Origin: a gamma proteobacterium symbiont of Stewartia floridana
GTDB lineage: Bacteria; Pseudomonadota; Gammaproteobacteria; Chromatiales; Chromatiaceae
Length of the DNA stretch: 64,000 bases
Direction of reading: 5' to 3'
NCBI GenBank assembly: GCA_003676145.1
Contig: NAUB01000027.1
Location: 1 to 64,000 of the forward strand
Part shown: piece after piece, positions 1 to 64,000 of the stretch
Position numbering within the stretch: the stretch's first letter is position 1
Layout: every line of letters starts with the position of its first letter
Position numbers and translations under genes: made by a program
The notes under the pieces: generated by a model
What the model was told of the DNA's origin: nothing
The model's database searches: none
The model's input: the letters and a program-made list of their open reading frames with translations, nothing else

Positions 1-530
1 TGAATGTCCTGCGTGTTTTTCCCATTTTGTCACCTGTTAATCATCTAGGGTGATAATATCACCTATAATCAGGTGGCCAAATTAACTATGCCACTACATA
101 CCTTCCTGTAGCTGGATCATAATCCCTAAAGTAGTTGTAATAGCTTATCGGAGATTCAAGACACTCGTTAATTACTCTCGCTTAGTAAACCCTGGCTTCC
201 AGGTTAACTCAATAAATCCAAACACTAGCGCAACCAAGACAGCAGCCGTAGATTCACCTAGCTGAAACAATATTCCTGGACAAATAATAAATATAGCAAG
301 CCAACTGTACCGAAACATTTCAGATCCATTGAGCAGAAATTATTCATTCAACACAATAAAGTTTACCTAACGTGAGATGATCGTCCATATCATAGCTATC
401 GATCAATAGCGTTAATTCACATAGTGTCAATACCATGTGATTTGTTATCTTTTGTATTAGTCATTCAGGTTCTTTTAAATAATTGACATAACTTTCTGCG
501 AACCTGAATAAATGACTCGCAATATTAATT
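1..530. other. AT-rich non-coding stretch
   Basis: No credible reading frame on either strand: stops are frequent in all six frames, base composition is AT-rich, and no run of codons resembles a known protein. No tRNA cloverleaf or repeat family was recognised. It lies beyond the terminator of the first gene, so it may hold the end or promoter of a gene outside the window. Confidence 0.5.
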
Positions 531-586
531 AAAAAAACAGTCGAATATCAAACTAGATATACTCCTCCCTGATACCCGACTGTTTA
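531..586 (-). terminator. Intrinsic terminator of the exported protein gene
   Basis: Read on the minus strand, the arm AAACAGTCG followed by GTATCA pairs with TGATAT and CGACTGTTT and is followed at once by a run of T. It begins about 13 bp past the stop codon of the gene ending at 599, the expected place for a rho-independent terminator. Confidence 0.75.
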
Positions 587-598
587 GTCAAAGATCAA

Positions 599-1267
599 CT
601 ACTGAGCAGTTCCCAGCATTTTTATCTGAATATTATCACCCGGATTAACCTGCAGACCTTCCTGCTTACAGTCAAACGACGCATCATCTGTTGTAAAGAC
701 TACTTTTTGACCGGATGTCCTGTTTCGACAAACCACTTTGTAAAGATCGAGCCCGTTCGCGCGAGCGCCGACTGGTGTTGTTGTATTAAAACTTACCGAT
801 CCGTGAAGTGCGGCACTTCCCCCTTCACAGTGTTGTTCAAAGTCCATATTCAAAGACTCGACATTACCCGTCGCATCATATGAAACGCTATACACCTCAA
901 ACCATCCGGTCAGCGTATTACAGCCTCTTCCGTTACCTGAAAAAGAGAGCCCTGGGACAGTCGCATCCTGAAATGGAAAGCGGGTAGCATTTTCATAGAT
1001 ACCGGATTGAATCTCTGCATCCCCTGGTGCAGCAATGTTCAATGTCCACCAATCGGACAGTTCACCTGGTAGATTGTTTATTCTTACAGTGATTCCATTA
1101 TCGTAATTCCGAGAGTACTGGATAACCGAATTCTCATCCGTATATACATAACTTTCACCCTGCCCAATATAGTCGCCTGCATCACTGTTGAGAGTGATTG
1201 TGGTTTCGGCTTGGAGTGCGGAGCTTACGACGGCAAAGAGGGGGAGAAAAAAGTGATGAACTTTCAT
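599..1267 (-). CDS. Exported protein of unknown function
   Basis: A 222-residue protein beginning MKVHHFFLPLF, with a Sec-type signal peptide (positive start, hydrophobic core about residues 4-17, likely cleavage after SALQA). The internal ATG at 1267 is preferred over the upstream one at 1294 because AAGGA sits 7 bases before it and the signal peptide then begins correctly. The mature part is polar and probably mostly beta-strand. It has four Cys: one in a GNGRGCNTLTGWF motif, one before EGGS, and two near the C terminus, suggesting periplasmic disulphides. The family was not recognised; the second half loosely resembles small lipoprotein-like beta domains. It is a monocistronic gene with its own terminator. 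Confidence 0.7.
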   Translation of the reverse strand: MKVHHFFLPLFAVVSSALQAETTITLNSDAGDYIGQGESYVYTDENSVIQYSRNYDNGITVRINNLPGELSDWWTLNIAAPGDAEIQSGIYENATRFPFQDATVPGLSFSGNGRGCNTLTGWFEVYSVSYDATGNVESLNMDFEQHCEGGSAALHGSVSFNTTTPVGARANGLDLYKVVCRNRTSGQKVVFTTDDASFDCKQEGLQVNPGDNIQIKMLGTAQ

Positions 1268-1401
1268 AAAAAAATCCTTGTAAATAATGCTCATATTGAA
1301 CTTTCAATACTAACCTTTCATCAGCTTTCCATACAAGAGACCGATAACATCCAGCGAATTTGAGGACTAATCGATCTGAACAATTATTTAATCACTGTTA
1401 T

Positions 1402-1461
1402 TTTCACAGCTCAAAATGAGTCTGTATTTGTTGTTTTGCAACACACACAGGAGCTGTGAAA
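1402..1461. repeat. Perfect 11-bp inverted repeat in intergenic DNA
   Basis: TTTCACAGCTC at 1402-1412 is matched by GAGCTGTGAAA at 1451-1461 with 38 bases between. No T run follows on either strand, so it is not a standard terminator. It sits in the otherwise featureless 429-bp gap between two minus-strand genes (1268-1696), where I see no gene. Confidence 0.55.
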
Positions 1462-1696
1462 TCTTACGCATGATTGTGCTTAATCAACGTAACGATGAGA
1501 AGGAGTTATTTGTCTGAGTTCCAATGAGTATGACCGCACAACAATTTGTTATGTAGTTACCAACTGTTTCAGACTCACAGATACAGAAATGTTTGCTTAA
1601 TAATAAGTCAAAACAATTGATGGGTTTCCCAACATACTAAAGATCGACGAGGGCAGACCATACTAGCACCCTGACCAGTCGTGACAGAGAAACAAC

Positions 1697-2173
1697 TCAC
1701 TTGTATTTGGCAGACGTTATGAATTGCCCAAACGATTCACACCAGACAATCACACTCGTGTAATCGGATGGATTGATATGTGAGGGCACCTCAACGATAA
1801 AGTTATCGAAGGTGCGCACATCCCCCACTCGGACCATATCGGGCTTCAGTTGATTGAACTCCGCTTCGGTCTCCAGATACTTTGGAGAGAGGTAGAGTTT
1901 GTAATCCGGTCCGGGCGCCAGTTCACCCATCAGGGTAATGGAGGTTGAACTTACGGAGACCTGGCCCTCGCCCCAGTGCAGCGCATCACTGTCCTGCAGG
2001 TCTCTGCGGAACTCGGCTGTGTAGCTGGCTTGTGAGGAGATCTGCTCGATGGCGGATTGAGTGGGTGCAGGTGGCGCCACAAGAATTGGAAGCACAAAGA
2101 TGCCGATGGCAAATCCTGCGATGCCGACGATGCCGTGGGTGATTAAAAGTATCAGTATTGTGCGTGCTTTCAT
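1697..2173 (-). CDS. Membrane-anchored DM13-domain protein
   Basis: 158 residues from MKARTILILL. An N-terminal hydrophobic segment (about residues 4-33) acts as anchor or signal. A DM13 domain then fills the rest of the protein. Visible family traits are the GELAPGPDYKLYLSP strand pair, VRVGDVRTFDNFIVEVP, and the terminal VIVWCESFGQFITSA, with the conserved Cys. DM13 domains are found next to electron-transfer modules, and a redox role for the Cys has been proposed; that role is unproven here. The upstream in-frame ATG at 2218 would add 15 polar residues ahead of the signal and is less likely. No operon partner. Confidence 0.75.
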   Translation of the reverse strand: MKARTILILLITHGIVGIAGFAIGIFVLPILVAPPAPTQSAIEQISSQASYTAEFRRDLQDSDALHWGEGQVSVSSTSITLMGELAPGPDYKLYLSPKYLETEAEFNQLKPDMVRVGDVRTFDNFIVEVPSHINPSDYTSVIVWCESFGQFITSAKYK

Positions 2174-2330
2174 GCTAGGACCTGGAGTTATTTTGTTATT
2201 ACTCGGGCAATAGCCCATCGGGGCCGACCACCACTTCCAGCTGACTCTACCTCAAGCCTATCACTAAACTATCACACAATCTTCAACTCCCCGGTTTTTT
2301 ACATCGGATTTATCTGGTTTCACAGGGCAT

Positions 2331-2358
2331 AAAAAAAGGGGCCATAAGGCCCCTTTTT
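2331..2358 (-). terminator. Intrinsic terminator downstream of pnp
   Basis: GGGGCC (2338-2343) pairs with GGCCCC (2348-2353) around a 4-base loop, extended by an A-tract and T-tract on the outside. On the minus strand the hairpin ends in seven T residues, 22 bp past the pnp stop. It closes the rimP-to-pnp block. Confidence 0.9.
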
Positions 2359-2379
2359 CATCAGCCGATCAGCTTGTGA

Positions 2380-4482
2380 TCAAGCTTCGGCTTCATCAAT
2401 CGCCTTCATGCTGAGACGAATGCGGCCCTGCTTGTCGACTTCCAGCACCTTGACCTTCACAACATCCCCTTCCGCCAGTTTGTCGCTGACCTTCTCCACA
2501 CGTTCGTTGGAGATCTGGGAGATGTGCACCAGGCCATCCTTACCGGGCAGGATGGTGACGAAAGCACCGAAGTCCATCAGCTTGGCAACCTTTCCTTCGT
2601 AGATGGTACCGACTTCCACATCAGCGGTGATCAGCTCAACCCGACGTTGCGCCTCTTCACCGGCGTGCTTGTCGACGGAGAAGATCTTCACCACACCATC
2701 GTCAGTAATATCCACGGTGGCGCCAGTCTCTTCGGTGATGGAGCGGATGGTCACGCCACCCTTACCGATCACGTCACGGATCTTGTCCGGGTTGATCTTG
2801 AACTCGATGATCCGCGGCGCATGCTCGGACATCTGGTTACGATGGGTATCGATGACGCTGTTCATCTCGTTCAGGATGTGCAGACGACCCTCTTTGGCCT
2901 GATCCAGAGCGATCTCCATGATCTCTTTGGTGATGCCGTTGATCTTGATATCCATCTGCAGGGCGTTGATACCTTCCGCGGTACCGGCCACTTTGAAGTC
3001 CATGTCACCCAGGTGATCCTCGTCACCCATGATGTCGGTCAGGACAGCAAACTTGTCCTCTTCCTTGATCAGGCCCATGGCCACACCGGCGATCGGTGCT
3101 TTGATCGGCACACCCGCATCCATCAGAGAGAGGCTGGTGCCACAGACAGAAGCCATGGAGGAGGAACCATTCGATTCGGTGATCTCGGAGACCACACGGA
3201 TCGCATAAGGGAAGTCACCGATGGTCGGCATACAGGCCAGCACACCACGCTTGGCGAGACGGCCATGACCGATCTCACGACGCTTGGGGCTACCCACACG
3301 ACCGGTCTCACCGACACAGAATGGTGGGAAGTTGTAGTGCAGCATGAAGTGCTCACGACGGGATCCGTCCAGTGCATCGATGATCTGTGAATCACGCTCG
3401 GTACCCAGGGTGGTGACGACCAGAGCCTGGGTCTCACCGCGGGTGAACAGGGCCGAACCGTGGGTACGGGGCAGTACGCCGGTGCGTACGGAGATCGGAC
3501 GAACGGTGCGGGTGTCGCGACCGTCGATACGAGGCTCGCCGTCCAGAATACGACCGCGAACGGTGACTTTCTTCAGCTTCTCCAGCTGACCGTAGATCTC
3601 ATCCTTGCTCCAGCGCTGCTCACCGTCTACCTCAACAGCAGTCAGCTTTTCCAAGGTAGCGTCAACGGTTGCATCGATGGCGGCATAACGATCCAGCTTG
3701 TCAGCAACACGGTAAGCGTTGCCGATACCTTCTGCAGCTTCGGCTGCTACGGCTGCTTTCAGCTCTTCGTCAACTACTGGCGGGGTGAACTCTTCAATTG
3801 GCTTGTTGACTTCCGCTGCCAGCTCTTTGATCGCCTGAATGACGACCTGGAAATTCTCATGACCGAACAGTACCGCACCCAGCATCACCTCTTCAGAGAG
3901 CTGGTTGGCTTCCGATTCCACCATCAGTACCGCTTCTTCGGTACCGGCGACCACCAGATCCAGATCGGATTTGTCACTCAGACCGGTGGAAGGCGAATTG
4001 AGGGTGTACTCACCATCCTTATAACTGACCCGGGCGGCACCAACCGGACCCTGGAACGGCAGGCCGGAGATGGCCAGTGCTGCAGAGGTACCGATCAGAG
4101 ACGGGATCTCAGGATCTACGTCAGGATTCAGTGACATCACAGTGATGATGACCTGAACTTCACTGGTGAACCCTTTTGGAAAGAGTGGGCGGATCGGACG
4201 ATCGATCAGACGCGCGGTGAGGATCTCCTTCTCGCTGGGACGACCTTCACGGCGAAAAAAACCGCCTGGGATCATACCGGCGGCGTAGGTTTTCTCCTGG
4301 TAGTCCACGGTCAGTGGGAAAAAGTCCCTGGGCACAGCGCTTTTCGCTTCGACCACGGTGACCTGGACGACGGTGTCGTCCATGTTGACCATGACCGCGC
4401 CATCGGCTTGCCGTGCGATCTCACCAGTCTCGATGGAGACCTTGTTGTCTCCCCATTGGAATTCTTTCTTAATTAATGTCAC
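2380..4482 (-). CDS. pnp: Polyribonucleotide nucleotidyltransferase
   Basis: PNPase degrades RNA 3' to 5' using phosphate and is a core part of the degradosome. At 700 residues it is close to the E. coli enzyme (711). Domains in order: RNase PH-like 1 (about 1-140), helical linker, RNase PH-like 2 (about 310-540) with [13 protein letters not shown] and [11 protein letters not shown] phosphate-binding signatures and the [13 protein letters not shown] segment carrying the catalytic Asp, a KH domain with the IGKGG loop (about 565), and an S1 domain at the C terminus ending in [10 protein letters not shown]. It lies 40 bp after rpsO, the usual order, so it is probably co-transcribed with it. Ends at a strong terminator. 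Confidence 0.98.
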
Positions 4483-4522
4483 GTTTGAATCCTTGGATAC
4501 TTATGTGTATTGACGGGGAGGC

Positions 4523-4792
4523 TTAGCGACGCAGGCCCAGACGGGAGATCAGGTCTTTGTAACGCTGCTGATCTTTGCCTTTCAGATAGTCGAGGAGCTT
4601 GCGGCGGGAGTTGACCAGACGTACCAGGCCCTGACGGGAGTGGTGATCCTGCTTGTGATCTTTGAAGTGCTCGGTCAGCTGGGTGATGCGGCCGGTCATC
4701 AGTGCGATCTGCACTTCGGGTGAACCGGTATCGCCAGGGGCGCGCTGATACTCTTCGACAATGGATTTCTTTTCTGCTGCACTCATTGACAT
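4523..4792 (-). CDS. rpsO: 30S ribosomal protein S15
   Basis: 89 residues, the standard length for S15, which binds 16S rRNA helices in the central domain of the small subunit. Diagnostic segments are [42 protein letters not shown] and the terminal ISRLGLRR. The ATG at 4792 has AGGAG about 8 bases upstream; a second ATG two codons later is less well placed. A 258-bp gap separates it from truB, so it may have its own promoter as well as read-through. Confidence 0.98.
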
Positions 4793-4993
4793 GACGTGTA
4801 CTCCTATAGGTTACGTCTTGAAAAATGGCCACTTTTCAGGCCAACCCGACAATGAGTTCAGGCTGACCGGACCGGTTTAATTCATCAAATCTTTTCAGGC
4901 AAAGCCAGGAAGACCGCGTAGTATGCGCGTTCTCTGCTGCAACGGCAAGTCAGCCAAGTCAAATGCTTGGCTAACCCCCGGTTAAATCACCTG

Positions 4994-5027
4994 AATTTGC
5001 CATTTCGGGGTGCCGGAATGGCAAATT
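4994..5027. repeat. Long hairpin between truB and rpsO
   Basis: AATTTGCCATT (4994-5004) and AATGGCAAATT (5017-5027) form a perfect 11-bp stem that can extend inward with a few more pairs. It lies 23 bp past the truB stop on the minus strand and has no T tail, so it looks more like an RNase processing or mRNA-stability structure than a rho-independent terminator. That reading is inference. Confidence 0.5.
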
Positions 5028-5050
5028 TCAATAGTTCTCGGCTGACGGAC

Positions 5051-5974
5051 TCAGTCCAGCGCCTGCATCAGCCGCTTGGGGGCGACCCGCCCGTCGTCAA
5101 GGATCTGCCCAACCCCGATGAAATCGGTTTTGTTGGCATAAAGCCTCACCCAGCCACTGGTCGGCGCATTCGGCACCAGAATCGGCTGGCCCTGCTTCAT
5201 ATAAAAAGCGGCATCCGCACTGAGGGCCACTTCCGGCCAGTCGGCCAGGGCGCTCTCCAGGGGCAGCAGCCACTCATCCATCTCCGCAAAACGCTTCTCG
5301 CCGAAGGCCTCCTGGACCTGCTCCACAGTCAGCATCGATTGATCATCGTACGGTCCGACGCCGGTACGACGCAGACCACTGACATAGGCGCCACAACCCA
5401 GGCGCTTGCCGATATCCTCGGCCAGGGTGCGTACGTAGGTGCCTTTGGAACAACGCACATCCATCTCGAACTCAGGTAGATCAAAGCTCAGCAGATCGAT
5501 GCCGTGGATATGGATGGTGCGGGGCTCCCGCTCCACCTCGATACCCTGACGGGCCAGCTTGTAGAGCCGCTCGCCGTTATGTTTGATGGCCGAAAACATG
5601 GGAGGCAGTTGCTGTTGTTCACCAAGGAACTCCTGCAAGGTCTCCAGCAACGCGGCTTCCGTCACACCACTCGGGTCACCGGTCTCCACGACCTCACCCT
5701 CCGCATCTGCGGTGGTGGTGGTTTCACCCAGTTTGACCTTGACCAGATAGCGCTTATCCGCATCGAGCAGAAACGCAGAGAGCTTGGTGGCTTCACCAAA
5801 ACAGATCGGCAACAGACCGGTTGCCAATGGGTCCAGGCTGCCTGTATGGCCAGCCTTGGCGGCCTTGTAAAGAAACTTGACCTCTTGCAACGCCTTGTTG
5901 GAGGTCATGCCTTGCGGCTTGTCGAGCAGCAATACCCCATTGATATTGCGCCCTCTGTTACGACGACGTCCCAT
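5051..5974 (-). CDS. truB: tRNA pseudouridine-55 synthase
   Basis: Converts U55 of the T-loop of elongator tRNAs to pseudouridine. 307 residues, normal for the family. Visible signatures: N-terminal NGVLLLDKPQGMTSNKAL, then HTGSLDPLATGLLPICFGEATK with the catalytic Asp in SLDPLATG, KRYLVKVKLGETTTTADAEG, and CSKGTYVRTLAEDIG. A PUA-like C-terminal part follows. It sits 31 bp downstream of rbfA in the usual rbfA-truB-rpsO order. Confidence 0.97.
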   Translation of the reverse strand: MGRRRNRGRNINGVLLLDKPQGMTSNKALQEVKFLYKAAKAGHTGSLDPLATGLLPICFGEATKLSAFLLDADKRYLVKVKLGETTTTADAEGEVVETGDPSGVTEAALLETLQEFLGEQQQLPPMFSAIKHNGERLYKLARQGIEVEREPRTIHIHGIDLLSFDLPEFEMDVRCSKGTYVRTLAEDIGKRLGCGAYVSGLRRTGVGPYDDQSMLTVEQVQEAFGEKRFAEMDEWLLPLESALADWPEVALSADAAFYMKQGQPILVPNAPTSGWVRLYANKTDFIGVGQILDDGRVAPKRLMQALD

Positions 5975-6005
5975 ACTTAATCTCTAAAAAACATTATCAC
6001 TGGAA

Positions 6006-6365
6006 TCAGTTTTGTTTCTCGGTTACCGCTTCTTCGATCAGGTTGGAGAGATGCTCCCCCTGCTCCACCGAAACGTCATAAACAAACTGAAGTTTGGGTA
6101 CTGTGCGTATTTTCATACGCTGTCCAAGCAACCAGCGCAGATGACCGGCCACCTGGTTGAGATGATCGGCACTCTCCTTTTGGGAAAAGCTTGCGCCCAG
6201 GGTGGTGAAAAAGACTTTGGCCTGGGATAGATCCCGCACGACACGGGCCTCCTGGACGGTCACCATGCCAAGCGCCTTGTCTTTGATCTCTTCACGGATC
6301 AGCTCGGCCAACTCTTTCTGCAGTTCAGCGCCGATCCGGTCGGTACGTTTGAAATCCCGGCTCAT
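6006..6365 (-). CDS. rbfA: 30S ribosome-binding factor A
   Basis: A late-stage 30S assembly factor with a single KH-like domain. 119 residues, typical length. Matches the family in RTDRIGAELQKELAELIREEIKDKALGMVTVQEARVVRDLSQAKVFFTTLG and the C-terminal MKIRTVPKLQFVYDVSVEQGEHLSNLIEEA. It lies about 95 bp after infB and before truB on the minus strand, the conserved arrangement. Confidence 0.96.
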   Translation of the reverse strand: MSRDFKRTDRIGAELQKELAELIREEIKDKALGMVTVQEARVVRDLSQAKVFFTTLGASFSQKESADHLNQVAGHLRWLLGQRMKIRTVPKLQFVYDVSVEQGEHLSNLIEEAVTEKQN

Positions 6366-6459
6366 GCAGCATGCCCCATGAAAAACAGCCTGCTGGTGCA
6401 GACTGTTTCGGTTATGCCTTGGTTGTTCAGATTGATGGAATGCATAGTCTCAATCAAGC

Positions 6460-9114
6460 TTAGACGGTACGGGCAATTTCCGTACGTTCAAACACCTCGA
6501 TCTGATCTCCAGACTGCACATCGTTGTAGTTCTTCACGCCGATACCACACTCCATGCCGCTCTTCACTTCATTGACGTCATCCTTGAAGCGACGCAGGGA
6601 CTCGAGTGAACCTTCGTAGATCACCACATTGTCCCGCAGGACACGGATCGGGTTGTTGCGCTTGACCATACCCTCGAGCACCATACAACCGGCAATCGCA
6701 CCCAGCTTGGAGTTGCGGAACACATCCCGCACTTCGGCCAGACCGATGATCTCTTCGCGGATTTCGGGAGAGAGCATACCGGAGATCGCCTTTTTCACAT
6801 CATCGATGATTTCGTAGATGATGCTGTAGTAGCGCATGTCGATACCCTGCTCTTCCACCACCCGACGGGCACCCGCGTCACCACGGACATTGAAGCCGAT
6901 GATGATCGCATTCGAGGTTACCGCCAGATTCGCATCAGACTCGTTGATACCGCCCACACCGGAGGCCACAACGCGCACTTTCACTTCTTCGGTGGAGGTC
7001 TTCACCAGTGACTCCTTGAGCGCTTCCACACTACCCTGTACGTCTGCTTTGACGATCACATTCAGGGTCTGGGTCTCACCCTCTTCCATCTGGGTGAACA
7101 TCTCATCCAGTTTGGCGGCCTTCTGTGCGGCCAGACGGGTCGAGCGCTGTTTGTCCTGACGCAGTTCAGCGATCTCACGGGCACGACGCTCATCGCTGAC
7201 CGCACGTACATCGTCACCGGCTTCCGGCGTACCGGAGAGGCCCAAAACCACCACTGGAATGGAAGGACCGGCGGTTTTGATGGAGCGACCGGCCTCATCG
7301 AACATCGCCCTTACACGGCCGAACTCCTTACCTGAAACGATCATATCGCCCCGATTCAGGGTACCGGACTGAACCAGTACGGTAGCCACCGGACCACGTC
7401 CCTTGTCGAGTGACGACTCAACGATGGAACCATTCGCCGGGCCATCTTCAACCGCTTTCAGTTCAAGCACTTCGGCCTGCAGCAGTATCGAATCGAGCAG
7501 ATCATCGATACCTTCACCGGTCTTCGCGGAGACGCGGACGAACATGGTATCGCCACCCCAGTCTTCGGGTATGACCTCTTCCTGGGAGAGCTCCTGGATC
7601 ACCCGATCCGGATTGGCCTCCTCCTTATCGATCTTGTTGATCGCCACGATCAACGGCACTTCAGCCGCCTTGGCGTGCTGGATCGCCTCCTTGGTCTGTG
7701 GCATCACGCCGTCGTCGGCGGCCACCACAAGGATGACGATATCGGTAACTTTGGCACCACGGGCACGCATCGCGGTAAACGCCGCATGGCCCGGGGTATC
7801 GAGGAATGAGACGGTACCCTTGTCGGTATCCACATGGTAGGCGCCGATATGCTGGGTGATACCACCCGCCTCACCGGCCGCCACCCGACTGGTGCGGATA
7901 TAGTCGAGCAGAGAGGTCTTACCATGATCCACATGGCCCATGATGGTGACCACCGGAGGACGGTTGACCTGCTCTCCCTGAGTATGGGCGTCATCCTCTT
8001 CACTCAGCAGATCGGCTTCGATATCCTCGTCGCGCTGCACAATCGGCACATGGCCCATCTCTTCAACCACCAGAAGGGCGGTATCCCGATCCAGGGTCTG
8101 ATTGATGGTTACCATCATGCCCATCTTCATCAGCACCTTGATCACTTCGGCGGCCTTGATGGTCATGCGCTGCGCCAGATCGGCAACAGTAATATTCTCG
8201 GGAACCTTGACCTCATGCACAACCGGAGCGGTCGGGCGCTGGAAGGCATGCTGGGCGTCGCTGGCAGCAGCAGCCGCAGCTCTACGCTGTTTACCCGGTT
8301 TTTTCTTGCGCTTTCCACGCAGCCCTTCCGCTACGTGCAGCTCTTTACGGTCCGCCTTTTTGTCATCGTTAAAACCCTTCTCATCGCGACGACTCTCTTT
8401 GCGACCTTTCTTACCGCGGGACGGCTCGGCCTTGGCTTCGCCAGCAGGAGCGGGTTTCGCTTCGACAACCGAATCAGGTTCAGCAGCGGCTTGTGATCTC
8501 AACAGCTCTTCCTGACGTTTGGCTTCCTCGGCCGCCTCTCTTGCTGCCTCTTCTTCTGCCAGACGCTTGGCTTCCTGTTCTGCGGCAAGTTTGGCAGCTT
8601 CCTCTTCCTGTGCCTTCTTCTCCGCCTCTTCCTGTTCTTGTCGCTTGGCAACCTCGGCCGCCTTACGGGCTTCCACTTCCGCCTCTATAGCGGCACGTTC
8701 TTTGGCCTGGTCATCCAGCGCTCTGCGTGCCTCTTCCGCCTGTTTAACCTTGCTCTCATCCGACTCCACATTGGTGCGTTTCACGTAGGTACGTTTCTTT
8801 CGCACTTCTACGCTCACCGTTTTTGCCGGTGCGGCGGATGCACGACTCAGCGTGTTGCGTCCGCTCGATGTGGGCTGTCGCAGTTCACTGACCGTTTTAC
8901 GTCTGAGTGTCACCTTGCTGGGTGCGGTAACCGTGGAGGTCTTCTTTTTGCCATGACTCTCACGCAGATGCAGCAGCAGTTTCGCCTTCTCATCATCGGA
9001 AATCCTATCTTCAGGGCTTTTCGCCTGAATGCCGGCGTCCGCCAACTGTTCCATCAACAGATCGGCAGGAATGCCAACGACATTTGCAAGTTGTGCTACC
9101 GTTACTTCACTCAT
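6460..9114 (-). CDS. infB: Translation initiation factor IF-2
   Basis: GTPase that brings fMet-tRNA to the 30S P site and promotes subunit joining. 884 residues. An IF2N domain opens the protein ([24 protein letters not shown]), then a long Glu/Ala/Lys/Arg-rich segment (about 120-215) predicted as a charged helix, then a second IF2N-like motif ([26 protein letters not shown]). The G domain shows GHVDHGKT (G1), DTPGHAAF (G3), NKID (G4) and SAKTGEG (G5). Domains II to IV with the tRNA-binding C2 module end at the C terminus. It is 65 bp downstream of nusA in the same operon. Confidence 0.98.
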
Positions 9115-9179
9115 TCATCAGCCTCTCGAATTTGCCTTTTCCATCTGTTGCTTTCTCTTCACCCAGAAACCGGAGTGAC

Positions 9180-10673
9180 CTATTCCGCCTCTTCAAACCA
9201 GGGAGCACGCGCTGTCATGATCAGCTGGCCTGCCCGCTCCTCGTCCATGCCGTCAATCTCCATGAGCTCATCGATGGATTGTTCTGCCAGATCCTCCATG
9301 GTCACCACACCCCGGCCGGCCAGGGTAAAGGCGAGTTGCTGATCCATGCCGTCCATACTCAGCAGATCTTCGGCAGGTTCACGGAAAGCCTCTTCATTGG
9401 CAATCGCGCGCGTCAACAGAAAGTCCTTTGCTCTGTTACGCAGTTCTTCTACCAGCTCCTCATCGAACTCCTCAACGGAGTGCATCTCTTCAATTGGTAC
9501 GTAGGCGACTTCATCGACACTGGTAAAGCCTTCCTGTACCAGGATCGCTGCCACATCCTCATCCACATCCAACTGTTCCATAAAGGAGTCCATATAGCCT
9601 TTCGCTTCCGATTCACTCTTCTCGGAGGCCTGAGCTTCGTCCATGACATTCAGTTCCCAACCGGTCAGCTGACTGGCCAGTCGAACATTCTGTCCGCCAC
9701 GTCCGATCGCCTGGGATAGATTCTCCTCACTGACCGCAACGTCCATGGCATGGGTATCTTCATCAACCACGATGGAGACCACATCCGCCGGTGACATGGC
9801 ATTGATCACGAACTGTGCAGGATTGTCATTCCAAAGGATGATATCGACCCGCTCCCCATTCAACTCGTTGGAGACAGCCTGCACCCGTGAACCTCGCATG
9901 CCGACACAAGCGCCAACCGGATCGATGCGCTGATCCAATGCCTTAACCGCAATTTTGGCACGTAATCCGGGATCCCGCGCAGCACTGCGAATCTCGATCA
10001 GCCCTTCACCGACTTCGGGCACTTCCAGCTTGAACAGCTCGATCAGCAGTTCAGGCATGGTGCGACTGATAAACAGCTGCGGACCTCTGGGTTCCGATCT
10101 GACCTCATAAAGATAGCCACGAATCCGATCACCCACCCGGATCGACTCCTTGGGGATCATGTGCTCTCGCCCGATGAAGGCCTCGGCATTGCCACCCAGG
10201 TCCATGAAGATGTTACCCCGGTCGATGCGTTTCACCACCCCGGTGACCAGTTCACCTTCGCGACCCCTGAAGGCCTCAACCACTTTGGCCCGCTCAGCTT
10301 CACGCACCTTCTGTACAATGACCTGTTTTGCAGCCTGTGCGGCAATCCGTCCGAACTCAATGGACGCGATCGGTTCTTCAACGAAATCGCCAATCTGTAT
10401 ATCCGGATCCTCTTCCCGGGCAGCATCCAGGATAATCTGCCTCAGTGGTGCATCCGGCTCATCTTCCGCATAGTTCTCGACTACTTCCCAGCGACGGAAA
10501 GTGTCGTAATCTCCGGAAGCACGATCGATCGCGACCCGAACGAGAATGTCATCTCCATTACGTTTTCTCGTGGCAGACGCCAACGCAGCTTCAATGGCTT
10601 CAAAGATGATCGACTTTGCCACATCTTTTTCATTGGAGACCGCATCTACGACCAGCAATATCTCTTTACTCAT
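9180..10673 (-). CDS. nusA: Transcription termination/antitermination factor NusA
   Basis: Binds RNA polymerase and nascent RNA, promoting pausing, intrinsic termination and rRNA antitermination. 497 residues from [18 protein letters not shown]; the ATG six codons upstream (10691) would overlap the rimP end and lacks the family N terminus. Order: N-terminal polymerase-binding domain, S1 domain ([25 protein letters not shown]), two KH modules ([17 protein letters not shown] and [22 protein letters not shown]), and two acidic C-terminal helix-hairpin repeats ending in [14 protein letters not shown], the AR1/AR2 type of E. coli. Its own operon leader carries an intrinsic terminator, a possible feedback target. 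Confidence 0.97.
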
Positions 10674-10687
10674 CAATGTTTCCCAAT

Positions 10688-11146
10688 TCAAAATTCCGGT
10701 ATGACTCGTGCCGAATCGATCATATCGACCGGTATTCGATAGAGTGTCCCGTCTTCTTCAATTAAAACCTGACTATCTTCCACGCCGCCCAATTCACCAG
10801 TGAATCGGTGTCGGCCATCAATCTTGGCACGGGTTTTAAGGCGCACCTTGCTGCCTTTGAACCGTTCAAAGTGCGCTTCTTCAAACAGGGGTCTGTCCAC
10901 ACCTGGTGACGAGACCTCAAGTTGATAGCGCTCCTTGATTGGATCTTCCACATCGAGCACGCCACTGATCTGATGACTGACCTGTACACAATCATCCAGC
11001 AAGATGCCATCCGCATGGTCGATATAGACCCGCAGCAGAGACCCGCCCTTGCCCTGCCCGGTCAGCTCCACGCCCACTAACTCATAGCCCAGAAGTTCGA
11101 CCTCCTGACGTATGAGCGTTTTCAAATTATCTGGCGCAGACCTCAT
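10688..11146 (-). CDS. rimP: Ribosome maturation factor RimP
   Basis: Assists 30S maturation around S12. I start it at the ATG at 11146 ([28 protein letters not shown]), giving 152 residues, close to the family norm. The longer frame from 11239 adds 31 residues unlike any RimP. Matching segments are [34 protein letters not shown] and [31 protein letters not shown]. First gene of the operon; nusA begins 14 bp later. Confidence 0.95.
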
Positions 11147-11250
11147 TTTTCCCACCGCAATAAAAAATGGGCACATGGCCCATCCTGTCGTAGCAGAAAA
11201 CGGGCAATCCACGCGACGCAGTGCCGCGTCGGTAACCACCTATTTTCTAA

Positions 11251-11278
11251 AATAAAAAAACCCCGCTATCGGGGTTTT
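11251..11278 (-). terminator. Intrinsic terminator inside the rimP-nusA leader
   Basis: CCCCG (11261-11265) pairs with CGGGG (11270-11274), extended by flanking A and T runs. On the minus strand the hairpin runs into seven T. It lies about 105 bp upstream of the rimP start and downstream of the promoter at 11332-11360, so transcripts must read through it. It could be an attenuator, or the end of an upstream transcript if the promoter call is wrong. Confidence 0.75.
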
Positions 11279-11331
11279 ATTATAATGCACTGCGGCTGAC
11301 AACCGACAGCTATCGCAAAATTCTGGTGCGG

Positions 11332-11360
11332 ATTCTAGCATATCACCCCACTTCACGCAA
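11332..11360 (-). promoter_or_regulatory. Sigma-70 promoter for rimP-nusA-infB operon
   Basis: On the minus strand TTGCGT (complement of 11355-11360) and TAGAAT (complement of 11332-11337) are separated by exactly 17 bp, with TG two bases upstream of the -10 box. Predicted start is near 11325, giving a leader of about 180 nt. No tRNA gene precedes it, unlike the metY-rimP arrangement of E. coli. Confidence 0.6.
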
Positions 11361-11429
11361 TTTCCGGATGGGATCTTGTCGGTGCCTCCAAGAATCCGAT
11401 CACCCCGCCGGTGTATGACCGAAATAGCC

Positions 11430-12179
11430 CTATCCGGGCAGCCATCCACCCACCGCCTGAACCGGCTCACCACTCTCAGGATGGCTCAGCCAGAGGACAA
11501 CCGCCAGACGCTTGCTGCCATGAGGGGAAAACTCAGGCCAGGGGAGAGACCATTCACCAGCCCGGGTCTGCTGCGCTGAACGACTGTGACTCAACACCAC
11601 AAAATGCTCGCTCAGAGTTCTGCCCCGGTTTTCGCCGGCGCCTATCTCACTCTCCAGATCAAAGCCGAGAATCACCAGATTCGCCTCCAGCCCCTGATGA
11701 TCCATACCGGCCAGGGGCGCAAACTCCGCCTTAACAGCGACACCGGCCTGCACATCCAGGCTCAACCGGCCGACCTTTTTCGCCCCGCCAAGCTCAAGCT
11801 TCGGATGACGAAACCAGCCCCGCCACTCCTTGCCGTTGACCACGAATCCTGGTGTGTAGACGGATCGGATGGCACCCGATTGGCGATACTGCCGCTGCCG
11901 CAGGCTGTAGTCCGGGGAGGCGAATCGATCCTGCCAACCCAGGTAGTCCCAGTAGTCCACATGAAACGCCATCGGAATCAGTTGCTGCCAAAGCCCGGGA
12001 TGACTCTCCAGTTTAGCCAGCCAGCGATCCGCCGGTGGGCAGCTGCTGCAGCCGTGGGAGGTAAACAGCTCAACCAGCTGCACCCGCTCTTCCGGACTCT
12101 CAAGCGTCAGGGCTTGAGCTGTCATACCGAGCGGCAGAGTCATCCCCAGCAACAGGGCCAAAGCCTGGCGGGAGATCAT
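11430..12179 (-). CDS. Exported DUF1223 thioredoxin-fold protein
   Basis: 249 residues. N-terminal signal peptide (hydrophobic about 5-22, cleavage likely after TAQA). The DUF1223 family signature follows: VQLVELFTSHGCSSCPPADRWLAKL, with a CSSC redox-type motif in a thioredoxin-like fold, then PMAFHVDYWDYLGWQDRFASPDYSLRQRQY and a VYTPGFVVNGKEW strand. The biochemical role of the family is not established. The ATG overlaps the msrB stop by 4 bp (ATGA), so the two are translationally coupled. That context suggests periplasmic redox or oxidative-damage repair. Confidence 0.85.
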   Translation of the reverse strand: MISRQALALLLGMTLPLGMTAQALTLESPEERVQLVELFTSHGCSSCPPADRWLAKLESHPGLWQQLIPMAFHVDYWDYLGWQDRFASPDYSLRQRQYRQSGAIRSVYTPGFVVNGKEWRGWFRHPKLELGGAKKVGRLSLDVQAGVAVKAEFAPLAGMDHQGLEANLVILGFDLESEIGAGENRGRTLSEHFVVLSHSRSAQQTRAGEWSLPWPEFSPHGSKRLAVVLWLSHPESGEPVQAVGGWLPG

Positions 12180-12670
12180 GAGAGATCCGGCACAAACTTC
12201 AGTGCAACGCCGTTGTTGCAGTAGCGCAGACCGGTGGGTTTTGGTCCATCATTGAAAACATGCCCATGATGACCGCCACATCGGGCGCAGTGGTACTCCG
12301 TACGGGGCCAGATGAGTTTAAAGTCCTTTTTGGTGCCCAGGGCATTCGGCAGATGGTCATAAAAACTTGGCCAGCCGGTACCACTTTCGTATTTTGTACT
12401 GGAGGCAAACAGGGGATTGTCGCAACCGGCACAGACGAAGGTGCCTTTACGCTTCTCATGCAGCAGCGGGCTGCTGCCGGGCATCTCGGTACCCTCCTCA
12501 CGTAGAATCCGGAACTGCTCTGGGGTCAGGCGCTTGCGCCACTGCTCCTCGGTCAGATCAAGTTTACCTATTTTAGTCATCTCTTCACCCTGTCTGGCAA
12601 ACACCGAATGACCGACGACCGGCATCACAGCGGCTACGCCCAGTAGTTTGATCAAACTTCTTCGCTTCAT
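12176..12670 (-). CDS. msrB: Exported peptide-methionine (R)-S-oxide reductase
   Basis: Reduces the R form of methionine sulphoxide in proteins. 164 residues from MKRRSLIKLLGVAAV; AGGAG lies 7 bases before this ATG, whereas the ATG at 12724 adds 18 unrelated residues. The N terminus has a twin-arginine-like signal (KRRSLIK plus hydrophobic stretch), so the enzyme is probably periplasmic. MsrB traits: two zinc CxxC pairs (CAGCDNPLF and CARCGGHHGHVF), SGTGWPSFYD, and the catalytic Cys in GLRYCNNGVALKF. Coupled to the DUF1223 gene. Confidence 0.93.
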   Translation of the reverse strand: MKRRSLIKLLGVAAVMPVVGHSVFARQGEEMTKIGKLDLTEEQWRKRLTPEQFRILREEGTEMPGSSPLLHEKRKGTFVCAGCDNPLFASSTKYESGTGWPSFYDHLPNALGTKKDFKLIWPRTEYHCARCGGHHGHVFNDGPKPTGLRYCNNGVALKFVPDLS

Positions 12671-12896
12671 TCTATATCTCCTGTTACATAGACCAAGGAC
12701 GCGCTGGAGAGTCCAAAGTGGCATAACTGGTTGGGTCCGTCTTCACACGGAAGGCTTTCAGACCTATCAGGCATTCGCGCTAAAACCGGTTTCCGCGTCA
12801 CTGCTCAATCGGCTGATATCGGGGCTTGGATAGCCAAGGAATTTCTCACCAATCCACCTTAAGTCAATCTGACAACTGTCGGAAAAACTGTTAGTT

Positions 12897-12972
12897 CCCA
12901 GTTACCCTTAAACGATGGAATCTGACTGTTAAGACAGAAATTATCCCACGAGATTCAGTCGGAATAACTGGG
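12897..12972. repeat. Nested inverted repeats upstream of msrB
   Basis: CCCAGTTA (12897-12904) and TAACTGGG (12965-12972) enclose smaller arms such as CTGT/ACAG around 12926-12937. On the plus strand TTTTT follows closely, but no plus-strand gene precedes it. On the minus strand it could fold in the msrB leader. The rest of the 426-bp gap (12671-13096) holds no gene. Confidence 0.4.
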
Positions 12973-13053
12973 TGCTTTTTGCAGTAAAACCTCGCTTTCG
13001 CCAACGCATGGTGAGAGCTTAGCGGGCAAGCCTCCGCAGAGATTCACGCAATT

Positions 13054-13071
13054 ATCACAAATGAATCACAA
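13054..13071 (-). promoter_or_regulatory. Tandem ATCACAA direct repeat, copy 1
   Basis: Two ATCACAA units start at 13054 and 13065, 11 bp apart, inside a block of about 30 bp (from 13043) nearly identical to the one upstream of the response regulator gene. Seven-base direct repeats at 11-bp period are the usual binding geometry of OmpR/PhoB-family regulators. In minus orientation the site points toward the msrB-DUF1223 genes about 380 bp away. Confidence 0.55.
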
Positions 13072-13096
13072 CTGGGTTTGCGCAGTGTTGGCGGGG

Positions 13097-14560
13097 CTAG
13101 GCGAGCGGCAGGGTAAAACTGAAACAGGCTCCGCCTTGGGGATTATTGGACGCAGAGATGGTGCCACCCTGTAACTCCACCATGCGGCGGGCAATCGCAA
13201 GCCCCAGGCCCGCATGTCCACCCTCCTTACCCTGCTTGCGCTTACGGAAAAATGGATCGAACAGGTGCGCCAGTTCCGCTTCATCGATGCCCTGCCCGTC
13301 ATCCATGACCTCCACCAGGGCAAAATCTGCCTGCTGAGAAATGTTCAGCGTAACACTGCCTCCCGATTCACAATGGTCAATTGCATTGCCGATCAGATTA
13401 TCCAGCACCCGTTCGGTCATGGCGAAATCCGCTTTCACCTGAGGCGGCGACTGGGGCAGATGCCACTTCACCTCGACCTGATGCTGTTGTGCCGGTAGCT
13501 GAAACTTCTGAATCACATCCTGAACCAGCTCCGCCAACGCCATCGGCTCGCACACCGGCTTGGTCTCTCTCGCCTCCAACTGGGCCAGCTCAAACAGATC
13601 CTCGAGCATCCCCTTCAGACGTTCGCTCTGTTTGAGAGCGATGCCCAGATAGTCCTGCTGTGACTCACCTTCACGCTCCCCCCGCTCCATATGCAGGGTC
13701 TCGAGATAACCGTGCAACACCGCCAATGGGGTTCTCAGATCATGGGATACCTGCGCCACCAGTTCCCGGCGCAGCTTGTCCTGTTGCTTCAGCTGGCCCC
13801 ACTGATCGGCGATACGCTGCGCCATCTCCTCGAATGCTGCTCCCAGCCGCTCCACTTCATCCCCATCCGGATCAAAACTCTCCGGCAGTTGTTGATGACT
13901 GGTAAAACCACTCTGCTGGAATGCGCTCATCACACTGGAGAGTCGTTGCAGGCGACGTGTCAGCCAGCGGAACAGCAACAGGCCGGTAAGCAGACCAAAG
14001 CCCATACTGACCGCTACCGCACCGGCGCTGTAGCGCAACGCATAGCTGTCCAATACCGCCTGCTCGGCGTTATCGTACTCTTCACCCCTGAGCACTACAT
14101 AAAGGTAGCCGTCAGGCATATCACCGGCCGGCACCTCGGTAACCGAGAACGCTTTTCGCCTTTCATGTGAGCGGGGATCATCCCCCAGCAAAGGAAAGCC
14201 TTCACCCCGCATAAAGGCTTCGATCGGCGCCAGATCGACCTGCTTGCGTTTCACCTTTCCCGCATCGGCCGAAAAGGCGAGAATCGTCCCCTGCTTGTCC
14301 AGCAGATAGATCTCGATACTCGGATTGATGTCCATGTAGTCACTGAAGGTCTTCTTCAGCGCCAGATCGTTCATCTCGCCATCGATCACCAGGCGGCGAT
14401 CCGCCACGATGCGTTGCGCCAGATCCTGGTTGAAGTGCTGAGTGATCTCCTGCATATAACGAGTGGTGGTAACCAGGGAGATCAGGGCATAGACAATCCC
14501 GGTAACCAGAAACAGGCCGATCAGGGCAAGCGAGAGACGGGCATAGAGGGATTGAAACAT
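13097..14560 (-). CDS. Membrane sensor histidine kinase
   Basis: 487 residues from MFQSLYARLSLALIGLF (ATG at 14560 with GAGG just upstream). TM1 about 8-31, a periplasmic sensing region of about 145 residues with no recognised domain name, TM2 about 178-200, HAMP about 200-255, HisKA with phospho-acceptor His in VAQVSHDLRTPLAVLHGYLE, and an ATPase domain with DNLIGNAIDHC (N box), MDDGQGI (G1) and GGHAGLGLAIARRMVE (G2). Lies 51 bp downstream of its response regulator. Signal unknown. The neighbourhood (msrB on one side, sucrose genes on the other) hints at envelope or osmotic stress, but that is inference. Confidence 0.92.
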   Translation of the reverse strand: MFQSLYARLSLALIGLFLVTGIVYALISLVTTTRYMQEITQHFNQDLAQRIVADRRLVIDGEMNDLALKKTFSDYMDINPSIEIYLLDKQGTILAFSADAGKVKRKQVDLAPIEAFMRGEGFPLLGDDPRSHERRKAFSVTEVPAGDMPDGYLYVVLRGEEYDNAEQAVLDSYALRYSAGAVAVSMGFGLLTGLLLFRWLTRRLQRLSSVMSAFQQSGFTSHQQLPESFDPDGDEVERLGAAFEEMAQRIADQWGQLKQQDKLRRELVAQVSHDLRTPLAVLHGYLETLHMERGEREGESQQDYLGIALKQSERLKGMLEDLFELAQLEARETKPVCEPMALAELVQDVIQKFQLPAQQHQVEVKWHLPQSPPQVKADFAMTERVLDNLIGNAIDHCESGGSVTLNISQQADFALVEVMDDGQGIDEAELAHLFDPFFRKRKQGKEGGHAGLGLAIARRMVELQGGTISASNNPQGGACFSFTLPLA

Positions 14561-14611
14561 ATGCACCTCACAACCCTGACCGCAGCCAGAGCGCAAACTT
14601 GCCCCGGCTGT

Positions 14612-15328
14612 TCATGCTTCACTCCGTTGATCGCGAAACTTGTAACCCACACCCCATACCGTCAATACATAGTGCGGTTCAGAGGGGTCTTTTTCGATCT
14701 TTGAGCGTAATCGGTTGATATGGGAGTTCACCGTATGCTCATAGCCATCGTGGTTGTAGCCCCAAACCTTGTCGAGTAGTTGAATGCGGCTGAAAACCCG
14801 GCCGGGATGGCGGGCGAAAAACAGCAGCAGATCGAACTCTCTGGCGGTCAGATCCACCGCTTCGCCCTCAACCTGAACCGAGCGTTTGTTGACATCGATA
14901 TAGAGACCGTCCCTTTCGATGCTCTCCTGCTCTGTGATGCCTTTACTACCCTCCTTCAAGGCATCGATGCGCCGGAACAGGGCTTTGATGCGGGCCATCA
15001 ATTCAGGCACGCTGAAGGGCTTGGTCAGATAGTCATCCGCTCCCATCTCAAGACCCAGCACCCGGTCGAGTTCGGTCGATTTGGCGGTCAGCATCAATAT
15101 CGCCACATACTCTTCGGCACTGCGCATCTGGCGACACAGGGTTAAACCATCCGTATCGGGCAGCATCAAATCGAGGATCACCAATTGATAGCTGTTTTTT
15201 CTGAACAGCTCCATGGCTGCAGCGCCGTTACTCGCGATATCCGCGTCGTATCCGGCATCCTGCAGATGTTTTTGTACCAGATGGGCAATATCCGGCTCAT
15301 CTTCAACGATCAGTAACTTACGTTGCAT
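14612..15328 (-). CDS. OmpR-family response regulator
   Basis: 238 residues. Receiver domain with acidic pocket (EDEPD), phospho-acceptor Asp in LVILDLMLPDTDGL, and the switch Lys in TKPFSVPEL. It is joined to a winged-helix DNA-binding domain (LTAREFDLLLFFARHPGRVFSRIQLLDKVWGYNHDGYEHTVNSHINRLRSKIE). It precedes its cognate kinase in an apparent operon. A tandem direct repeat sits about 100 bp upstream at the promoter, suggesting autoregulation. Confidence 0.94.
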   Translation of the reverse strand: MQRKLLIVEDEPDIAHLVQKHLQDAGYDADIASNGAAAMELFRKNSYQLVILDLMLPDTDGLTLCRQMRSAEEYVAILMLTAKSTELDRVLGLEMGADDYLTKPFSVPELMARIKALFRRIDALKEGSKGITEQESIERDGLYIDVNKRSVQVEGEAVDLTAREFDLLLFFARHPGRVFSRIQLLDKVWGYNHDGYEHTVNSHINRLRSKIEKDPSEPHYVLTVWGVGYKFRDQRSEA

Positions 15329-15428
15329 TTATTCGATCAATTCCAGTTGTAGGGTTCGCTTGGTCTTTTGTTTATTCTCTTTAACCCAGGATTGAATCAA
15401 AAATCTATAGCGTGACTTTCACGTAATT

Positions 15429-15446
15429 ATCACAAAAGGATCACAA
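15429..15446 (-). promoter_or_regulatory. Tandem ATCACAA direct repeat, copy 2, at the response-regulator promoter
   Basis: ATCACAA at 15429-15435 and 15440-15446, 11 bp apart, preceded by TTCACGTAATT as in copy 1 near 13.05 kb. On the minus strand a TATAGAT -10-like box follows about 19 bases later, so the repeat would cover the -35 region, as expected for an activator of the OmpR family. It lies only 15 bp upstream of the amylosucrase stop codon region, in the short ams-regulator gap. Confidence 0.6.
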
Positions 15447-15460
15447 CAGTCGTCGTCACG

Positions 15461-17440
15461 CTACAGACTGAGTCCTGTTTCAGGTCGCTGATCGGTCAAC
15501 CAGTAGAACTGATAGGGAGGTATCACCAACTGCTGCTTGAACAGACGTGGACTCTGTCCCGAATAGAGATCCTTCAAATTACCATACTCAAACATCCCCC
15601 GATTGCCCAACGCGCTGAGCTCCATGTATTGAGGGTTGCTGTCAAAATTGCAGACCACCAGGACAGAACCGAGGGGCATGAAGGGGTCGCTGCGCCAGAA
15701 GACAAACAGATGAGGATTATCCACTTCAAGCAGCTCCCGGTTGTTGAAATCGGCAAACGCGGGAATCCCCTTTCTGGCGGCAATCATCTTTTTCAGGCCA
15801 TCGAAGATCTGCTGTTCAGGGGTACCGTGCTGATGGCGACGATCCGCCCGCTGCCAATCGATCTTCGGTCTCTGCATCCAGCGGTTATCCCCCGCCTTGT
15901 GTTCATCGTTGAGGAATTCCCGGTCATTCAATGTACCGATCTCGTCACCATAGTAGAGCAGTGGCATGCCGCCAAAGGAGCAGATCAGACTGTGCAGCAA
16001 CAGAATCACCTTGACCGACTGCTCGATCGCCTCGGCATCGCCCAGTTCAATCGCCGCCTCCAGCCCCACCAGGGAGGCCAGAGATCCGGAGATTCGGGCA
16101 TCCCCGGTCTTCAGATTCACGCCGAAGGGTGCGCCACGGGCGGGTGAATCGTCATACCGGCCGGTAAAAAACTCGACCAGGAATTTACGATGGGCCAGCG
16201 GCTGGTAACCGGCCCGCTGGATATCCGCATCATCGAAACCGAGACCGATATCATCATGACAGCGCAGATAGTTGAGCCAGGTGGCCCGGTCGAGCTTGGT
16301 TGGCAGGCTCTGAATACCCTGGCGCAACAGCTTGGTGTTCTTGGTGGCAACCGCATCCCAGATCAAGGCCATGAAGGTGGCGTTGTAAGCGATCTCGCAC
16401 TCCTTGGCGATCACCGCATCCTCACCAAAGTATTTTGTGATCTCCACGGGTGCGACGATCGCTTCCGCGATGAACAGCACACCCGGCGCGGTAACCTGAC
16501 AACAATCCTTCATCAACTGCAGCAGCAGATGGGCCTCACGCTCATTCTGCGAGGTGGTGCCGATCTTTTTCCAGAGAAAGGCCACCGCATCCAGACGCAG
16601 AATATCCGCTCCCTGATTGGCCCAGAACAGGGTATTGTCCAGCATCTCGATGAATACTGCCGGGTTGTTGTAGTTGAGATCCCACTGGTAGTGATTGAAG
16701 ACCGTCATCACCCACTTGTTCATCTGCTGATCCCAGGTGAAGTTACCGGGTGAGGTCTCGGGAAAGATCTCCGGCATGGTCTCTTCGAACATATCCGGAA
16801 TATCACGGTTGTCGAAGGTGTAGTAGTAGTCCTGGTATTTCTGCTCTCCGGCGCGAGCCCGTTGCGCCCACTCATGCTCATCCGAGGTGTGGTTGAGCAC
16901 CATGTCCATCACCAGCAGCATGCCCCTTTTACGGGTGGAGGTGGCGAGTCGGTTGATATCCTCCAGGGTGCCGAAGCGTTCATCCACATTGCGGAAATCA
17001 CTCACCGCATAGCCCCCGTCGCTGGCGCCGTCGGGACAGACCATCACCGGCATCACATGCAGCATGTTGACGCCCAGCTCCTGCAGATAGGGCAAGCGTT
17101 CCTCCACCCCCTGAAGATTATCGGCAAAACCGTCCGCATAGAGGGCCATGCCGACCCACTCCTGACTGAGGAACCAGTTGTGATGCTTCTCCCGTTCACT
17201 GTCCAGCTGCTTGAGGGTGACATGACGCTGCACATAGCGGGTCGCCATGACTTCCACCAGATGAATCATCTGCTCCTTGAAATCATCCCGTTTTCCGTAG
17301 AGGTGGTGGAATAGCAGATGAATGCCATAGAAGTTACCCCCGAGCCGGGTATAGAAGTGGCGCAGATCCCGTTTACGAATCTCGGTTTTGAGTTCGTCGA
17401 GGATATGATTCAGCAGTGAATGGGAAACCTGTTCATACAT
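15461..17440 (-). CDS. ams: Amylosucrase
   Basis: GH13 glucansucrase that moves the glucosyl unit of sucrose to an alpha-1,4-glucan and releases fructose. 659 residues, close to the Neisseria enzyme (636). An N-terminal helical domain (RDLRHFYTRLGGNFYG) precedes the barrel. Signatures: MDMVLNHTSDEHEWA, ADILRLDAVAFLWKK with the nucleophile Asp, VLFIAEAIV with the acid/base Glu, and LRCHDDIGLGF with the third carboxylate. C-terminal beta domain. Downstream of fructokinase by 24 bp, in the order sps, fructokinase, ams known from methanotroph sucrose clusters. It may recycle surplus sucrose into glycogen-like glucan. Confidence 0.92.
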   Translation of the reverse strand: MYEQVSHSLLNHILDELKTEIRKRDLRHFYTRLGGNFYGIHLLFHHLYGKRDDFKEQMIHLVEVMATRYVQRHVTLKQLDSEREKHHNWFLSQEWVGMALYADGFADNLQGVEERLPYLQELGVNMLHVMPVMVCPDGASDGGYAVSDFRNVDERFGTLEDINRLATSTRKRGMLLVMDMVLNHTSDEHEWAQRARAGEQKYQDYYYTFDNRDIPDMFEETMPEIFPETSPGNFTWDQQMNKWVMTVFNHYQWDLNYNNPAVFIEMLDNTLFWANQGADILRLDAVAFLWKKIGTTSQNEREAHLLLQLMKDCCQVTAPGVLFIAEAIVAPVEITKYFGEDAVIAKECEIAYNATFMALIWDAVATKNTKLLRQGIQSLPTKLDRATWLNYLRCHDDIGLGFDDADIQRAGYQPLAHRKFLVEFFTGRYDDSPARGAPFGVNLKTGDARISGSLASLVGLEAAIELGDAEAIEQSVKVILLLHSLICSFGGMPLLYYGDEIGTLNDREFLNDEHKAGDNRWMQRPKIDWQRADRRHQHGTPEQQIFDGLKKMIAARKGIPAFADFNNRELLEVDNPHLFVFWRSDPFMPLGSVLVVCNFDSNPQYMELSALGNRGMFEYGNLKDLYSGQSPRLFKQQLVIPPYQFYWLTDQRPETGLSL

Positions 17441-17464
17441 ATTGCGATACCGGAACCTGTAGCA

Positions 17465-18370
17465 CTAACCCGCGCTTCTCTCCTCACTCTCCCATTGTGA
17501 CATGAAGTCTGCATAGAATTTTGCTGATGATACGGTAGCACCACGCTTTCCTACAATCGCTGAAGCAAAGGATTGCGCCCTTTGCAGGGTCAGATCCAGC
17601 GGCCAACGGGCGTTCAGTCCAAGCAGCATCACCGCAGTGAACGCATCACCTGCACCGACGCTGTCAACCGTCTCCTGACTCACTTCGGGAGCCACTTGCA
17701 GGGGTGATGGTTGATCCGCCAGCACAAAGGCGCCCTGCTCCCCCAGTGTTACGATCAAACCGGTCAGGTCATGTTTCTGCTTGAAAGTCAGCGCCTGCTG
17801 ATGCAGATCTCCACCGGCGCCATCCAGTTGATCAAGTTCCTGCTGATTCAATTTAAGCCAGTTGGCTTGATCGATCCAGCGCATAACCGATTCCGGCTGC
17901 CACCAGGGCGGGCGTAGATTGACATCGAGGAACAGGGTCTCTGCACCATTCTGCTTGAGTCGCTCAAGCGCACTCAGGGAGACCCGGTTTCGCAATCCCA
18001 GACTGCCGTGATAGAGCATCTCACCGCCGAGGGACTGCAATGCAGCCGGATCGATGAAATCATAGGCGGCATCGGCCATGATCTCATAGCTCGGTTCGCC
18101 CTGCTCGAGGGTGATCATGACCCGGCCTGTAGGATGCTCCTCATCCTGTTGCACACCGGCGGTCTCCATACCCCAGTCAGCCATCGCCTGGAGAATCCGC
18201 TCCCCCTCCTCATCCCGACCGACACGACTGATAAAATAGGGCGCCTGGCCAAACGCCTGGAGATGCCAGGCGACATTGAACGGCGCACCTCCGAGTACCT
18301 GCTCTCCAGTTGGAAAGCAGTCGTAGAGCACTTCACCAAAGATGATCAGTTTTTTATTATTCATTGTCAT
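17465..18370 (-). CDS. Fructokinase, PfkB family
   Basis: 301 residues. Family signs: N-terminal FGEVLYDCFPTGEQVLGGAPFNVAWHL, central GSLGLRNR and FLDVNLRPPWW, and the ATP-binding C-terminal signature DSVGAGDAFTAVMLLGL with catalytic Asp. Substrate fructose is inferred from position between sucrose-phosphate synthase and amylosucrase, whose by-product is fructose; the fructose-6-phosphate made would feed sucrose synthesis again. Start at the ATG at 18370 with AGGC upstream; a second ATG is two codons on. Confidence 0.88.
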   Translation of the reverse strand: MTMNNKKLIIFGEVLYDCFPTGEQVLGGAPFNVAWHLQAFGQAPYFISRVGRDEEGERILQAMADWGMETAGVQQDEEHPTGRVMITLEQGEPSYEIMADAAYDFIDPAALQSLGGEMLYHGSLGLRNRVSLSALERLKQNGAETLFLDVNLRPPWWQPESVMRWIDQANWLKLNQQELDQLDGAGGDLHQQALTFKQKHDLTGLIVTLGEQGAFVLADQPSPLQVAPEVSQETVDSVGAGDAFTAVMLLGLNARWPLDLTLQRAQSFASAIVGKRGATVSSAKFYADFMSQWESEERSAG

Positions 18371-18544
18371 CAGTGCCTGTTAAGACGAATTCATCGATCA
18401 ACGAGTTGAGTTTCAATCACGCTGAGTTTGATCAACCCAGCTGCTTAAAGAATAAGCTTGTTGGGATTAAGGATGAATGACGCAGACTTAAGGCATTTAC
18501 GTCCCAATTCTACTGGAGAAGTAGGACCACACCTAAAAGATCAA

Positions 18545-18641
18545 CCGCCAATGAATGCAAATCACCGCGAATCTACGCAAACAGTGGCCGCATTGTGAAA
18601 GCTGTTCGCGGCATTTTGCGGTGATTGGCGTTCATTGGCGA
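18545..18641. repeat. Intergenic palindromic element, copy A
   Basis: Left arm from CCGCCAATGA (18545) through AATCACCGCGAATC; right arm GCGGCATTTTGCGGTGATTG followed by GCGTTCATTGGCG ending at 18641. The arms are near-complements around a loop of about 30 bases. It shares its arms with the copies at 44.6 and 59.0 kb. It occupies most of the gap between sps and the fructokinase gene (18371-18751). Confidence 0.75.
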
Positions 18642-18751
18642 CTTGTCATCTCAAGTAACCGCCATTCGGTTTAAGGATAGCAAATCACAACAAACCGATT
18701 GTAACGCCACCAAACTTCTGTCCAGGTCTGTTCTGATTAGCAGATTGGCGG

Positions 18752-20881
18752 TCATTGCTCCTCAGGCACATGACAGCTTCTGAAGAAGTCGTAGTGATCG
18801 ATCGCCTCCAAAATCCCCAAGGCATGGGACTGCTCGGCAAAATAGATCCGCTCAAGGTCGATCATATGGGAGAGCTCTTCATGGTGACGATTGGCCACCA
18901 CCACGGCCAGGGTATTGCCACGCATCATATCCTCGTCAGATCCGGAGCCTCCCGCGACCAGAATATGTTCGAGGGGCACGTCCAACCGCTGCGCCACATA
19001 ACGCAGCGCCTGCCCTTTGGAGGCCCGGGAAGGCAACACATCGAGAAACTGACCGAAGGCGTGAATCACATTGCAGGTCAACTCCTCCTTGCGTAGCAGT
19101 GCGTTGATCTCATCAACCGAGGGTGCCTTGTTGGGGTCGTAGTGGTAACCGATTTTGAAGAAACTCTGATCCTGTTTGGGCTGTGGTTTGATCCCGGGAA
19201 GATCCGCCAAAACACGGCGAATGCCTTTTGGCTGCCACAGGTGATCGATATGCTCACCCCAATAGTCATCCATCGAAAGACCCTGTGTATAGTGGATCTT
19301 GGTGCCCAGACTGGTGATCAGCACATCTGGAATCGGAATCGAGAACTTCTTCATGATGGAGAGGGCATCGTCGAGGCGACGCCCGGTAGCGATACCGAAG
19401 GTGGCACATTTCCGGTTATCGCGCACCACCTGTATGAAACGTTTCAGGCCAGTGGGATTACCCAGCAGGTTCTGATCCAGATCGGTAAATATGGCCCGAT
19501 CCCGATAGCGATACTTGACATGTTTCGGCGGCTTGGTGGGCAGCCTTTCATGTTCTGCGGGCATCGGTTTGATCATCGCCAGGTACTTCTTGGCATGGGC
19601 TTTCCAGGAGTAGTGCTTGCGCACACCATTCAATCCGTTGCGCGCAAACTTTTGCCACACATCGTTATCATGCAATATCTTCAACAGACTGCGACGGATC
19701 GCTTTCTTGTTCAGCGGGTCGACCAGCAATCCGTTGTTACAGTTGCCGATGATATCCACCGGCCCGCCATTCTCCGTGGCGATCAGCGGCAATCCGCTGG
19801 CGGCCGCCTCGAGCAGAGTCAAACCAAAGGGCTCGGTCAGCGCCGGATTGACGAACACCCCTTCTGAGAGCGCCGTCAGACGGTAGATCTCCGGCACCTC
19901 TTTGGCCAGATGGCGTTTCGGCACGGCAACCCGACCATACAGATCATAGAGATCGATGGTCATCAGAATATCGGTCATCACCGACTGGGGACCACTCTCC
20001 ATATCCCGGATGTCATCCCGGTTGCCAGCCACAATCACCAGGTTGGCAGCACTCTGCAACTGACTCGACTCACCATAGACTTCCAGCAGGGTAAGGATGT
20101 TCTTACGCTCATCGGGTCTGGAAAGCGCGAGAATGATCGGTTTATCGGGATCGCGCAGAAATCGCGCCAGGGTTTTTCGGAAATGGATATTGTCCCCACG
20201 GGACGGGGGGTGGAACTGGGTCAGGTCGGTGCCGGGGGGGATTACCGCCATATTATCCGGCTGATAGTGATTGTAGAGGCTGTACTGCTCTTCGATCTCA
20301 TTGTGGGTACTGGTAATCACCAGATCCGCATTCGCCAGCACCTCCTCTTCCGCTTCCACCCGGCGATCCATGTTGTAACGCTCGCGGATCTCCTTTCGAC
20401 TGAAACCCTTGGCAAGGAGTTGATGCTGCTTATCACGCCCCAGGGAGTGGCCGGTGTGCACCAACGGTACACCCAGTAGATGGGAAAGCCGCACACCCAC
20501 ATAGCCCGCATCCGCATAGTGGGTATGCACGATATCGGGCATGCGCGGCTGGGACTTCAGCCAGTTGAGCAGGTTGTCCATGAAGCTGTCGAGATGATCC
20601 CACAGGGTCTCCTTGGCCAGATAACCTTCAGGACCAGCCTCGATCCGCACGATCTTGGCCTTCTCTGACAGCAGTTCGAGGGGTTCTGCATAGTCGTCAC
20701 TGATTTCCGAATCCACCACACGCCTGGTCACCAGATCGACCCGACTGACACCATCCCGTTCGGCCAGCGCTTTGGCGAGGTCCACCACATACTTGGTTTG
20801 GCCGCCGGTATCGGCATCACGTCCCAGCTCGAGATCGTGACCGCGAATCAATCCATGAACACTTATCAGACAGATATACAT
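18752..20881 (-). CDS. sps: Sucrose-phosphate synthase with HAD phosphatase-like domain
   Basis: 709 residues. A GT4 glycosyltransferase part (about 1-440) shows DLELGRDADTGGQTKYVVDLAKAL, HTHYADAGYVGVRLSHLLGVPLVHTGHSLGR, VIPPGTDLTQFHPP and TEPFGLTLLEAAASGLPLIATENGGP. It would join UDP- or ADP-glucose and fructose-6-phosphate. The C-terminal part (about 460-709) is a HAD-IIB domain like sucrose-6-phosphate phosphatase, with FTDLDQNLLG and LVAGGSGSDEDMMRG. The first motif reads DLDQN where active enzymes usually have DxDxT, so phosphatase activity is plausible but not certain. No separate spp gene is in the cluster. Sucrose is a likely compatible solute here. Confidence 0.92.
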   Translation of the reverse strand: MYICLISVHGLIRGHDLELGRDADTGGQTKYVVDLAKALAERDGVSRVDLVTRRVVDSEISDDYAEPLELLSEKAKIVRIEAGPEGYLAKETLWDHLDSFMDNLLNWLKSQPRMPDIVHTHYADAGYVGVRLSHLLGVPLVHTGHSLGRDKQHQLLAKGFSRKEIRERYNMDRRVEAEEEVLANADLVITSTHNEIEEQYSLYNHYQPDNMAVIPPGTDLTQFHPPSRGDNIHFRKTLARFLRDPDKPIILALSRPDERKNILTLLEVYGESSQLQSAANLVIVAGNRDDIRDMESGPQSVMTDILMTIDLYDLYGRVAVPKRHLAKEVPEIYRLTALSEGVFVNPALTEPFGLTLLEAAASGLPLIATENGGPVDIIGNCNNGLLVDPLNKKAIRRSLLKILHDNDVWQKFARNGLNGVRKHYSWKAHAKKYLAMIKPMPAEHERLPTKPPKHVKYRYRDRAIFTDLDQNLLGNPTGLKRFIQVVRDNRKCATFGIATGRRLDDALSIMKKFSIPIPDVLITSLGTKIHYTQGLSMDDYWGEHIDHLWQPKGIRRVLADLPGIKPQPKQDQSFFKIGYHYDPNKAPSVDEINALLRKEELTCNVIHAFGQFLDVLPSRASKGQALRYVAQRLDVPLEHILVAGGSGSDEDMMRGNTLAVVVANRHHEELSHMIDLERIYFAEQSHALGILEAIDHYDFFRSCHVPEEQ

Positions 20882-21037
20882 AGTGGGATCGTCCTGGTTG
20901 GAAACCGTATCAACCCTGCATCATGTCAGATCATCATATCAGAACAGGCGCTAAAAATCGTCGTACCTTATCTCTCCCAGGCTTACAGACCGCAGTTAAA
21001 CCATGCTTCAGCACCAGGCTGCAAGCAGGTTACTGAA

Positions 21038-21544
21038 CTATTCAAAAACACCCACATCCAGATTCAACAGCAATCCTTTTTCAACCTGATCAAATTTCAG
21101 GATGGCTACACCCTGATGATCCTTCAGGAACGCCTCTGCATCGGCCTGACTCTCCAGGGGGATCAACTCATGCCCCATCGGACCCAGCACATCCGAACCG
21201 ATCACATAGTAGGCACGCTTGGCATCGATACGGGCCAGACTGTAGTACTCGGTGACAGCGATACGATCGATTTCACTCGCCTGATGATCGGGTGCCCACT
21301 TCTGCAGATCGAAAAGATACTTAAAAAGATCCTTGGCGCCATCGAAATGGTGGGCATGGCCATCCTTGTAGAGTACCGTGCCGATCCATTCGGGGTATTT
21401 CGCAACAAACATGCCGCATACCGGGCAGGTATCCTTGGGACCAGGGTTGGGGAGCTCCTGAGACTGCAGCGCTGTTATATGCAGTAACCAGCATGCAAAT
21501 ATCAACAATATGGCTCTACGCACGTTCAGCCCGTTATTTTTCAT
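21038..21544 (-). CDS. NosL-family protein
   Basis: About 168 residues from MKNNGLNVRRAILLIFACWLL. A signal or anchor segment spans about residues 10-25; an AC pair in it could be a degenerate lipobox. The mature part carries the NosL signature TCPVCGMFVAKYPEWIGTVLYKDG and HHFDGAKDLFKYLF. NosL binds Cu(I) and serves nitrous oxide reductase assembly in denitrifiers; no nosZ is visible here. The start is uncertain (in-frame ATGs at 21580 and 21556). It is the last gene of the 26.8-21.0 kb operon, downstream of a second NosL-family gene. Confidence 0.8.
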   Translation of the reverse strand: MKNNGLNVRRAILLIFACWLLHITALQSQELPNPGPKDTCPVCGMFVAKYPEWIGTVLYKDGHAHHFDGAKDLFKYLFDLQKWAPDHQASEIDRIAVTEYYSLARIDAKRAYYVIGSDVLGPMGHELIPLESQADAEAFLKDHQGVAILKFDQVEKGLLLNLDVGVFE

Positions 21545-21670
21545 ACTCATCGATCTGTCATTCATCGAAATAGTGTTCATTCTCACGACGTCCAGATTGA
21601 GAGAGTCATGAGTCCAACTGCAACAATCAGATTGCTGTGCCAAGCACCACTTGGCACAGCATCTCTCCCA

Positions 21671-22354
21671 TCAACCCTTTTGCTGCTTCATCTTTTGCAT
21701 CATCTTCTTGCGTCGTTCCGCACGCTTCTTGCGAACCATCATGGTGTCCTTGGCCATGCCTGCATAGGCCTCGCTCAAAGCCTCATCGAAATTTGCCAGA
21801 GTGCCCCCCTTTTCCGCCTGAATCGCTTTTGCCTGATCAGCGGAAGCGAAGGCCATCTTGCTCCGGGTGGTCATGGTACCTTTCAGCTTGGCGCCAATCA
21901 GATAGCTCACTTCATCCACATTGACCAACGGCTTGATCTCACCATCGGCACCGAAATCCGCCGCATAGATCGCCTTCGGACCACGATCGATATTCAGGGA
22001 GAGGCTGATCGCCAGACAGTGGATGGAACAGGTGGCATCCACCAGGTCATCATCGTAGTGGACCAGATGGCGGCTATGGTGCCACTTGGTACGATCCATA
22101 CCGCAGTAGGGACACTTGGCATATTTCTCCAGTTCATTCTCCAGAGGCGTGGCATCCGCTGCTCTCTTGGGAATGAACTGCAACGGCGTGCCATCCCCAT
22201 CACAGCTGGCCCCTGTGGCTTCGACCCAGCCTTTACCCGGCACCATCACACCAACACCCTGACCTGCCAGCGCGCCACCCGCGAGACCGGTCAATCCGGC
22301 AGCCGACAGCAGCTTCAACAGATTTCTGCGCTCCTTGTTACTCGTTTCACTCAT
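21671..22354 (-). CDS. NosL-family protein with twin-arginine signal
   Basis: 227 residues. N-terminal ERRNLLKLLSAAGLTGLAGGALA is a twin-arginine-type signal. The mature protein has KCPYCGMDRTKWHHSRHLVHYDDD, the NosL CxxCGM metal-binding motif, then ATCSIHCLAISLSLN, a CxxxC pair next to His that is also typical of this branch. A Lys/Arg-rich tail (KKRAERRKKMMQKMKQQK) is unusual for an exported protein. Tat export suggests that it folds or loads metal in the cytoplasm first. Its place beside the second NosL gene suggests a two-step metal relay (inference). Confidence 0.8.
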   Translation of the reverse strand: MSETSNKERRNLLKLLSAAGLTGLAGGALAGQGVGVMVPGKGWVEATGASCDGDGTPLQFIPKRAADATPLENELEKYAKCPYCGMDRTKWHHSRHLVHYDDDLVDATCSIHCLAISLSLNIDRGPKAIYAADFGADGEIKPLVNVDEVSYLIGAKLKGTMTTRSKMAFASADQAKAIQAEKGGTLANFDEALSEAYAGMAKDTMMVRKKRAERRKKMMQKMKQQKG

Positions 22355-22481
22355 CGAATTACTACTCCTCTTCTACTTAAACATAAACAGCGGTATTAAC
22401 CATGGAATGAGATTGAACCGCTCAACAATCCCTGAATTAATTGCCGATTGAGGGCAGTCACTACGCACCCAACCGATGGAT

Positions 22482-23159
22482 CTACCAATTGGCCAATCCA
22501 CGCATGATGTGGTAGAAAACAACCCCTTCATAAACTGTCCAGAGCCCAAGCGCGACCACCAGCACGCCAGCCAAGCGGGCAAGCACACTGCGGAAAGTTT
22601 CGCCCACATAACCGCCCAGCAGACTGAGCATAACCATGGATGGCAGGGTTCCAGCACCAAAACTCAACATCAGCAGCCCTGCAGTCAACGGATCGGCAGT
22701 GGATACCGCTTTCACGGCAACGGAGAAAACCAGACTGCACGGCACCAGACCATTGAGCAGGCCGACCGCGACAGTTGGAACTGTGACCGATCTGCTCAGA
22801 CGGGTTATTGGAACCTCATGCGAGACCGGTTTAGCCTTCACGAGACTGTTGATTGATACACCCAGCAGATTCAATCCCAATATCACAACCAGAACACCGG
22901 CAAATATCATCAGCAATCCCTGCGCTTTTCCGACAATGCCACTCTGCACCAACACCTGACCGACAACGGCACCACCGATACCCAGCAGCGCATAAACCGC
23001 AATCCGCAGTGTGTGGTATGTAAGCAGATGGCTTAATCGCACCCTGGGTGCAAAATGGATAAAGAACCCTGCGTTGATGCCACTGCACATACCAATGCAG
23101 TGAAAGCTGCCGAGAATGCCGGTTAGAAAGGCCACCCCGAGGGTCAGCTCGGCACTCAT
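22482..23159 (-). CDS. UreH/SafE-type membrane protein
   Basis: 225 residues with about six hydrophobic segments. Matches the sulfite exporter TauE/SafE-like family related to cytochrome biogenesis transmembrane proteins (UreH_2 type): first helix GILGSFHCIGMCSGI and mid-protein GLLNGLVPCSLVFSVAV, two conserved Cys-bearing helices that resemble those of DsbD/CcdA. Members are often beside copper-dependent oxidase assembly genes. Here it overlaps the thioredoxin-like gene by 4 bp, which suggests electron or metal transfer across the membrane to that partner. Confidence 0.82.
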   Translation of the reverse strand: MSAELTLGVAFLTGILGSFHCIGMCSGINAGFFIHFAPRVRLSHLLTYHTLRIAVYALLGIGGAVVGQVLVQSGIVGKAQGLLMIFAGVLVVILGLNLLGVSINSLVKAKPVSHEVPITRLSRSVTVPTVAVGLLNGLVPCSLVFSVAVKAVSTADPLTAGLLMLSFGAGTLPSMVMLSLLGGYVGETFRSVLARLAGVLVVALGLWTVYEGVVFYHIMRGLANW

Positions 23160-23659
23160 ATCAGCTCATCCACGATCAGGGCGAACAGCTCCGCTGTGGA
23201 CTCACCGATGATCCGGGTATGCAATCTCCCCTTGCGATCGAGTATGAAAGTGGTTGGCAGACCGATTACCCCATACGCTCTCGCCACTGCCCCGTCCCGG
23301 TCGAGCAGTACCGGATAGCTGATATCCAGTTTCTCTATGAAGGCTGCCGCTGTTTCACGATCCTGCCGCACATTCAGCGCAAGGATCACCAGGCCTTTTG
23401 CACGATATGCCTGGTAGACCGGCTCAATGCTCTGCATCTCCGACTCACAGAAGGGACACCAATCGGCCCAGAAACGGATCACCACTACCTCTCCCGCAAA
23501 ATCCTGCGGAAAACTCAGCCTCTGTTGGTTGAGATCCTGTAACTGAAAAGCGGGTGGTGGCTCCCCTTTGGTCAGTGCTGAACTCTCTGACTGACAGCCA
23601 TTGAGAGCGCTCAGAATCAATACGACAAATAAGATGGAGAGTGTCTGTTTGATCACCAC
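23156..23659 (-). CDS. TlpA-like thioredoxin lipoprotein
   Basis: 167 residues. Signal with lipobox LNGC (Cys about 22) predicts a membrane-attached periplasmic protein. The thioredoxin fold of the TlpA/ResA type shows VVVIRFWADWCPFCESEMQSIEPVY with redox CPFC, an alkyl-hydroperoxide-like insert (GLVILALNVRQD) and the cis-Pro loop GLPTTFILDRKG. It would keep Cys of metal-site partners reduced. It overlaps the upstream gene by 7 bp and the downstream one by 4 bp, so the genes are tightly coupled. Confidence 0.88.
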   Translation of the reverse strand: MVIKQTLSILFVVLILSALNGCQSESSALTKGEPPPAFQLQDLNQQRLSFPQDFAGEVVVIRFWADWCPFCESEMQSIEPVYQAYRAKGLVILALNVRQDRETAAAFIEKLDISYPVLLDRDGAVARAYGVIGLPTTFILDRKGRLHTRIIGESTAELFALIVDELI

Positions 23660-24660
23660 CAGACCTCCATCATGGTGAGCCTTGAACTCCAGATCGACCA
23701 GGCTGAGGTCAGGTAGAACTGCAGGAAAAAGAACAGTGCCAACCAGCTTATGACAGGCAACACATCCGCCACCGTCTGACTCAGACTGGTGATCCTCCGC
23801 CAGGGCGATACAAAGCCGGCACCGAGAGAGAGTGCAGTTGCCAGAAACAGAGGTATGTAGAGAAAGTAACCCACATAGCCATGCCCCTGTTTGAGAATGC
23901 AGAACGGACAGTGGTGATGGGGGTGCTCATAGATATAGAGCGAGATGGATGAAATTATTGCCACGAGTGCAATCACGAAAGCTGCCGCCCCGGTGATCGA
24001 CAACAACCAGCCACTCTGTCCACGCAACGCCACCCATACCCCAGCGGCGATGACCACTATGCCCGAGATAGCCAGAGCGAGTATCGAATTTGCCGGGGCG
24101 ATACCACTGACCTCAGCGGAGACCCCCTGCGCATCGGCGGAGAAGAGTGTGCCACAACAGGAGGTGATCAGGTTTGGCTCCATCTCAGTAAAATGCAGCC
24201 ACTGTAGAATCGTTTCGGCACCAACCAGCGGCAGCGCCATAAGCAACAGAGCATATTTGAAACGGATCAGTGGATAGTCGTAGCCCCGGTTGTCGAGATA
24301 GTTCAGTAACAGCCAAATGGCAGCCACAAAGAACAGGGTGATTTTCAGGAACAGTGTGGGCCAACCCCAGGGATTCAGATTCAATACCCCGGTTGCACAC
24401 ATGGCGCCAACAAACTGTCCAGACAAGGCCTCAGCGTTGTAGATGAACAGCAACAGTGAGAGAAACTCAAACAGGAAAGCCCAGACCAACAGGGTTGATA
24501 CCAGATAGGTACGCCTTTCCAGTCGAAGCTGCAACTCGCTGCCACTCTGAATATCCCAGTGGCGCAAAATTCTGAAGGCGAAAGTGGCCGCCACCAACAG
24601 CATCGTGGAGACCAGTATCGAAACCATCAACAGCGCCAGAATGGCAGGATTCAACATCAT
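23653..24660 (-). CDS. Polytopic membrane protein with Cys/His motifs
   Basis: 335 residues, about eight hydrophobic segments. I did not recognise a named family. Notable motifs are LITSCCGTLFSADAQG in an outer loop about residue 165 and YEHPHHHCPFCILKQGHGY about residue 240. The second pairs an HPHHHC cluster with CPFC, typical of a metal- or disulphide-handling site, near a membrane surface. Its position between a TlpA-like protein and an ABC transporter ATPase, with 3-bp and overlapping junctions, makes it a core part of this operon. Role unknown; copper handling is inference. Confidence 0.75.
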   Translation of the reverse strand: MMLNPAILALLMVSILVSTMLLVAATFAFRILRHWDIQSGSELQLRLERRTYLVSTLLVWAFLFEFLSLLLFIYNAEALSGQFVGAMCATGVLNLNPWGWPTLFLKITLFFVAAIWLLLNYLDNRGYDYPLIRFKYALLLMALPLVGAETILQWLHFTEMEPNLITSCCGTLFSADAQGVSAEVSGIAPANSILALAISGIVVIAAGVWVALRGQSGWLLSITGAAAFVIALVAIISSISLYIYEHPHHHCPFCILKQGHGYVGYFLYIPLFLATALSLGAGFVSPWRRITSLSQTVADVLPVISWLALFFFLQFYLTSAWSIWSSRLTMMEVWW

Positions 24661-24663
24661 GGG

Positions 24664-25353
24664 TTATCCCTCCCCTGACACCATGAGACCATCTTCAAGC
24701 TCCACCACCCGGTCCACAACAGGCGAATCGAAGACAACCGGATCATGACTGCTGATCAGCACCGTCTTGCCGGCTTTCGACAGCTGATCAAGCAACACCA
24801 TGAACTCACGGGAGAGCCGACTATCCAGATTGGCGGTAGGCTCATCGGCGATCAGAATTTGCGGATCATTGATCAGCGCACGACAGATCGCCACCCGCTG
24901 AGCTTCACCACCGGACAACCATTCAACAGGATTACTTGCTTTGTCGACCAGTAAGAACTGTTCGAGCAGACGCTCCGCCCTGCTTCTCAAGCTACTGGCT
25001 TTCAATCCCAGTGGGTAGGCCGGCAACATGATGTTCTCCACCACACTGAGCCCGGGAATAAGATTGAAGCGCTGAAAAATGAAGCCGAAGGTATGCCGGC
25101 GGACTTGCGTTAGAAAACGCTCAGGCAGGGAGGAGATGGTACGATCCTGCAGGCGGATACGGCCACTGGTAGGCCGTGACAGGCAGCCGATCATCGACAT
25201 CAATGTGGTTTTACCTGAACCGCTGGCCCCCTTCAGACAACTGATCCGGTTAACTTCAAACTGGGTGGTGATTCCCTGTATCGCCCAAAACTCATTCGGT
25301 TTGCCCTGATTGAAGGCCTTACGCACATCTGTCAATTCGATCAACATCGCCAA
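24664..25353 (-). CDS. ABC transporter ATPase, LolD/MacB type
   Basis: 229 residues. Walker A GASGSGKTT, Q-loop FIFQRFNLIPGLSVVENIMLPAY, signature WLSGGEAQRVAICRAL, Walker B ILIADEPTANLD and the switch His in ISSHDP. The LolD/MacB subgroup energises FtsX-like permeases that act on lipoproteins or periplasmic substrates rather than classic import. The permease gene directly precedes it with no spacing (25353/25354). Confidence 0.9.
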   Translation of the reverse strand: MAMLIELTDVRKAFNQGKPNEFWAIQGITTQFEVNRISCLKGASGSGKTTLMSMIGCLSRPTSGRIRLQDRTISSLPERFLTQVRRHTFGFIFQRFNLIPGLSVVENIMLPAYPLGLKASSLRSRAERLLEQFLLVDKASNPVEWLSGGEAQRVAICRALINDPQILIADEPTANLDSRLSREFMVLLDQLSKAGKTVLISSHDPVVFDSPVVDRVVELEDGLMVSGEG

Positions 25354-26487
25354 CTACCGCATCACCAGATCAGGATCGGTTATGGAGGTCCGCCAGACAG
25401 GCACGATGGTCGCCAGGGTATAGGGCAACACCGTAAAGAAAAACAGCGTCGCGAGTTGCAGACCGTCCACTGAAGGGGTTAACTGAAAACTGGGATAGAG
25501 AACAGACCAGCCTTTCAGCACTGGCTCAAACAGACCGGCTGAGGTATAGAACACATGCAAGTAGGCAGCCAGATAGCCAATAAGAAAAGCCATCAGGGAG
25601 ATGATCACTCCCTCCCAGAACTTCATCCGCATCACTTCACCGGTCTCCCAGCCAACCGCTTTCAGGATACCGATCTCCTTGCGCTCCTCGGCGCTCAAGC
25701 CGGAGGCTTTATCCCAGGCGAAGATAACAAAAGCGAGTACTGAACCGAGTAATAGAATCAACATCACACCCTGCCGCCAGGAGAAGAGACTCTCATAGGT
25801 ACGCAGAATCTCCGATCTGAGTATTGGCCGACTGTCCGGTAACAAGCGTGTCAGTTTCTCAGCAATTTTTTGTATCTCCCGGGGATTTCTCACCGACAAA
25901 ACAAGGTCGGTGTAGAGCGATTCGTCAATACCGAACAATTGCCGATAGCCTTGCGGGTTCATCAATAGCAGATCACTGCTGATCAGTTCCGATTCACTCT
26001 CCAGCAGCCTCGATACTCTGAAAGAGAATGCTTTGCCTTCATGGGACCGCAGTGTCAGATAGTCACCAACCGACAGGCCTCTGGTTCGGCCAATCCCCTC
26101 ACCAATCACAATATCGTTTATCGTAAGTTGATCCTGCTCACTGGCCATCACCGTATAGTTGGCCTTGACGGCAGGATCGTAGTAGTAGCCCCACAAGCGG
26201 CCACGCTTTTCAGTGACACCGCGCAGCTTACCGATTCTCTGCAGATAGTCTGCCGGCACCATGACACTTCTTCCCGCCTGTATCCGCTGCACGACGATTT
26301 CCGGTGAGTCGGCCAGCAGAGCAACCGCTTCGCTGCGCATGGCATGGCTGAACAGCATCACTGAAGCCAGCATGAATATGATCATTGTGTAGACGGACAG
26401 CAGACCGAGACTCTTCCCCTTGTGGCGCATCATTGTGCCCAGGGTGTAGTCGATAAAATAGCGTTGCTTGCGCAGTAGGGTGATCAT
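25354..26487 (-). CDS. FtsX/MacB-like ABC permease
   Basis: 377 residues with four membrane segments in the FtsX pattern: one near residues 28-50, a large periplasmic domain (about 50-235), then three toward the C terminus (about 240-260, 290-312, 345-365). The cytoplasmic coupling segment SGLSAEERKEIGILKAVGWETGEV is diagnostic. It works with the ATPase next to it. No periplasmic adaptor or outer membrane factor is nearby, so export through a tripartite pump is less likely than a mechanotransmission role. Confidence 0.88.
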   Translation of the reverse strand: MITLLRKQRYFIDYTLGTMMRHKGKSLGLLSVYTMIIFMLASVMLFSHAMRSEAVALLADSPEIVVQRIQAGRSVMVPADYLQRIGKLRGVTEKRGRLWGYYYDPAVKANYTVMASEQDQLTINDIVIGEGIGRTRGLSVGDYLTLRSHEGKAFSFRVSRLLESESELISSDLLLMNPQGYRQLFGIDESLYTDLVLSVRNPREIQKIAEKLTRLLPDSRPILRSEILRTYESLFSWRQGVMLILLLGSVLAFVIFAWDKASGLSAEERKEIGILKAVGWETGEVMRMKFWEGVIISLMAFLIGYLAAYLHVFYTSAGLFEPVLKGWSVLYPSFQLTPSVDGLQLATLFFFTVLPYTLATIVPVWRTSITDPDLVMR

Positions 26488-26774
26488 CGTAAGAGACCCA
26501 TCGGAGGTTGCAGCAACGAACCCGTGGGGAAATGCTCCAGTGCGACGGGATGATCCTGGAAAGCGGAGTGGATATCGGCCTGAGAGGGGTGCCTGGTATA
26601 ACGGGCCTCGGTGAACAGCGACAGGTCGGTGAGACCCAACCGGCTGACCAGTTCAGCGGACTCAGGTGCCTGTGGCAGGCCTTGGCCACTCTCACTCGCA
26701 ACATCAACAAGGCTCGCCATAAAGCCTGTCAGCAACAACAGCAGACAGACAAAAAAGGTGTTGGATCTTTTCAT
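26484..26774 (-). CDS. Small exported protein heading the NosL/ABC operon
   Basis: 96 residues from MKRSNTFFVCLLLLLTGF, a clear signal peptide (about 1-22). The longer frame to 26840 puts 22 polar residues ahead of it and is unlikely. The mature 70 residues include LSLFTEARYTRHPSQADIHSAFQDHPVALEHFPTGS, rich in His (four) with HP and DHP motifs, which could bind metal. No family name recognised. The stop overlaps the permease start by 4 bp, so it is the first gene of the operon. Confidence 0.65.
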   Translation of the reverse strand: MKRSNTFFVCLLLLLTGFMASLVDVASESGQGLPQAPESAELVSRLGLTDLSLFTEARYTRHPSQADIHSAFQDHPVALEHFPTGSLLQPPMGLLR

Positions 26775-26846
26775 CTCATGAGTGACAGAACTGTGCAAAA
26801 AAACAGAAACCGCTGAAAGTCTATCCGGCCCGGTTTGCATCTCTCA

Positions 26847-26860
26847 TTGACATCAATCAT
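26847..26860 (-). promoter_or_regulatory. FNR/CRP-like box upstream of the NosL/ABC operon
   Basis: TTGACATCAATCAT matches 8 of 10 key positions of TTGAT-N4-ATCAA. If centred at -41.5 it predicts a start near 26812 on the minus strand with GATAGA as a weak -10 box. That fits an anaerobically activated operon, but one short motif is weak evidence. Confidence 0.3.
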
Positions 26861-27119
26861 TGATCCCTATTTCAGGGTTTTTTTACGTCATATGGCCCAA
26901 TTCGGCGTTGGAAAAATACGCCATTTCACGCGATACCGGGAAACTGAGCCCTCCAGCCAATTTTCTTTTACAGCCGTATGGTTCACAAAACGCACATCAA
27001 CGCCACAGGCATGCATCGATCATCCACTCGATTCACGCTGAATAGACCGACTCAGCATCGTCGGTGAGCCGAAATAACCACCTGATCCTGCCAGCGTAAC
27101 TGCGGCTGTTTGATTTTTA

Positions 27120-27134
27120 TAGACGATCGGTCTA
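27120..27134. promoter_or_regulatory. Palindromic operator upstream of acuR
   Basis: TAGACGATCGGTCTA: arms TAGAC and GTCTA around five bases, 11 bp before the acuR ATG. AcuR-type TetR proteins bind such palindromes and repress their own operon. A partial copy (AGATGTCCGTCT) lies before acuI at about 27797-27812. Confidence 0.65.
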
Positions 27135-27145
27135 ATATTTTAACC

Positions 27146-27778
27146 ATGAGCTCTGCCACTCCCCTGAAACGTCGTCGCGGCCGTCCACCCAAAGACCAGG
27201 CCGGATTCAGTCAAACCAAAGCTGAACTGATTCGTTCAGGTATGGAGGTGCTCACCGAAAAAGGCTACAGCGCCACCGGCATTGACGAAATTCTGCGACG
27301 AGTCGGGGTGCCAAAGGGCTCTTTCTATCACTACTTCAAGAACAAGGATGCCTTCGGCTCGGAACTGATCAGCAACTATGCAAAATTTTTCGAGCACAAA
27401 CTGGATAGATCCCTGGGTAATCGATCCCTCCCCCCTCTGAAACGTTTGAGTGCGTTCATGCAGGATGCGATAGACGGCATGGCCCGGCATCAGTTCAAGC
27501 GGGGCTGTCTGGTTGGCAATCTTGGTCAGGAGATGGGCGCCCTGCCCGAATCATTCCGCAGACAACTGATCGAGGTCTTCGAAACCTGGCAACAACGGCT
27601 GGAAGCCTGCCTGGAGGAAGCTAAGGCGGCTGGCGATATTTCCAGCGACACGGATTGCAAGCAGTCAGCCTACCTGTTCTGGACAGGCTGGGAGGGAGCG
27701 GTATTGCGCGCAAAGCTCGAACGCACTCCCAATGCACTGCAAAGCTACGCAGATTTTTTCATAAACAGTCTGAAATAA
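27146..27778 (+). CDS. acuR: TetR-family regulator, AcuR-like
   Basis: 210 residues from MSSATPLKRRRGRPPK. The upstream TTG at 27110 would run through the operator and is rejected. N-terminal helix-turn-helix (TGIDEILRRVGVPKGSFYHYFKNKDAFG) preceded by a basic RRRGRPPK arm; a ligand-binding C-terminal domain with FKRGCLVGNLGQEMGALPESFRRQL typical of the AcuR branch. AcuR responds to acrylate and controls acuI in DMSP-degrading bacteria; acuI follows 46 bp downstream, supporting the name. Confidence 0.82.
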   Translation: MSSATPLKRRRGRPPKDQAGFSQTKAELIRSGMEVLTEKGYSATGIDEILRRVGVPKGSFYHYFKNKDAFGSELISNYAKFFEHKLDRSLGNRSLPPLKRLSAFMQDAIDGMARHQFKRGCLVGNLGQEMGALPESFRRQLIEVFETWQQRLEACLEEAKAAGDISSDTDCKQSAYLFWTGWEGAVLRAKLERTPNALQSYADFFINSLK

Positions 27779-27824
27779 TTTTTTGTTTTTTACCAGATGT
27801 CCGTCTAACCAAAGAGGCACCGAT

Positions 27825-28811
27825 ATGTTCAAAGGCGTTCTGATTGACAAGCAAGATGAGAACTACACCGCCAAGATTTCAGACATCGATGAAGCGATGC
27901 TCCCGGAAGGTGATGTCACCATCGATGTGCACTATTCATCCATCAACTATAAGGACGCCCTGGCGATCACTGGCCAATCACCGGTTGTAAGACGCTTTCC
28001 CATGGTGCCTGGTATCGATCTGGTGGGAACCGTCAGCAGCACCACACACGACGATTATCAACCGGGCGATCAGGTCGTTCTGAACGGCTGGGGTGTGGGT
28101 GAAAAGCACTGGGGAGGATTGGCACAGAAAGCCAGAGTGAACGGCGATTGGTTGGTTCGACTGCCTGCTTCGTTACAGCCTAAGGATGCCATGGCGATCG
28201 GCACAGCCGGCTACACCGCAATGCTCTGTATCCTCGCACTGGAAAAAAACGGCATTACACCGGACAAAGGTGAGATCCTGGTGACCGGGGCATCGGGCGG
28301 TGTTGGCAGTGTCGCGATTGCGATACTCGCCAAACTGGGTTACTCAGTGATTGCTCTGAGTGGCAAAGCCGAAGCGGAATCCGCTTTTCTGAAGGATTTG
28401 GGTGCGGCTGAAATACTATCAAGTGAAGAGCTCGCTCAACCGGGTAGACCGCTGGCCAAGGAGCGCTGGATCGGTGTGGTCGATGTGGTTGGCTCCCATG
28501 TACTCGCCAATGCCTGTGCCGGCACCCACTATGGCGGTGTGGTCACTGCCTGCGGTCTGGCGGGCGGTATGGACTTTCCGGCAACGGTAGCCCCGTTTAT
28601 CCTAAGAGGCGTCTCCCTGATCGGAATCGACAGCGTGATGTGCCCTAAACAGAGACGCCAGCAGGCATGGGATCGTCTGGAGCAGGATCTGGATCTCAAC
28701 AAATTGAGCAATATTGCTGAAGAGATCGGGTTGTCCGAGGTAATTGAGACGGCAGACAGCCTACTTGCCAGGAAGATCCGGGGAAGAAGAATTGTCGATG
28801 TGAATCGATAG
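27825..28811 (+). CDS. acuI: Acrylyl-CoA reductase, NADPH-dependent
   Basis: 328-residue quinone-oxidoreductase-like MDR enzyme without zinc. N terminus MFKGVLIDKQDENYTAKI, with SSINYKDALAITG, VPGIDLVGTV, the nucleotide-binding ILVTGASGGVGSVAIAILAKLGY and PFILRGVSLIGIDSVMCPKQRR, all typical of AcuI/YhdH. It reduces toxic acrylyl-CoA to propionyl-CoA, in DMSP catabolism or as detoxification. Start at 27825 chosen for AAGAGG 8 bases upstream. No dddL, dddY or acuH is nearby, so general acrylate protection is the safer reading. Confidence 0.9.
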   Translation: MFKGVLIDKQDENYTAKISDIDEAMLPEGDVTIDVHYSSINYKDALAITGQSPVVRRFPMVPGIDLVGTVSSTTHDDYQPGDQVVLNGWGVGEKHWGGLAQKARVNGDWLVRLPASLQPKDAMAIGTAGYTAMLCILALEKNGITPDKGEILVTGASGGVGSVAIAILAKLGYSVIALSGKAEAESAFLKDLGAAEILSSEELAQPGRPLAKERWIGVVDVVGSHVLANACAGTHYGGVVTACGLAGGMDFPATVAPFILRGVSLIGIDSVMCPKQRRQQAWDRLEQDLDLNKLSNIAEEIGLSEVIETADSLLARKIRGRRIVDVNR

Positions 28812-28820
28812 TCGAGCGCT

Positions 28821-28844
28821 GATCTGACACACCGATGTCAGATC
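28821..28844 (+). terminator. Hairpin after acuI, possible terminator
   Basis: GATCTGACA and TGTCAGATC form a perfect 9-bp stem with a 6-base loop, 10 bp past the acuI stop. The following sequence ATTGTGTC is poor in T, so it may be a transcript-end stabiliser rather than a strong terminator. The rest of the gap to 29100 shows only a short TTAGAG/CTCTAA hairpin near 28863-28882. Confidence 0.45.
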
Positions 28845-29100
28845 ATTGTGTCTATCTACTACTTAGAGCCTGTTGACTCTAATCCAATGGGCCCGGTTGT
28901 GCCTTGCTGGGCAGAAAAATGGTCGCAACCCTGAATGGTGCTGACTTACCCGGTATTTGGTGGCGTATGGCCCCACCCTAAACTTTGAATTCAACATTGG
29001 TTATGCCACGATGGCTGTCGGCGCTATAATCTTAAGGCTTAAATAGCACAAACTTAACACAACCATAATAATTCTTAAGCTGATCTTAATATTAAGAAGG

Positions 29101-29493
29101 CTATTCCTGGGGAATGGCTGGCTTGATATCCAGCAGTTGGGTACCGTTCAGGCAATCTAACCCTTTCACAAAGACCACACCATCCTCAATCGCCTCGATC
29201 GGCAGCACCGCGGCTCCAATAGGGTTAGGCCTGTGGGGAGAACGCAAAGCAAAGGCACCGATCATCTCACCACCCTGATTACCCTCCTGCCGAATGGCGC
29301 CCCTGTCGGTATTCTCAAACCAGTAGAGCATCAGGATCTGCTGCCCCTTCTTCAAACCGACAAGGCCGTCTACATAGGCGTCATGAATCACCAGCTGACA
29401 AAGAGGTCCATTCGGATTCACGTTGTTTGGGCAATCCTCCAATGCCCTGTATGGGGTGTTGATATGCCCGATATATTTCAGTGTTTGATTCAT
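29101..29493 (-). CDS. TrmO/TsaA-family methyltransferase-like protein
   Basis: 130 residues from MNQTLKYIGHINTPYRALEDCPNN, with GGAG 9 bases upstream; the ATG at 29508 lacks a site. Family traits: IGAFALRSPHRPNPIGAAVLPIEAIEDGVVFVKGLDCLNGTQLLDIKPAIP, the SPHRPNPIG motif of the SAM-dependent tRNA t6A37 N6-methyltransferase group. It is shorter than E. coli TrmO (235), lacking the C-terminal domain, like the many single-domain TsaA proteins, so the substrate is uncertain. Confidence 0.82.
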   Translation of the reverse strand: MNQTLKYIGHINTPYRALEDCPNNVNPNGPLCQLVIHDAYVDGLVGLKKGQQILMLYWFENTDRGAIRQEGNQGGEMIGAFALRSPHRPNPIGAAVLPIEAIEDGVVFVKGLDCLNGTQLLDIKPAIPQE

Positions 29494-29555
29494 CAGACTG
29501 TGCTCCATGATAGATCGTTGTAATTTTATTCACAGCAAGATAATGATTAATTAAT

Positions 29556-30104
29556 CTACTCCACTATTATATCAACAATAACAAAAGGTCCATCGACCAT
29601 GGTTCTTCTACTTTCGAAACGTTTACAGAGTGCCAGCATAGGGGTATTAGTCATCAGTATATACCCGCGCAGGATTTTAAAACCGTTTTGGTTTGCAGAC
29701 TGAATCAGTTTTCTGAGTAACTGATAGCCCACACCCTGCCCCTGATAGTCGTCAACGACTGTTATGGCGAATTCAGCCATATCTGTTTCATCGGGCAAGT
29801 TGATGTAGCGCGCGATACCGATACCCTGCTCCTCACCGTCATTGGTTACTGTGGCACACCAGGCCACTCTCTGCTTGCCATCCAGATCTGTCAGATAATC
29901 GAGCTGTTGTTCCGTCAAGTGATCCATCGCCGTAGCAAACCGACTGATACGGGAACGGGTAGACATATGCTGAAAACCGATCTCGATCTGCTTCTTCAGA
30001 AATTCAGCGGTGTGTGGGGTATTGGGTTCCACACAGGGTTGCACCCGACATGGGATGCCATTTTTCATGACAAAATCAATGGCGGAGATGGAATCAGTCA
30101 CCAC
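29556..30104 (-). CDS. GNAT-family N-acetyltransferase
   Basis: 182 residues, GTG start at 30104 (a second GTG follows at 30101). The GNAT core is clear: MAEFAITVVDDYQGQGVGYQLLRKLIQSANQNGFKILRGYILMTNTPMLALCKRFES, with the acetyl-CoA loop QGQGVG. Substrate unknown; similar domains are joined to acyl-CoA synthetase-like proteins that acetylate other proteins. The start overlaps the TetR gene by 11 bp, so the two are one operon. Confidence 0.85.
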   Translation of the reverse strand: MVTDSISAIDFVMKNGIPCRVQPCVEPNTPHTAEFLKKQIEIGFQHMSTRSRISRFATAMDHLTEQQLDYLTDLDGKQRVAWCATVTNDGEEQGIGIARYINLPDETDMAEFAITVVDDYQGQGVGYQLLRKLIQSANQNGFKILRGYILMTNTPMLALCKRFESRRTMVDGPFVIVDIIVE

Positions 30105-30672
30105 TGAGCAACTTCCCTGCAGTCTGCTTACAGCTGTGCAACAGACGTTTGGCTAACCTTGGATCATCGATCGCGCGACTGATTGCAACCCCACCAATCA
30201 TCATCGCGGTTACTGCATAGATATCGTCACCGGGTCTGTTTGACTCCTCCGTAGCCTGACGACTGATAAAACGATTCATGCTCTTGTATATGCGCGTGTA
30301 GGCATGTCTCACGTCTGATTCCCGAGTGGCGATATCGGTAACCAGGAAGGCGAGTGGACAGGGACTCTCATCACCCTCCACATGGTCCAGATTCAGATAT
30401 CCCTCCAGCACCCCCTGAAGCCAAGCCTCTCCCTGTTTGCCATTATTCAGATGAGCGGTGAATCGACCGTTTTTCGCAGCATGGGTCATTGCCTCGATAT
30501 AGAGCTCACCTTTGCTGCTGAAATGGGCATAGAAGCCCCCATGAGTCAGACCGGCATCCTGCATGATCTCGCTGATGCCGGTCTTTTCGTAGCCCTGTTG
30601 CAGAAACAATCGTACCGCACTGTCGAGAATACGCTGACGACTCTGCTGCTTGTGCTCAGCGGTATAGGGCAT
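30094..30672 (-). CDS. TetR/AcrR-family repressor
   Basis: 192 residues. N-terminal helix-turn-helix (TGISEIMQDAGLTHGGFYAHFSSKGELYIEAM), C-terminal ligand domain with CPLAFLVTDIATRESDVRHAYTRIYKSM. Divergent from the MAPEG-family gene, with a perfect 12-bp palindrome between them; it probably represses both that gene and its own operon with the GNAT gene. The effector is unknown, perhaps an electrophile given its neighbour. Confidence 0.88.
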   Translation of the reverse strand: MPYTAEHKQQSRQRILDSAVRLFLQQGYEKTGISEIMQDAGLTHGGFYAHFSSKGELYIEAMTHAAKNGRFTAHLNNGKQGEAWLQGVLEGYLNLDHVEGDESPCPLAFLVTDIATRESDVRHAYTRIYKSMNRFISRQATEESNRPGDDIYAVTAMMIGGVAISRAIDDPRLAKRLLHSCKQTAGKLLSGD

Positions 30673-30728
30673 GGCTGTCAGGGCCTGTTAATCAGTGATT
30701 TAATCATGAAATGAAAATAGCATATGCG

Positions 30729-30740
30729 GATAATATTATC
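30729..30740. promoter_or_regulatory. Perfect palindrome GATAATATTATC, candidate TetR operator
   Basis: A 12-bp perfect palindrome lies 56 bp upstream of the TetR start and 64 bp upstream of the MAPEG gene, in the divergent promoter region (30673-30804). Such AT-rich symmetry can also arise by chance. Confidence 0.4.
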
Positions 30741-30804
30741 TTGATCATATTTACGATTTATCTAGGATCCCTGGTGCAACTTCTGTGTAAACCCAAGGAT
30801 AGTC

Positions 30805-31227
30805 ATGAATCACTCACACATTCTGTTACCGATGATCTGCCTGGTGATGATGACCGGTGGAATGGGGATCGCCCTACTCACTGCTCGCTACAAGGCTGTA
30901 AAAGAGGGCTCATTGAGCATTGCCTACTTCAAATACAATCGGGGTGGCCGGCCACCGGAATATCTGATCAAAATCACCCACCACTTTCAAAATCTGCTGG
31001 AAACGCCACAGCTTTTCTATCTGAGTACGATTGTCATTCTGCTATTGGATAAAACTGATCCCATCTATCTTGGACTGGCCTGGTGCTACCTCGCTTCACG
31101 CATGATCCACAGCTGGATACACCTGGGAAGCAATAATGTGCTGCATCGAAAGAATGCCTTTGTTGTCAGCTATCTGCTGATTTTTATTATCTGGAGTCGG
31201 CTGCTATTGCAACTGTTGACGGATTAA
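30805..31227 (+). CDS. MAPEG-family membrane protein
   Basis: 140 residues, four hydrophobic helices. Family signs are ARYKAVKEGSL near helix 1, HHFQNLLETPQLFYLSTIVILLL and the C-terminal SRMIHSWIHLGSNNVLHRKNAFVVSY. MAPEG proteins act on glutathione, lipid peroxides or eicosanoid-like substrates; many bacterial members are uncharacterised. Controlled, by position, by the divergent TetR protein. Confidence 0.85.
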   Translation: MNHSHILLPMICLVMMTGGMGIALLTARYKAVKEGSLSIAYFKYNRGGRPPEYLIKITHHFQNLLETPQLFYLSTIVILLLDKTDPIYLGLAWCYLASRMIHSWIHLGSNNVLHRKNAFVVSYLLIFIIWSRLLLQLLTD

Positions 31228-31249
31228 GCAGACCAAGCAGGTCGGATGA

Positions 31250-32482
31250 TCAGTGACTGTCGGCTTTCAGCGGCTGTTTTTCATCGGCCCCGACCTCGGG
31301 TAAACCGAATGAGAGCAATGCAGCCAGAACCACGAACAGCGCCGACCACCAGAGACAACCCTGAAGGCCGTAAGTCTGATAGATCAAGCCGGAAAGTACG
31401 GTACCGATCAGCCTGCCTCCGGCATTGGCCATATAGTAGAAACCCACGTTCATGGAGACCTTCTCATGATCCGAGTAAGCCAGGATCAGATAGGAGTGAA
31501 CCGCTGAGTTGATGGCGAAAACAATGCCGAACAGAATCAGCCCTACGATCAATACCTGTTCCGCCGGCCATCCCTGATTCAGCGCAATCGCTATGAATGC
31601 AGGCAACAGTGCCAGCAGAAATGCCCACAAGCGTGCCGTTCCCCCACCTGGCCCCTGCCCCTGGTGAACACGTCCGAGCAGTTTGGGAACACTGGCCTGA
31701 ACAAAACCATAGCCGATAATCCAGAGCGCCAGAAACCCACCGACCTGAGTAAAACTCCACTCGAGCACTTCGTAGAGAAACACCGGCAAACCGACCACGA
31801 ACCAGACATCGCGGGAGCCAAACAGAAAGAAGCGCGCCGCAGACAGCCAGTTGATCGCAGCCACCTTGGAGAAGACCTGAGAAAATTTCGGCTTAGATTT
31901 CATCTTCCCGAGCCCGGCGGGAAGCATCATTGAAGTCGCGATCAAAACCAGCAACAGCATCCCGGCCAGGAGAGCCAGTGCGCCGCGAAAGCCGATCCAC
32001 TCAAGCAGAGCGGCGCCAATGAAATAACCGGCACCTTTCAAGGCATTCTTTGAACCGGTGAGCAGCGCCACCCACTTGAACAATTTTGATTCACCACCGT
32101 CACGCACCATCGTCTTGACCGAAGCTTTGGCGGACATTTTGTTCAGGTCTTTGGCAATCCCGGAGAGTGCCTGGGCGATCATCACATAGACAACCGAGAG
32201 CCAGGCGTCGGGTACGGTCAATGCCATCAGTGCAACCACCTGCAGAGCCATGCCGATATGCATGGTCAGATTGAGGCCGATGCGCGCACCCAGCCAACCG
32301 CCTACCAGATTGGTGACAACCCCAAAGAACTCGTAGAAGAGAAACAGCATCGCCACTTCGAACGGCGAGTAGCCCAGCAGGTGGAAGTAGAGCACCACCA
32401 GCATGCGGATTGCCCCGTCGGTGATGGTGAAGGCCCAATAGCCCCCTGTCACCACCAGGTAGTTGCGTACACCTTGATCCAT
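31250..32482 (-). CDS. arsJ: Organoarsenical efflux transporter ArsJ
   Basis: 410 residues, 11-12 membrane helices of the major facilitator type. N terminus GVRNYLVVTGGYWAFTITDGAIRMLVVLYFHLLGYSPFEVAMLFLFYEFFGVVTNLVGGWLG and MNVGFYYMANAGGRLIGTVLSGLIYQTYGLQGCLWWSA are strongly ArsJ-like. ArsJ exports 1-arseno-3-phosphoglycerate made by a partner GAPDH. That gene ends 1 bp upstream, confirming the pair and the call. It gives arsenate resistance without reduction to arsenite. Confidence 0.93.
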   Translation of the reverse strand: MDQGVRNYLVVTGGYWAFTITDGAIRMLVVLYFHLLGYSPFEVAMLFLFYEFFGVVTNLVGGWLGARIGLNLTMHIGMALQVVALMALTVPDAWLSVVYVMIAQALSGIAKDLNKMSAKASVKTMVRDGGESKLFKWVALLTGSKNALKGAGYFIGAALLEWIGFRGALALLAGMLLLVLIATSMMLPAGLGKMKSKPKFSQVFSKVAAINWLSAARFFLFGSRDVWFVVGLPVFLYEVLEWSFTQVGGFLALWIIGYGFVQASVPKLLGRVHQGQGPGGGTARLWAFLLALLPAFIAIALNQGWPAEQVLIVGLILFGIVFAINSAVHSYLILAYSDHEKVSMNVGFYYMANAGGRLIGTVLSGLIYQTYGLQGCLWWSALFVVLAALLSFGLPEVGADEKQPLKADSH

Positions 32483-32483
32483 C

Positions 32484-33482
32484 TTATCCAGCAGCCACTT
32501 TGCGCACGATATCGATCAGTCGGTTGGCGTAACCCCACTCGTTGTCATACCAGGCGTAGATCTTGACCTGACGATCATCGATCACCAGGGTGGATTGGGC
32601 GTCCACAATCGAGGAGCGCGGATCGTTGACATAGTCGACCGAAACCAGTGGACGCTCCTCGTAACCCAGGATCCCTTTCAACTCCCCTTCCGCTGCCTCA
32701 CGAAAATAACCATTCACCTCTTCTGCCGTGACCGCCCTGGGCGCCTCGAAGACAAAATCGGTCAATGACCCGTTCAGCAGGGGCACCCGCACGGCATGGC
32801 CATCGAGACGCCCCTCCAGTTCGGGAAAGATCTTGGTGATCGCCTTGGCAGAGCCGGTGGTGGTGGGAATCAGCGACTGACCACAGGCACGGGCTCTTCT
32901 CAGGTCCTTATGCCCTCTGTCGACGATGGTCTGGGTATTGGTAATGTCGTGGATGGTGGTCATGCAGCCATGCACGATACCGATCTTCTCATGCAGCACC
33001 TTCACCAGAGGTGCCAGACAGTTGGTGGTACAGGAGGCTGCCGTGACCAGATGGTTGACCTCTGGATCGTAGAGATGATCGTTGATCCCATAGACCAGAT
33101 TCAGAGCCCCTTCGGTGGGTGCCGCCACGATGACCTTCTTCACTCCCTGATCGAAGTAGGACTGAAGTGTTTCCGGTTTCTTGTGATGTTTGCCTGTGGC
33201 TTCGATGACGATATCGCAATTCGACCAATCGGTCTCATCGATGGTTGAATTCGAGGAGTAACTGAGGCTGCTCCCATCGACCGTCATTGCAGAGCCATCA
33301 CCCTGGCACTGGTGATCCCAAATGCCGTGCACAGAGTCAAACTGCAATAGGTGGGCGGAACAGCCGGCATCACCGGCAATCTCATTGATCTGGCAGAACT
33401 CCAGATTCTCGTCGCTCCAGCCTGCTCTGAGGCCCAAACGTCCCATACGTCCAAAACCATTGATACCGATGCGTGCTTTCAA
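32484..33482 (-). CDS. ArsJ-associated glyceraldehyde-3-phosphate dehydrogenase
   Basis: 332 residues. N-terminal NAD-binding [15 protein letters not shown], active site [30 protein letters not shown] with catalytic Cys and the partner His, and C-terminal [14 protein letters not shown]. With arsenate instead of phosphate it forms unstable 1-arseno-3-phosphoglycerate, which ArsJ exports. It replaces no glycolytic GAPDH by evidence here; the house-keeping copy is presumably elsewhere. No arsR lies beside it in this window. Confidence 0.93.
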
Positions 33483-33568
33483 AATGTACTCCCACCACAG
33501 TTAAGAATTTATCTCTTTCTACCGGGCTAATTATATAGGCAATTGAATCTGACGGGGCAGATTGTGCC

Positions 33569-34819
33569 GTGAATTTGTTGCAAACGGATTACAATCAAGC
33601 CCATTGGGCCACTCGTGATTACCTGGTTTTTAGATCAACAGCACCATCTCCTGTGTCCTATACTCGTGTAGTGCTTCAACATTTCAAATCTCTCAATCAT
33701 CATCGATACATAGGGGACCTGTCCGGTGCTTTTGCCGACCTGGGCACCTTTCTGCCGATTGTCATCGGTGTTTTAGCCCTGCAGAAGGTCGATCCAACGG
33801 GTCTGTTGATCGGCTTTGGTCTGTTTGCTCTGGTGGTCGCTGCCGTCTACCGGCGTCCGATTCCGATACAACCGATGAAAGTGGTCGCTGCCGTTGTCAT
33901 CACCCAGAGTCTGGATGCTCAGACCATTGCAGCAACAGGTTTTCTATTGGGGATTACGGTTGTTCTGCTCTCTCTGTTGGGAGTCCTCGACCTACTGGCG
34001 CGAAAAATACCCGCACCGGTTATGGCTGGCATCCAACTCGGTGTCGGGCTGATGCTTGCCTGGGCGGGCATCGAGTTGATCGGCACAGATCCCTGGACAG
34101 GTATTGTCGCCAGCGGACTACTGCTGCTGCTTCTGGTTACCCCGCTAAGACCTGCGGCCGCAGTGATCCTCGTCGTTGGCGCCTGTCTATGGAGCCTATC
34201 AACAACAGCACAGAATCCGCTCACCGATATCAGCCTGGCCCTGCATACCCCTCAATGGACCAGCTTCAGCTGGCATCAACTCGGCCTGTCGGCACAGACC
34301 ATTTTACTCCCTCAACTCAGCCTGACACTGACCAATGCGATCCTTGCCACAGCAGCCATTGCCGGCCGCTATTTCCCTGAGGAGAAGCAACGCATCTCCC
34401 CGACCAGACTCGGTTTCACCACCGGGGCGTTGAATATGCTGCTGGCGCCCTTCGGAGCCTTCCCGATGTGTCATGGTGCCGGGGGACTGGTGGTACAACA
34501 CCGTTTCGGTGCCCGCACCTGGCTGGCTCCAGCCCTTTTCGGAACCACCATGCTGGCCCTTGGGTTGCTGTTTGGTCCACAAGCACTGCAGATACTCTTG
34601 CTGATCCCCCTGGCGGCGGTTGGCGCACTGCTGATCTATGCCGGACTCGATCTCGCCTGGCACAAATCGCTCATCTCCTCTCCCCCTCTCGATCTGAGCG
34701 TCATACTGCTGACCGGAATCTGCTGCGCCGTGATCAACGTGGCTGTCGGATTACTGATTGGCTGGGGCTGGTTTATGATCGGTCGATCTCTATTCCCTAA
34801 TAAAGAGAGCGCAGAGTGA
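33569..34819 (+). CDS. Molybdate/sulfate transporter of the MOT1 type
   Basis: 416 residues, about ten membrane helices, with the two MOT1 family motifs: HHRYIGDLSGAFADLGTFLPIVIGVLAL and RRPIPIQPMKVVAAVVITQ. The second half repeats the fold with APFGAFPMCHGAGGLVVQHRFGARTW. MOT1 proteins carry molybdate, and some relatives sulfate. Its place beside the formate dehydrogenase and cofactor genes favours molybdate. The start is a GTG at 33569 with a weak context; the first 44 residues are not conserved in appearance, so translation may begin nearer 33700. Confidence 0.8.
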   Translation: MNLLQTDYNQAHWATRDYLVFRSTAPSPVSYTRVVLQHFKSLNHHRYIGDLSGAFADLGTFLPIVIGVLALQKVDPTGLLIGFGLFALVVAAVYRRPIPIQPMKVVAAVVITQSLDAQTIAATGFLLGITVVLLSLLGVLDLLARKIPAPVMAGIQLGVGLMLAWAGIELIGTDPWTGIVASGLLLLLLVTPLRPAAAVILVVGACLWSLSTTAQNPLTDISLALHTPQWTSFSWHQLGLSAQTILLPQLSLTLTNAILATAAIAGRYFPEEKQRISPTRLGFTTGALNMLLAPFGAFPMCHGAGGLVVQHRFGARTWLAPALFGTTMLALGLLFGPQALQILLLIPLAAVGALLIYAGLDLAWHKSLISSPPLDLSVILLTGICCAVINVAVGLLIGWGWFMIGRSLFPNKESAE

Positions 34820-34830
34820 CCTGACTCAAT

Positions 34831-34986
34831 CTGCAGATCATTGAAAAACAGATTCAATGGTTTCAGCAACTGATGAAGCTTCACGCCTACAGGAAACTTC
34901 CCCATCGGGTGACCATCCGTCTGCTGGATAGACGTTTCAGTCAGAATAATGAACTGCTTGGAGATCTACCCAAAGAGGATGGTTAG
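34831..34986 (+). other. Short coding-like stretch, possible gene remnant
   Basis: Directly after the transporter stop, a frame of about 50 codons (IEKQIQWFQQLMKLHAY, then RKLPHRVTIRLLDRRFSQNN) runs to a TAG at 34984. Composition is protein-like, but there is no ATG with a ribosome site (first ATG at 34873). It may be a relic or a tiny protein with a CTG/ATT start; weak support. Confidence 0.2.
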
Positions 34987-35051
34987 AGCCTGAACCGGCA
35001 ACCCGCAACAGCCGGGATCGATTGTTCCACACCAACCACCCTCTAAGATCT

Positions 35052-35480
35052 CTATTTCACCTTAATCATGATTTTTTCAGAGATTATTGGTGGATTGAAC
35101 GGTATATGGTTCATATCGCCGAGCACCAGTTGCAGACTGTGCTCACCCTTCGGCAGTTCCAGAGTAACCTCGGTCTGACCACCACCGAAATGACGATGCT
35201 GATCATCCGACGGCAGCGGTTTATCCATCGCCGGCATCTTATCCACATTGATCAACAGATGGTGATGACCGGTCTTGGCCTTGTCGATACCCGCCGGTGC
35301 GACCCCCATTCCCTTCAAACCAAACATCACGGTGACAGGACCGGATAGGGAATCACCGTTCTTTGGTGAGATGATGTAGAGGTGAGCGCCTTCGGGTGCC
35401 GGCGTACCGGCGAAAGCAACTGACAGGTTGATAAATAACAGGAACAGCCCCGTGACGACTTTTTGCATATTCGGGATCAT
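35052..35480 (-). CDS. Exported DUF4399 protein
   Basis: 142 residues, ATG at 35480 with GAGGAG six bases upstream. Signal peptide about residues 1-24 (cleavage after AFA). The DUF4399 core shows HLYIISPKNGDSLSGPVTVMFGLKGMGVAPAGIDKAKTGHHHLLINVD and LELPKGEHSLQLVLGDMNHIPFNPPIISEKI. The GHHHLLI motif and a further His pair suggest metal binding, but the function of the family is unknown. No operon partner; about 350 bp of non-coding DNA precedes it. Confidence 0.85.
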   Translation of the reverse strand: MIPNMQKVVTGLFLLFINLSVAFAGTPAPEGAHLYIISPKNGDSLSGPVTVMFGLKGMGVAPAGIDKAKTGHHHLLINVDKMPAMDKPLPSDDQHRHFGGGQTEVTLELPKGEHSLQLVLGDMNHIPFNPPIISEKIMIKVK

Positions 35481-35773
35481 AGTTTTCTCCTCAGATATAA
35501 TTTTTATTCGTGGTCCAATCGATCGCTAATATCGAAGGGAATCTCTGGTCTTTCTTCCCGATGACTGCAGGGATTCAGGAGAATTAGCAACAGGATTAAT
35601 CACTTCCCGTAACTTACAGGGGCGATTTGCGGTTGCTCAGCGAAGATCAATATTCTTCTGCTGTTCGCCATCTCACGGTAAACAGAGATTCCTTAATCTT
35701 TTAGCTACGTAAAGATTGGAGGTTTAGGTTAACAACCAACCTTATAGGGATTTATATGCCCATGTGGAAATAA

Positions 35774-35799
35774 GACAACCTGCAAAACAAATGGTTGTC
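35774..35799 (-). terminator. Hairpin after the formate dehydrogenase gamma gene
   Basis: GACAACC (35774-35780) pairs with GGTTGTC (35793-35799); on the minus strand TTATTT follows. It lies 35 bp past the stop at 35834, so it probably ends the fdh operon. The rest of the gap 35481-35833 contains no other recognised feature. Confidence 0.45.
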
Positions 35800-35833
35800 C
35801 GTGATAACCTTGCAAACAACAGCTTTGATTCAA

Positions 35834-36922
35834 CTACCCGGTCGTTGCAGACTCACCACCGTGAGTCGTTGATGAGTCACCCATTTTCAGCTTTTCCACC
35901 TCTTCATTGGTGAGTGTCTCGCCCTTCTCAATCAGCTCACTAGCCCAGTGATCATGATGCTCTTTACCCCAGTTGAGATCACAATACCCGGTGGTCATAC
36001 CTTCCAGTGCGCCTTCCATGCCCACAGAACCGATATAGATGTGACCCAGGATAACAGTGACCATCAACATTGCTCCCAGGGTATGTCCCACATGGGCGAG
36101 CCCCATCCACTCCCTTCCCTGACCGAATATGGGAAACAGCAGCATCAGACCTGAAGCGATGATCACACTGCCGACCAGTATCAACATCCAGAACATGGAT
36201 TTTTCACCCATATTGAAAAAATTGGAGGGCACATGTTTTCCGCCAATGATTCCGCCACCCCGTAACAACCAGCTAAGATCGCCTTTCTGATAGATGTTAC
36301 GTTTGACAAACTGAATAAACATCAAGACCACGGCAATTATGAACAGTGGTCCCACCAGGTCATGACCCTCTTTGCTCAGGGATGCCAGTACAGAAAACGC
36401 CTCCTTGCCAATCACGGGAATCAACACTGATCGGCCGAACAACAGGATCATGCCGGTAATGGCAAGAAACAGGAACACACTCGCTAAAAACCAATGAATG
36501 GTTCGTTCATAGGTCGTATAGCGGAACAGCTTACGATCCGACGGGCCGCCTTCAATCGCCACCTTACCTCTGAGCATATAGAAGATTCCCAGCAACAGCA
36601 CGGCCGACACCAGAACGGTTCCACCAATCGGAATCAGCTGCTCCATTCGAAACTTACCCCATCGATCGCCATTGGCATTGATCAGTACACCTGTCTCAAC
36701 CCCTTTGACCTGGGTGTTACCCACATTACTTCCATCCCTTTGGCGCACGTCACGCCACAGTTGAGCGGCCGGATTGAGCACACTGGTCGAAGGCATGCCG
36801 CGAGCTTCACTGGTCTCTGCAACGGTCTCCAGCGGTAGGCTGTAGAGCAGCAGAAACGTCAGCAATCCGCTCAGTGAGACACGCTCCAATCGGCGACTCA
36901 TCCTCTCTCTTCTATTGATCAT
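35834..36922 (-). CDS. fdhC: Formate dehydrogenase cytochrome b subunit (gamma)
   Basis: 362 residues. An N-terminal signal-like segment (about 15-36) and a non-conserved periplasmic stretch lead to four helices of the FdnI/FdoI type. Conserved parts: TYERTIHWFLASVFLFLAITGMILLFG with a haem His, LVGPLFIIAVVLMFIQFVKRN, and LAHVGHTLGAMLMVTVILGHIYIGS carrying two His. It is longer than E. coli FdnI (217) because of the N-terminal extension, as in other proteobacterial FDHs. It anchors the FDH dimer and passes electrons from formate to quinone. A 380-bp gap separates it from the beta gene. Confidence 0.92.
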   Translation of the reverse strand: MINRRERMSRRLERVSLSGLLTFLLLYSLPLETVAETSEARGMPSTSVLNPAAQLWRDVRQRDGSNVGNTQVKGVETGVLINANGDRWGKFRMEQLIPIGGTVLVSAVLLLGIFYMLRGKVAIEGGPSDRKLFRYTTYERTIHWFLASVFLFLAITGMILLFGRSVLIPVIGKEAFSVLASLSKEGHDLVGPLFIIAVVLMFIQFVKRNIYQKGDLSWLLRGGGIIGGKHVPSNFFNMGEKSMFWMLILVGSVIIASGLMLLFPIFGQGREWMGLAHVGHTLGAMLMVTVILGHIYIGSVGMEGALEGMTTGYCDLNWGKEHHDHWASELIEKGETLTNEEVEKLKMGDSSTTHGGESATTG

Positions 36923-37232
36923 TAACCTTGTCCTGGTGGCTTGGTTATTTTGTTTGGTCTGCTGATGAATGCGTATACACGCAAATCTGTTTACTGATGA
37001 TTGGTAACCGGCTGGCCTTATCGACGTACTGAAACTGAATCTGCTTATTTGGCCATTTGATAATCTGTCATGCCGGTGAGTACCCGTAGCACTCCAATCC
37101 TTTGTTATGAAAAACTCACGTCACAGTTTGTAACCGGCTCACCCCGGAACGACCCACTTCAGCCCAATCAGAGTTGGTTGGCGTATAAGCATCAAGTTCG
37201 ACCGAAACCTGCTAAAAGCGCAAACATTGCAA

Positions 37233-37290
37233 GGTGCGGCGTAGCCGCACCCAACAACTTATTTGCGTTCCTTTGCGTTCATTCGCGGAC
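37233..37290. repeat. Hairpin plus single arm of the intergenic repeat family
   Basis: GGTGCGGC-GTA-GCCGCACC (37233-37251) is a perfect 8-bp hairpin. Just after it, ATTTGCGTTCCTTTGCGTTC followed by ATTCGCGGAC (37261-37290) matches the outer arm of the element at 47.9-48.1 kb. Both fall in the 380-bp gap between the beta and gamma formate dehydrogenase genes (36923-37302), where no gene is seen. Confidence 0.55.
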
Positions 37291-37302
37291 TCAATTCTTC
37301 AA

Positions 37303-37932
37303 TTACTCTTTAGAGCTGCTTTTACCGCTCATGTTTTTCGGCGCCCTGAATGTGGACTCCCGATAGGAGACACCCCGGGCCATCACGCTGGCACTGCGGT
37401 TGACGATGCGACTGCGATAGACGTCGGCGATCACATCCGCATCACCGGCAAGCAAGGCCTTGGTGGAGCACATCTCGGCACACAACGGCAGTTTGCCTTC
37501 AGCCAGTCGGTTGGAGCCATACTTACGGTGCTCGTCCGAACTGCTATCGGTCTCCGGGCCACCGGCACAGAAAGTACACTTATCCATCTTGCCACGGGTA
37601 GCGAAAGCGCCATCTTCCGGAAACTGCGGTGCACCGAACGGACAGGCATAGAAACAGTAACCGCATCCGATACAGATATCTTTATCGTGCAGCACCACAC
37701 CGTCCTGGGTGGTATAGAAGCAGTCCACCGGACAGACTGTTGCACAAGGCGCATCGGAACAGTGCATGCAGGCAACTGAGAGGGAGCGCTCTCCCTCATC
37801 CCCGTCATTGATGGTCACTACCCGACGACGGTTGACTCCCCAGGGAACCTCGTTTTCATTTTTACAGGCGGTCACACAGGCATTGCATTCGATGCAACGC
37901 TCAGGATCACAATAGAATTTCATTCGTGCCAT
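37303..37932 (-). CDS. fdhB: Formate dehydrogenase iron-sulfur subunit (beta)
   Basis: 209 residues holding four [4Fe-4S] ferredoxin motifs: CIECNACVTACKNENEVPWGVNRR, CMHCSDAPCATVCPVDC, CIGCGYCFYACPFGAPQFP, and CTFCAGGPET. It relays electrons from the alpha subunit to the cytochrome. Compared with E. coli FdnH it lacks the C-terminal membrane helix, as in FdhB of many epsilon- and gammaproteobacteria. It starts 27 bp after the alpha gene. Confidence 0.94.
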   Translation of the reverse strand: MARMKFYCDPERCIECNACVTACKNENEVPWGVNRRRVVTINDGDEGERSLSVACMHCSDAPCATVCPVDCFYTTQDGVVLHDKDICIGCGYCFYACPFGAPQFPEDGAFATRGKMDKCTFCAGGPETDSSSDEHRKYGSNRLAEGKLPLCAEMCSTKALLAGDADVIADVYRSRIVNRSASVMARGVSYRESTFRAPKNMSGKSSSKE

Positions 37933-37959
37933 GTCGTATATCCTCTGTTAAACCCGCGC

Positions 37960-40857
37960 TCAGGCTTTCGTGATGCGACACAGGCTGCACTTGGTTTCCT
38001 GCATCTGTGTAACGGAGTCGTAGCCATAGGTCATGGCCGTGTTACAGGCTTCGCCCAATACAAAGGGATCGGCCCCGTCGGGATATTTGCTGCGAAGATC
38101 CTTACCCTGGAAATGGCCGCCAAAATGGAACGGCATAAAGGCCACACCGGCGCCAACTCTTCGGGTTACCATGGCTTTCACCTTGACCTTCGCACCTTCG
38201 GCTCCTTCCAGCCAGACATCATCGCCATCCTTGACCCCGGCATTGTTGGCATCCCTCGGGTGCATCTCGACAAACATATCCTGCTGCAATTCGGCCAGCC
38301 AGGGATTGGAGCGGGTCTCATCACCGCCGCCTTCGTACTCAACCAGGCGCCCCGAAGTGAGAATGATCGGATAGTCCTTCGAGTAGTCTTTCGCCTGGAT
38401 CGATCCGTAACGCACCGGCAGACGATAGAAGGACTTGCGGTCTTCATAGGTGGGATACTTCTCCACCAGATCCCTGCGACTGGTGTAGAGGGGCTCGCGA
38501 TGAATCGGCACCGGATCGGGGAAGGTCCAGACCACGGTACGTGCCTTGGCGTTACCGAAGGGTGCACAACCATGCTTGATCGCCACCCGCTGGATACCGC
38601 CGGAACGGTCGGTCTTCCAGTTCTTGCCTTCCGCGAGTGCCTGCTCTTCTGGGGTGAGATCGTCCCACCAACCAAGCTTCTTCAGCAGTTTGTCGGTAAA
38701 CTCCGGATAGCCGTCCTTGATCTCCGAGCCTCTGGAGAAGGCGCCGTCCGCCAGCAGGCTGACGCCGTTGCGCTCAACCCCGAACCTGGCTCTGAAGGTC
38801 AGGCCGCCCTTCGCCACCGGCTTACTGGTGTCATAAAGATTCGGTGTTCCCGGATGACCCATCTCAGCGGTGCCCCAACAAGGCCAGGGCAGACCATAGA
38901 ATTCACCATCACAGGGACCACCCTCTGCCAGCAGTGAGGTATAGTCGAAGGTACCCCAGTTCTGCTGTTGCTTCTTCATCCGTTCAGGACTCTGACCGGT
39001 GTAGCCGATGGTCCACATGCCTTTGTTGAACTCCCGGGTGATATCCTCGATCAACGGTTCATCGTTGCTCACCTTGATGTTCTTGAACAGTTCATTGGCA
39101 AAACCGAGCTTGTTCGCCAGCCGATACATGATGGTATGGTCCGGCAAAGACTCGAACATCGGCTCGATCACTTTATCCCGCCACTGTAACGAACGGTTTG
39201 AAGCGGTCACCGAACCATAGGTTTCAAACTGGGTTGCCGCGGGCAGCAGATAGACACCGTCGGTCCGATCATGCATTACCGCAGAGACGGTTGGATAGGG
39301 ATCGATGATCACCATCATATCCAGCTTCTCCATCGCCTTCTTCATCTCAGGACCACGGGTTTGACTGTTCGGCGCATGTCCCCAGAGCACCATTGCCCGC
39401 ACATTATCCTTCTGCGCAATGTTACCCTTCTCCTCCAGCACACCGTCGATCCAGCGGGATACCGGTATCCCCTTGGTGTTCATTACTGCAACATCCTTAC
39501 CCTTGGACTGTTCGTAACTTCCCTGATCGAAGCGTCCTGCGATGTAGTCATAATCCACATCCCACACTTTGGCCCAGTGGCCCCAGGCCCCTTTCGAGAG
39601 TCCGTAATAACCGGGCAGTGTGTGGGAGAGCACACCGAAGTCAGTGGCACCTTGAACATTGTCGTGTCCACGAAAGATGTTGGTACCACCGCCGGAAACT
39701 CCCATATTGCCCAGGGCCAGCTGGAAGGTGCAGTAAGCGCGTGTGTTGTTGTTGCCGATGGTGTGCTGGGTGCCACCCATACACCAGATGAAGGTACCCG
39801 GGCGATTATCCGACATGGTCTTCGCTGCGGCATACACCAGGTTCTCAGGCACACCGGTTACCCGTTCCACTTCTTCGGGTGTCCACTTGGCCACCTCTTT
39901 TTTCACCTCTTCCAGACCGTAGACACGCTGGCGGATGAACTCTTTATCCTCCCAGCCGTTCTTGAAGATGTGATAGAGCATGCCCCAGATCAAAGGTACA
40001 TCGGTACCCGGGCGCAATCGCAGAAAGAGGTCCGCATGGGCTGCGGTACGGGTAAAGCGTGGATCGATAACGATCAGCGGCGCGTTGTTCTCCTCTTTGG
40101 CCTTGAAGACATGCTGCAGGGAAACCGGATGGGCTTCCGCAGGATTACCGCCGATGATGAGAATCGCCTGGGAATTATGGATATCGTTGTAGGAGTTGGT
40201 CATCGCACCGTAACCCCAGGTGTTGGCAACACCGGCTACGGTTGTGGAGTGACAGATGCGCGCCTGATGGTCCACGTTGTTTGTGCCCCAGAAGGCGGCA
40301 AACTTACGGAACAGATAGGCCTGTTCGTTATTGTGTTTGGCCGACCCCAGCCAATAGACGGAATCGGGTCCGGACTGCTCGCGGATCGCCAGCATCTTGT
40401 CGCCGATTTCGTTGATCGCCTGTTCCCAGGAGACTCTTTTCCATTTGCCATCCACCAGCTTGGTAGGATATTTCAGTCGACGTTCACCATGACCGTGCTC
40501 TCTCACCGAGGCCCCTTTGGCGCAATGGGCACCGAGATTGAAGGGGTGATCGAAGGCCGGCTCCTGCCCCGTCCAGACACCGTTCTGCACTTCAGCAATG
40601 ATGCCGCAACCCACAGAGCAGTGAGTACAGATGGTTTTTTTCAACTCGACCTGACCGGAAGCCGCCTGCGTGGCAGCTTCGGTACGCTTGATCATGCCCG
40701 GGGCAAAACCTGTGGCCAGTGCAGCACCCCCCGCCATCAAGCCTGAATTGCGCAGAAAACTGCGACGACTCATGGTCACACCGGCGGTCGATCGCTTCGA
40801 TGGCGTCGCATCTTTGTTGATATCGGTTACAGAGTCAGAGATCTTGTGTAGTTTCAT
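37960..40857 (-). CDS. fdhA: Formate dehydrogenase catalytic subunit (alpha), Tat-exported
   Basis: 965 residues. N-terminal twin-arginine signal MSRRSFLRNSGLMAGGAALATGF about residues 29-52. A [4Fe-4S] site follows (CTHCSVGCGIIAEVQNGVWTGQEP...CAKG). The active-site segment reads RICHSTTVAGVANTWGYGAMTNSYNDI, so Cys takes the place of the Sec found in E. coli FdnG; no in-frame TGA is involved. Further molybdopterin contacts are IIGGNPAEAHPVSLQH and GQSPERMK. It oxidises formate to CO2 in the periplasm using a bis-MGD Mo or W centre. Tungsten is possible, since tupABC is in the same neighbourhood. Confidence 0.95.
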   Translation of the reverse strand: MKLHKISDSVTDINKDATPSKRSTAGVTMSRRSFLRNSGLMAGGAALATGFAPGMIKRTEAATQAASGQVELKKTICTHCSVGCGIIAEVQNGVWTGQEPAFDHPFNLGAHCAKGASVREHGHGERRLKYPTKLVDGKWKRVSWEQAINEIGDKMLAIREQSGPDSVYWLGSAKHNNEQAYLFRKFAAFWGTNNVDHQARICHSTTVAGVANTWGYGAMTNSYNDIHNSQAILIIGGNPAEAHPVSLQHVFKAKEENNAPLIVIDPRFTRTAAHADLFLRLRPGTDVPLIWGMLYHIFKNGWEDKEFIRQRVYGLEEVKKEVAKWTPEEVERVTGVPENLVYAAAKTMSDNRPGTFIWCMGGTQHTIGNNNTRAYCTFQLALGNMGVSGGGTNIFRGHDNVQGATDFGVLSHTLPGYYGLSKGAWGHWAKVWDVDYDYIAGRFDQGSYEQSKGKDVAVMNTKGIPVSRWIDGVLEEKGNIAQKDNVRAMVLWGHAPNSQTRGPEMKKAMEKLDMMVIIDPYPTVSAVMHDRTDGVYLLPAATQFETYGSVTASNRSLQWRDKVIEPMFESLPDHTIMYRLANKLGFANELFKNIKVSNDEPLIEDITREFNKGMWTIGYTGQSPERMKKQQQNWGTFDYTSLLAEGGPCDGEFYGLPWPCWGTAEMGHPGTPNLYDTSKPVAKGGLTFRARFGVERNGVSLLADGAFSRGSEIKDGYPEFTDKLLKKLGWWDDLTPEEQALAEGKNWKTDRSGGIQRVAIKHGCAPFGNAKARTVVWTFPDPVPIHREPLYTSRRDLVEKYPTYEDRKSFYRLPVRYGSIQAKDYSKDYPIILTSGRLVEYEGGGDETRSNPWLAELQQDMFVEMHPRDANNAGVKDGDDVWLEGAEGAKVKVKAMVTRRVGAGVAFMPFHFGGHFQGKDLRSKYPDGADPFVLGEACNTAMTYGYDSVTQMQETKCSLCRITKA

Positions 40858-40875
40858 TCCGGTACCCTCGATGAC

Positions 40876-41088
40876 TCAACGGATAGTTGTCTTGTAGTAG
40901 GCAGCAATATGCGGTGTCAGGCGATAACCTTTCTGAGACTCCGACTTCTCCTCACTCGCCTCTTCCACAGAGGCCGCTGTCAGACCGGGAAGAGCGGCTA
41001 AGGCTGCCACACCGACGCCAGCTCCGGCGGTACCCCGCAGAAAGGCCCTGCGTTGGTTATCCGGTGTTTGTCTGGACTTCTTTTTCAT
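40876..41088 (-). CDS. Small Tat-signal formate dehydrogenase-associated protein
   Basis: 70 residues, consisting of a twin-arginine signal (NQRRAFLRGTAGAGVGVAALAALPGLTAA) and a short polar tail ending HIAAYYKTTIR. This matches the 'formate dehydrogenase region TAT target' small protein found before fdhA in many proteobacteria. Role unproven; it may help co-export. Lies 18 bp before the alpha gene. Confidence 0.85.
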   Translation of the reverse strand: MKKKSRQTPDNQRRAFLRGTAGAGVGVAALAALPGLTAASVEEASEEKSESQKGYRLTPHIAAYYKTTIR

Positions 41089-41134
41089 CGACTCTTCCTC
41101 CGTTGGGTAGTCATTCGATCACGACTGTTTCATT

Positions 41135-41800
41135 TCATACCGTCATATTCAGGTAGCGCTTTTCCAATGCCATATAGGCGGCTCCGAAGCGTCCCACTGC
41201 CTTGTAGAAAACAGCTGATCTGGCATCACTCAGATCATTGAAGAACCGCTCCAGCCAACCGGCCATATGGGTTTCGAAAAACTCTGCCTGCAACTGAAAG
41301 GGCTGTGACTCCTGTATCAGAATGGCCATCACTTCACACAGTGCCGCCACATGATCTTCCGGTTCAGTGACACCCTGCTGGCGTTGAAAGCCCAAACGGA
41401 CCAGATCATCGCGCAGGCGACCCAATGGCCGCTCCATCAGAAAACCGGTCTGATACCAGGAACCGTATGGCACCAACTCACCCCGCCCCATGCCGATAAA
41501 TAGATTGTGAAACTCATCGTCGACGGCAGCGCAGTTCGAGCTTGCAGCCGACAGTCCCAGCATGGTCATCGACAGCGCCAACTCATCGATCTCCGAAGTC
41601 AGCTCGGTAAATGCGGAAACCTGACTCAACACCTGCTGATCCGGTGGGTTCCTGAGCAGTTGAGCCAACATGCCATAGGCACCGACCCGACACTGCTGCT
41701 CTTCATCCAGACCGAACACCTCAGCGCTATAGGCTGCCTCTTCGGATGGCCACTGGCTGTTTATTGAGTTGTTTTGCGTCCTGGGGCTCAGGTCATTCAT
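41135..41800 (-). CDS. TorD/DmsD-like molybdoenzyme chaperone
   Basis: 221 residues, all helical. Family signature VDDEFHNLFIGMGRGELVPYGSWYQTGFLMERPLGRLRDDLVRLGFQ and EPEDHVAALCEVMAILI. These chaperones bind the Tat signal of a molybdoenzyme until cofactor is inserted; the target is presumably the FDH alpha subunit. A GTG precedes the ATG at 41800, which has GAGGAG 7 bases upstream. A possible sigma-54 promoter lies at 41825-41840. Confidence 0.88.
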   Translation of the reverse strand: MNDLSPRTQNNSINSQWPSEEAAYSAEVFGLDEEQQCRVGAYGMLAQLLRNPPDQQVLSQVSAFTELTSEIDELALSMTMLGLSAASSNCAAVDDEFHNLFIGMGRGELVPYGSWYQTGFLMERPLGRLRDDLVRLGFQRQQGVTEPEDHVAALCEVMAILIQESQPFQLQAEFFETHMAGWLERFFNDLSDARSAVFYKAVGRFGAAYMALEKRYLNMTV

Positions 41801-41824
41801 CACACGCTCCTCGGGTAAAGCAAT

Positions 41825-41840
41825 TGCAAGCCGTGGACCA
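41825..41840 (-). promoter_or_regulatory. Possible sigma-54 promoter before the torD-fdh operon
   Basis: Minus strand TGGTCCACGGCTTGCA keeps the invariant GG and GC at the exact 12-bp spacing and a perfect TTGCA -12 element; the -24 element has two mismatches to TGGCAC. The predicted start is near 41814, about 14 nt before the ATG. The sequence also lies in a CCGTGGA/TCCACGG hairpin, so it might be a chance match. Confidence 0.4.
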
Positions 41841-41896
41841 AATCCACGGGTAAAAAAATGACAAAAGGGGAATCGAATGGCGAAGCATCGGCGATT

Positions 41897-43507
41897 TTAT
41901 TGGCGAATCTGTCCATCCATCGCGTCCGGGTCCTGGGCAATATCAACCACTCGGCACTCATCACACAGACTCAGACGCCTGATTGCCCGCTCATTTTGAA
42001 ACATGTAGTGGTCACTGAGTCGGCTGCGCATCTTCTCGATTACCGAGCGGGTGGCGAAGGGTTTGCCACAGGAGACGCAGTGAAATGGCTGCTCTTCGTG
42101 CAGGGTACGCGGCTGCTTTCTGCTCTCAGCATCGAACAACAGCCTGGGGGTAATCGAGATTGCATCCTCGGGACAGGTGCTGATGCAGAGACCACACTGC
42201 AGGCAGTTGGCCTCGACAAAGCGAAGTTGTGGCTGCTCACCCGAACCGCTCTGCAGCGCTTTCCCCGGACAGACGCCGACACAGGAGAAACAGAGGGTGC
42301 AGGCATGGCTGGATACGCTGACATTGCCAAACGGAGCACCCTGACTCAGACTGGCCATGGGTTCCGCCCGGACTGCCTGGCCGACCAGGTGATCGATCGC
42401 CAGATAGGCGGTCTGACGCTTATCCCCAAGTCCGGAAAAACCGGCTGTTTCCAGCTCAGGCATCAGCGAACCGACTTCAGCCTGCTCCGCTTGGACCAGT
42501 CTGATCACCCCGGCAGGGTAGCCCATGGCGGTCAGAATCTCTTCAGCGGTGGTCAGTTGCTGTTGCAGGGCGTCACTCACACCGGCTGACATCTCCTGCC
42601 GATCCATCAGCCAGACCGCCCTGGCGCCATAGGCCAGAGCCGAGAGCCAGACCTCCAGCCCCACACTGGCGAGCTCTTCCACCTGCATCACCAGATGATT
42701 GCCCATTGCCGGCTCAGGAAAGGGCTGGTCACCCTCCGCAGTAATCAGTAGCAGTGGATCCACTCCTCCGGCATCACGGTAAACCGTGAGCAGTTTACGC
42801 AACCGCTCCAGGGTGTCCTTTACACTGGGATAGACATAGCGTATTGCACCGCTTGGGCAGACTGTGGCGCAGGCTCCTCCACCCTGACAGAGATAGGCAT
42901 TCACCTCGATGGTCTCAGCCAGGCTGCTGATGGCTTCTGCTGGACAGACATCAAGACAACGGCTGCAGGCGGTTTGTCCCGATCGCCCATGGGCGCAGAT
43001 TTGTGGGTCGTAATCGAAATAGCGGGGTTTTTCGAACTGCCCTTTCATCTCCCCCAGGGTGGCAATCACCTGATCCAGTTCACCGTCATCCCCTGCACAG
43101 TGGAAATAGCCGGGAGGTGTCATCGCACGATCCAACAGAGGCTCTGGTGACAGATCGAGAATCAGATCCACGGCCAGAAGCTCATAATTAGCCTGCCCCG
43201 CCTCGCCGAGATGGATCTTGAAATCCCCCAGAAAACCATCAATCTCAATCGCCCTTCCACCCAGCGGCACCAATGGAACACCCGGCTCCTCGGCACCTGC
43301 GGTGAGAATCACCATTGGATGCAATCGATCACCAAGCCCCGGAGCAACCTCCATCGCCCGCTGGTCACCGATCACTGCCAAGCGCCCTCGGCTCTGGTAG
43401 TTGACCAGTCCTGTGGCCTCAATTCTGACTCGCCCCATGGCGGCCTGGGCCTCTCGGCGGGCCTGTTGATTGATCTGCTGTACGGTATTGTGGTTAGTCT
43501 CATTCAT
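41897..43507 (-). CDS. Multi-cluster 4Fe-4S protein linked to formate dehydrogenase
   Basis: 536 residues. Cys motifs in order: CAHGRSGQTACSRCLDVCPAEAI, CQGGGACATVCPSGAI, then CTLCFSCVGVCPGKAL and CLQCGLCISTCPEDAI, predicting four [4Fe-4S] clusters, plus a terminal CVSCGKPF...CDECRVVD knuckle. The middle (about 270-370) resembles a region that could bind a partner. Homologues sit with DUF3305/DUF3306 and TorD genes beside fdhA in many proteobacteria. Probably an electron carrier or maturation protein in the cytoplasm (no signal peptide). Overlaps the DUF3306 gene by 4 bp. Confidence 0.85.
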   Translation of the reverse strand: MNETNHNTVQQINQQARREAQAAMGRVRIEATGLVNYQSRGRLAVIGDQRAMEVAPGLGDRLHPMVILTAGAEEPGVPLVPLGGRAIEIDGFLGDFKIHLGEAGQANYELLAVDLILDLSPEPLLDRAMTPPGYFHCAGDDGELDQVIATLGEMKGQFEKPRYFDYDPQICAHGRSGQTACSRCLDVCPAEAISSLAETIEVNAYLCQGGGACATVCPSGAIRYVYPSVKDTLERLRKLLTVYRDAGGVDPLLLITAEGDQPFPEPAMGNHLVMQVEELASVGLEVWLSALAYGARAVWLMDRQEMSAGVSDALQQQLTTAEEILTAMGYPAGVIRLVQAEQAEVGSLMPELETAGFSGLGDKRQTAYLAIDHLVGQAVRAEPMASLSQGAPFGNVSVSSHACTLCFSCVGVCPGKALQSGSGEQPQLRFVEANCLQCGLCISTCPEDAISITPRLLFDAESRKQPRTLHEEQPFHCVSCGKPFATRSVIEKMRSRLSDHYMFQNERAIRRLSLCDECRVVDIAQDPDAMDGQIRQ

Positions 43508-44040
43508 GAGGGGATCTCTCGATTGTCATTATCATTGGACGGTTGTTGCTGAGTAAGCGGTTGCGGATCCTCTGTTGAGGTTTGATCATCGCTTTGCAAA
43601 GCCGTCGCATCGGACTCAACCGGCTCTGCTTCTGCCTGCTCCTGCTGCTCTGCTTCTCTTTGCGCTTGCATCTCAAGCTGATGCTTTAGGTCAGCGGTGA
43701 TCACATCCCCCAGGGCTTCGAACGTGGTGAAGTCCTCCGCATAGTCATCCAGGCCGTCACAGAGATTGAAATCACTGCCGTGGAAGAGTTTGCGCAAGGC
43801 CATCTTGCGCAGCGGCTCTGAGACTTTGGGAGAGAGAAAACCGCTGTAGTCGGATGAGTCGTCGAGCGACTCCAGAGGTGGCATATCCTCATCGCAGGGC
43901 TGGTCCAGTGTCTGTTCCGCCTCGGCCTGTTCAATCAGAGGTTGCTGAGAGGCCAGCTTTCGATCCGACCAGCGTCTGATAAAACTCTCATCACGGCTCT
44001 CTCGCCGCTCATCCAGAGGCTTTTTTTCATCAGGCTCCAT
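43504..44040 (-). CDS. DUF3306 protein of the formate dehydrogenase cluster
   Basis: 178 residues from MEPDEKKPLDERRES (ATG at 44040, GAGGGG upstream; the longer frame to 44205 lies inside the DUF3305 gene). Family core: ESFIRRWSDRKLASQ, DMPPLESLDDSSDYSGFLSPKVSEPLRKMALRKLFHGSDFNLCDGLDDYAEDFTTFEALGDVI. The tail is acidic, Glu/Gln rich and likely disordered. It is only ever noted beside molybdenum-dependent FDH genes; function unknown. Its start overlaps the end of the DUF3305 gene by 11 bp. Confidence 0.85.
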   Translation of the reverse strand: MEPDEKKPLDERRESRDESFIRRWSDRKLASQQPLIEQAEAEQTLDQPCDEDMPPLESLDDSSDYSGFLSPKVSEPLRKMALRKLFHGSDFNLCDGLDDYAEDFTTFEALGDVITADLKHQLEMQAQREAEQQEQAEAEPVESDATALQSDDQTSTEDPQPLTQQQPSNDNDNREIPS

Positions 44041-44545
44041 GAGAGCCCCTCTCGGATTCACGCCAATCAGCCCGTTTGCGTTTGCTGCGCTTGGTCGGCA
44101 CATAGTGGGCAAGTACAAAGGCCTCAGCCCACTGATAGATCTCAGCCGGAACCGGAACGGCGTAGATCTCCTCATCACCCTCCAGATAGGCATGAGCCTC
44201 ATCAAAACTGAAACTCACCAAGAAGGGGGACGGTGTGCCGTCATCCGACATATCGGCAACCACATAACAGCGGGGATTCGCAGAGAGCAGATTGTGGTAA
44301 TAGCTCTCGCACTCATCCTCATGCAACCTGAGCTTGAAACCGTTGTGGAGGTAACGACTGGTCTCCTGCTGCTCATAAATCATCTCAGCCTGTTTCGGAT
44401 TGGCCGTTTTAGCGGTTGCCAGCACACCTACCGCTTCCCATTGATAGGGCTGCCACCGATTGGCGCTGGGTGACTTCTGCATAATCACCGATACCGAGAA
44501 CTCCCGGGGCAGGTCGTCACCGATTCTCTTGTGTGATGAAAACAT
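44030..44545 (-). CDS. DUF3305 protein of the formate dehydrogenase cluster
   Basis: 171 residues; AGGAGG about 8 bases before the ATG. Conserved parts: EFSVSVIMQKSPSANRWQPYQWEAVGVL, YLHNGFKLRLHEDECESYYHNLLSANPRCYVVADM and VPAEIYQWAEAFVLAHYVPTKRSKRKRADW, the DUF3305 pattern. The basic C terminus could contact the acidic DUF3306 protein (inference). First gene of a run DUF3305-DUF3306-ferredoxin that leads into torD-fdhABC. Confidence 0.85.
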   Translation of the reverse strand: MFSSHKRIGDDLPREFSVSVIMQKSPSANRWQPYQWEAVGVLATAKTANPKQAEMIYEQQETSRYLHNGFKLRLHEDECESYYHNLLSANPRCYVVADMSDDGTPSPFLVSFSFDEAHAYLEGDEEIYAVPVPAEIYQWAEAFVLAHYVPTKRSKRKRADWRESERGSHGA

Positions 44546-44604
44546 GCTCGATACCTCCTAATAGGAACCTTCTGGAGTGAATGACACTTGAACTTCAAGA
44601 AGAA

Positions 44605-44707
44605 AACCGCAATTCAACGCCAATCACCGCAAAGCAACGCAAAAAATGGTGCTCTATCGCTAGGGTTATTTGCGACATTTTGCGGTGATTGGCGTTCATT
44701 CGCGGTT
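44605..44707. repeat. Intergenic palindromic element, copy B
   Basis: Left arm AACCGCAATTCAACGCCAAT then CACCGC; right arm TTGCGACATTTTGCGGTGAT followed by TGGCGTTCATTCGCGGTT. Same arm layout and length (about 100 bp) as copies at 18.5 and 59.0 kb; the inner part shares GCTAGGGT with the 59.0-kb copy. It lies in the divergent gap between the DUF3305 gene and moaA. Confidence 0.72.
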
Positions 44708-44728
44708 AAAGTCCATAACAATGATTTG

Positions 44729-44759
44729 CTGCATCACAATTGATGCAGTGCATATGCAC
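44729..44759. promoter_or_regulatory. Adjacent palindromes between DUF3305 and moaA
   Basis: CTGCATC-ACAATT-GATGCAG (44729-44748) is a perfect 7-bp inverted repeat, directly followed by the perfect palindrome GTGCATATGCAC (44748-44759). They lie about 190-215 bp upstream of DUF3305 and could be an operator for that minus-strand operon. No regulator assigned. Confidence 0.4.
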
Positions 44760-44883
44760 GGAAGTAAGTGCCACTCCGATCTGGAATCAACCGCAAGTTA
44801 TGTACCAGAGAGCCTATCTTGAAGATCATCAGGGAAATCGCGGCGCCGGAAAATAATCCAAAAAATGGAGCTGTGGCAAAACA

Positions 44884-44923
44884 GGGCAAAATGTCCCGTT
44901 CTTATTCACAGAGTGAGACATTT
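44884..44923 (+). promoter_or_regulatory. Candidate enhancer sites upstream of moaA
   Basis: GGGCAAAATGTCCC (44884-44897) and GAGACATTT (44915-44923) resemble the inverted repeats GAGACAAAATGTCCA and GAGACAAATGGTCCC found upstream of tupA. The two half-elements are inverted, with centres about 31 bp apart, and sit about 85-110 bp upstream of the -24/-12 element, a normal distance for NtrC-type activators. Confidence 0.45.
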
Positions 44924-44982
44924 AATACCACTACCCCGCTGTAACCCTACGCAGCATGGGCCTCAAACAGGGTATCGAGATC

Positions 44983-44998
44983 CGGTATGACTTTTGCC
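44983..44998 (+). promoter_or_regulatory. Possible sigma-54 promoter of moaA-fdhD
   Basis: CGGTATGACTTTTGCC keeps GG (44984-44985) and GC (44996-44997) 12 bp apart and TT before GC; four other consensus positions differ. Predicted start near 45009, 27 nt before the moaA ATG. Weaker than the tupA site, but supported by the related upstream repeats. Confidence 0.4.
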
Positions 44999-45035
44999 TA
45001 TAGAGTACAAGCGCTTGTTGGAGAGACCCTAATCA

Positions 45036-46058
45036 ATGCCCGATACAAACAATAAACCGGCAGCTGAGACCCAGCGCCTGACCGACCGTTTCAATCGCCA
45101 GGTCACCTATCTGCGTATCTCGGTCACCGACCGGTGTGATCTGCGCTGCGTCTACTGCATGTCTGAAGATATGAAGTTCGTCCCCAGAACCCAGCTGCTG
45201 ACCCTGGAAGAGCTCTACCGGGTGGCCAAAAATTTTGTCGGGATGGGGGTCAACAAGATCCGCATTACCGGTGGCGAACCCTTGACCCGACGGGGCATCA
45301 TGCAGCTGTTTCAGGCACTTGGCAGGCTACCCGGCCTGAAAGACCTGACCCTGACCACCAACGGCACCCAGCTGACACGCTATGCCAAGGCCCTGAAGAC
45401 TGCCGGTGTTAGCCGCATCAACATCAGCCTGGATACCTTGCAGGCAGATCGTTTCCACGAAATGACCCGGGTTGGCGATATTCAACGCACCCTGAACGGT
45501 ATCGACGCCGCTCTGGAAGCCGGTTTCAAGCGGCTGAAGATCAATACAGTGATCCTCAAGGATCGCAACCACGATGAAGTGATCGATCTGGTCCGTTTCG
45601 CTGAAACCCGCGGTATGGACATCAGCTTCATCGAAGAGATGCCCCTTGGCGAGATCAATGATCACGATCGGCAACAGGTCTTCTATTCAAGCGACCAGGT
45701 TCTGCAGGATATCCAGCAACATTACGAAACGATTCCAACCACCGAAACCACCGGTGGACCGGCCCGCTACTATCGCCTCAACGGTTTGCAAAGCCGGGTG
45801 GGATTCATCTCCCCCCACAGCCACAACTTCTGTGAACACTGCAATCGGGTGCGCTTAACGGCAGAAGGCCGATTGCTGCTCTGTCTGGGCCAGGAGCACT
45901 CCATGGATCTGCGCCGTGTGGTACGCGGCAATCCGCTTGATGATGCCCCCTTGCGTCAAGCCATCATCGATGCCATGCAGATCAAACCGAAAGGACATGA
46001 GTTTGACCTCAGCAGCCAACCGGTGCTGTTCCGGCATATGAATGTTACCGGAGGATAA
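45036..46058 (+). CDS. moaA: GTP 3',8-cyclase
   Basis: Radical SAM enzyme for the first step of molybdopterin synthesis. 340 residues. The N-terminal cluster motif TDRCDLRCVYCMSEDM (CxxxCxxC), the GGEPLTRRGI SAM loop, the C-terminal cluster SHNFCEHCNRVRLTAEGRLLLCLG, and the terminal VTGG tail essential for GTP activation are all present. It opens a plus-strand operon with fdhD and a regulator gene. The partner enzyme MoaC is not in this window. Confidence 0.97.
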   Translation: MPDTNNKPAAETQRLTDRFNRQVTYLRISVTDRCDLRCVYCMSEDMKFVPRTQLLTLEELYRVAKNFVGMGVNKIRITGGEPLTRRGIMQLFQALGRLPGLKDLTLTTNGTQLTRYAKALKTAGVSRINISLDTLQADRFHEMTRVGDIQRTLNGIDAALEAGFKRLKINTVILKDRNHDEVIDLVRFAETRGMDISFIEEMPLGEINDHDRQQVFYSSDQVLQDIQQHYETIPTTETTGGPARYYRLNGLQSRVGFISPHSHNFCEHCNRVRLTAEGRLLLCLGQEHSMDLRRVVRGNPLDDAPLRQAIIDAMQIKPKGHEFDLSSQPVLFRHMNVTGG

Positions 46059-46068
46059 GGTGACCGCA

Positions 46069-46953
46069 ATGAACAAGGCCAATGAGTACACTCATCGCCC
46101 ACAGCTTACCGATGCCGGTCTGAGTGCCGCCCACCCCGCCACTGCGGTGGATGAATACGGTGAGATACGTCGTGGTCGGGTTGCGGCAGAACGGGCGCTG
46201 ACCGTCTATCTGGATAAACAGGAGATCGTGACTCTGATGACCCTGGGCACCCGCCCGGAGATGCTGGTATTGGGCTGGCTGCACAACCAGCGACTGATCA
46301 AGACAATTGATCAGGTCAAGGCCATCCAGGTGGATTGGGAGACTGAGTCGGCTGCGGTCACCACCTTTGAAGGCATTCCGGATCTGCAACAAAAAACCGC
46401 TCGTAAGACGGTCACCACCGGCTGTGGCCAGGGCACGGTTTTCGGTGATCTGATGGAGGATCTAGATAAAATCAAACTGCCACAATCAACCCATCTGCAA
46501 TCCGGCATCTATGCCTTACTGAAGAATCTCAGCAGCTACAATGAAGTCTACCAGCGTGCCGGGGCTGTGCATGGCTGCGCGCTCTGTCGGGGGGCCGAAA
46601 TCCTGCTGTTCATCGAGGATGTGGGACGACACAATGCGGTCGATGCCATCGCCGGCAACATGCTGCTTGATTCCATTCCCGGCAGGGACAAACTCTTCTA
46701 CACCACCGGCCGACTCACCTCGGAGATGGTGATCAAGGTCGCGCAGATGGGCATCCCCCTCCTGCTCTCCCGCTCAGGCGCCACCCAGATGGGCGTGGAA
46801 CTGGCCAAACGTATTGGCGTCACCCTGATCGCAAGGGCCAAGGGTAAACACTTTTTAATCTATAACGGGGCAGAGAATATTACTTTCGACGCCATACCGC
46901 CGGTGCGTTATCAGACCAACCAGAAGAAACCGGTGGAACACGCCAAGAGTTGA
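46069..46953 (+). CDS. fdhD: Formate dehydrogenase accessory sulfurtransferase
   Basis: 294 residues from MNKANEYTHRPQL; AAGG is 8 bases upstream, while the earlier ATG at 46042 overlaps moaA. FdhD passes sulfur from a desulfurase to the bis-MGD cofactor of FDH. Key features: the loop GAVHGCALCRGAEIL with the CxxC pair, FIEDVGRHNAVDAIAGNMLLD, and FYTTGRLTSEMVIKVAQMGIPLLLSRSGAT. It follows moaA by 10 bp and matches the fdhA gene nearby. Confidence 0.95.
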   Translation: MNKANEYTHRPQLTDAGLSAAHPATAVDEYGEIRRGRVAAERALTVYLDKQEIVTLMTLGTRPEMLVLGWLHNQRLIKTIDQVKAIQVDWETESAAVTTFEGIPDLQQKTARKTVTTGCGQGTVFGDLMEDLDKIKLPQSTHLQSGIYALLKNLSSYNEVYQRAGAVHGCALCRGAEILLFIEDVGRHNAVDAIAGNMLLDSIPGRDKLFYTTGRLTSEMVIKVAQMGIPLLLSRSGATQMGVELAKRIGVTLIARAKGKHFLIYNGAENITFDAIPPVRYQTNQKKPVEHAKS

Positions 46954-46969
46954 ACATAAAGGAGAGGAT

Positions 46970-47884
46970 ATGGCTGCAGTGATCTCGCAAGACCAGCATG
47001 TATTCATGAACGTCAAACAGGTTGCTGAATACCTGCACCTTAACGAGAAGAAGATCTACTCTCTGGTCAACGAGGAGCGTATTCCGGCAACCAAAATCAC
47101 CGGCAAGTGGCTGTTTCCCAGAGAGCTGGTGGATCGATGGATGCTCGATTCCGCCCATGGTGGCCTGATGACCAACCGATTGGTGATTGCCGGCAGTGAC
47201 GATCCCCTGCTCTATCGATTGATCATGAATTTTGCCCAGGAGACCGGTGCCCACGCCCTGATCAGCTACTCACCGACAGGTACCCGACTCGGCCTGGATC
47301 TGCTTCAGGCGAACCGCATCGATGCCTGTGGGATACACTGGGGGCCCAACCAGGAGAGCAACACCCGCCACCCGGCCCTGTTACGCCAATATCCCCAGTT
47401 CCGACAATGGGTGCTGATTCGTCTGTTTCGCCGGGAACAGGGTTTGATGGTCAATCGCACGCTGGGTGAACTCAGGCCGGACACCAAAACCCTGCTGGAG
47501 GGCAATCATCGCTGGGCAATGCGACAAAGCGGTGCCGGTGCACAACGCTTTCTGCTCGAAGTACTCAGCCAACACAATGTCAATATCGAACAGTTGAACT
47601 CGGTCTGCACCGCCCTGTCGGAGCGGGAGGCGGCGGCCAGTATCGCCATGAATCAGGCCGATGCGGCACCCGGTGCGCGTGCCGCCGCGCAGGAGTATGG
47701 CCTCGATTTCATACCCTTCGGTTGGGAGTCCTTCGATCTGGCCCTGCCGAGAAACATCTGGTTCCGTCGTTTGTTCCAGGATCTGATCAATCGCCTTCGC
47801 TCGGCCGACTGCCAGGCCATGGGGGAGCGTCTTGGGGGCTATGATCTGAGTGAAGCGGGAGAGCTGGTGTGGGGGGATGAGTAG
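46970..47884 (+). CDS. Excisionase-type HTH regulator with periplasmic-binding-protein-like domain
   Basis: 304 residues. The N-terminal MerR/excisionase-like DNA-binding domain reads FMNVKQVAEYLHLNEKKIYSLVNEERIPATKITGKWLFPRELVDRW. The rest is a type-2 substrate-binding-like domain (PBP-like, related to ModA-type folds) with LVIAGSDDPLLYRLIMNF and RQSGAGAQRFLLEVL. Such proteins accompany molybdate or tungstate genes and are thought to sense the oxyanion. It is 16 bp after fdhD, in the same operon. It may control moaA-fdhD, tup or fdh genes; no operator was assigned. Confidence 0.82.
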   Translation: MAAVISQDQHVFMNVKQVAEYLHLNEKKIYSLVNEERIPATKITGKWLFPRELVDRWMLDSAHGGLMTNRLVIAGSDDPLLYRLIMNFAQETGAHALISYSPTGTRLGLDLLQANRIDACGIHWGPNQESNTRHPALLRQYPQFRQWVLIRLFRREQGLMVNRTLGELRPDTKTLLEGNHRWAMRQSGAGAQRFLLEVLSQHNVNIEQLNSVCTALSEREAAASIAMNQADAAPGARAAAQEYGLDFIPFGWESFDLALPRNIWFRRLFQDLINRLRSADCQAMGERLGGYDLSEAGELVWGDE

Positions 47885-47919
47885 CCTGTCTCTTTCGAAA
47901 AGTCTTTAAGAATAAAAAA

Positions 47920-48120
47920 GTCCGCGAATGAACGCGAATAAACGCAAATGGTTTGTTGTTACTCTGGCAAATCTGCTCTGATACTCACACGTCGTGACCC
48001 CAATGAATTGGAGGGATATGAAGCGTTAATTTCTGTTCGCCCCAAACGGCACCAGAACTGCGCTCAATCACACACAAATCTCTCTTCACCATTTGCGTTT
48101 ATTCGCGTTCATTAGCGGAC
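47920..48120. repeat. Long inverted repeat element with 32-bp arms
   Basis: GTCCGCGAATGAACGCGAAT continuing AAACGCAAATGG (47920-47951) is complemented, with one mismatch in 32 bases, by the right arm starting CCATTTGCGTTTATTCGCG (48089-48120). The 137-bp centre has no frame of note. The arms are relatives of the 100-bp elements at 18.5, 44.6 and 59.0 kb. It fills much of the gap 47885-48282. Confidence 0.75.
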
Positions 48121-48282
48121 TATTTTCTCTTCTTGACTGATCAGAGATTACACTAGTATGCGTCCAATACCGACCAATGGTCTGATCTCCAGCTGGCCCA
48201 CGACTTCACCTGTAAAAAGAGTCAGTGGTATGATGGACTCATCCACTCATCGTTGCCGCTTTCTGAATCGACAGGCCATATT

Positions 48283-48714
48283 ATGAAAACAGGTTATCTG
48301 GTACTGGAAACCCACCCTGATCACGTCGGTATGATCAGAGCCAGGATCAGAGATGAGCTGCCAAACACCCAGGAGTCTGAAGCGGGTTCCGAGATCCGCT
48401 ACATCGCCCGTTTCGATGATATCGAAGCGGCTCTGATGCACTTGCATAACCAGCTTCACAACAGACTGGTCGATCTCGACAACCGACTCTACGAAACCGA
48501 AGTATCCCATGCCATCTCTGCTGTGGAATCGGATGATCTGAGTCATCAACAGGTGTGGATCGATCCCAGCATAGACACTGAGACGAGAGCCGCAATCGAT
48601 GCGGAAACAGCACAACTCAAACGTCGGCATGCCCTCTGGAACCGAACCTGGATGATCGTCGGCGGTTTTTTTGTGCTGTTGTTTTTTTTCCTCAATATAA
48701 TCAGTGGCGTCTAG
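48283..48714 (+). CDS. Tail-anchored protein of unknown function
   Basis: 143 residues from MKTGYLVLETHPDHVGMIRARI (ATG at 48283, AGG seven bases upstream). Cytoplasmic part of about 120 residues: an ISDELP-like ferredoxin-fold start (YLVLETHPDHVGMIRARIRDEL, IRYIARFDDIEAALMHLHNQLHNRL), then an acidic helix. One C-terminal membrane helix (TWMIVGGFFVLLFFFLNII) ends the protein. No family recognised. It lies alone between repeat elements. Confidence 0.7.
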   Translation: MKTGYLVLETHPDHVGMIRARIRDELPNTQESEAGSEIRYIARFDDIEAALMHLHNQLHNRLVDLDNRLYETEVSHAISAVESDDLSHQQVWIDPSIDTETRAAIDAETAQLKRRHALWNRTWMIVGGFFVLLFFFLNIISGV

Positions 48715-48758
48715 GGCCTGCTAACACACACGCATCAACCATGGACCGCTTCTGTGAT

Positions 48759-48804
48759 TGGCCGCGAATGGACGCCAATCACCGCAAAGGTTCGCGAATG
48801 ACAG
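48759..48804. repeat. Single arm of the intergenic repeat family
   Basis: TGGCCGCGAATGGACGCCAA continuing TCACCGCAAAGG and a second CGCGAATGACAG. It matches the left arms of the 100-bp elements, but no right arm is seen within 200 bp. Part of the 277-bp gap between the tail-anchored protein gene and moaB. Confidence 0.55.
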
Positions 48805-48991
48805 CTTATTAGCCCCTCTCCCTTGATGGGAGAGGGGAGCTAATCTCTCTACCTGTTTACACCCTGAAGATTGGTCACGCTTAAGCGTTATCTTGTCTCG
48901 GTTGATGTCACAAACCTCGACAGGTTAGAGAAAGCAACTGAAATTAACCCGCCAGGATCCTGTCGATCAAAATCAAATTGCCATGGAATAA

Positions 48992-49513
48992 CTATTTCTC
49001 CAATAATCTGGGCATCAGTTCCACCAGATTGCAGGGTTGTGTCCGGTAATCGAGTTGCGCGGCGATCAATTTACTCCAGCCATCCTTACAGGCGCCGGTT
49101 GAGCCCGGCAGACAGAAGACAAAGGTGCCATTGGCAACGCCGGCGATCGCCCGGGACTGCATGGTCGATGTGCCGATGATCTCATAGGAGAGTGAGCGAA
49201 ACATCTCACCAAAACCATTGATGATCTTATCCAGTAGCGGTTCAACCGCCTCGGGTGTCCCGTCCCTTCCTGTCAACCCCGTACCACCGGTGGTGATAAC
49301 CACCTGCACATCCGGATTGGCAATCCACTCGGAGACCACCGCTCTGATCTGATAGCGATCATCTTTCACGATGCGTTTATCGGCCAGCTTATGCCCAGCC
49401 TCTTCCAGCATGCTCTTGAGCTTGTGGCCGGATTTGTCATTCTCTTCCGTTCGTGTGTCCGAAACGGTCATTACACTGATATTCAAAGGGATAAACTGAC
49501 GTTCGTCACTCAT
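48992..49513 (-). CDS. moaB: Molybdenum cofactor biosynthesis protein B
   Basis: 173 residues of the MoaB/MogA fold, which binds molybdopterin and, in MogA-type proteins, adenylates it before metal insertion. Traits: ISVMTVSDTRTEENDKSGHKLKSMLEEAGH, VQVVITTGGTGLTGRDGTPEAVEPLLDKIINGFGEMFRSLSYEIIGTSTMQSRAIAGVANGTFVFCLPGSTGACKDGWSKLI. Minus strand, about 138 bp from the HD-domain gene. Confidence 0.95.
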   Translation of the reverse strand: MSDERQFIPLNISVMTVSDTRTEENDKSGHKLKSMLEEAGHKLADKRIVKDDRYQIRAVVSEWIANPDVQVVITTGGTGLTGRDGTPEAVEPLLDKIINGFGEMFRSLSYEIIGTSTMQSRAIAGVANGTFVFCLPGSTGACKDGWSKLIAAQLDYRTQPCNLVELMPRLLEK

Positions 49514-49651
49514 GTTGTAGACTCCGTGGATCTCATTCTATTCATCAGGAAAAGCAGTCGATAGCATGCCAGCTGTAAAGCACATTGCCTTGATCAAGAT
49601 CAGAACTCAAGCGTCGCTTACGCCTTATGCCCTGGCGGACTGGCAAACGCA

Positions 49652-50185
49652 TCAAGGTCGTTTGCTGTAGGCGTCATCGAACAGCAACTCGAGACCCTGA
49701 TGGGCGCCTCTCAAGCCATCGATAACGTCCTTGGCCCAATCGAAATAGGCCTGTCGTCGGGACAGGTCCCAGCCTTTCGGGGGACTGTGGGCGATATCCC
49801 TCAGATTGGCGATTTTGTCTGCCAGCTTTACCAGCTTGGCCTTTTCAGAGAGATTGGGGGCATGGTGTATCTGCATCGCTTTGCGCTCAAGCTTGGAAAG
49901 GGATTGGTCGTCAGATACCTCCATCACCAGGCTGGCGATCACCAATCCGAACTCGGCTTCAATCTCTTCAAAGGTCGTCTCCGTATCCTCAATCGTATCA
50001 TGCAGCAAGGCGGTTATCAGCGTCTCTGTATCATAGACCGCCCCTTCATTCACCAGAATATCCATCAAGGTGATGGGGTGGTTGACATAGGGGGTCTCCT
50101 GAACATCCTTACGTCGTTGATCCCGATGCTTTTGGGCGGAAAATGCCAACGCCTTGACGATCAATTGAAGTAGCTTGTTATTCAT
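49652..50185 (-). CDS. HD-domain (p)ppGpp hydrolase-like protein
   Basis: 177 residues, a small single-domain relative of the RelA/SpoT hydrolase domain (MESH1 type). Motifs: AFSAQKHRDQRRKDVQETPYVNHPITL (first His and Arg), LITALLHDTIEDTETTFEEI (HD pair) and KAKLVKLADKIANLRDI (last Asp). All metal-binding residues expected for Mn-dependent hydrolysis appear present. Small alarmone hydrolases remove ppGpp; NADPH phosphatase activity is also known in the group. It is 100 bp downstream of the sensor kinase gene. Confidence 0.85.
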   Translation of the reverse strand: MNNKLLQLIVKALAFSAQKHRDQRRKDVQETPYVNHPITLMDILVNEGAVYDTETLITALLHDTIEDTETTFEEIEAEFGLVIASLVMEVSDDQSLSKLERKAMQIHHAPNLSEKAKLVKLADKIANLRDIAHSPPKGWDLSRRQAYFDWAKDVIDGLRGAHQGLELLFDDAYSKRP

Positions 50186-50287
50186 AGTCAGTTATAGGTT
50201 TTATTTGTAATGTGTTTCTTGATGAGCATTCAAGCATCCTGGATTATCCGCTTCGGCCTAACTTTCGGCCGGATCAGTCAACAGGTC

Positions 50288-52357
50288 CTAATTATTATAA
50301 TGCTCGAACAAGCTCTTCTCATCATCAACCATATCGGCCTCCCGATAGAGCCAGATGGTAAACACGGAGCCCTTACCCAACTCAGAGCTGACGCCGATCT
50401 CACCACCATATTTTTTGATCAGGCTGTAACTGACCGAAAGCCCAAGACCGGTACCCTCACCGGTCGGCTTACCGCTGTTGAATGGATTGAAGATGGAACC
50501 CAGTCTTTGCGGTGCAATCCCACTGCCATTGTCGATCACTTCGATCACCACGCCTTTGTTCTCCCAGTCGGCACTGCGCAGGCTGATCTCCCCATCCTGC
50601 TGATGCAGTGCATGGACCGCATTCACCACCAGATTGACCAACACCTGCTGTAGCTCCTGGGAGTTGATCTTCACCTGTCTGGTCGCCTTAAGATCCAGAT
50701 TGATTTCAAAATCGCTCTTGCTGCGCAGATGGCGAACCAGAACCAAAGTGTGCTCAATCACACTGTTGACATCGGTATAGACGGCCTCACCGCTCATCTG
50801 ATCGGTGCGGGCGTACTGCAGCAGACTGTTGATAATATCCTTGATGCGGAAGATCTGCTCGATCACCAGATCGATCTCCTCTTTTACCGGTTCCGCATCC
50901 TTGCCCAGCTCGGCTACCAACAGATCCAGATTACCCAGCATTACCGCGGTCGGATTGTTGATCTCATGCGCGACCCCCGCTGTCAGCTCCCCGAGTGCAG
51001 CCAGCTTCTCCGCATTGATCAGCTGAGCCCTGGTCTCCTTGAGGGTTTGAATCATGCTCAGCAATCGCTCATTCTTCAACTTCAATTCCGTTGTTCGCTC
51101 CTCCACCTTCTCCTCCAACTGATCCGTCCACTCCAGCATCTGACGGTTACGCTGCTGCAGAAGATCCAACAACAGATCAAACTCTTTCGCCAGAACACCG
51201 ATCTCATCGGTGGATGAGACCTGACCAATACGCCTGGTATAACCTTCACGGGTGGCACGAACCACGCTCATCATCATTTCCAGAGGCTTGAATATCGACT
51301 TAGCCCCCCTGATGGAGAGTAGCGAGGATAAAAACATCAACGCCAGAAAAAGCAGGATCAGCACCACCAACGCCTGCCAGAGCGCATTACGCGACGGCGC
51401 CTCAAGAAAACCGGCATACAGCATGCCGACCCGTTCGCCATTCACATCGATAATCGGTTGGTAAGCGGAGATATACCAGTCATTCACCACAAACGCCCGA
51501 TCGATCCATTTTTTGCCATGTTCCAACACCTGGGTTCGCACCTCATCAGAAACCCGGGTACCCAGTGCCCTTTCATTCACGGCGCGTGGCACATTGGTGG
51601 TGATTCGCACATCATCGAGAAACACCGTCACAGTACCGATGCTGCCCTCAGGCAGACTGCCTGGACCATAGACAAGATCCCTGATGGTATCGACGAACTT
51701 GAAGTTACCATTCAGCAATACCCCGCCATCGAGTATCGCCACCACCACCCCCCTCGAGTTCTTCACCGGATAGAGGGCCCTGATCATCATCCCCCGCTCT
51801 TCCACCTGCTGATCCGTCGGCCTGGCTCTGGGGGTTTCGAGCAGTGGCAGTGCAACCTTGTCTGCCAATCCTCGGGATTGGGTTTCAAGCGCTTCAGCGG
51901 AGAAGATCTCAATCTCCACTTTCGGTGTTCCCTGCAGGGCGATCAATAGCGAGGGAGAGGGATGGGCTCGCTGAGGCAGTTCGGCGTCGGTGGTAAAGGT
52001 GATTCTGCCATCCAAACCGAGCAGATGCAGATAGGAGAAATCGTTCTGTTGCCGGATCTTCTCCAGCTGTTGATGGATCACTCCACCACTTTTCGACTCC
52101 AGTGCGGTATTGAAGGTATAGGACTCAGCCAGGCGGGCCAGGGTATTCAGATAATCCTGCTGCAGACGGTGAAAGTTGTCCTCAGCCACGGAGAGATCCG
52201 TATTGACCTTGATAAACAGCTGATCATAACTGAACTGGGAGCCCCAATAGATGGCCAGCCCAAGCGCAATCGGCATGATCAGAAGAATCGGAAACAGTAC
52301 CAGCACCAGCATTTTATAACGCAAGGTGCTCTGGATGGTACGGATCAGTTTCAACAC
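50288..52357 (-). CDS. Cache-domain sensor histidine kinase
   Basis: 689 residues from the GTG at 52357, four bases past the response-regulator stop; the longer frame to 52450 lies inside that gene. TM1 about residues 16-38, a long periplasmic double-Cache-like domain (about 40-300) ending VVNDWYISAYQPIIDVNGERVGMLYAGF, TM2, HAMP, a coiled-coil (EEKVEERTTELKLKNERLLS), HisKA with the His in GVAHEINNPTAVMLGNL, and an ATPase domain with IDNGSGI and GEGTGLGLSVSYSLI. Partner of the NtrC-type regulator. The ligand may be formate, molybdate/tungstate or another small anion; unknown. Confidence 0.9.
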   Translation of the reverse strand: MLKLIRTIQSTLRYKMLVLVLFPILLIMPIALGLAIYWGSQFSYDQLFIKVNTDLSVAEDNFHRLQQDYLNTLARLAESYTFNTALESKSGGVIHQQLEKIRQQNDFSYLHLLGLDGRITFTTDAELPQRAHPSPSLLIALQGTPKVEIEIFSAEALETQSRGLADKVALPLLETPRARPTDQQVEERGMMIRALYPVKNSRGVVVAILDGGVLLNGNFKFVDTIRDLVYGPGSLPEGSIGTVTVFLDDVRITTNVPRAVNERALGTRVSDEVRTQVLEHGKKWIDRAFVVNDWYISAYQPIIDVNGERVGMLYAGFLEAPSRNALWQALVVLILLFLALMFLSSLLSIRGAKSIFKPLEMMMSVVRATREGYTRRIGQVSSTDEIGVLAKEFDLLLDLLQQRNRQMLEWTDQLEEKVEERTTELKLKNERLLSMIQTLKETRAQLINAEKLAALGELTAGVAHEINNPTAVMLGNLDLLVAELGKDAEPVKEEIDLVIEQIFRIKDIINSLLQYARTDQMSGEAVYTDVNSVIEHTLVLVRHLRSKSDFEINLDLKATRQVKINSQELQQVLVNLVVNAVHALHQQDGEISLRSADWENKGVVIEVIDNGSGIAPQRLGSIFNPFNSGKPTGEGTGLGLSVSYSLIKKYGGEIGVSSELGKGSVFTIWLYREADMVDDEKSLFEHYNN

Positions 52358-52361
52358 GGAC

Positions 52362-53774
52362 TCAGGTGATTCCCCAGGCCTGTGCTTTACGTTCAAGTGT
52401 CTTGCGCGAAATTCCCAACACCCGGGCGGCAGCCGATTTATTACCCCCATGAAGGTCGAGCACCTTCAGGATATGCCTTTTCTCTACGGCCTCGAGCTGC
52501 AACGAAGCTTCCGATTGCTCAGGAACCGTCTCACCATCCTGCTGTTCAGTCGCGGTGATGCAAAGACTCGGCGAGCGATTCAACAGCAGACAGCGCTCAA
52601 TCACATTTTTCAATTCCCGCACGTTTCCAGGCCAGTCGTAGTGCATCAGCAACTCGATCTCGTTCTCCCCCAATACCGGGACATCGATCCCCAGGTCGGA
52701 AGCCAGCGTATGCATGAAGTGGTTGGCCAGCAGCGGTATATCCTCACTTCGCTCCCTTAAGGCTGGCATACGCAGTGTCAGCACATTGAGTCGATAGTAG
52801 AGATCTTCACGGAACTCCCCTTTTTGTACCTCATTACCCAGATCCCGGTTGGTAGCAGCAATAATCCTTACGTCGACAGGGACTTCCCGATTGGAGCCGA
52901 CAGGACGGATGGTGCGCTCTTCAAGGGAGCGCAACAGGTGAGCCTGCATCGAGAGGGGCATCTCACCAATCTCATCAAGGAACAGGGTGCCTCCATTGGC
53001 GTAGGTAAACAGTCCATCCCGGGAGAGATGAGCGCCGGTAAAGGCGCCTTTTACATGACCGAACAACTCACTCTCCAACAACTCGGCACTCATAGCGCCA
53101 CAGTTGACCGGTACAAAACTGCCAGAGCGGTTGCTTAAGTCGTGTATCGCCCGGGCAGCCAGCTCTTTACCGGTGCCCGATTCACCTTCGATCAGTACCG
53201 TGGAGGGCATCGGAGCCACCCGTTTGACCACTTCACACAAGGCATGCATCTGCTGGCACTCACCAACGATGCCGGAGCTGTCATAGATCTGATCGACCTG
53301 GCGTCGCAACACAAAGTTCTCACGCTGCATCTTCTGTCGATCCAGATAGCGTTCTACGGATGCCACCATCTGCTCCATACGGAACGGTTTCATGATGAAA
53401 TCCTCGGCACCGGCCCTAAGCGCAGAGATGGCCGTCTCCAGGTCTGCATGGGCGGTCATGAAGATCACCCCTGTGGTCCCGCCCTGCTCACGCAACTCCC
53501 TTACCCACTCAACGCCACCCCGGTGGCCTGGCAGGCGAATGTCCGTGATGATCAGATCAAAATGGCAGTGTTTACGCAGCTCTTCGGCTGTAGCGACATC
53601 CTTGGCGGTTTCCACCAGCCCGAAATGGCGTCTCAACCCTTTCTGTAAAAAGCTGAGGATACCCGGTTCATCGTCCACGATGAGCACCGAGGTCATTCGG
53701 CTGGTTGTACCTTCCTTGTGGTAAACGCTTGTGGACTCATCCCGAACCACAAGCTCTTCAGTTTTAATGTTCAT
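52362..53774 (-). CDS. Sigma-54-dependent NtrC-family response regulator
   Basis: 470 residues from the ATG at 53774 (an ATG at 53696 starting MTSVLIVDDE is also possible). Receiver with phospho-acceptor Asp in FDLIITDIRLPGHRGG and switch Lys in IMKPFR; AAA+ domain with Walker A GESGTGKE, the sigma-54 contact loop GAFTGAH, Walker B TLFLDEIGEMP and the R-finger region; C-terminal Fis-type helix-turn-helix (GNKSAAARVLGISRKTLERKAQAWGI). Adjacent to its kinase and divergent from tupABC, whose promoter is of sigma-54 type. It probably activates tup and related genes. Confidence 0.94.
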   Translation of the reverse strand: MNIKTEELVVRDESTSVYHKEGTTSRMTSVLIVDDEPGILSFLQKGLRRHFGLVETAKDVATAEELRKHCHFDLIITDIRLPGHRGGVEWVRELREQGGTTGVIFMTAHADLETAISALRAGAEDFIMKPFRMEQMVASVERYLDRQKMQRENFVLRRQVDQIYDSSGIVGECQQMHALCEVVKRVAPMPSTVLIEGESGTGKELAARAIHDLSNRSGSFVPVNCGAMSAELLESELFGHVKGAFTGAHLSRDGLFTYANGGTLFLDEIGEMPLSMQAHLLRSLEERTIRPVGSNREVPVDVRIIAATNRDLGNEVQKGEFREDLYYRLNVLTLRMPALRERSEDIPLLANHFMHTLASDLGIDVPVLGENEIELLMHYDWPGNVRELKNVIERCLLLNRSPSLCITATEQQDGETVPEQSEASLQLEAVEKRHILKVLDLHGGNKSAAARVLGISRKTLERKAQAWGIT

Positions 53775-53814
53775 TGAGTACTGTTCTATCAAGGCAATCC
53801 ACCGACGGCTGAGT

Positions 53815-53863
53815 GAGACAAAATGTCCAATAAAAAGTGTGTCAATCTGGGACCATTTGTCTC
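53815..53863. promoter_or_regulatory. Inverted pair of 15-bp palindromic sites, candidate enhancer
   Basis: GAGACAAAATGTCCA (53815-53829) and, on the other strand, GAGACAAATGGTCCC (53849-53863): near-identical inverted repeats in opposite orientation, centres 34 bp apart. They lie between the regulator gene and the sigma-54 promoter of tupA, about 150-200 bp upstream of the latter. These are the expected features of NtrC-type binding sites. Confidence 0.7.
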
Positions 53864-53943
53864 AATTTTGGACTCCCTTGAACAGCACAGGGAGAAACCG
53901 ACAGCTAAAGAATGCAGAAATTGTGCTTATAATCCTGCCATTA

Positions 53944-53984
53944 TCTACATAGTAGACAATACAGGTCCATTTGCTATTGCAAAT
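53944..53984. promoter_or_regulatory. Two further palindromes ahead of the tupA promoter
   Basis: TCTAC-ATA-GTAGA (53944-53956) and ATTTGC-TATT-GCAAAT (53969-53984) are perfect inverted repeats in AT-rich DNA between the enhancer-like sites and the -24/-12 element. They could be sites for the oxyanion-sensing regulator or for a DNA-bending factor such as IHF. Not assigned. Confidence 0.4.
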
Positions 53985-54010
53985 ACCATGACAACTTTCC
54001 TATATAAGAG

Positions 54011-54026
54011 TGGCACCACTCTTGCA
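54011..54026 (+). promoter_or_regulatory. Sigma-54 promoter of the tupABC-mobAB-moeA operon
   Basis: TGGCACCACTCTTGCA is an exact match to the TGGCAC-N5-TTGCA consensus, with GG and GC 12 bp apart. The predicted start is near 54037 and the leader to the tupA ATG about 197 nt. The adjacent divergent NtrC-family gene makes this the clearest regulatory assignment in the window. Confidence 0.85.
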
Positions 54027-54233
54027 ATTAAAATCCTCGCAGCCAGTGATAAGGAGTGATTTTCCAGGCATTTGTTCAATGGTTGCACACTACTGTTTAA
54101 GTCTGCTGAAAAGAAATAAAACACACTTTAATTATGTTTTTGTTAAACAACATATCCCAATCAATCGCTGCACCCACCCTTCTTATGGACGATTCAGTGA
54201 TACAAAATTCACACCGCAATGAGGCAACTCCCA

Positions 54234-55082
54234 ATGAATAAAAATATGGTGAAACACTTATTCACGCTCCTGTTGATGACGCTGCTTATACCGTTCACCA
54301 CAGCTCATGCAGACGCCAACAAGATCATCCGACTGGCCACCACAACCAGTACCGACAATTCAGGACTGCTTAAAGAGCTGCTACCGGAATTCCAAGCCGA
54401 CACCGGTTATAACGTCCATGTGATTGCGGTTGGTACAGGCAAAGCACTGCGTATGGGACGTGACGGCGATGTGGATGTGGTTCTGGTACACGCCAGGTCT
54501 GCCGAAGATCAGTTTGTCGCCCAGGGGCATGGTGAAAAACGATTCGGTGTGATGTACAACGACTTTGTGATCGTCGGTCCGCAAACTGACCCTGCCGGCT
54601 TATCCAAAGCCAAGGATGCCACCACCGCCCTGCAACTCATCGCTGAACATCAAGCGATCTTTGTCTCTCGCGGTGATGATTCCGGCACCCACAAAAAAGA
54701 GCTGGGTCTATGGAAAAAAGCGGCCGTCGATCCACAAGGGCAATGGTATCGTGAAGCGGGTCAGGGCATGGGTAAAGTGCTGCAGATCGCAGCGGAAATG
54801 GATGCCTATACCTTAACCGATCGGGGAACATGGCTTGCGTATGAGAAGAAGTCTCCGCTGAAAATCGGTTTTGAGGGCGATCCCCTGCTGTTCAATCCCT
54901 ATGGCATCATCGCAGTGAACCCACAGCGCTATCCCGACACCAATCATCGGGGCGCCCAGGCACTGATCCAGTGGCTGATCTCACCGGAGGGCCAGGAACG
55001 TATCAATAACTTCCGCATTGGCAGTAACCGTCTCTTTACACCATCCGCCGATGCCGGAGAGTTTGCCGCAGCCAAACACTGA
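54234..55082 (+). CDS. tupA: Tungstate/molybdate ABC transporter binding protein
   Basis: 282 residues from the ATG at 54234 (GAGG 9 bases upstream; the ATG at 54219 is less likely). Signal peptide about residues 1-27 (after AHA). Mature start KIIRLATTTSTDNSGLLKELLPEFQADTGYNVHVIAVGTGKALRMGRDGDVDVVLVHA with the TTTS anion-binding motif of TupA, and later SRGDDSGTHKKELGLWK. TupA binds tungstate more tightly than molybdate. First gene of a six-gene operon. Confidence 0.92.
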   Translation: MNKNMVKHLFTLLLMTLLIPFTTAHADANKIIRLATTTSTDNSGLLKELLPEFQADTGYNVHVIAVGTGKALRMGRDGDVDVVLVHARSAEDQFVAQGHGEKRFGVMYNDFVIVGPQTDPAGLSKAKDATTALQLIAEHQAIFVSRGDDSGTHKKELGLWKKAAVDPQGQWYREAGQGMGKVLQIAAEMDAYTLTDRGTWLAYEKKSPLKIGFEGDPLLFNPYGIIAVNPQRYPDTNHRGAQALIQWLISPEGQERINNFRIGSNRLFTPSADAGEFAAAKH

Positions 55083-55086
55083 CCAC

Positions 55087-55785
55087 ATGGATTCCTTGAC
55101 CACCACAACACTGGCAGCCCTGGAGTTGCTGTTCAGTGGCAACCCTGAACTCTGGGAGATCATTGCGATCTCCTTCAGGGTATCGGGGGTTGCCATACTG
55201 GTGGCGTCACCACCGGCTCTGCTGGTCGCTTTCATACTCGCCTACTACCAGTTCCCCGGCAGACGTCTGCTGATCTCCATCAACAGCACCCTGCTCTCCG
55301 TACCTGCCGTGGTCGTCGGCCTGACCCTTTTCATTCTGCTCTCCAGACAAGGTCCGCTTGGGGAGTGGAAGTTGCTCTTTACTCAGACGGCAATGGTGCT
55401 TGGTCAGATCGCACTTGCCTTTCCGATTCTTGTCGCCATGGGACACTCGGCACTGCAAGCCTGTGACCGCAGAGCCTGGGAGACGGCACGCACCCTGGGT
55501 GCAACACCGCTACGGGCACTGATTACCATCATGCGGGAGGCGCGCTTTGGCCTGATGGCAGCACTGCTCGCGGCGTTTGGCCGGATTATCGCCGAGGTTG
55601 GCGCATCCATGATGCTTGGCGGCAATATCCTCCACTATACCCGTAACATTCCAACCGCCATCGCATTGGAATCGAGTAAGGGTGAATTCGCTCAGGGTAT
55701 CGCCCTGGGTCTGGTTCTTTTGATTCTGGCATTCACTCTGAATGCCTTCCTGCAGCACTTTCAAGGTAAGGGGCAACCAGCCTGA
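55087..55785 (+). CDS. tupB: Tungstate ABC transporter permease
   Basis: 232 residues from MDSLTTTTLAALELLFSGNPELW, starting 4 bp after tupA. The first 23 residues of the longer frame lie within tupA and are discarded. Five or six membrane segments, with the binding-protein-dependent permease loop EARTLGATPLRALITIMREARFGLMAALLAAFGRIIAEVGASMMLGGN. TupB type. It overlaps tupC by one base (TGATG). Confidence 0.92.
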   Translation: MDSLTTTTLAALELLFSGNPELWEIIAISFRVSGVAILVASPPALLVAFILAYYQFPGRRLLISINSTLLSVPAVVVGLTLFILLSRQGPLGEWKLLFTQTAMVLGQIALAFPILVAMGHSALQACDRRAWETARTLGATPLRALITIMREARFGLMAALLAAFGRIIAEVGASMMLGGNILHYTRNIPTAIALESSKGEFAQGIALGLVLLILAFTLNAFLQHFQGKGQPA

Positions 55786-56498
55786 TGACTACAGCAGATC
55801 AATTCAATGTTCATTACCTGAAAAAACACTATGCCAAACGGCAGGTGCTGGACGAGGTCACCTTCTCCCTGCAAGCCGGACAGACCCACCTGTTGAGTGG
55901 TGACAATGGGGCAGGTAAAACCACCCTGTTACGTATTCTGGCTGGACTGGAGAAACCGGACAGCATCCAGATCGACCTGGGGATGGGTCCGCTCAACTGG
56001 CGCCATGTCAAAAAGACCCTGCAGCAGCATGCCCTCTATCTTCATCAACACCCGTATATGTTTGACGGCACGGTGAGCTACAACCTGGGCTATGCCATCG
56101 GTGTAAAACTGACCAAGCAAGAACGTCAACGACAGATCGATAAAGCCCTGGAGTGGGCCGACCTGAAACAGCTGTCACAGGCTCCGGCCAAATCACTCTC
56201 CGGTGGTGAGAAACAGCGGGTCTCCCTGGCCCGGGCCTGGTTGAAGAGACCGTCCATTCTGTTACTGGATGAACCCACCTCCAATCTGGACCAGGAATCG
56301 AGACATCGCACACTCAGTCTGCTGGAAGCCTTCAAAAGCGATGGTACAGCGATGCTGCTGGCCAGCCATGATCCTATGCACTTCCCCTCACTGATAGACC
56401 AGCACTTGCGTCTGGATCAGGGTAAACTGATCCGTATCGATGATCAGAATCCGATCGAATTCGATCAGACTCACCCTAACTTCAGGAGTACGGCGTGA
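55785..56498 (+). CDS. tupC: Tungstate ABC transporter ATPase
   Basis: 237 residues. Walker A LLSGDNGAGKTTLLRILAGL, Q-loop LYLHQHPYMFDGTV, signature KSLSGGEKQRVSLARAW, Walker B ILLLDEPTSNLD, switch His in LASHDP. Completes the TupABC importer. The stop overlaps the mobA start (GTGA). Confidence 0.92.
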   Translation: MTTADQFNVHYLKKHYAKRQVLDEVTFSLQAGQTHLLSGDNGAGKTTLLRILAGLEKPDSIQIDLGMGPLNWRHVKKTLQQHALYLHQHPYMFDGTVSYNLGYAIGVKLTKQERQRQIDKALEWADLKQLSQAPAKSLSGGEKQRVSLARAWLKRPSILLLDEPTSNLDQESRHRTLSLLEAFKSDGTAMLLASHDPMHFPSLIDQHLRLDQGKLIRIDDQNPIEFDQTHPNFRSTA

Positions 56499-57097
56499 AC
56501 GACCGTTCAGATTACACCGCTGTCATCCTGGCCGGTGGCCGGGGAAGCCGTATGGGCGGTAACGACAAAGGCCTGATCCTGTTCGATGGCAAACCATTGA
56601 TCGAACATGTCATCAACACCATCGCACCCCAGGTAGGGCGTCTGTTAATCAACGCCAACCGCAATATGGTGGAGTATCAGAGATTCGGCTATCCGGTGAT
56701 ACGGGACGAATTGAGTGGCTACCAGGGACCCTTGGCGGGCATCTACTCCGCACTGGAGCAGATCACCACTCCGAATCTGATCACCGTACCCTGCGATGGT
56801 CCCAGATTACCAAAGGATCTGGTGGCACGACTGGTAAGCGCACGTGAAACCGCAGCAGCGGACATTGTGGTCGCTCACGACGGTAAGCGCCTGCAACCGG
56901 TGTATGCCCTGATCAGCAAGAAACTGCGACCAAGCCTGAAGGACTACCTGGATGGCGGTGATCGAAAAATCGATCTCTGGTATGCGCAACATAAAATGGT
57001 AACAGCCGACTTTTCCGATATTCCTGAAACCTTTCTGAACATCAATACGCCCGAGGAAAGGAATGAACTCGAACAACCCCAAACCGCTGAACATTGA
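56495..57097 (+). CDS. mobA: Molybdenum cofactor guanylyltransferase
   Basis: 200 residues, GTG start overlapping tupC. Adds GMP to Mo-molybdopterin to make the bis-MGD cofactor FDH needs. The N terminus reads YTAVILAGGRGSRMGGNDKGLILFDGKPLIEHVI, with GG and Lys of the nucleotidyltransferase loop; VPCDGPRLPKDLVARL follows with the metal-binding Asp. It overlaps mobB by about 35 bp. Confidence 0.95.
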   Translation: MNDRSDYTAVILAGGRGSRMGGNDKGLILFDGKPLIEHVINTIAPQVGRLLINANRNMVEYQRFGYPVIRDELSGYQGPLAGIYSALEQITTPNLITVPCDGPRLPKDLVARLVSARETAAADIVVAHDGKRLQPVYALISKKLRPSLKDYLDGGDRKIDLWYAQHKMVTADFSDIPETFLNINTPEERNELEQPQTAEH

Positions 57098-57686
57098 GGC
57101 TGGCGGGCTGATCGAATATCCGATCCCGCTGCTCGGCATCATCGCCTACAGTGGCACCGGCAAAACCACCCTGCTGACCAAACTGCTGCCGATCCTCAAG
57201 GCAGCAGGCCTGAGGATCGCGGTGGTGAAACATGCACAGCACCAGTTTGAGATCGACCATCCCCATAAAGACAGTTATGAACTGCGCAAATCCGGCGCCA
57301 GCCAGATGCTGGTTGCCTCCAGGGGACGCATGGCGCTGATTGCCGAGACCGATGTGCACAATGAACCGGATCTGCAGTCAACCCTGCCGCATCTCGACCA
57401 CCATGCCCTCGACCTGGTACTGGTTGAGGGATTCAAACACGCCCCCATACAAAAAATCGAGCTGCACCGACCGAAACTGGGCAAGCCATTGATCTGCCAG
57501 ACTGACCCAAACGTGATTGCCATTGCCACGGATGAAGCGATATGCTCACTACCGGACGGTTTACCGGTATTGGATCTCAACCAGCCGGAAGCAATTGCCC
57601 ACTTCATTCGTCAACAGCTCTATCGATTCGGAGAACGCCCAATCCATGACCCTGCAAGTCACCAATCCACAAACCAGTTGCGCTGA
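57063..57686 (+). CDS. mobB: Molybdopterin-guanine dinucleotide adapter protein MobB
   Basis: 207 residues. GTP-binding P-loop GIIAYSGTGKTTLLTKLLPIL, then VKHAQHQFEIDHPHKDSYELRKSGASQMLVAS and ALDLVLVEGFKHAPIQKIELHR, the standard MobB features. It assists MobA. Both its start and end overlap neighbours (mobA, moeA), showing a compact operon. The C terminus after residue 175 is not conserved. Confidence 0.93.
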   Translation: MNSNNPKPLNIEAGGLIEYPIPLLGIIAYSGTGKTTLLTKLLPILKAAGLRIAVVKHAQHQFEIDHPHKDSYELRKSGASQMLVASRGRMALIAETDVHNEPDLQSTLPHLDHHALDLVLVEGFKHAPIQKIELHRPKLGKPLICQTDPNVIAIATDEAICSLPDGLPVLDLNQPEAIAHFIRQQLYRFGERPIHDPASHQSTNQLR

Positions 57687-58923
57687 TCCCGAACCATCCA
57701 GCACTCTCCGGGTTGCTGCAGCCAGAGAGGCTATCCAGAGCGGTATCAAGCCGATCCTGACCACGGAACGATTGGCACTGCGCGATGCTCTGGGCCGGGT
57801 GCTGGCAGAGCCGATCATTTCGCCACTCGATGTTCCCGGCCATACCAACTCCGCGATGGATGGCTATGCCTTGAAGGGTTCGGATCTGCAATCTTCCACC
57901 ATTACAAGCTATAAACTGATCGGCACCACCGTGGCTGGCCAACCCTTTCAGGGTCAATGCCAATCCGGTGAATGCATCCGCATCATGACCGGCGCTCCGA
58001 TGCCCGAAGGCACGGACACAGTCATCATGCAGGAGCAGGCGAGACTGGATGAGAGCCAAATGGTCTCATTCACATCGGAACACAAACCGGGCCAGAATGT
58101 GCGCCATGCCGGTGAGGATATCGCCAAAGGCAGCAGTGTGCTTGAACCGGGCAGACGCCTGACAGCTGCCGACCTGGGTGTCATGGCATCTCTCGGCTTT
58201 GGTGAAGTCAGCGTCAGACGCAGACCTCGCGTCGCCTTCTTCTCCACCGGTGACGAATTGCGCGGCATCGGCGAGACCCTGAGAGAAGGGGATGTCTACG
58301 ACAGCAACCGATACAGTCTCTACGGCATGCTGAAGAACTGTGGTGTGGATCTGCTCGACATGGGCGTAATCAGAGATGACCCGGAGGCCTTACGCCAGGC
58401 TTTCCAGGCAGCGGCTGAAGAGGCGGATATGGTGATTTCATCCGGCGGCGTTTCAGTTGGTGAGGCCGACTATACCAAAAAGATCCTGCAACAGCTGGGT
58501 GAAATCCACTTCTGGAAAATCGCCATGAAACCGGGACGCCCACTGGCGTTCGGCGAACTGGGACAGACCCGGTTCTTCGGCCTGCCCGGTAATCCGGTGG
58601 CGGTAATGGTCACCTTCTATCAATTCGTACTGCCGGCGATACACTATCTGGCCACCGGCAAGCCCTATCAACCCTTCACCCTGAAGGCAGTCTGCCAGGA
58701 CGCCCTGCGTAAGCGGCCTGGACGATATGAATTCATACGCGGTGTTTTTTCCAGCGCAGACGATGGTCAGCTCAAGGTCGAATCGGTTGGTCAGCAGGGA
58801 TCGGGAATTCTCACTTCAATGAGTCGTGGAAACTGCTTTATCCTGCTGCCGGAAAGTTGTGCCGGTGTCACTGAAGGAGACCAGGTTGAGATTCAACCTT
58901 TCGCATCATTAAGTCTTGAGTGA
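57646..58923 (+). CDS. moeA: Molybdopterin molybdenumtransferase
   Basis: 425 residues from MTLQVTNPQTSCADPEPSS (ATG at 57646, inside the mobB end); the track upstream is only mobB in another frame. It inserts Mo or W into adenylated molybdopterin. Key parts: DVPGHTNSAMDGYALKG, RIMTGAPMPEGTDTVIMQEQ, VAFFSTGDELRGIGETLREGDVYDSNRYSLYGML, VISSGGVSVGEADYTKKIL and FGLPGNPVAVMVTFYQFVLPAI. Last gene of the tup-mob-moe operon. Insertion of W as well as Mo is possible given the tungstate importer. Confidence 0.96.
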   Translation: MTLQVTNPQTSCADPEPSSTLRVAAAREAIQSGIKPILTTERLALRDALGRVLAEPIISPLDVPGHTNSAMDGYALKGSDLQSSTITSYKLIGTTVAGQPFQGQCQSGECIRIMTGAPMPEGTDTVIMQEQARLDESQMVSFTSEHKPGQNVRHAGEDIAKGSSVLEPGRRLTAADLGVMASLGFGEVSVRRRPRVAFFSTGDELRGIGETLREGDVYDSNRYSLYGMLKNCGVDLLDMGVIRDDPEALRQAFQAAAEEADMVISSGGVSVGEADYTKKILQQLGEIHFWKIAMKPGRPLAFGELGQTRFFGLPGNPVAVMVTFYQFVLPAIHYLATGKPYQPFTLKAVCQDALRKRPGRYEFIRGVFSSADDGQLKVESVGQQGSGILTSMSRGNCFILLPESCAGVTEGDQVEIQPFASLSLE

Positions 58924-59000
58924 AGAGCCTCTTTGTAGATATTTACTGGAGAATTGAAAAGGGTGTTGAGCAGGAATGGCACTGACATATAGAGAATGAA

Positions 59001-59103
59001 CCGCCAATGAACGCCAATCACCGCGAATCTTCGCTAGGGTCTGTTAACACTTCTACGTGAAGTTATTCGCGGCATTTTGCGGTGACTAGCGTTCATTGGC
59101 GGA
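59001..59103. repeat. Intergenic palindromic element, copy E
   Basis: Left arm CCGCCAATGAACGCCAATCA then CCGCGAATCTTCGC; loop with TAGGGTCTGTTAACAC; right arm GCGGCATTTTGCGGTGACTA then GCGTTCATTGGCGG ending at 59102. The best-preserved copy of the family, in the gap between moeA and the cI-like gene. Confidence 0.78.
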
Positions 59104-59144
59104 CAATCTCTTCGGCAGGCGACCTAAGTAAGCACCATTCGTCT

Positions 59145-59591
59145 TCAACACCCCTTTTCAAAACAGTTGAGCAAACGTTCCAGGGTAGTCCACTCCTCAT
59201 CCGTCAACTTGCCGTTCAGAGCAGCGCGCTCAATCTTCGCCACCACCTCTCTGGTTTTCGGTGAGAGACGCTGATTCATCTGACGCACTGACATCAGCAG
59301 GGTTTCCAGATTATCCCCATCCGAGACGGCAGGCTGTTTACGCCCGCTGATCTTTGGATATTGATACTCCACCCCCTCCACCGGGTGCTGAACATCCATA
59401 TAACCTTCCGGAAGATCGAGACCGGTTTCGATCCGCCGGGCAACCACATCACCCATGTTGCGCCTTCCCGTAACCATCTGGCTGACATGGGCCGGTGTCA
59501 GCCCAACCTTCTCGGAGAACTCCCGTTGGGAATTGAAACGGTCGATCTGCTCCAGCAGATTGGCTTTGCGTATCGTCTTGATATTCATCAT
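59145..59591 (-). CDS. Helix-turn-helix repressor of phage cI/XRE type
   Basis: 148 residues from an ATG at 59591 (another follows directly at 59588). Helix-turn-helix: REFSEKVGLTPAHVSQMVTGRRNMGDVVARRIETGLDLPEGYMD, a typical phage-repressor-like ending. The C-terminal part (about 80-148) is helical and lacks the Ser/Lys protease domain of LexA-like repressors. It is divergent from a Cro-like gene with a palindrome between. Probably a relic or domesticated immunity module; no other phage gene is seen. Confidence 0.8.
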   Translation of the reverse strand: MMNIKTIRKANLLEQIDRFNSQREFSEKVGLTPAHVSQMVTGRRNMGDVVARRIETGLDLPEGYMDVQHPVEGVEYQYPKISGRKQPAVSDGDNLETLLMSVRQMNQRLSPKTREVVAKIERAALNGKLTDEEWTTLERLLNCFEKGC

Positions 59592-59600
59592 CGCGAAATA

Positions 59601-59615
59601 ATAGCAAATTGCTAT
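59601..59615. promoter_or_regulatory. Palindromic operator between the divergent cI- and Cro-like genes
   Basis: ATAGCAAATTGCTAT (arms ATAGCAA and TTGCTAT, one central base), 10 bp before the repressor start. A further half-site ATTGCTAT at 59634-59641 is near the Cro-like gene, so two sites could be bound cooperatively. Layout resembles a small lysis/lysogeny-type switch. Confidence 0.6.
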
Positions 59616-59674
59616 ATTTCTAGCCATATACATATTGCTATTCGTTTAGCTCCATGCTAATGTTCACTCTCAAT

Positions 59675-59914
59675 ATGGATATGAAAACATTTATTGCAAA
59701 GGAAGGTCGCGATGCAGCCATCCGCCTGGCAGCAAAGTGCGGTACCAAATATATCTACCTGACTCAGATCGCCTCTGGATTCAGAAAGCCCAGTGGAAGG
59801 TTGACCCTGTTACTCGAACGCAATTCCAAGGGAAAATTGACCAGACACGAATTACGACCTGACCTCTACCCTAGGGAACAGAGCGAACAGCAAGTACCGA
59901 AAATCACCTCCTGA
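59675..59914 (+). CDS. Small Cro/YdaS-like DNA-binding protein
   Basis: 79 residues from MDMKTFIAKEGRDAAIRLAAKCGTKYIYLTQIASGFRKPSGRLTLLLE. The start is uncertain (ATGs at 59654, 59675 and 59681). It contains a YdaS/Cro-type helix-turn-helix and the ending KLTRHELRPDLYP, common among Cro-like phage regulators. It faces the cI-like gene across an operator, consistent with a two-repressor switch. The next ORF follows by 29 bp. Confidence 0.72.
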   Translation: MDMKTFIAKEGRDAAIRLAAKCGTKYIYLTQIASGFRKPSGRLTLLLERNSKGKLTRHELRPDLYPREQSEQQVPKITS

Positions 59915-59943
59915 TTTCCCACAACAAAAATAGGAATCAACTA

Positions 59944-60210
59944 TTGTTACATGGAAAAGTGAAAGCAGCGCCCTCTTATTCAAACAGACTGAAGAGCTAC
60001 TGTGACGAATTTTCAGAATTCAACTTACGCTGTGAACAGCTCTGTAGAGCCTTCGATCATATTGCGACTCATCACGACAGCATCAGCAGTTTTTCAGTAA
60101 GAGGCATGAAACAGAACGCGTTGTGGTTGAAATGGCGCATGAAAGAGATGGAGCAGAAATTGACACGGATCTATGAGGAGATGTACGAAACCCGCTCTAA
60201 CCAGATGTAA
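59944..60210 (+). CDS. Small protein of unknown function
   Basis: 88 residues, TTG start at 59944 with AGGA 8 bases upstream. Helical, with three Cys in the first half (SYCDEF, RCEQLCRAF) and a charged C terminus (KWRMKEMEQKLTRIYEEMYETRSNQM), which could form a coiled-coil. No family recognised. Probably co-transcribed with the Cro-like gene. Confidence 0.5.
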   Translation: MLHGKVKAAPSYSNRLKSYCDEFSEFNLRCEQLCRAFDHIATHHDSISSFSVRGMKQNALWLKWRMKEMEQKLTRIYEEMYETRSNQM

Positions 60211-60247
60211 TTCGATTACTGAAGTAATGTGACAGTGTTCAAATTCT

Positions 60248-60279
60248 TTCTTAATCTGTTCTATGAGTGAGATTAAGAA
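60248..60279. repeat. Inverted repeat between converging genes
   Basis: TTCTTAATCT (60248-60257) and AGATTAAGAA (60270-60279) are perfect complements with a 12-base loop, across the stop codon of the minus-strand gene at 60273 and after the plus-strand stop at 60210. It may act as a weak terminator for both directions; the T run is short. Confidence 0.5.
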
Positions 60280-60569
60280 GCAGTTTGTCTACTCTCGGCC
60301 ACCTCCCCTTTTGTATCGAGAATGCGATAGACCATGATTGAAACCCCATTTTCACCACAGCAATTATTAGAAACTCTGAATAGACAATTCTCATACTCAA
60401 ACTCATTCGACCATAGCGCCTCACAAACAATGGGATCGTCGGGTTCGAGCTGAAATGCGCTAGTGACTTCTGATGAAATTATCGTCACATGAGTATCACC
60501 ATGGGAACGGGCATGTTCTACGTACTTAATCCTACAGTACTTTCTGATCTGCTCTTTGCTTACCGACAT
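60273..60569 (-). CDS. Small hypothetical protein
   Basis: 98 residues, MSVSKEQIRKYCRIKYVEHARSHGDTHVTIIS at the N terminus; rest includes EYENCLFRVSNNCCGENGVSIMVYRIL with a CC pair. Alpha/beta, four Cys, no signal peptide and no known family. Local AT-rich composition differs from the metabolic genes upstream and suggests an accessory gene. Ribosome site weak, so existence is not certain. Confidence 0.45.
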   Translation of the reverse strand: MSVSKEQIRKYCRIKYVEHARSHGDTHVTIISSEVTSAFQLEPDDPIVCEALWSNEFEYENCLFRVSNNCCGENGVSIMVYRILDTKGEVAESRQTAS

Positions 60570-61151
60570 ATCGATCTTTATCTATAGGACTGTTTGTATC
60601 TGTTTATGACAAGCACGAGCACAATACTACAATAGTGTTACAGAAAAGTAACATCAATAATGTTGCTTACCTGAATGTCATACTTGTTGCTAGCAACAGC
60701 CTTGAGAGACCTATTGCTGACACGGGTCACCAATTCAATCAAAGCCGCCAAAGTTACCAGCACACAGAATCTTTCTATTGATCTACGTCAACAAAGCCAT
60801 ACTTATTTTTTTTCAACTTATGAGTAAACAAAAAGAAAGTTATGAAGTATTGGTTTTGTGACCACTCATACTCTTATTACTTGTCGATGTGTATATACAT
60901 TTAGAATAAATCTAATTTTTTGATGGCAAAAAAAAGTGAGAACCAGTTCATATATTACCCACGATGGGATATTTAGTAGTAGTTATCTTTTATGACTTTT
61001 TGATAGATTAGCCACCTCTTACGGAATACAAATATCAAATCCTAAGGATAGGCAATCACTCATCAGTGATACCAAATAAACGACAATGTTTGGACCATAG
61101 AACCACTGAAACTATTTACCGTGGTTTAAGTTATTAGGATTTGTATTTGCC
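60570..61151. other. AT-rich intergenic region with FNR-like box
   Basis: No gene seen in 582 bp. At 60778-60791 TTGATCTACGTCAA fits the FNR-type half-sites TTGAT and (A/G)TCAA with 4 bp between, 9 of 10 positions. It might drive a long-leader transcript into the HDOD gene (361 bp downstream) under low oxygen, though a single motif is weak evidence. Runs of A and T around 60800-60950 make the rest low in information. Confidence 0.4.
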
Positions 61152-62012
61152 ATGTCACCAGATGAGCTCGTAAGAGATATCGACCAATTGGTTGCTCTTC
61201 CCGAAGTTTTCATTCAAGTCAATCAGATGATGGAACAGCCCAACTGTTCATCAGCCAAGCTTGCGGAAATAATTTCAGCCGATACAGATATTTCCTCCAG
61301 ACTGTTAAGACTTGTTAACAGTTCCATGTATGGACTCAGATCAACAGTCGATACGATCTCCAGAGCGGTCACCATTGCCGGTACCGAGGAGTTACGAAAC
61401 CTCGTATCTGCAACCTCTGCTGTCAGGTCTTTCAAAGGCATTCCAGAGCACTTGATCAACATGGAGGACTATTGGCGTCATGGAGTGACAACCGGGGTTA
61501 TTGCGAAGAGCTTGGCTCAGCAGTGCAATGTACTGCACAGTGAACGTCTATTTGTTGCCGGAATGTTGCATGACGTCGGACGTTTGGTTATCTACCTAAC
61601 AATACCGGATAAAGCGACTGACATCTTGAGTATCACAGGTGGCGATGAGTGGATCCTGGCTGATGCGGAAGACCACGTTTTAGGGTTCAATCACATGGAG
61701 GTGGGTGCCGCGCTGATGAAATCCTGGCAACTACCGGACAGTATTATATCCGTCGTACAGAATCACCATAACCCTACGAGGGCAACTGACTATAAACTCG
61801 ATGTATCGCTTGTACATATGGCTCTGGCAATCGCCCGAGGCCAAATGACGGGACTATCCGTTGAAGAGATGCTATGGGCGATTGAACCATCAATATGGCA
61901 AGAGACGGGACTTAGTCCAGAAAAGATCACTCCTCATGTCGATGAGATGTTAAAGATGTCTCTGGACACTATGAAGATGATCTTATCACCGATAGATCAA
62001 AAACAGGCATAA
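61152..62012 (+). CDS. HDOD-domain signalling protein
   Basis: 286 residues. An HDOD domain about 10-210: LPEVFIQVNQMMEQPNCSSAKLAEIISADTDISSRLLRLVNSSMYGLRSTVDTISRAVTIAGTEELRNLV, then YWRHGVTTGVIAKSLAQQC, LFVAGMLHDVGRLVIY and FNHMEVGAALMKSWQLPDSIISVVQNHHNP. HDOD proteins lack full phosphodiesterase residues and scaffold signalling. No EAL or receiver domain is attached. The stand-alone gene is followed by a CAGGCATA/TATGCCTG hairpin at 62004-62040. Confidence 0.88.
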   Translation: MSPDELVRDIDQLVALPEVFIQVNQMMEQPNCSSAKLAEIISADTDISSRLLRLVNSSMYGLRSTVDTISRAVTIAGTEELRNLVSATSAVRSFKGIPEHLINMEDYWRHGVTTGVIAKSLAQQCNVLHSERLFVAGMLHDVGRLVIYLTIPDKATDILSITGGDEWILADAEDHVLGFNHMEVGAALMKSWQLPDSIISVVQNHHNPTRATDYKLDVSLVHMALAIARGQMTGLSVEEMLWAIEPSIWQETGLSPEKITPHVDEMLKMSLDTMKMILSPIDQKQA

Positions 62013-62243
62013 TAGTCTTCAAATAGTCTCACTATGCCTGCTGTATTACCGGTACAGTAAAACCTCTCTATCTCTGTCTAATCAGATATAACGGATCTCC
62101 AGATCATTGATGTTTTGCCTCTACCGTCTGGATCAGATCCGATCAGAACTTATGCCTGTTTTGTTCGCTTCCAACACCTTTCGATATACAGACAATCTTA
62201 CAGATCAAAATAACTACCGAGACACGAAATCTGAGGAGCCTGT

Positions 62244-64000
62244 TTACCACTCAATACGCTCTACACCTTCAATCGTCAATTCAGAACCATCAGAAAAAGT
62301 GATCTGACTGCTTGTTTCGGGATTCACGGAAAGTGCATTATCAGCGATATCATACTGTACCTGCTCACCATCTACTGAAATCGCCCATGGGTTGGAAGGA
62401 TCCGCATTGGGGTCCGCATCCGGATTCAACTGCACCACATCCGTCCACCCTTCGCCTCTACCTTCATCAAAATAGTTTGCCCCATCAAATGGATTATTCG
62501 CTTCATCCTCTGTGACTTCATGATCCAGATCTTGACTGTCATCAAAATCCCTTAAATCCGACAGCTCAGAAGACGCTTCACTGAACTCATACTCTGAGTC
62601 CGTAGAAAGGCCTGAGTCATCATCCAACTCATCCCTGTGGTCCAGATCTTCCGAATCTTCCAGAAGGTCACTATCATCATCCCTGTACCCCAGATCCTCC
62701 GAATCCTCCATGAGGTCGCTATCATCATCAGAAGTTGAGTAATTCTCCTCTTCGACTGACATGGCTTCCTGCACATCGGCGACATTGATCGCAATGGTCT
62801 CTGTGAATGTATTACCGGTGGAATCTGTCACTCTAATCGATATCTGATGTGCACTACGATCCTCATAATCGATATCAGCACCATGGGTAACAACCAATTG
62901 ATCACCAACAATTTCAAAATGTCCTGAATCATCCCGGATCAGATCGTAGCTAAACTGATCACCACTATCCTCATCGATTGCTGAGAGGGTTGCGACTACG
63001 GTTCCACTTGCAGAACCCTCTTCTACCACCCCACCCTGAACCTGGATGTCGGTCGGTGAAGAGTGGGACTCTTCATTCTCCTCGCGAAATCTATGGCCCC
63101 GTTGTGGATGCCGTTCGCCATGCTCGCTATTGCGGGGATGCTCATCCCATTCATCACGATGACCCCAACCTCTATGGTGTTCTCGGTCGTCATGCTCACC
63201 TCGTCCACGATGCTCTTCACGGTCATCCCGGCCACCACGACCTTGATGCTCTTCGCGGTCGTCCCGTCCGCCGCGACCTCGATGCTCTTCACGGTCGTCC
63301 CGTCCGCCGCGACCTCGATGTTCTTCGCGGTCATCCCGTCCGCCGCGACCTCGATGTTCTTCTCGATCTTCCCGGTCACCTCGTCCGCGATGCTCTTCAC
63401 GGTCGTCCCGTCCGCCGCGACCCCGATGTTCTTCGCGGTCGTCCCGTCCGCCGCGACCCCGATGTTCTTCTCGGTCATCCCGGTCACCTCGTCCACGATG
63501 TTCTTCTCGATCATCCCGTCCGCCGCGACCTCGATGCTCTTCACGGTCGTCCCGTCCACCGCGACCTCGATATTCTTCTCGATCATCCCGGTCACCTCGT
63601 CCTCGATGCTCTTCACGGTCGTCACGTCCACCGCGACCTCGATGCTCTTCGCGGTCTTCCCGTTCGCCTCGTCCTCGATGCTCTTCACGGTCGTCCCGGT
63701 CACCTCGCCCTCGATGTTCTTCGCGGTCGTCCCGGTCACCACGGCCTTGATCTTCTTCACCGTCATCCCGATCACCACGACCTTGATGTTCTTGCCCGCC
63801 CTCTTCTCCTCTGCCTTGGTTTTCATCATCTTTATCTGGATCACTAACTTCATGACCTCCAGATGAATCCGTATCACTATCGATGCCTTCTACATTTATG
63901 GTCAAAATGGTTTCAGCTTTCCCTCCCTGGTCATCTTCCACCACCACAGGCACTTCGATCGTCGCGCTTTCACCCCTATCCAGCCCTTCATATCCACTGG
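62244..64000 (-). CDS. 3' part of a large secreted repeat protein (5' end beyond window)
   Basis: The reading frame stays open to the window edge, so residues upstream of 63953 (SGYEGLDRGESATIEV) also belong. Order: end of a beta-sandwich repeat; a low-complexity block of 17 units of GRGxRDDREEHR (63171-63782); a cadherin-like domain (GSASGTVVATLSAIDEDSGDQFSYDLIRDDSGHFEIVGDQLVVTHG, about 380-470); an acidic Asp/Glu/Ser stretch; and a C terminus GWTDVVQLNPDADPN...ITFSDGSELTIEGVERIEW. That terminal domain is typical of type I secretion substrates such as large adhesins. Calcium binding is likely by the acidic repeats. Role is probably surface attachment (inference). Confidence 0.75.
   Translation of the reverse strand, partial: SGYEGLDRGESATIEVPVVVEDDQGGKAETILTINVEGIDSDTDSSGGHEVSDPDKDDENQGRGEEGGQEHQGRGDRDDGEEDQGRGDRDDREEHRGRGDRDDREEHRGRGEREDREEHRGRGGRDDREEHRGRGDRDDREEYRGRGGRDDREEHRGRGGRDDREEHRGRGDRDDREEHRGRGGRDDREEHRGRGGRDDREEHRGRGDREDREEHRGRGGRDDREEHRGRGGRDDREEHRGRGGRDDREEHQGRGGRDDREEHRGRGEHDDREHHRGWGHRDEWDEHPRNSEHGERHPQRGHRFREENEESHSSPTDIQVQGGVVEEGSASGTVVATLSAIDEDSGDQFSYDLIRDDSGHFEIVGDQLVVTHGADIDYEDRSAHQISIRVTDSTGNTFTETIAINVADVQEAMSVEEENYSTSDDDSDLMEDSEDLGYRDDDSDLLEDSEDLDHRDELDDDSGLSTDSEYEFSEASSELSDLRDFDDSQDLDHEVTEDEANNPFDGANYFDEGRGEGWTDVVQLNPDADPNADPSNPWAISVDGEQVQYDIADNALSVNPETSSQITFSDGSELTIEGVERIEW
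63171..63782 (-). repeat. Array of 17 tandem 36-bp coding repeats
   Basis: Each 36-bp unit encodes 12 residues, consensus GRG(G/D)RDDREEHR, 17 recognisable copies with a degraded unit at each end. Units vary mainly at the fourth residue (G, D or E). Because 36 is a multiple of three, all six frames stay open here, which explains the long frames seen on other strands. Copy number is likely to vary by slippage. Confidence 0.9.

Follow-up and report, generated by a model that had tools for sequence, protein, structure and literature searches.

A probable NtrC/sigma-54 two-component system for the formate-dependent control of a compact formate dehydrogenase and metal/cofactor regulon

The formate hydrogenlyase regulon of E. 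coli is governed by FhlA, a cytoplasmic one-component regulator whose N-terminal part binds formate. The locus analyzed here resembles the FhlA regulon in its sigma-54 activator, in its predicted targets, which comprise a formate dehydrogenase (FDH) with accessory genes, and, as we infer, in its inducer, formate. It differs in that a membrane kinase is paired with a response regulator carrying a receiver domain, in that metal uptake and cofactor synthesis are among the predicted targets, and in that its FDH has three subunits and is linked to the membrane. An earlier note on this DNA had proposed an analogy with the FhlA system together with a difference from it, and this is an apt description of a membrane Cache kinase with an NtrC-type response regulator. 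The pair shares its domain architecture with AtoSC and ZraSR, from which it departs in sensor and targets; the best NCBIfam matches were AtoC for the regulator and AtoS for the kinase, both far below the family cut-offs.

An FDH cluster ordered similarly to that of our locus (Fe-S protein, FDH chaperone, hypothetical protein, then the large, Fe-S and cytochrome subunits) is strongly RpoN-dependent in Vibrio parahaemolyticus; in the sections of that report considered here, V. cholerae ChIP-seq (Dong and Mekalanos, 2012) is cited for RpoN control of the Vibrio cluster, EMSA did not show RpoN at the fdh promoter, and no activator or signal is named (PMC9817140). Vibrio albus (L205) possesses a homologous kinase-regulator pair (37 and 44% identical), which adjoins mobAB, and in the Vibrio loci listed no paired sites of the tup/moaA type were found at a site matrix threshold of 16. 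Sensor modules of the Cache_3 type, like that of our kinase, are described for PacF, Atu0526, 8PY0 and 8PY1; those proteins are chemotaxis receptors, whereas here the domain would drive a histidine kinase and gene expression. For the kinase-regulator pair itself, no description was found among the papers listed in a survey of the open PMC literature, subscription journals being outside it.

We consider it probable, from the sequence evidence set out below, that a formate-responsive NtrC/sigma-54 two-component system controls a compact FDH and metal/cofactor regulon encoded in the window, i.e., the whole 64-kb stretch of DNA that was analyzed (Table 1). Periplasmic formate would be bound by the sCache_3_3 domain of the kinase, which would phosphorylate the adjacent NtrC-type regulator; the latter would bind palindromes that lie in pairs, roughly three turns of the helix from each other, upstream of tupA and in the interval that separates the DUF3305 operon from the moaA operon, and would activate the sigma-54 polymerase by looping. 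This would switch on the respiratory membrane-linked FDH with its maturation factors (TorD-like, FdhD, DUF3305/3306 and ferredoxin) and, at once, tungstate/molybdate uptake and bis-MGD synthesis (TupABC, MobAB, MoeA, MoaA). TupA was the only NCBIfam family matched by the putative tupA product, at 248.6 bits, below the cut-off of 400, and the true start of the kinase may lie inside its open reading frame. The moaA-fdhD operon also encodes an HTH_17/PBP_like protein, possibly a ligand-responsive regulator. No RNA family was found in the window with Rfam at the gathering threshold.

Table 1. Features of the locus, in window positions; promoters and upstream sites are predictions.
Feature	Position	Strand	Sequence or basis
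Cytochrome b	35834-36922	-	
fdhB	37303-37932	-	
fdhA	37960-40857	-	
torD-like chaperone	41135-41803	-	
Candidate sigma-54 promoter of torD-fdhABC	41825..41840	-	TGGTCCACGGCTTGCA
Conserved T-rich block directly upstream of torD -24	41850..41870	-	TTTTGTCATTTTTTTACC
4Fe-4S protein (ferredoxin)	41897-43507	-	
DUF3306 protein	43504-44205	-	
DUF3305 protein	44030..44545	-	
Candidate sigma-54 promoter of DUF3305-DUF3306-ferredoxin operon	44792..44807	-	conserved
Putative upstream activator site a, common to two divergent promoters	44883..44897	.	
Putative upstream activator site b, 32 bp from site a	44915..44929	.	
Candidate sigma-54 promoter of moaA-fdhD-HTH_17/PBP_like	44983..44998	+	CGGTATGACTTTTGCC
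moaA	45036..46058	+	
fdhD	46042..46953	+	
HTH_17 + PBP_like protein	46970..47884	+	
Sensor histidine kinase: periplasmic sCache_3_3, HisKA, HATPase	50288..52450	-	Pfam; alignment of 18 kinases
Codons of kinase motif R282-x2-T285 ... R294-x2-G297-T298	51557..51607	-	
NtrC-type response regulator: receiver, sigma-54 AAA+ with GAFTGA, Fis-type HTH	52362..53774	-	Pfam, alignment
Putative upstream activator site 1, near-palindrome	53815..53829	.	includes GAGACAAAATGTCC (53815-53828)
Putative upstream activator site 2, 34 bp from site 1	53849..53863	.	
Candidate sigma-54 promoter of tupABC-mobAB-moeA operon	54011..54026	+	TGGCACCACTCTTGCA
tupA, tungstate-type substrate-binding protein (putative)	54234..55082	+	Pfam, NCBIfam
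tupB, ABC permease	55018-55785	+	Pfam
tupC, ATPase	55785-56498	+	Pfam
mobA, mobB, moeA: cofactor synthesis and metal insertion; overlapping ORFs after tupC	56495..58923	+	

By its sequence, the regulator belongs to the NtrC-family sigma-54 response regulators: the receiver (PF00072), sigma-54 AAA+ (PF00158) and Fis-type HTH (PF02954) families were all matched, GAFTGA is present in 14 of 15 aligned regulators (GASTGA in the other), and RpoN is encoded in the same genome (PF04552, E 3e-70). Its scores against AtoC (421 bits, cut-off 714), ZraR (363 bits, cut-off 760) and FhlA (289 bits, cut-off 830, with only residues 146-469, i.e., AAA+ and HTH, aligned) all lie below the family cut-offs. Its presumed targets combine -24/-12 promoters with paired upstream sites in helical phase, the accepted pairs being mostly 31-35 bp apart.

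The sigma-54 promoter consensus is TGGCAC-N5-TTGCW. Read directly, the tupA promoter TGGCACCACTCTTGCA fits it at every specified base, as the earlier note had claimed, and it is the sole element in 64 kb to reach 11 on our -24/-12 score, an ad hoc scale from 0 to 11 with one point per consensus base and half for T at C. The two inverted repeats described between the regulator gene and tupA, GAGACAAAATGTCC and its partner at 53850-53863, are also in place with centers 34 bp apart; both half-sites of the moaA region are present too, at a spacing of 32 bp instead of 31 bp. The -24/-12-like elements before moaA and torD could likewise be recovered where they had been placed. That of moaA is unremarkable within the window, where dozens of GG-N10-GC elements score at least 8, and what argues for it is its conservation. 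A further conserved minus-strand element at 44807-44792, absent from the earlier note, was found, and the site pair at 44883-44929 would therefore lie between two divergent sigma-54 promoters. One additional pair (score 14.5, position 28880), which does not belong to the regulon, is probably a chance match.

The earlier note had made its proposal depend on conservation of the repeats in related genomes; repeats and spacing are in fact kept at the level of the genus and across much of the family. We classified 67 distinct tup loci, leaving out four of 71 places with matches cut at contig ends (G084, G094, G168 and G191) and dropping L136 and L137 as repeats of L030 and L032; the matrix was trained without five near-identical loci. 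Where the regulator gene is divergent to tup, a sigma-54 element scoring at least 9 is present in 34/34 loci and a site pair, with a score exceeding the 99th percentile of mononucleotide-shuffled sequences, in 33/34, the latter count being partly circular because the matrix was seeded with the repeat of the window, a circularity from which the pair counts at moaA/DUF3305 and in other families are free. Pair and element together occur in only two of the 19 tup loci from the 17 genomes where no regulator of at least 540 bits was found, although a weaker relative of it is encoded in G174 and G183 (444 and 487 bits); an element of score 9 alone occurs in five of these 19. When the regulator gene is present and not adjacent, 12 of 14 tup loci lack the pair plus sigma-54 combination, hence tup does not belong to the regulon in every genome. 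Sites are present in G105 and G161, whose assemblies are 92 and 89% complete and yielded no regulator above the cut-off.

For the DUF3305/moaA region, a matrix trained exclusively on tup loci detected the pair in 37 of 43 regulator-bearing loci (42 genomes), of which 41 have the minus-strand sigma-54 element and 40 the plus-strand element; in six of the 43 no pair exceeds the threshold, one being just below it (8.1). This count used 47 loci and leaves aside L073, L077, L087, L091, L092, L095, L097, L291 and L301, in which the region is absent. The two congeneric genomes G017 and G050 keep FDH, tup and RpoN, and the regulator was not found in either; sites and sigma-54 elements are missing at their tup loci, and the gap between DUF3305 and its divergent neighbor (there fdhD) contains neither a pair nor an element of score 8. 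On this sequence record, the regulator gene is accompanied by the sites and the sigma-54 elements, which are lost with it, and this supports the earlier suggestion that one kinase/regulator pair might serve the whole pathway.

It would be conceivable that the paired palindromes are operators of another protein, such as the HTH_17/PBP_like protein, whose gene is found in 9/12 long family loci and 3/7 module loci of other families, and that the NtrC-type gene is a bystander. We consider this very unlikely: upstream of sigma-54 promoters, NtrC-family activators use palindromes in pairs spaced by three turns, sigma-54 elements need an activator of this family, and the sites vanish with the regulator and reappear at its new neighbor when it has moved, as in genus g20 (G055 and G046), where the regulator gene is divergent to mobB and the site pair lies within that gap.

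The genome-wide scan for GAGAC-N5-GTCC, which the earlier note had put forward as a check, did not reveal enrichment in the genome of the window (12 matches vs. 61 for the reversed control), and neither did the single palindrome with up to two mismatches (166 per strand vs. 169 for the control); hence, a scan with a single motif is not diagnostic. By contrast, the spaced pair is, with only two convincing places: a pair profile, built in part from sequences of both loci, was run against the 4.55-Mb genome with scoring of 150 of the 463 first-look candidates and returned the tup and moaA/DUF3305 loci at E 3e-7 and 1.5e-4, the next match being at E 0.17. That match (C26:25573) is not a pair by the site matrix (L185), and a candidate from the motif scans (C13:28089) was discarded, as it lies within a trpB-like frame. 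Single sites at chance level genome-wide are what mere chance resemblance of the motifs would predict, yet conservation across divergent intergenic regions and the pair-profile result make that explanation hardly credible.

Two points are weaker: the conserved sigma-54 element of torD has no site pair in the genome of the window, and tup is not included in the regulon of every genome with the regulator. It is quite possible, though we lean against it, that torD-fdhABC is reached indirectly, by read-through from the DUF3305 promoter or through a sigma-54 element served by another activator; besides the missing pair, upstream regions of fdhA show no consistent high-scoring site. Nevertheless, at least 23 of 30 fdhA loci have a -24/-12 element with the T-rich block directly preceding torD (L060, L062 and L066 were too short at the torD side, and the match recorded for L055, L056, L063 and L067 was a better-scoring one elsewhere), the torD region of G017, where the regulator was not found, has no sigma-54 element, and in one other genome (L345) a site pair precedes torD with TGGCACGGCAATTGCG. 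We favor the view that torD-fdhABC would be a direct target in the genome of the window.

The signal is suggested by the sensor domain of the kinase, which, as a result new to the present analysis, is assigned to sCache_3_3 (PF17202, E 2e-30, 105.5 bits, cut-off 28.8). In a phmmer search of the PDB with the sensor part, the only significant relatives by sequence were the chemoreceptor domains 8py1 (E 1.6e-5) and 8py0 (E 0.0065), both titled 'in complex with formate', the next match being at E 0.64. In PacF, residues R142, T145 and T158 were reported to affect formate binding (PMC12501870, consulted in part); R282, T285 (+3) and T298 (+16) of the kinase match them in spacing, these columns are invariant in 18 aligned kinases, and the three residues are also present in the 8py0 and 8py1 alignments. 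In the distant kinases L204 and L205, three inserted residues precede the last T, and R294 is replaced by K in L205. Two sCache_3_3 proteins unlinked to module genes (L330 and L336) share the motif, which is expected of a formate-binding family and is not proof of the ligand. For Atu0526, the R115A variant is reported to retain formate binding (PMC8698456). With a structural model of the sensor, the best Foldseek matches were generic Cache sensors, 8py0 ranking tenth; the best 60 of 92 matches in a whole-kinase profile search were kinase cores, with no sensor domain among them.

With the same regulon and promoters, the kinase could instead respond to, for example, redox state, the supply of tungstate or molybdate, or a different small anion or carboxylate, as Cache domains bind many ligands (PDB titles) and tup-mob is a metal-supply operon. 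This is unlikely in our view: the only sequence-significant solved relatives are formate complexes, the PacF formate residues are invariant, and in the order, where 51 of 195 genomes encode the regulator, it tracks fdhA (48/51 genomes with the regulator vs. 5/144 without it; p 4e-36, kinship ignored) about as tightly as tup (49/51), tup being commoner than fdhA in genomes without it (20/144). Formate is therefore our preferred ligand, and the kinase-regulator pair probably detects it outside the cell.

Outside this family, seven genomes, each from a different family, encode the kinase-regulator pair next to fdh, tup or mob genes, and four of them have site pairs; none was found in L339, L340 and L341. 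Among the matches listed, 1.15 Mb around 80 NtrC-type relatives contained only two pairs scoring at least 12. The matches listed in a scan of named organisms (regulator alignment, two AAA+ peptides) were mostly paralogues; at threshold 16, the site matrix found a single, unlinked pair (L236) in the 80 loci listed, and the pair profile found none in the 22 of these 80 to which it was applied. The useful relatives L203, L204, L205 and L233 have no site pair, and a class search yielded long sCache_3_3 loci without any module genes (L343, L346, L347 and L348).

Taken across at least eight families, we find it somewhat more plausible than the alternatives that gammaproteobacterial two-component formate sensing couples extracytoplasmic formate, via sigma-54, to both enzyme and metal supply. 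The system would then be a two-component counterpart of FhlA, in which a formate Cache domain of the chemoreceptor type is joined to an NtrC-type pathway, and it would supply a regulator, a signal, sites and targets for a type of FDH cluster that is RpoN-dependent in Vibrio, with no activator named in the sections of that report considered here. Tungstate/molybdate acquisition and bis-MGD synthesis would be substrate-induced in a feed-forward manner, so that formate, as the substrate of the enzyme, is predicted to induce metal uptake. If this is true, formate-binding Cache domains extend from chemotaxis to gene regulation.

The sequence elements on which the earlier note had built a shared sigma-54/NtrC regulon for tungstate/molybdate uptake, cofactor synthesis and formate dehydrogenase (FDH) were confirmed by direct reading, and conservation of the sites and promoters, together with their joint loss with the regulator, supports and sharpens this putative regulon. 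The exact sigma-54 promoter at tupA is the sole full-score match (11 on an ad hoc scale of 0 to 11) within the 64-kb window, and the inverted repeats before it are near-palindromes spaced 34 bp apart, as described. The sites near moaA are also present, with a spacing of 32 bp rather than about 31 bp; both additional -24/-12-like elements exist, and elements of similar quality occur elsewhere in the window too. A further sigma-54 element, absent from the earlier note, was found on the minus strand, and two divergent sigma-54 promoters flank one site pair in the DUF3305/moaA region. Since the tup-mob-moeA frames overlap, the tupA promoter probably drives the cofactor synthesis genes as well. The binding protein has a match to just one NCBIfam family, TupA, with a score under its cut-off, so the metal may be tungstate or molybdate.

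Genes and sequence elements of the window
Feature	Position	Strand	Source or remark
DUF3305, DUF3306, 4Fe-4S protein, TorD-like chaperone, FdhA, FdhB, cytochrome b		minus	Pfam, NCBIfam
moaA, fdhD, HTH_17/PBP_like protein		plus	Pfam, NCBIfam
Histidine kinase, NtrC-type response regulator		minus	Pfam, NCBIfam
tupA, tupB, tupC, mobA, mobB, moeA		plus	Pfam, NCBIfam; frames overlapping
MOT1-family molybdate transporter	33569-34819		PF16983; close to FDH operon
Sigma-54 element, torD	41840-41825		
T-rich block	41850-41870		TTTTGTCATTTTTTTACC
Intergenic repeats	44600-44720, 47915-47950, 48090-48130, 48755-48800		such as CGCGAATGAACGCGAATAAACGC
Further sigma-54 element	44807-44792	minus	
Site pair, moaA	44883-44897, 44915-44929		
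Sigma-54 element, moaA	44983-44998		
HTH_17 domain fused to PBP_like domain	46970-47884		within moaA-fdhD operon
Site pair, tupA	53815-53829, 53849-53863		GGGACAWWWTGTCCC type
Putative second element, tupA	53951-53976		AGTAGACAA-N14-CTA
Sigma-54 promoter, tupA	54011-54026		TGGCACCACTCTTGCA

Other features lie nearby. The HTH_17/PBP_like protein, whose HTH_17 domain is DNA-binding, looks like a ligand-responsive regulator; its gene is retained in 9 of 12 long loci of the family and in 3 of 7 loci of other families in which the kinase-regulator pair accompanies fdh, tup or mob genes (the module). The matrix found no site pair before the MOT1-family gene. The T-rich block is conserved directly upstream of the torD -24 element, too close to it for a usual enhancer. 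The DUF3305 leader is longer in the window than in the fetched loci L070-L072.

We searched tupA in 195 genomes of the order, finding it in 69 of them at 71 places, and classified 67 distinct loci by the position of the regulator (called at 540 bits). Where the regulator is divergent and adjoining (34 loci), a sigma-54 element scoring at least 9 is present in 34/34 and a site pair scoring higher than 99% of shuffled sequences in 33/34, these tup counts being partly circular because the matrix was seeded from the window and trained on 29 of these loci. At the 14 loci with the regulator elsewhere in the genome, the pair occurs in four and pair plus element in two; the 19 loci from 17 genomes with no regulator of at least 540 bits yielded five elements, two pairs and two cases of both. 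Genomes G002 (L032) and G164 (L034), in whose assemblies the regulator was not found, keep the sigma-54 element and one good site at tup, perhaps as decaying remnants. The AGTAGACAA-N14-CTA element lies roughly 55-62 bp upstream of the tupA -24 (about 104 in L013). It is found in 21/21 fetched own-genus loci versus 0/48 other tup loci, and as a single copy, at tupA, in all six genomes searched (a reversed control pattern gave 0 or 1 match per genome); possibly it is a second operator specific to tup.

Scoring the DUF3305/moaA region with the tup-trained matrix is an independent test. Among 43 loci from 42 regulator-bearing genomes, 37 carry the site pair, 41 the minus-strand and 40 the plus-strand sigma-54 element; the minus-strand element is TGGTAYRYAAYTTGCG-like within the genus, at an almost constant distance from the pair. 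Genomes G017 and G050 retain fdhA, tup, DUF3305 and RpoN, and DUF3305 faces fdhD there; the regulator was sought in both and not found, and the DUF3305/fdhD gap holds neither a site pair nor a sigma-54 element of score 8. The data show the gene and site anatomy, the conservation of the sites and their loss together with the regulator. RpoN itself is present in 18 of 19 regulator-less genomes checked. Two incomplete assemblies (G105, G161) have sites and no regulator above the cut-off; in G161 a regulator fragment adjoins tupA.

A sequence-only profile of the site pair (A1, R1), run on the own 4.55-Mb genome, returned tup (E 3e-7), moaA (E 1.5e-4) and then a match at E 0.17, with 150 of 463 first-look candidates scored. 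Across 14 genomes, matches below E 0.1 fell at tup, at DUF3305/moaA, in the regulator-mobB gap (G055) and before an HTH_17 gene (G046). Hence, the regulon looks narrow. Single sites showed no genome-wide excess over chance. The regulator reaches at least 540 bits in 51/195 genomes, 14 more having only a relative of 425-510 bits. This type of fdhA occurs in 48/51 regulator genomes versus 5/144 without it, and tup in 49/51 versus 20/144 (Fisher tests, uncorrected for shared descent).

In 114 genomes of the class we found 15 sCache_3_3 domains: the ten above 90 bits all bear the R..T...R..GT motif, whereas the five below 45 bits lack it. Seven of the motif-bearing domains, beyond the own genome, belong to kinases adjoining the regulator and fdh, tup or mob genes (L338-L342, L344, L345), in seven other families; L330 and L336 have the motif and no such linkage. 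Site pairs scoring at least 19 occur in four of these seven loci (three in L338, two in L344 and one each in L342 and L345) and were not found by the matrix in L339, L340 and L341. The 1.15 Mb around 80 NtrC-type relatives in named genomes holds only two pairs of score at least 12. A pair and TGGCACGGCAATTGCG precede torD in L345, an arrangement suggesting that direct control of torD-fdhABC can occur. In Mangrovicoccus sp. (L233, 9001-10365) a 44% relative of the regulator neighbours both an FDH and a tup operon.

The FDH cluster of Vibrio parahaemolyticus resembles that of the window in gene order and is RpoN-dependent: according to PMC9817140, which also cites V. cholerae ChIP-seq, VP1510-VP1515 change by -3.2 to -4.8 log2 units in an rpoN mutant, and EMSA gave no direct RpoN binding at the cluster. 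Among the open-access papers listed in literature searches, none assigning a kinase-regulator pair was found. Vibrio albus (L205) has a homologous pair divergent to mobA-mobB, where no site pair was seen; this kinase-regulator pair is a candidate activator of the RpoN-dependent Vibrio cluster. FhlA is a functional analogue, and the regulator aligns with the FhlA NCBIfam model over its AAA+ and HTH parts only.

The periplasmic part of the kinase matches sCache_3_3 (E 2e-30), and its best phmmer matches in the PDB are 8py1 (E 1.6e-5) and 8py0 (E 0.0065), followed by a row at E 0.64; both are titled in Foldseek as sensor domains complexed with formate. AlphaFold models residues 65-365 with confidence (mean pLDDT 90); overall, generic Cache sensors head the Foldseek ranking of this model, and 8py0 ranks 10th (local alignment, 2.7 A over 122 columns, 21% identity). 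Kinase R282, T285 and T298 are spaced as R142, T145 and T158 of PacF, whose alteration affected formate binding according to PMC12501870, and these columns are invariant in 18 aligned kinases, two distant ones having a three-residue insertion before the last threonine. PMC12415202 describes formate binding by an sCache_3_3 chemoreceptor that carries the reported residues, and in Atu0526 the arginine was required for the response and dispensable for binding (PMC8698456).

Taken together, we infer that the regulator binds the site pairs and that formate is the ligand of the kinase. Sigma-54 promoters require an AAA+ activator, so the regulator would activate rather than repress. Formate outside the inner membrane would signal through the kinase to the regulator, which, acting at site pairs three helical turns apart, may switch on the sigma-54 promoters for FDH, its maturation, and metal and cofactor supply.
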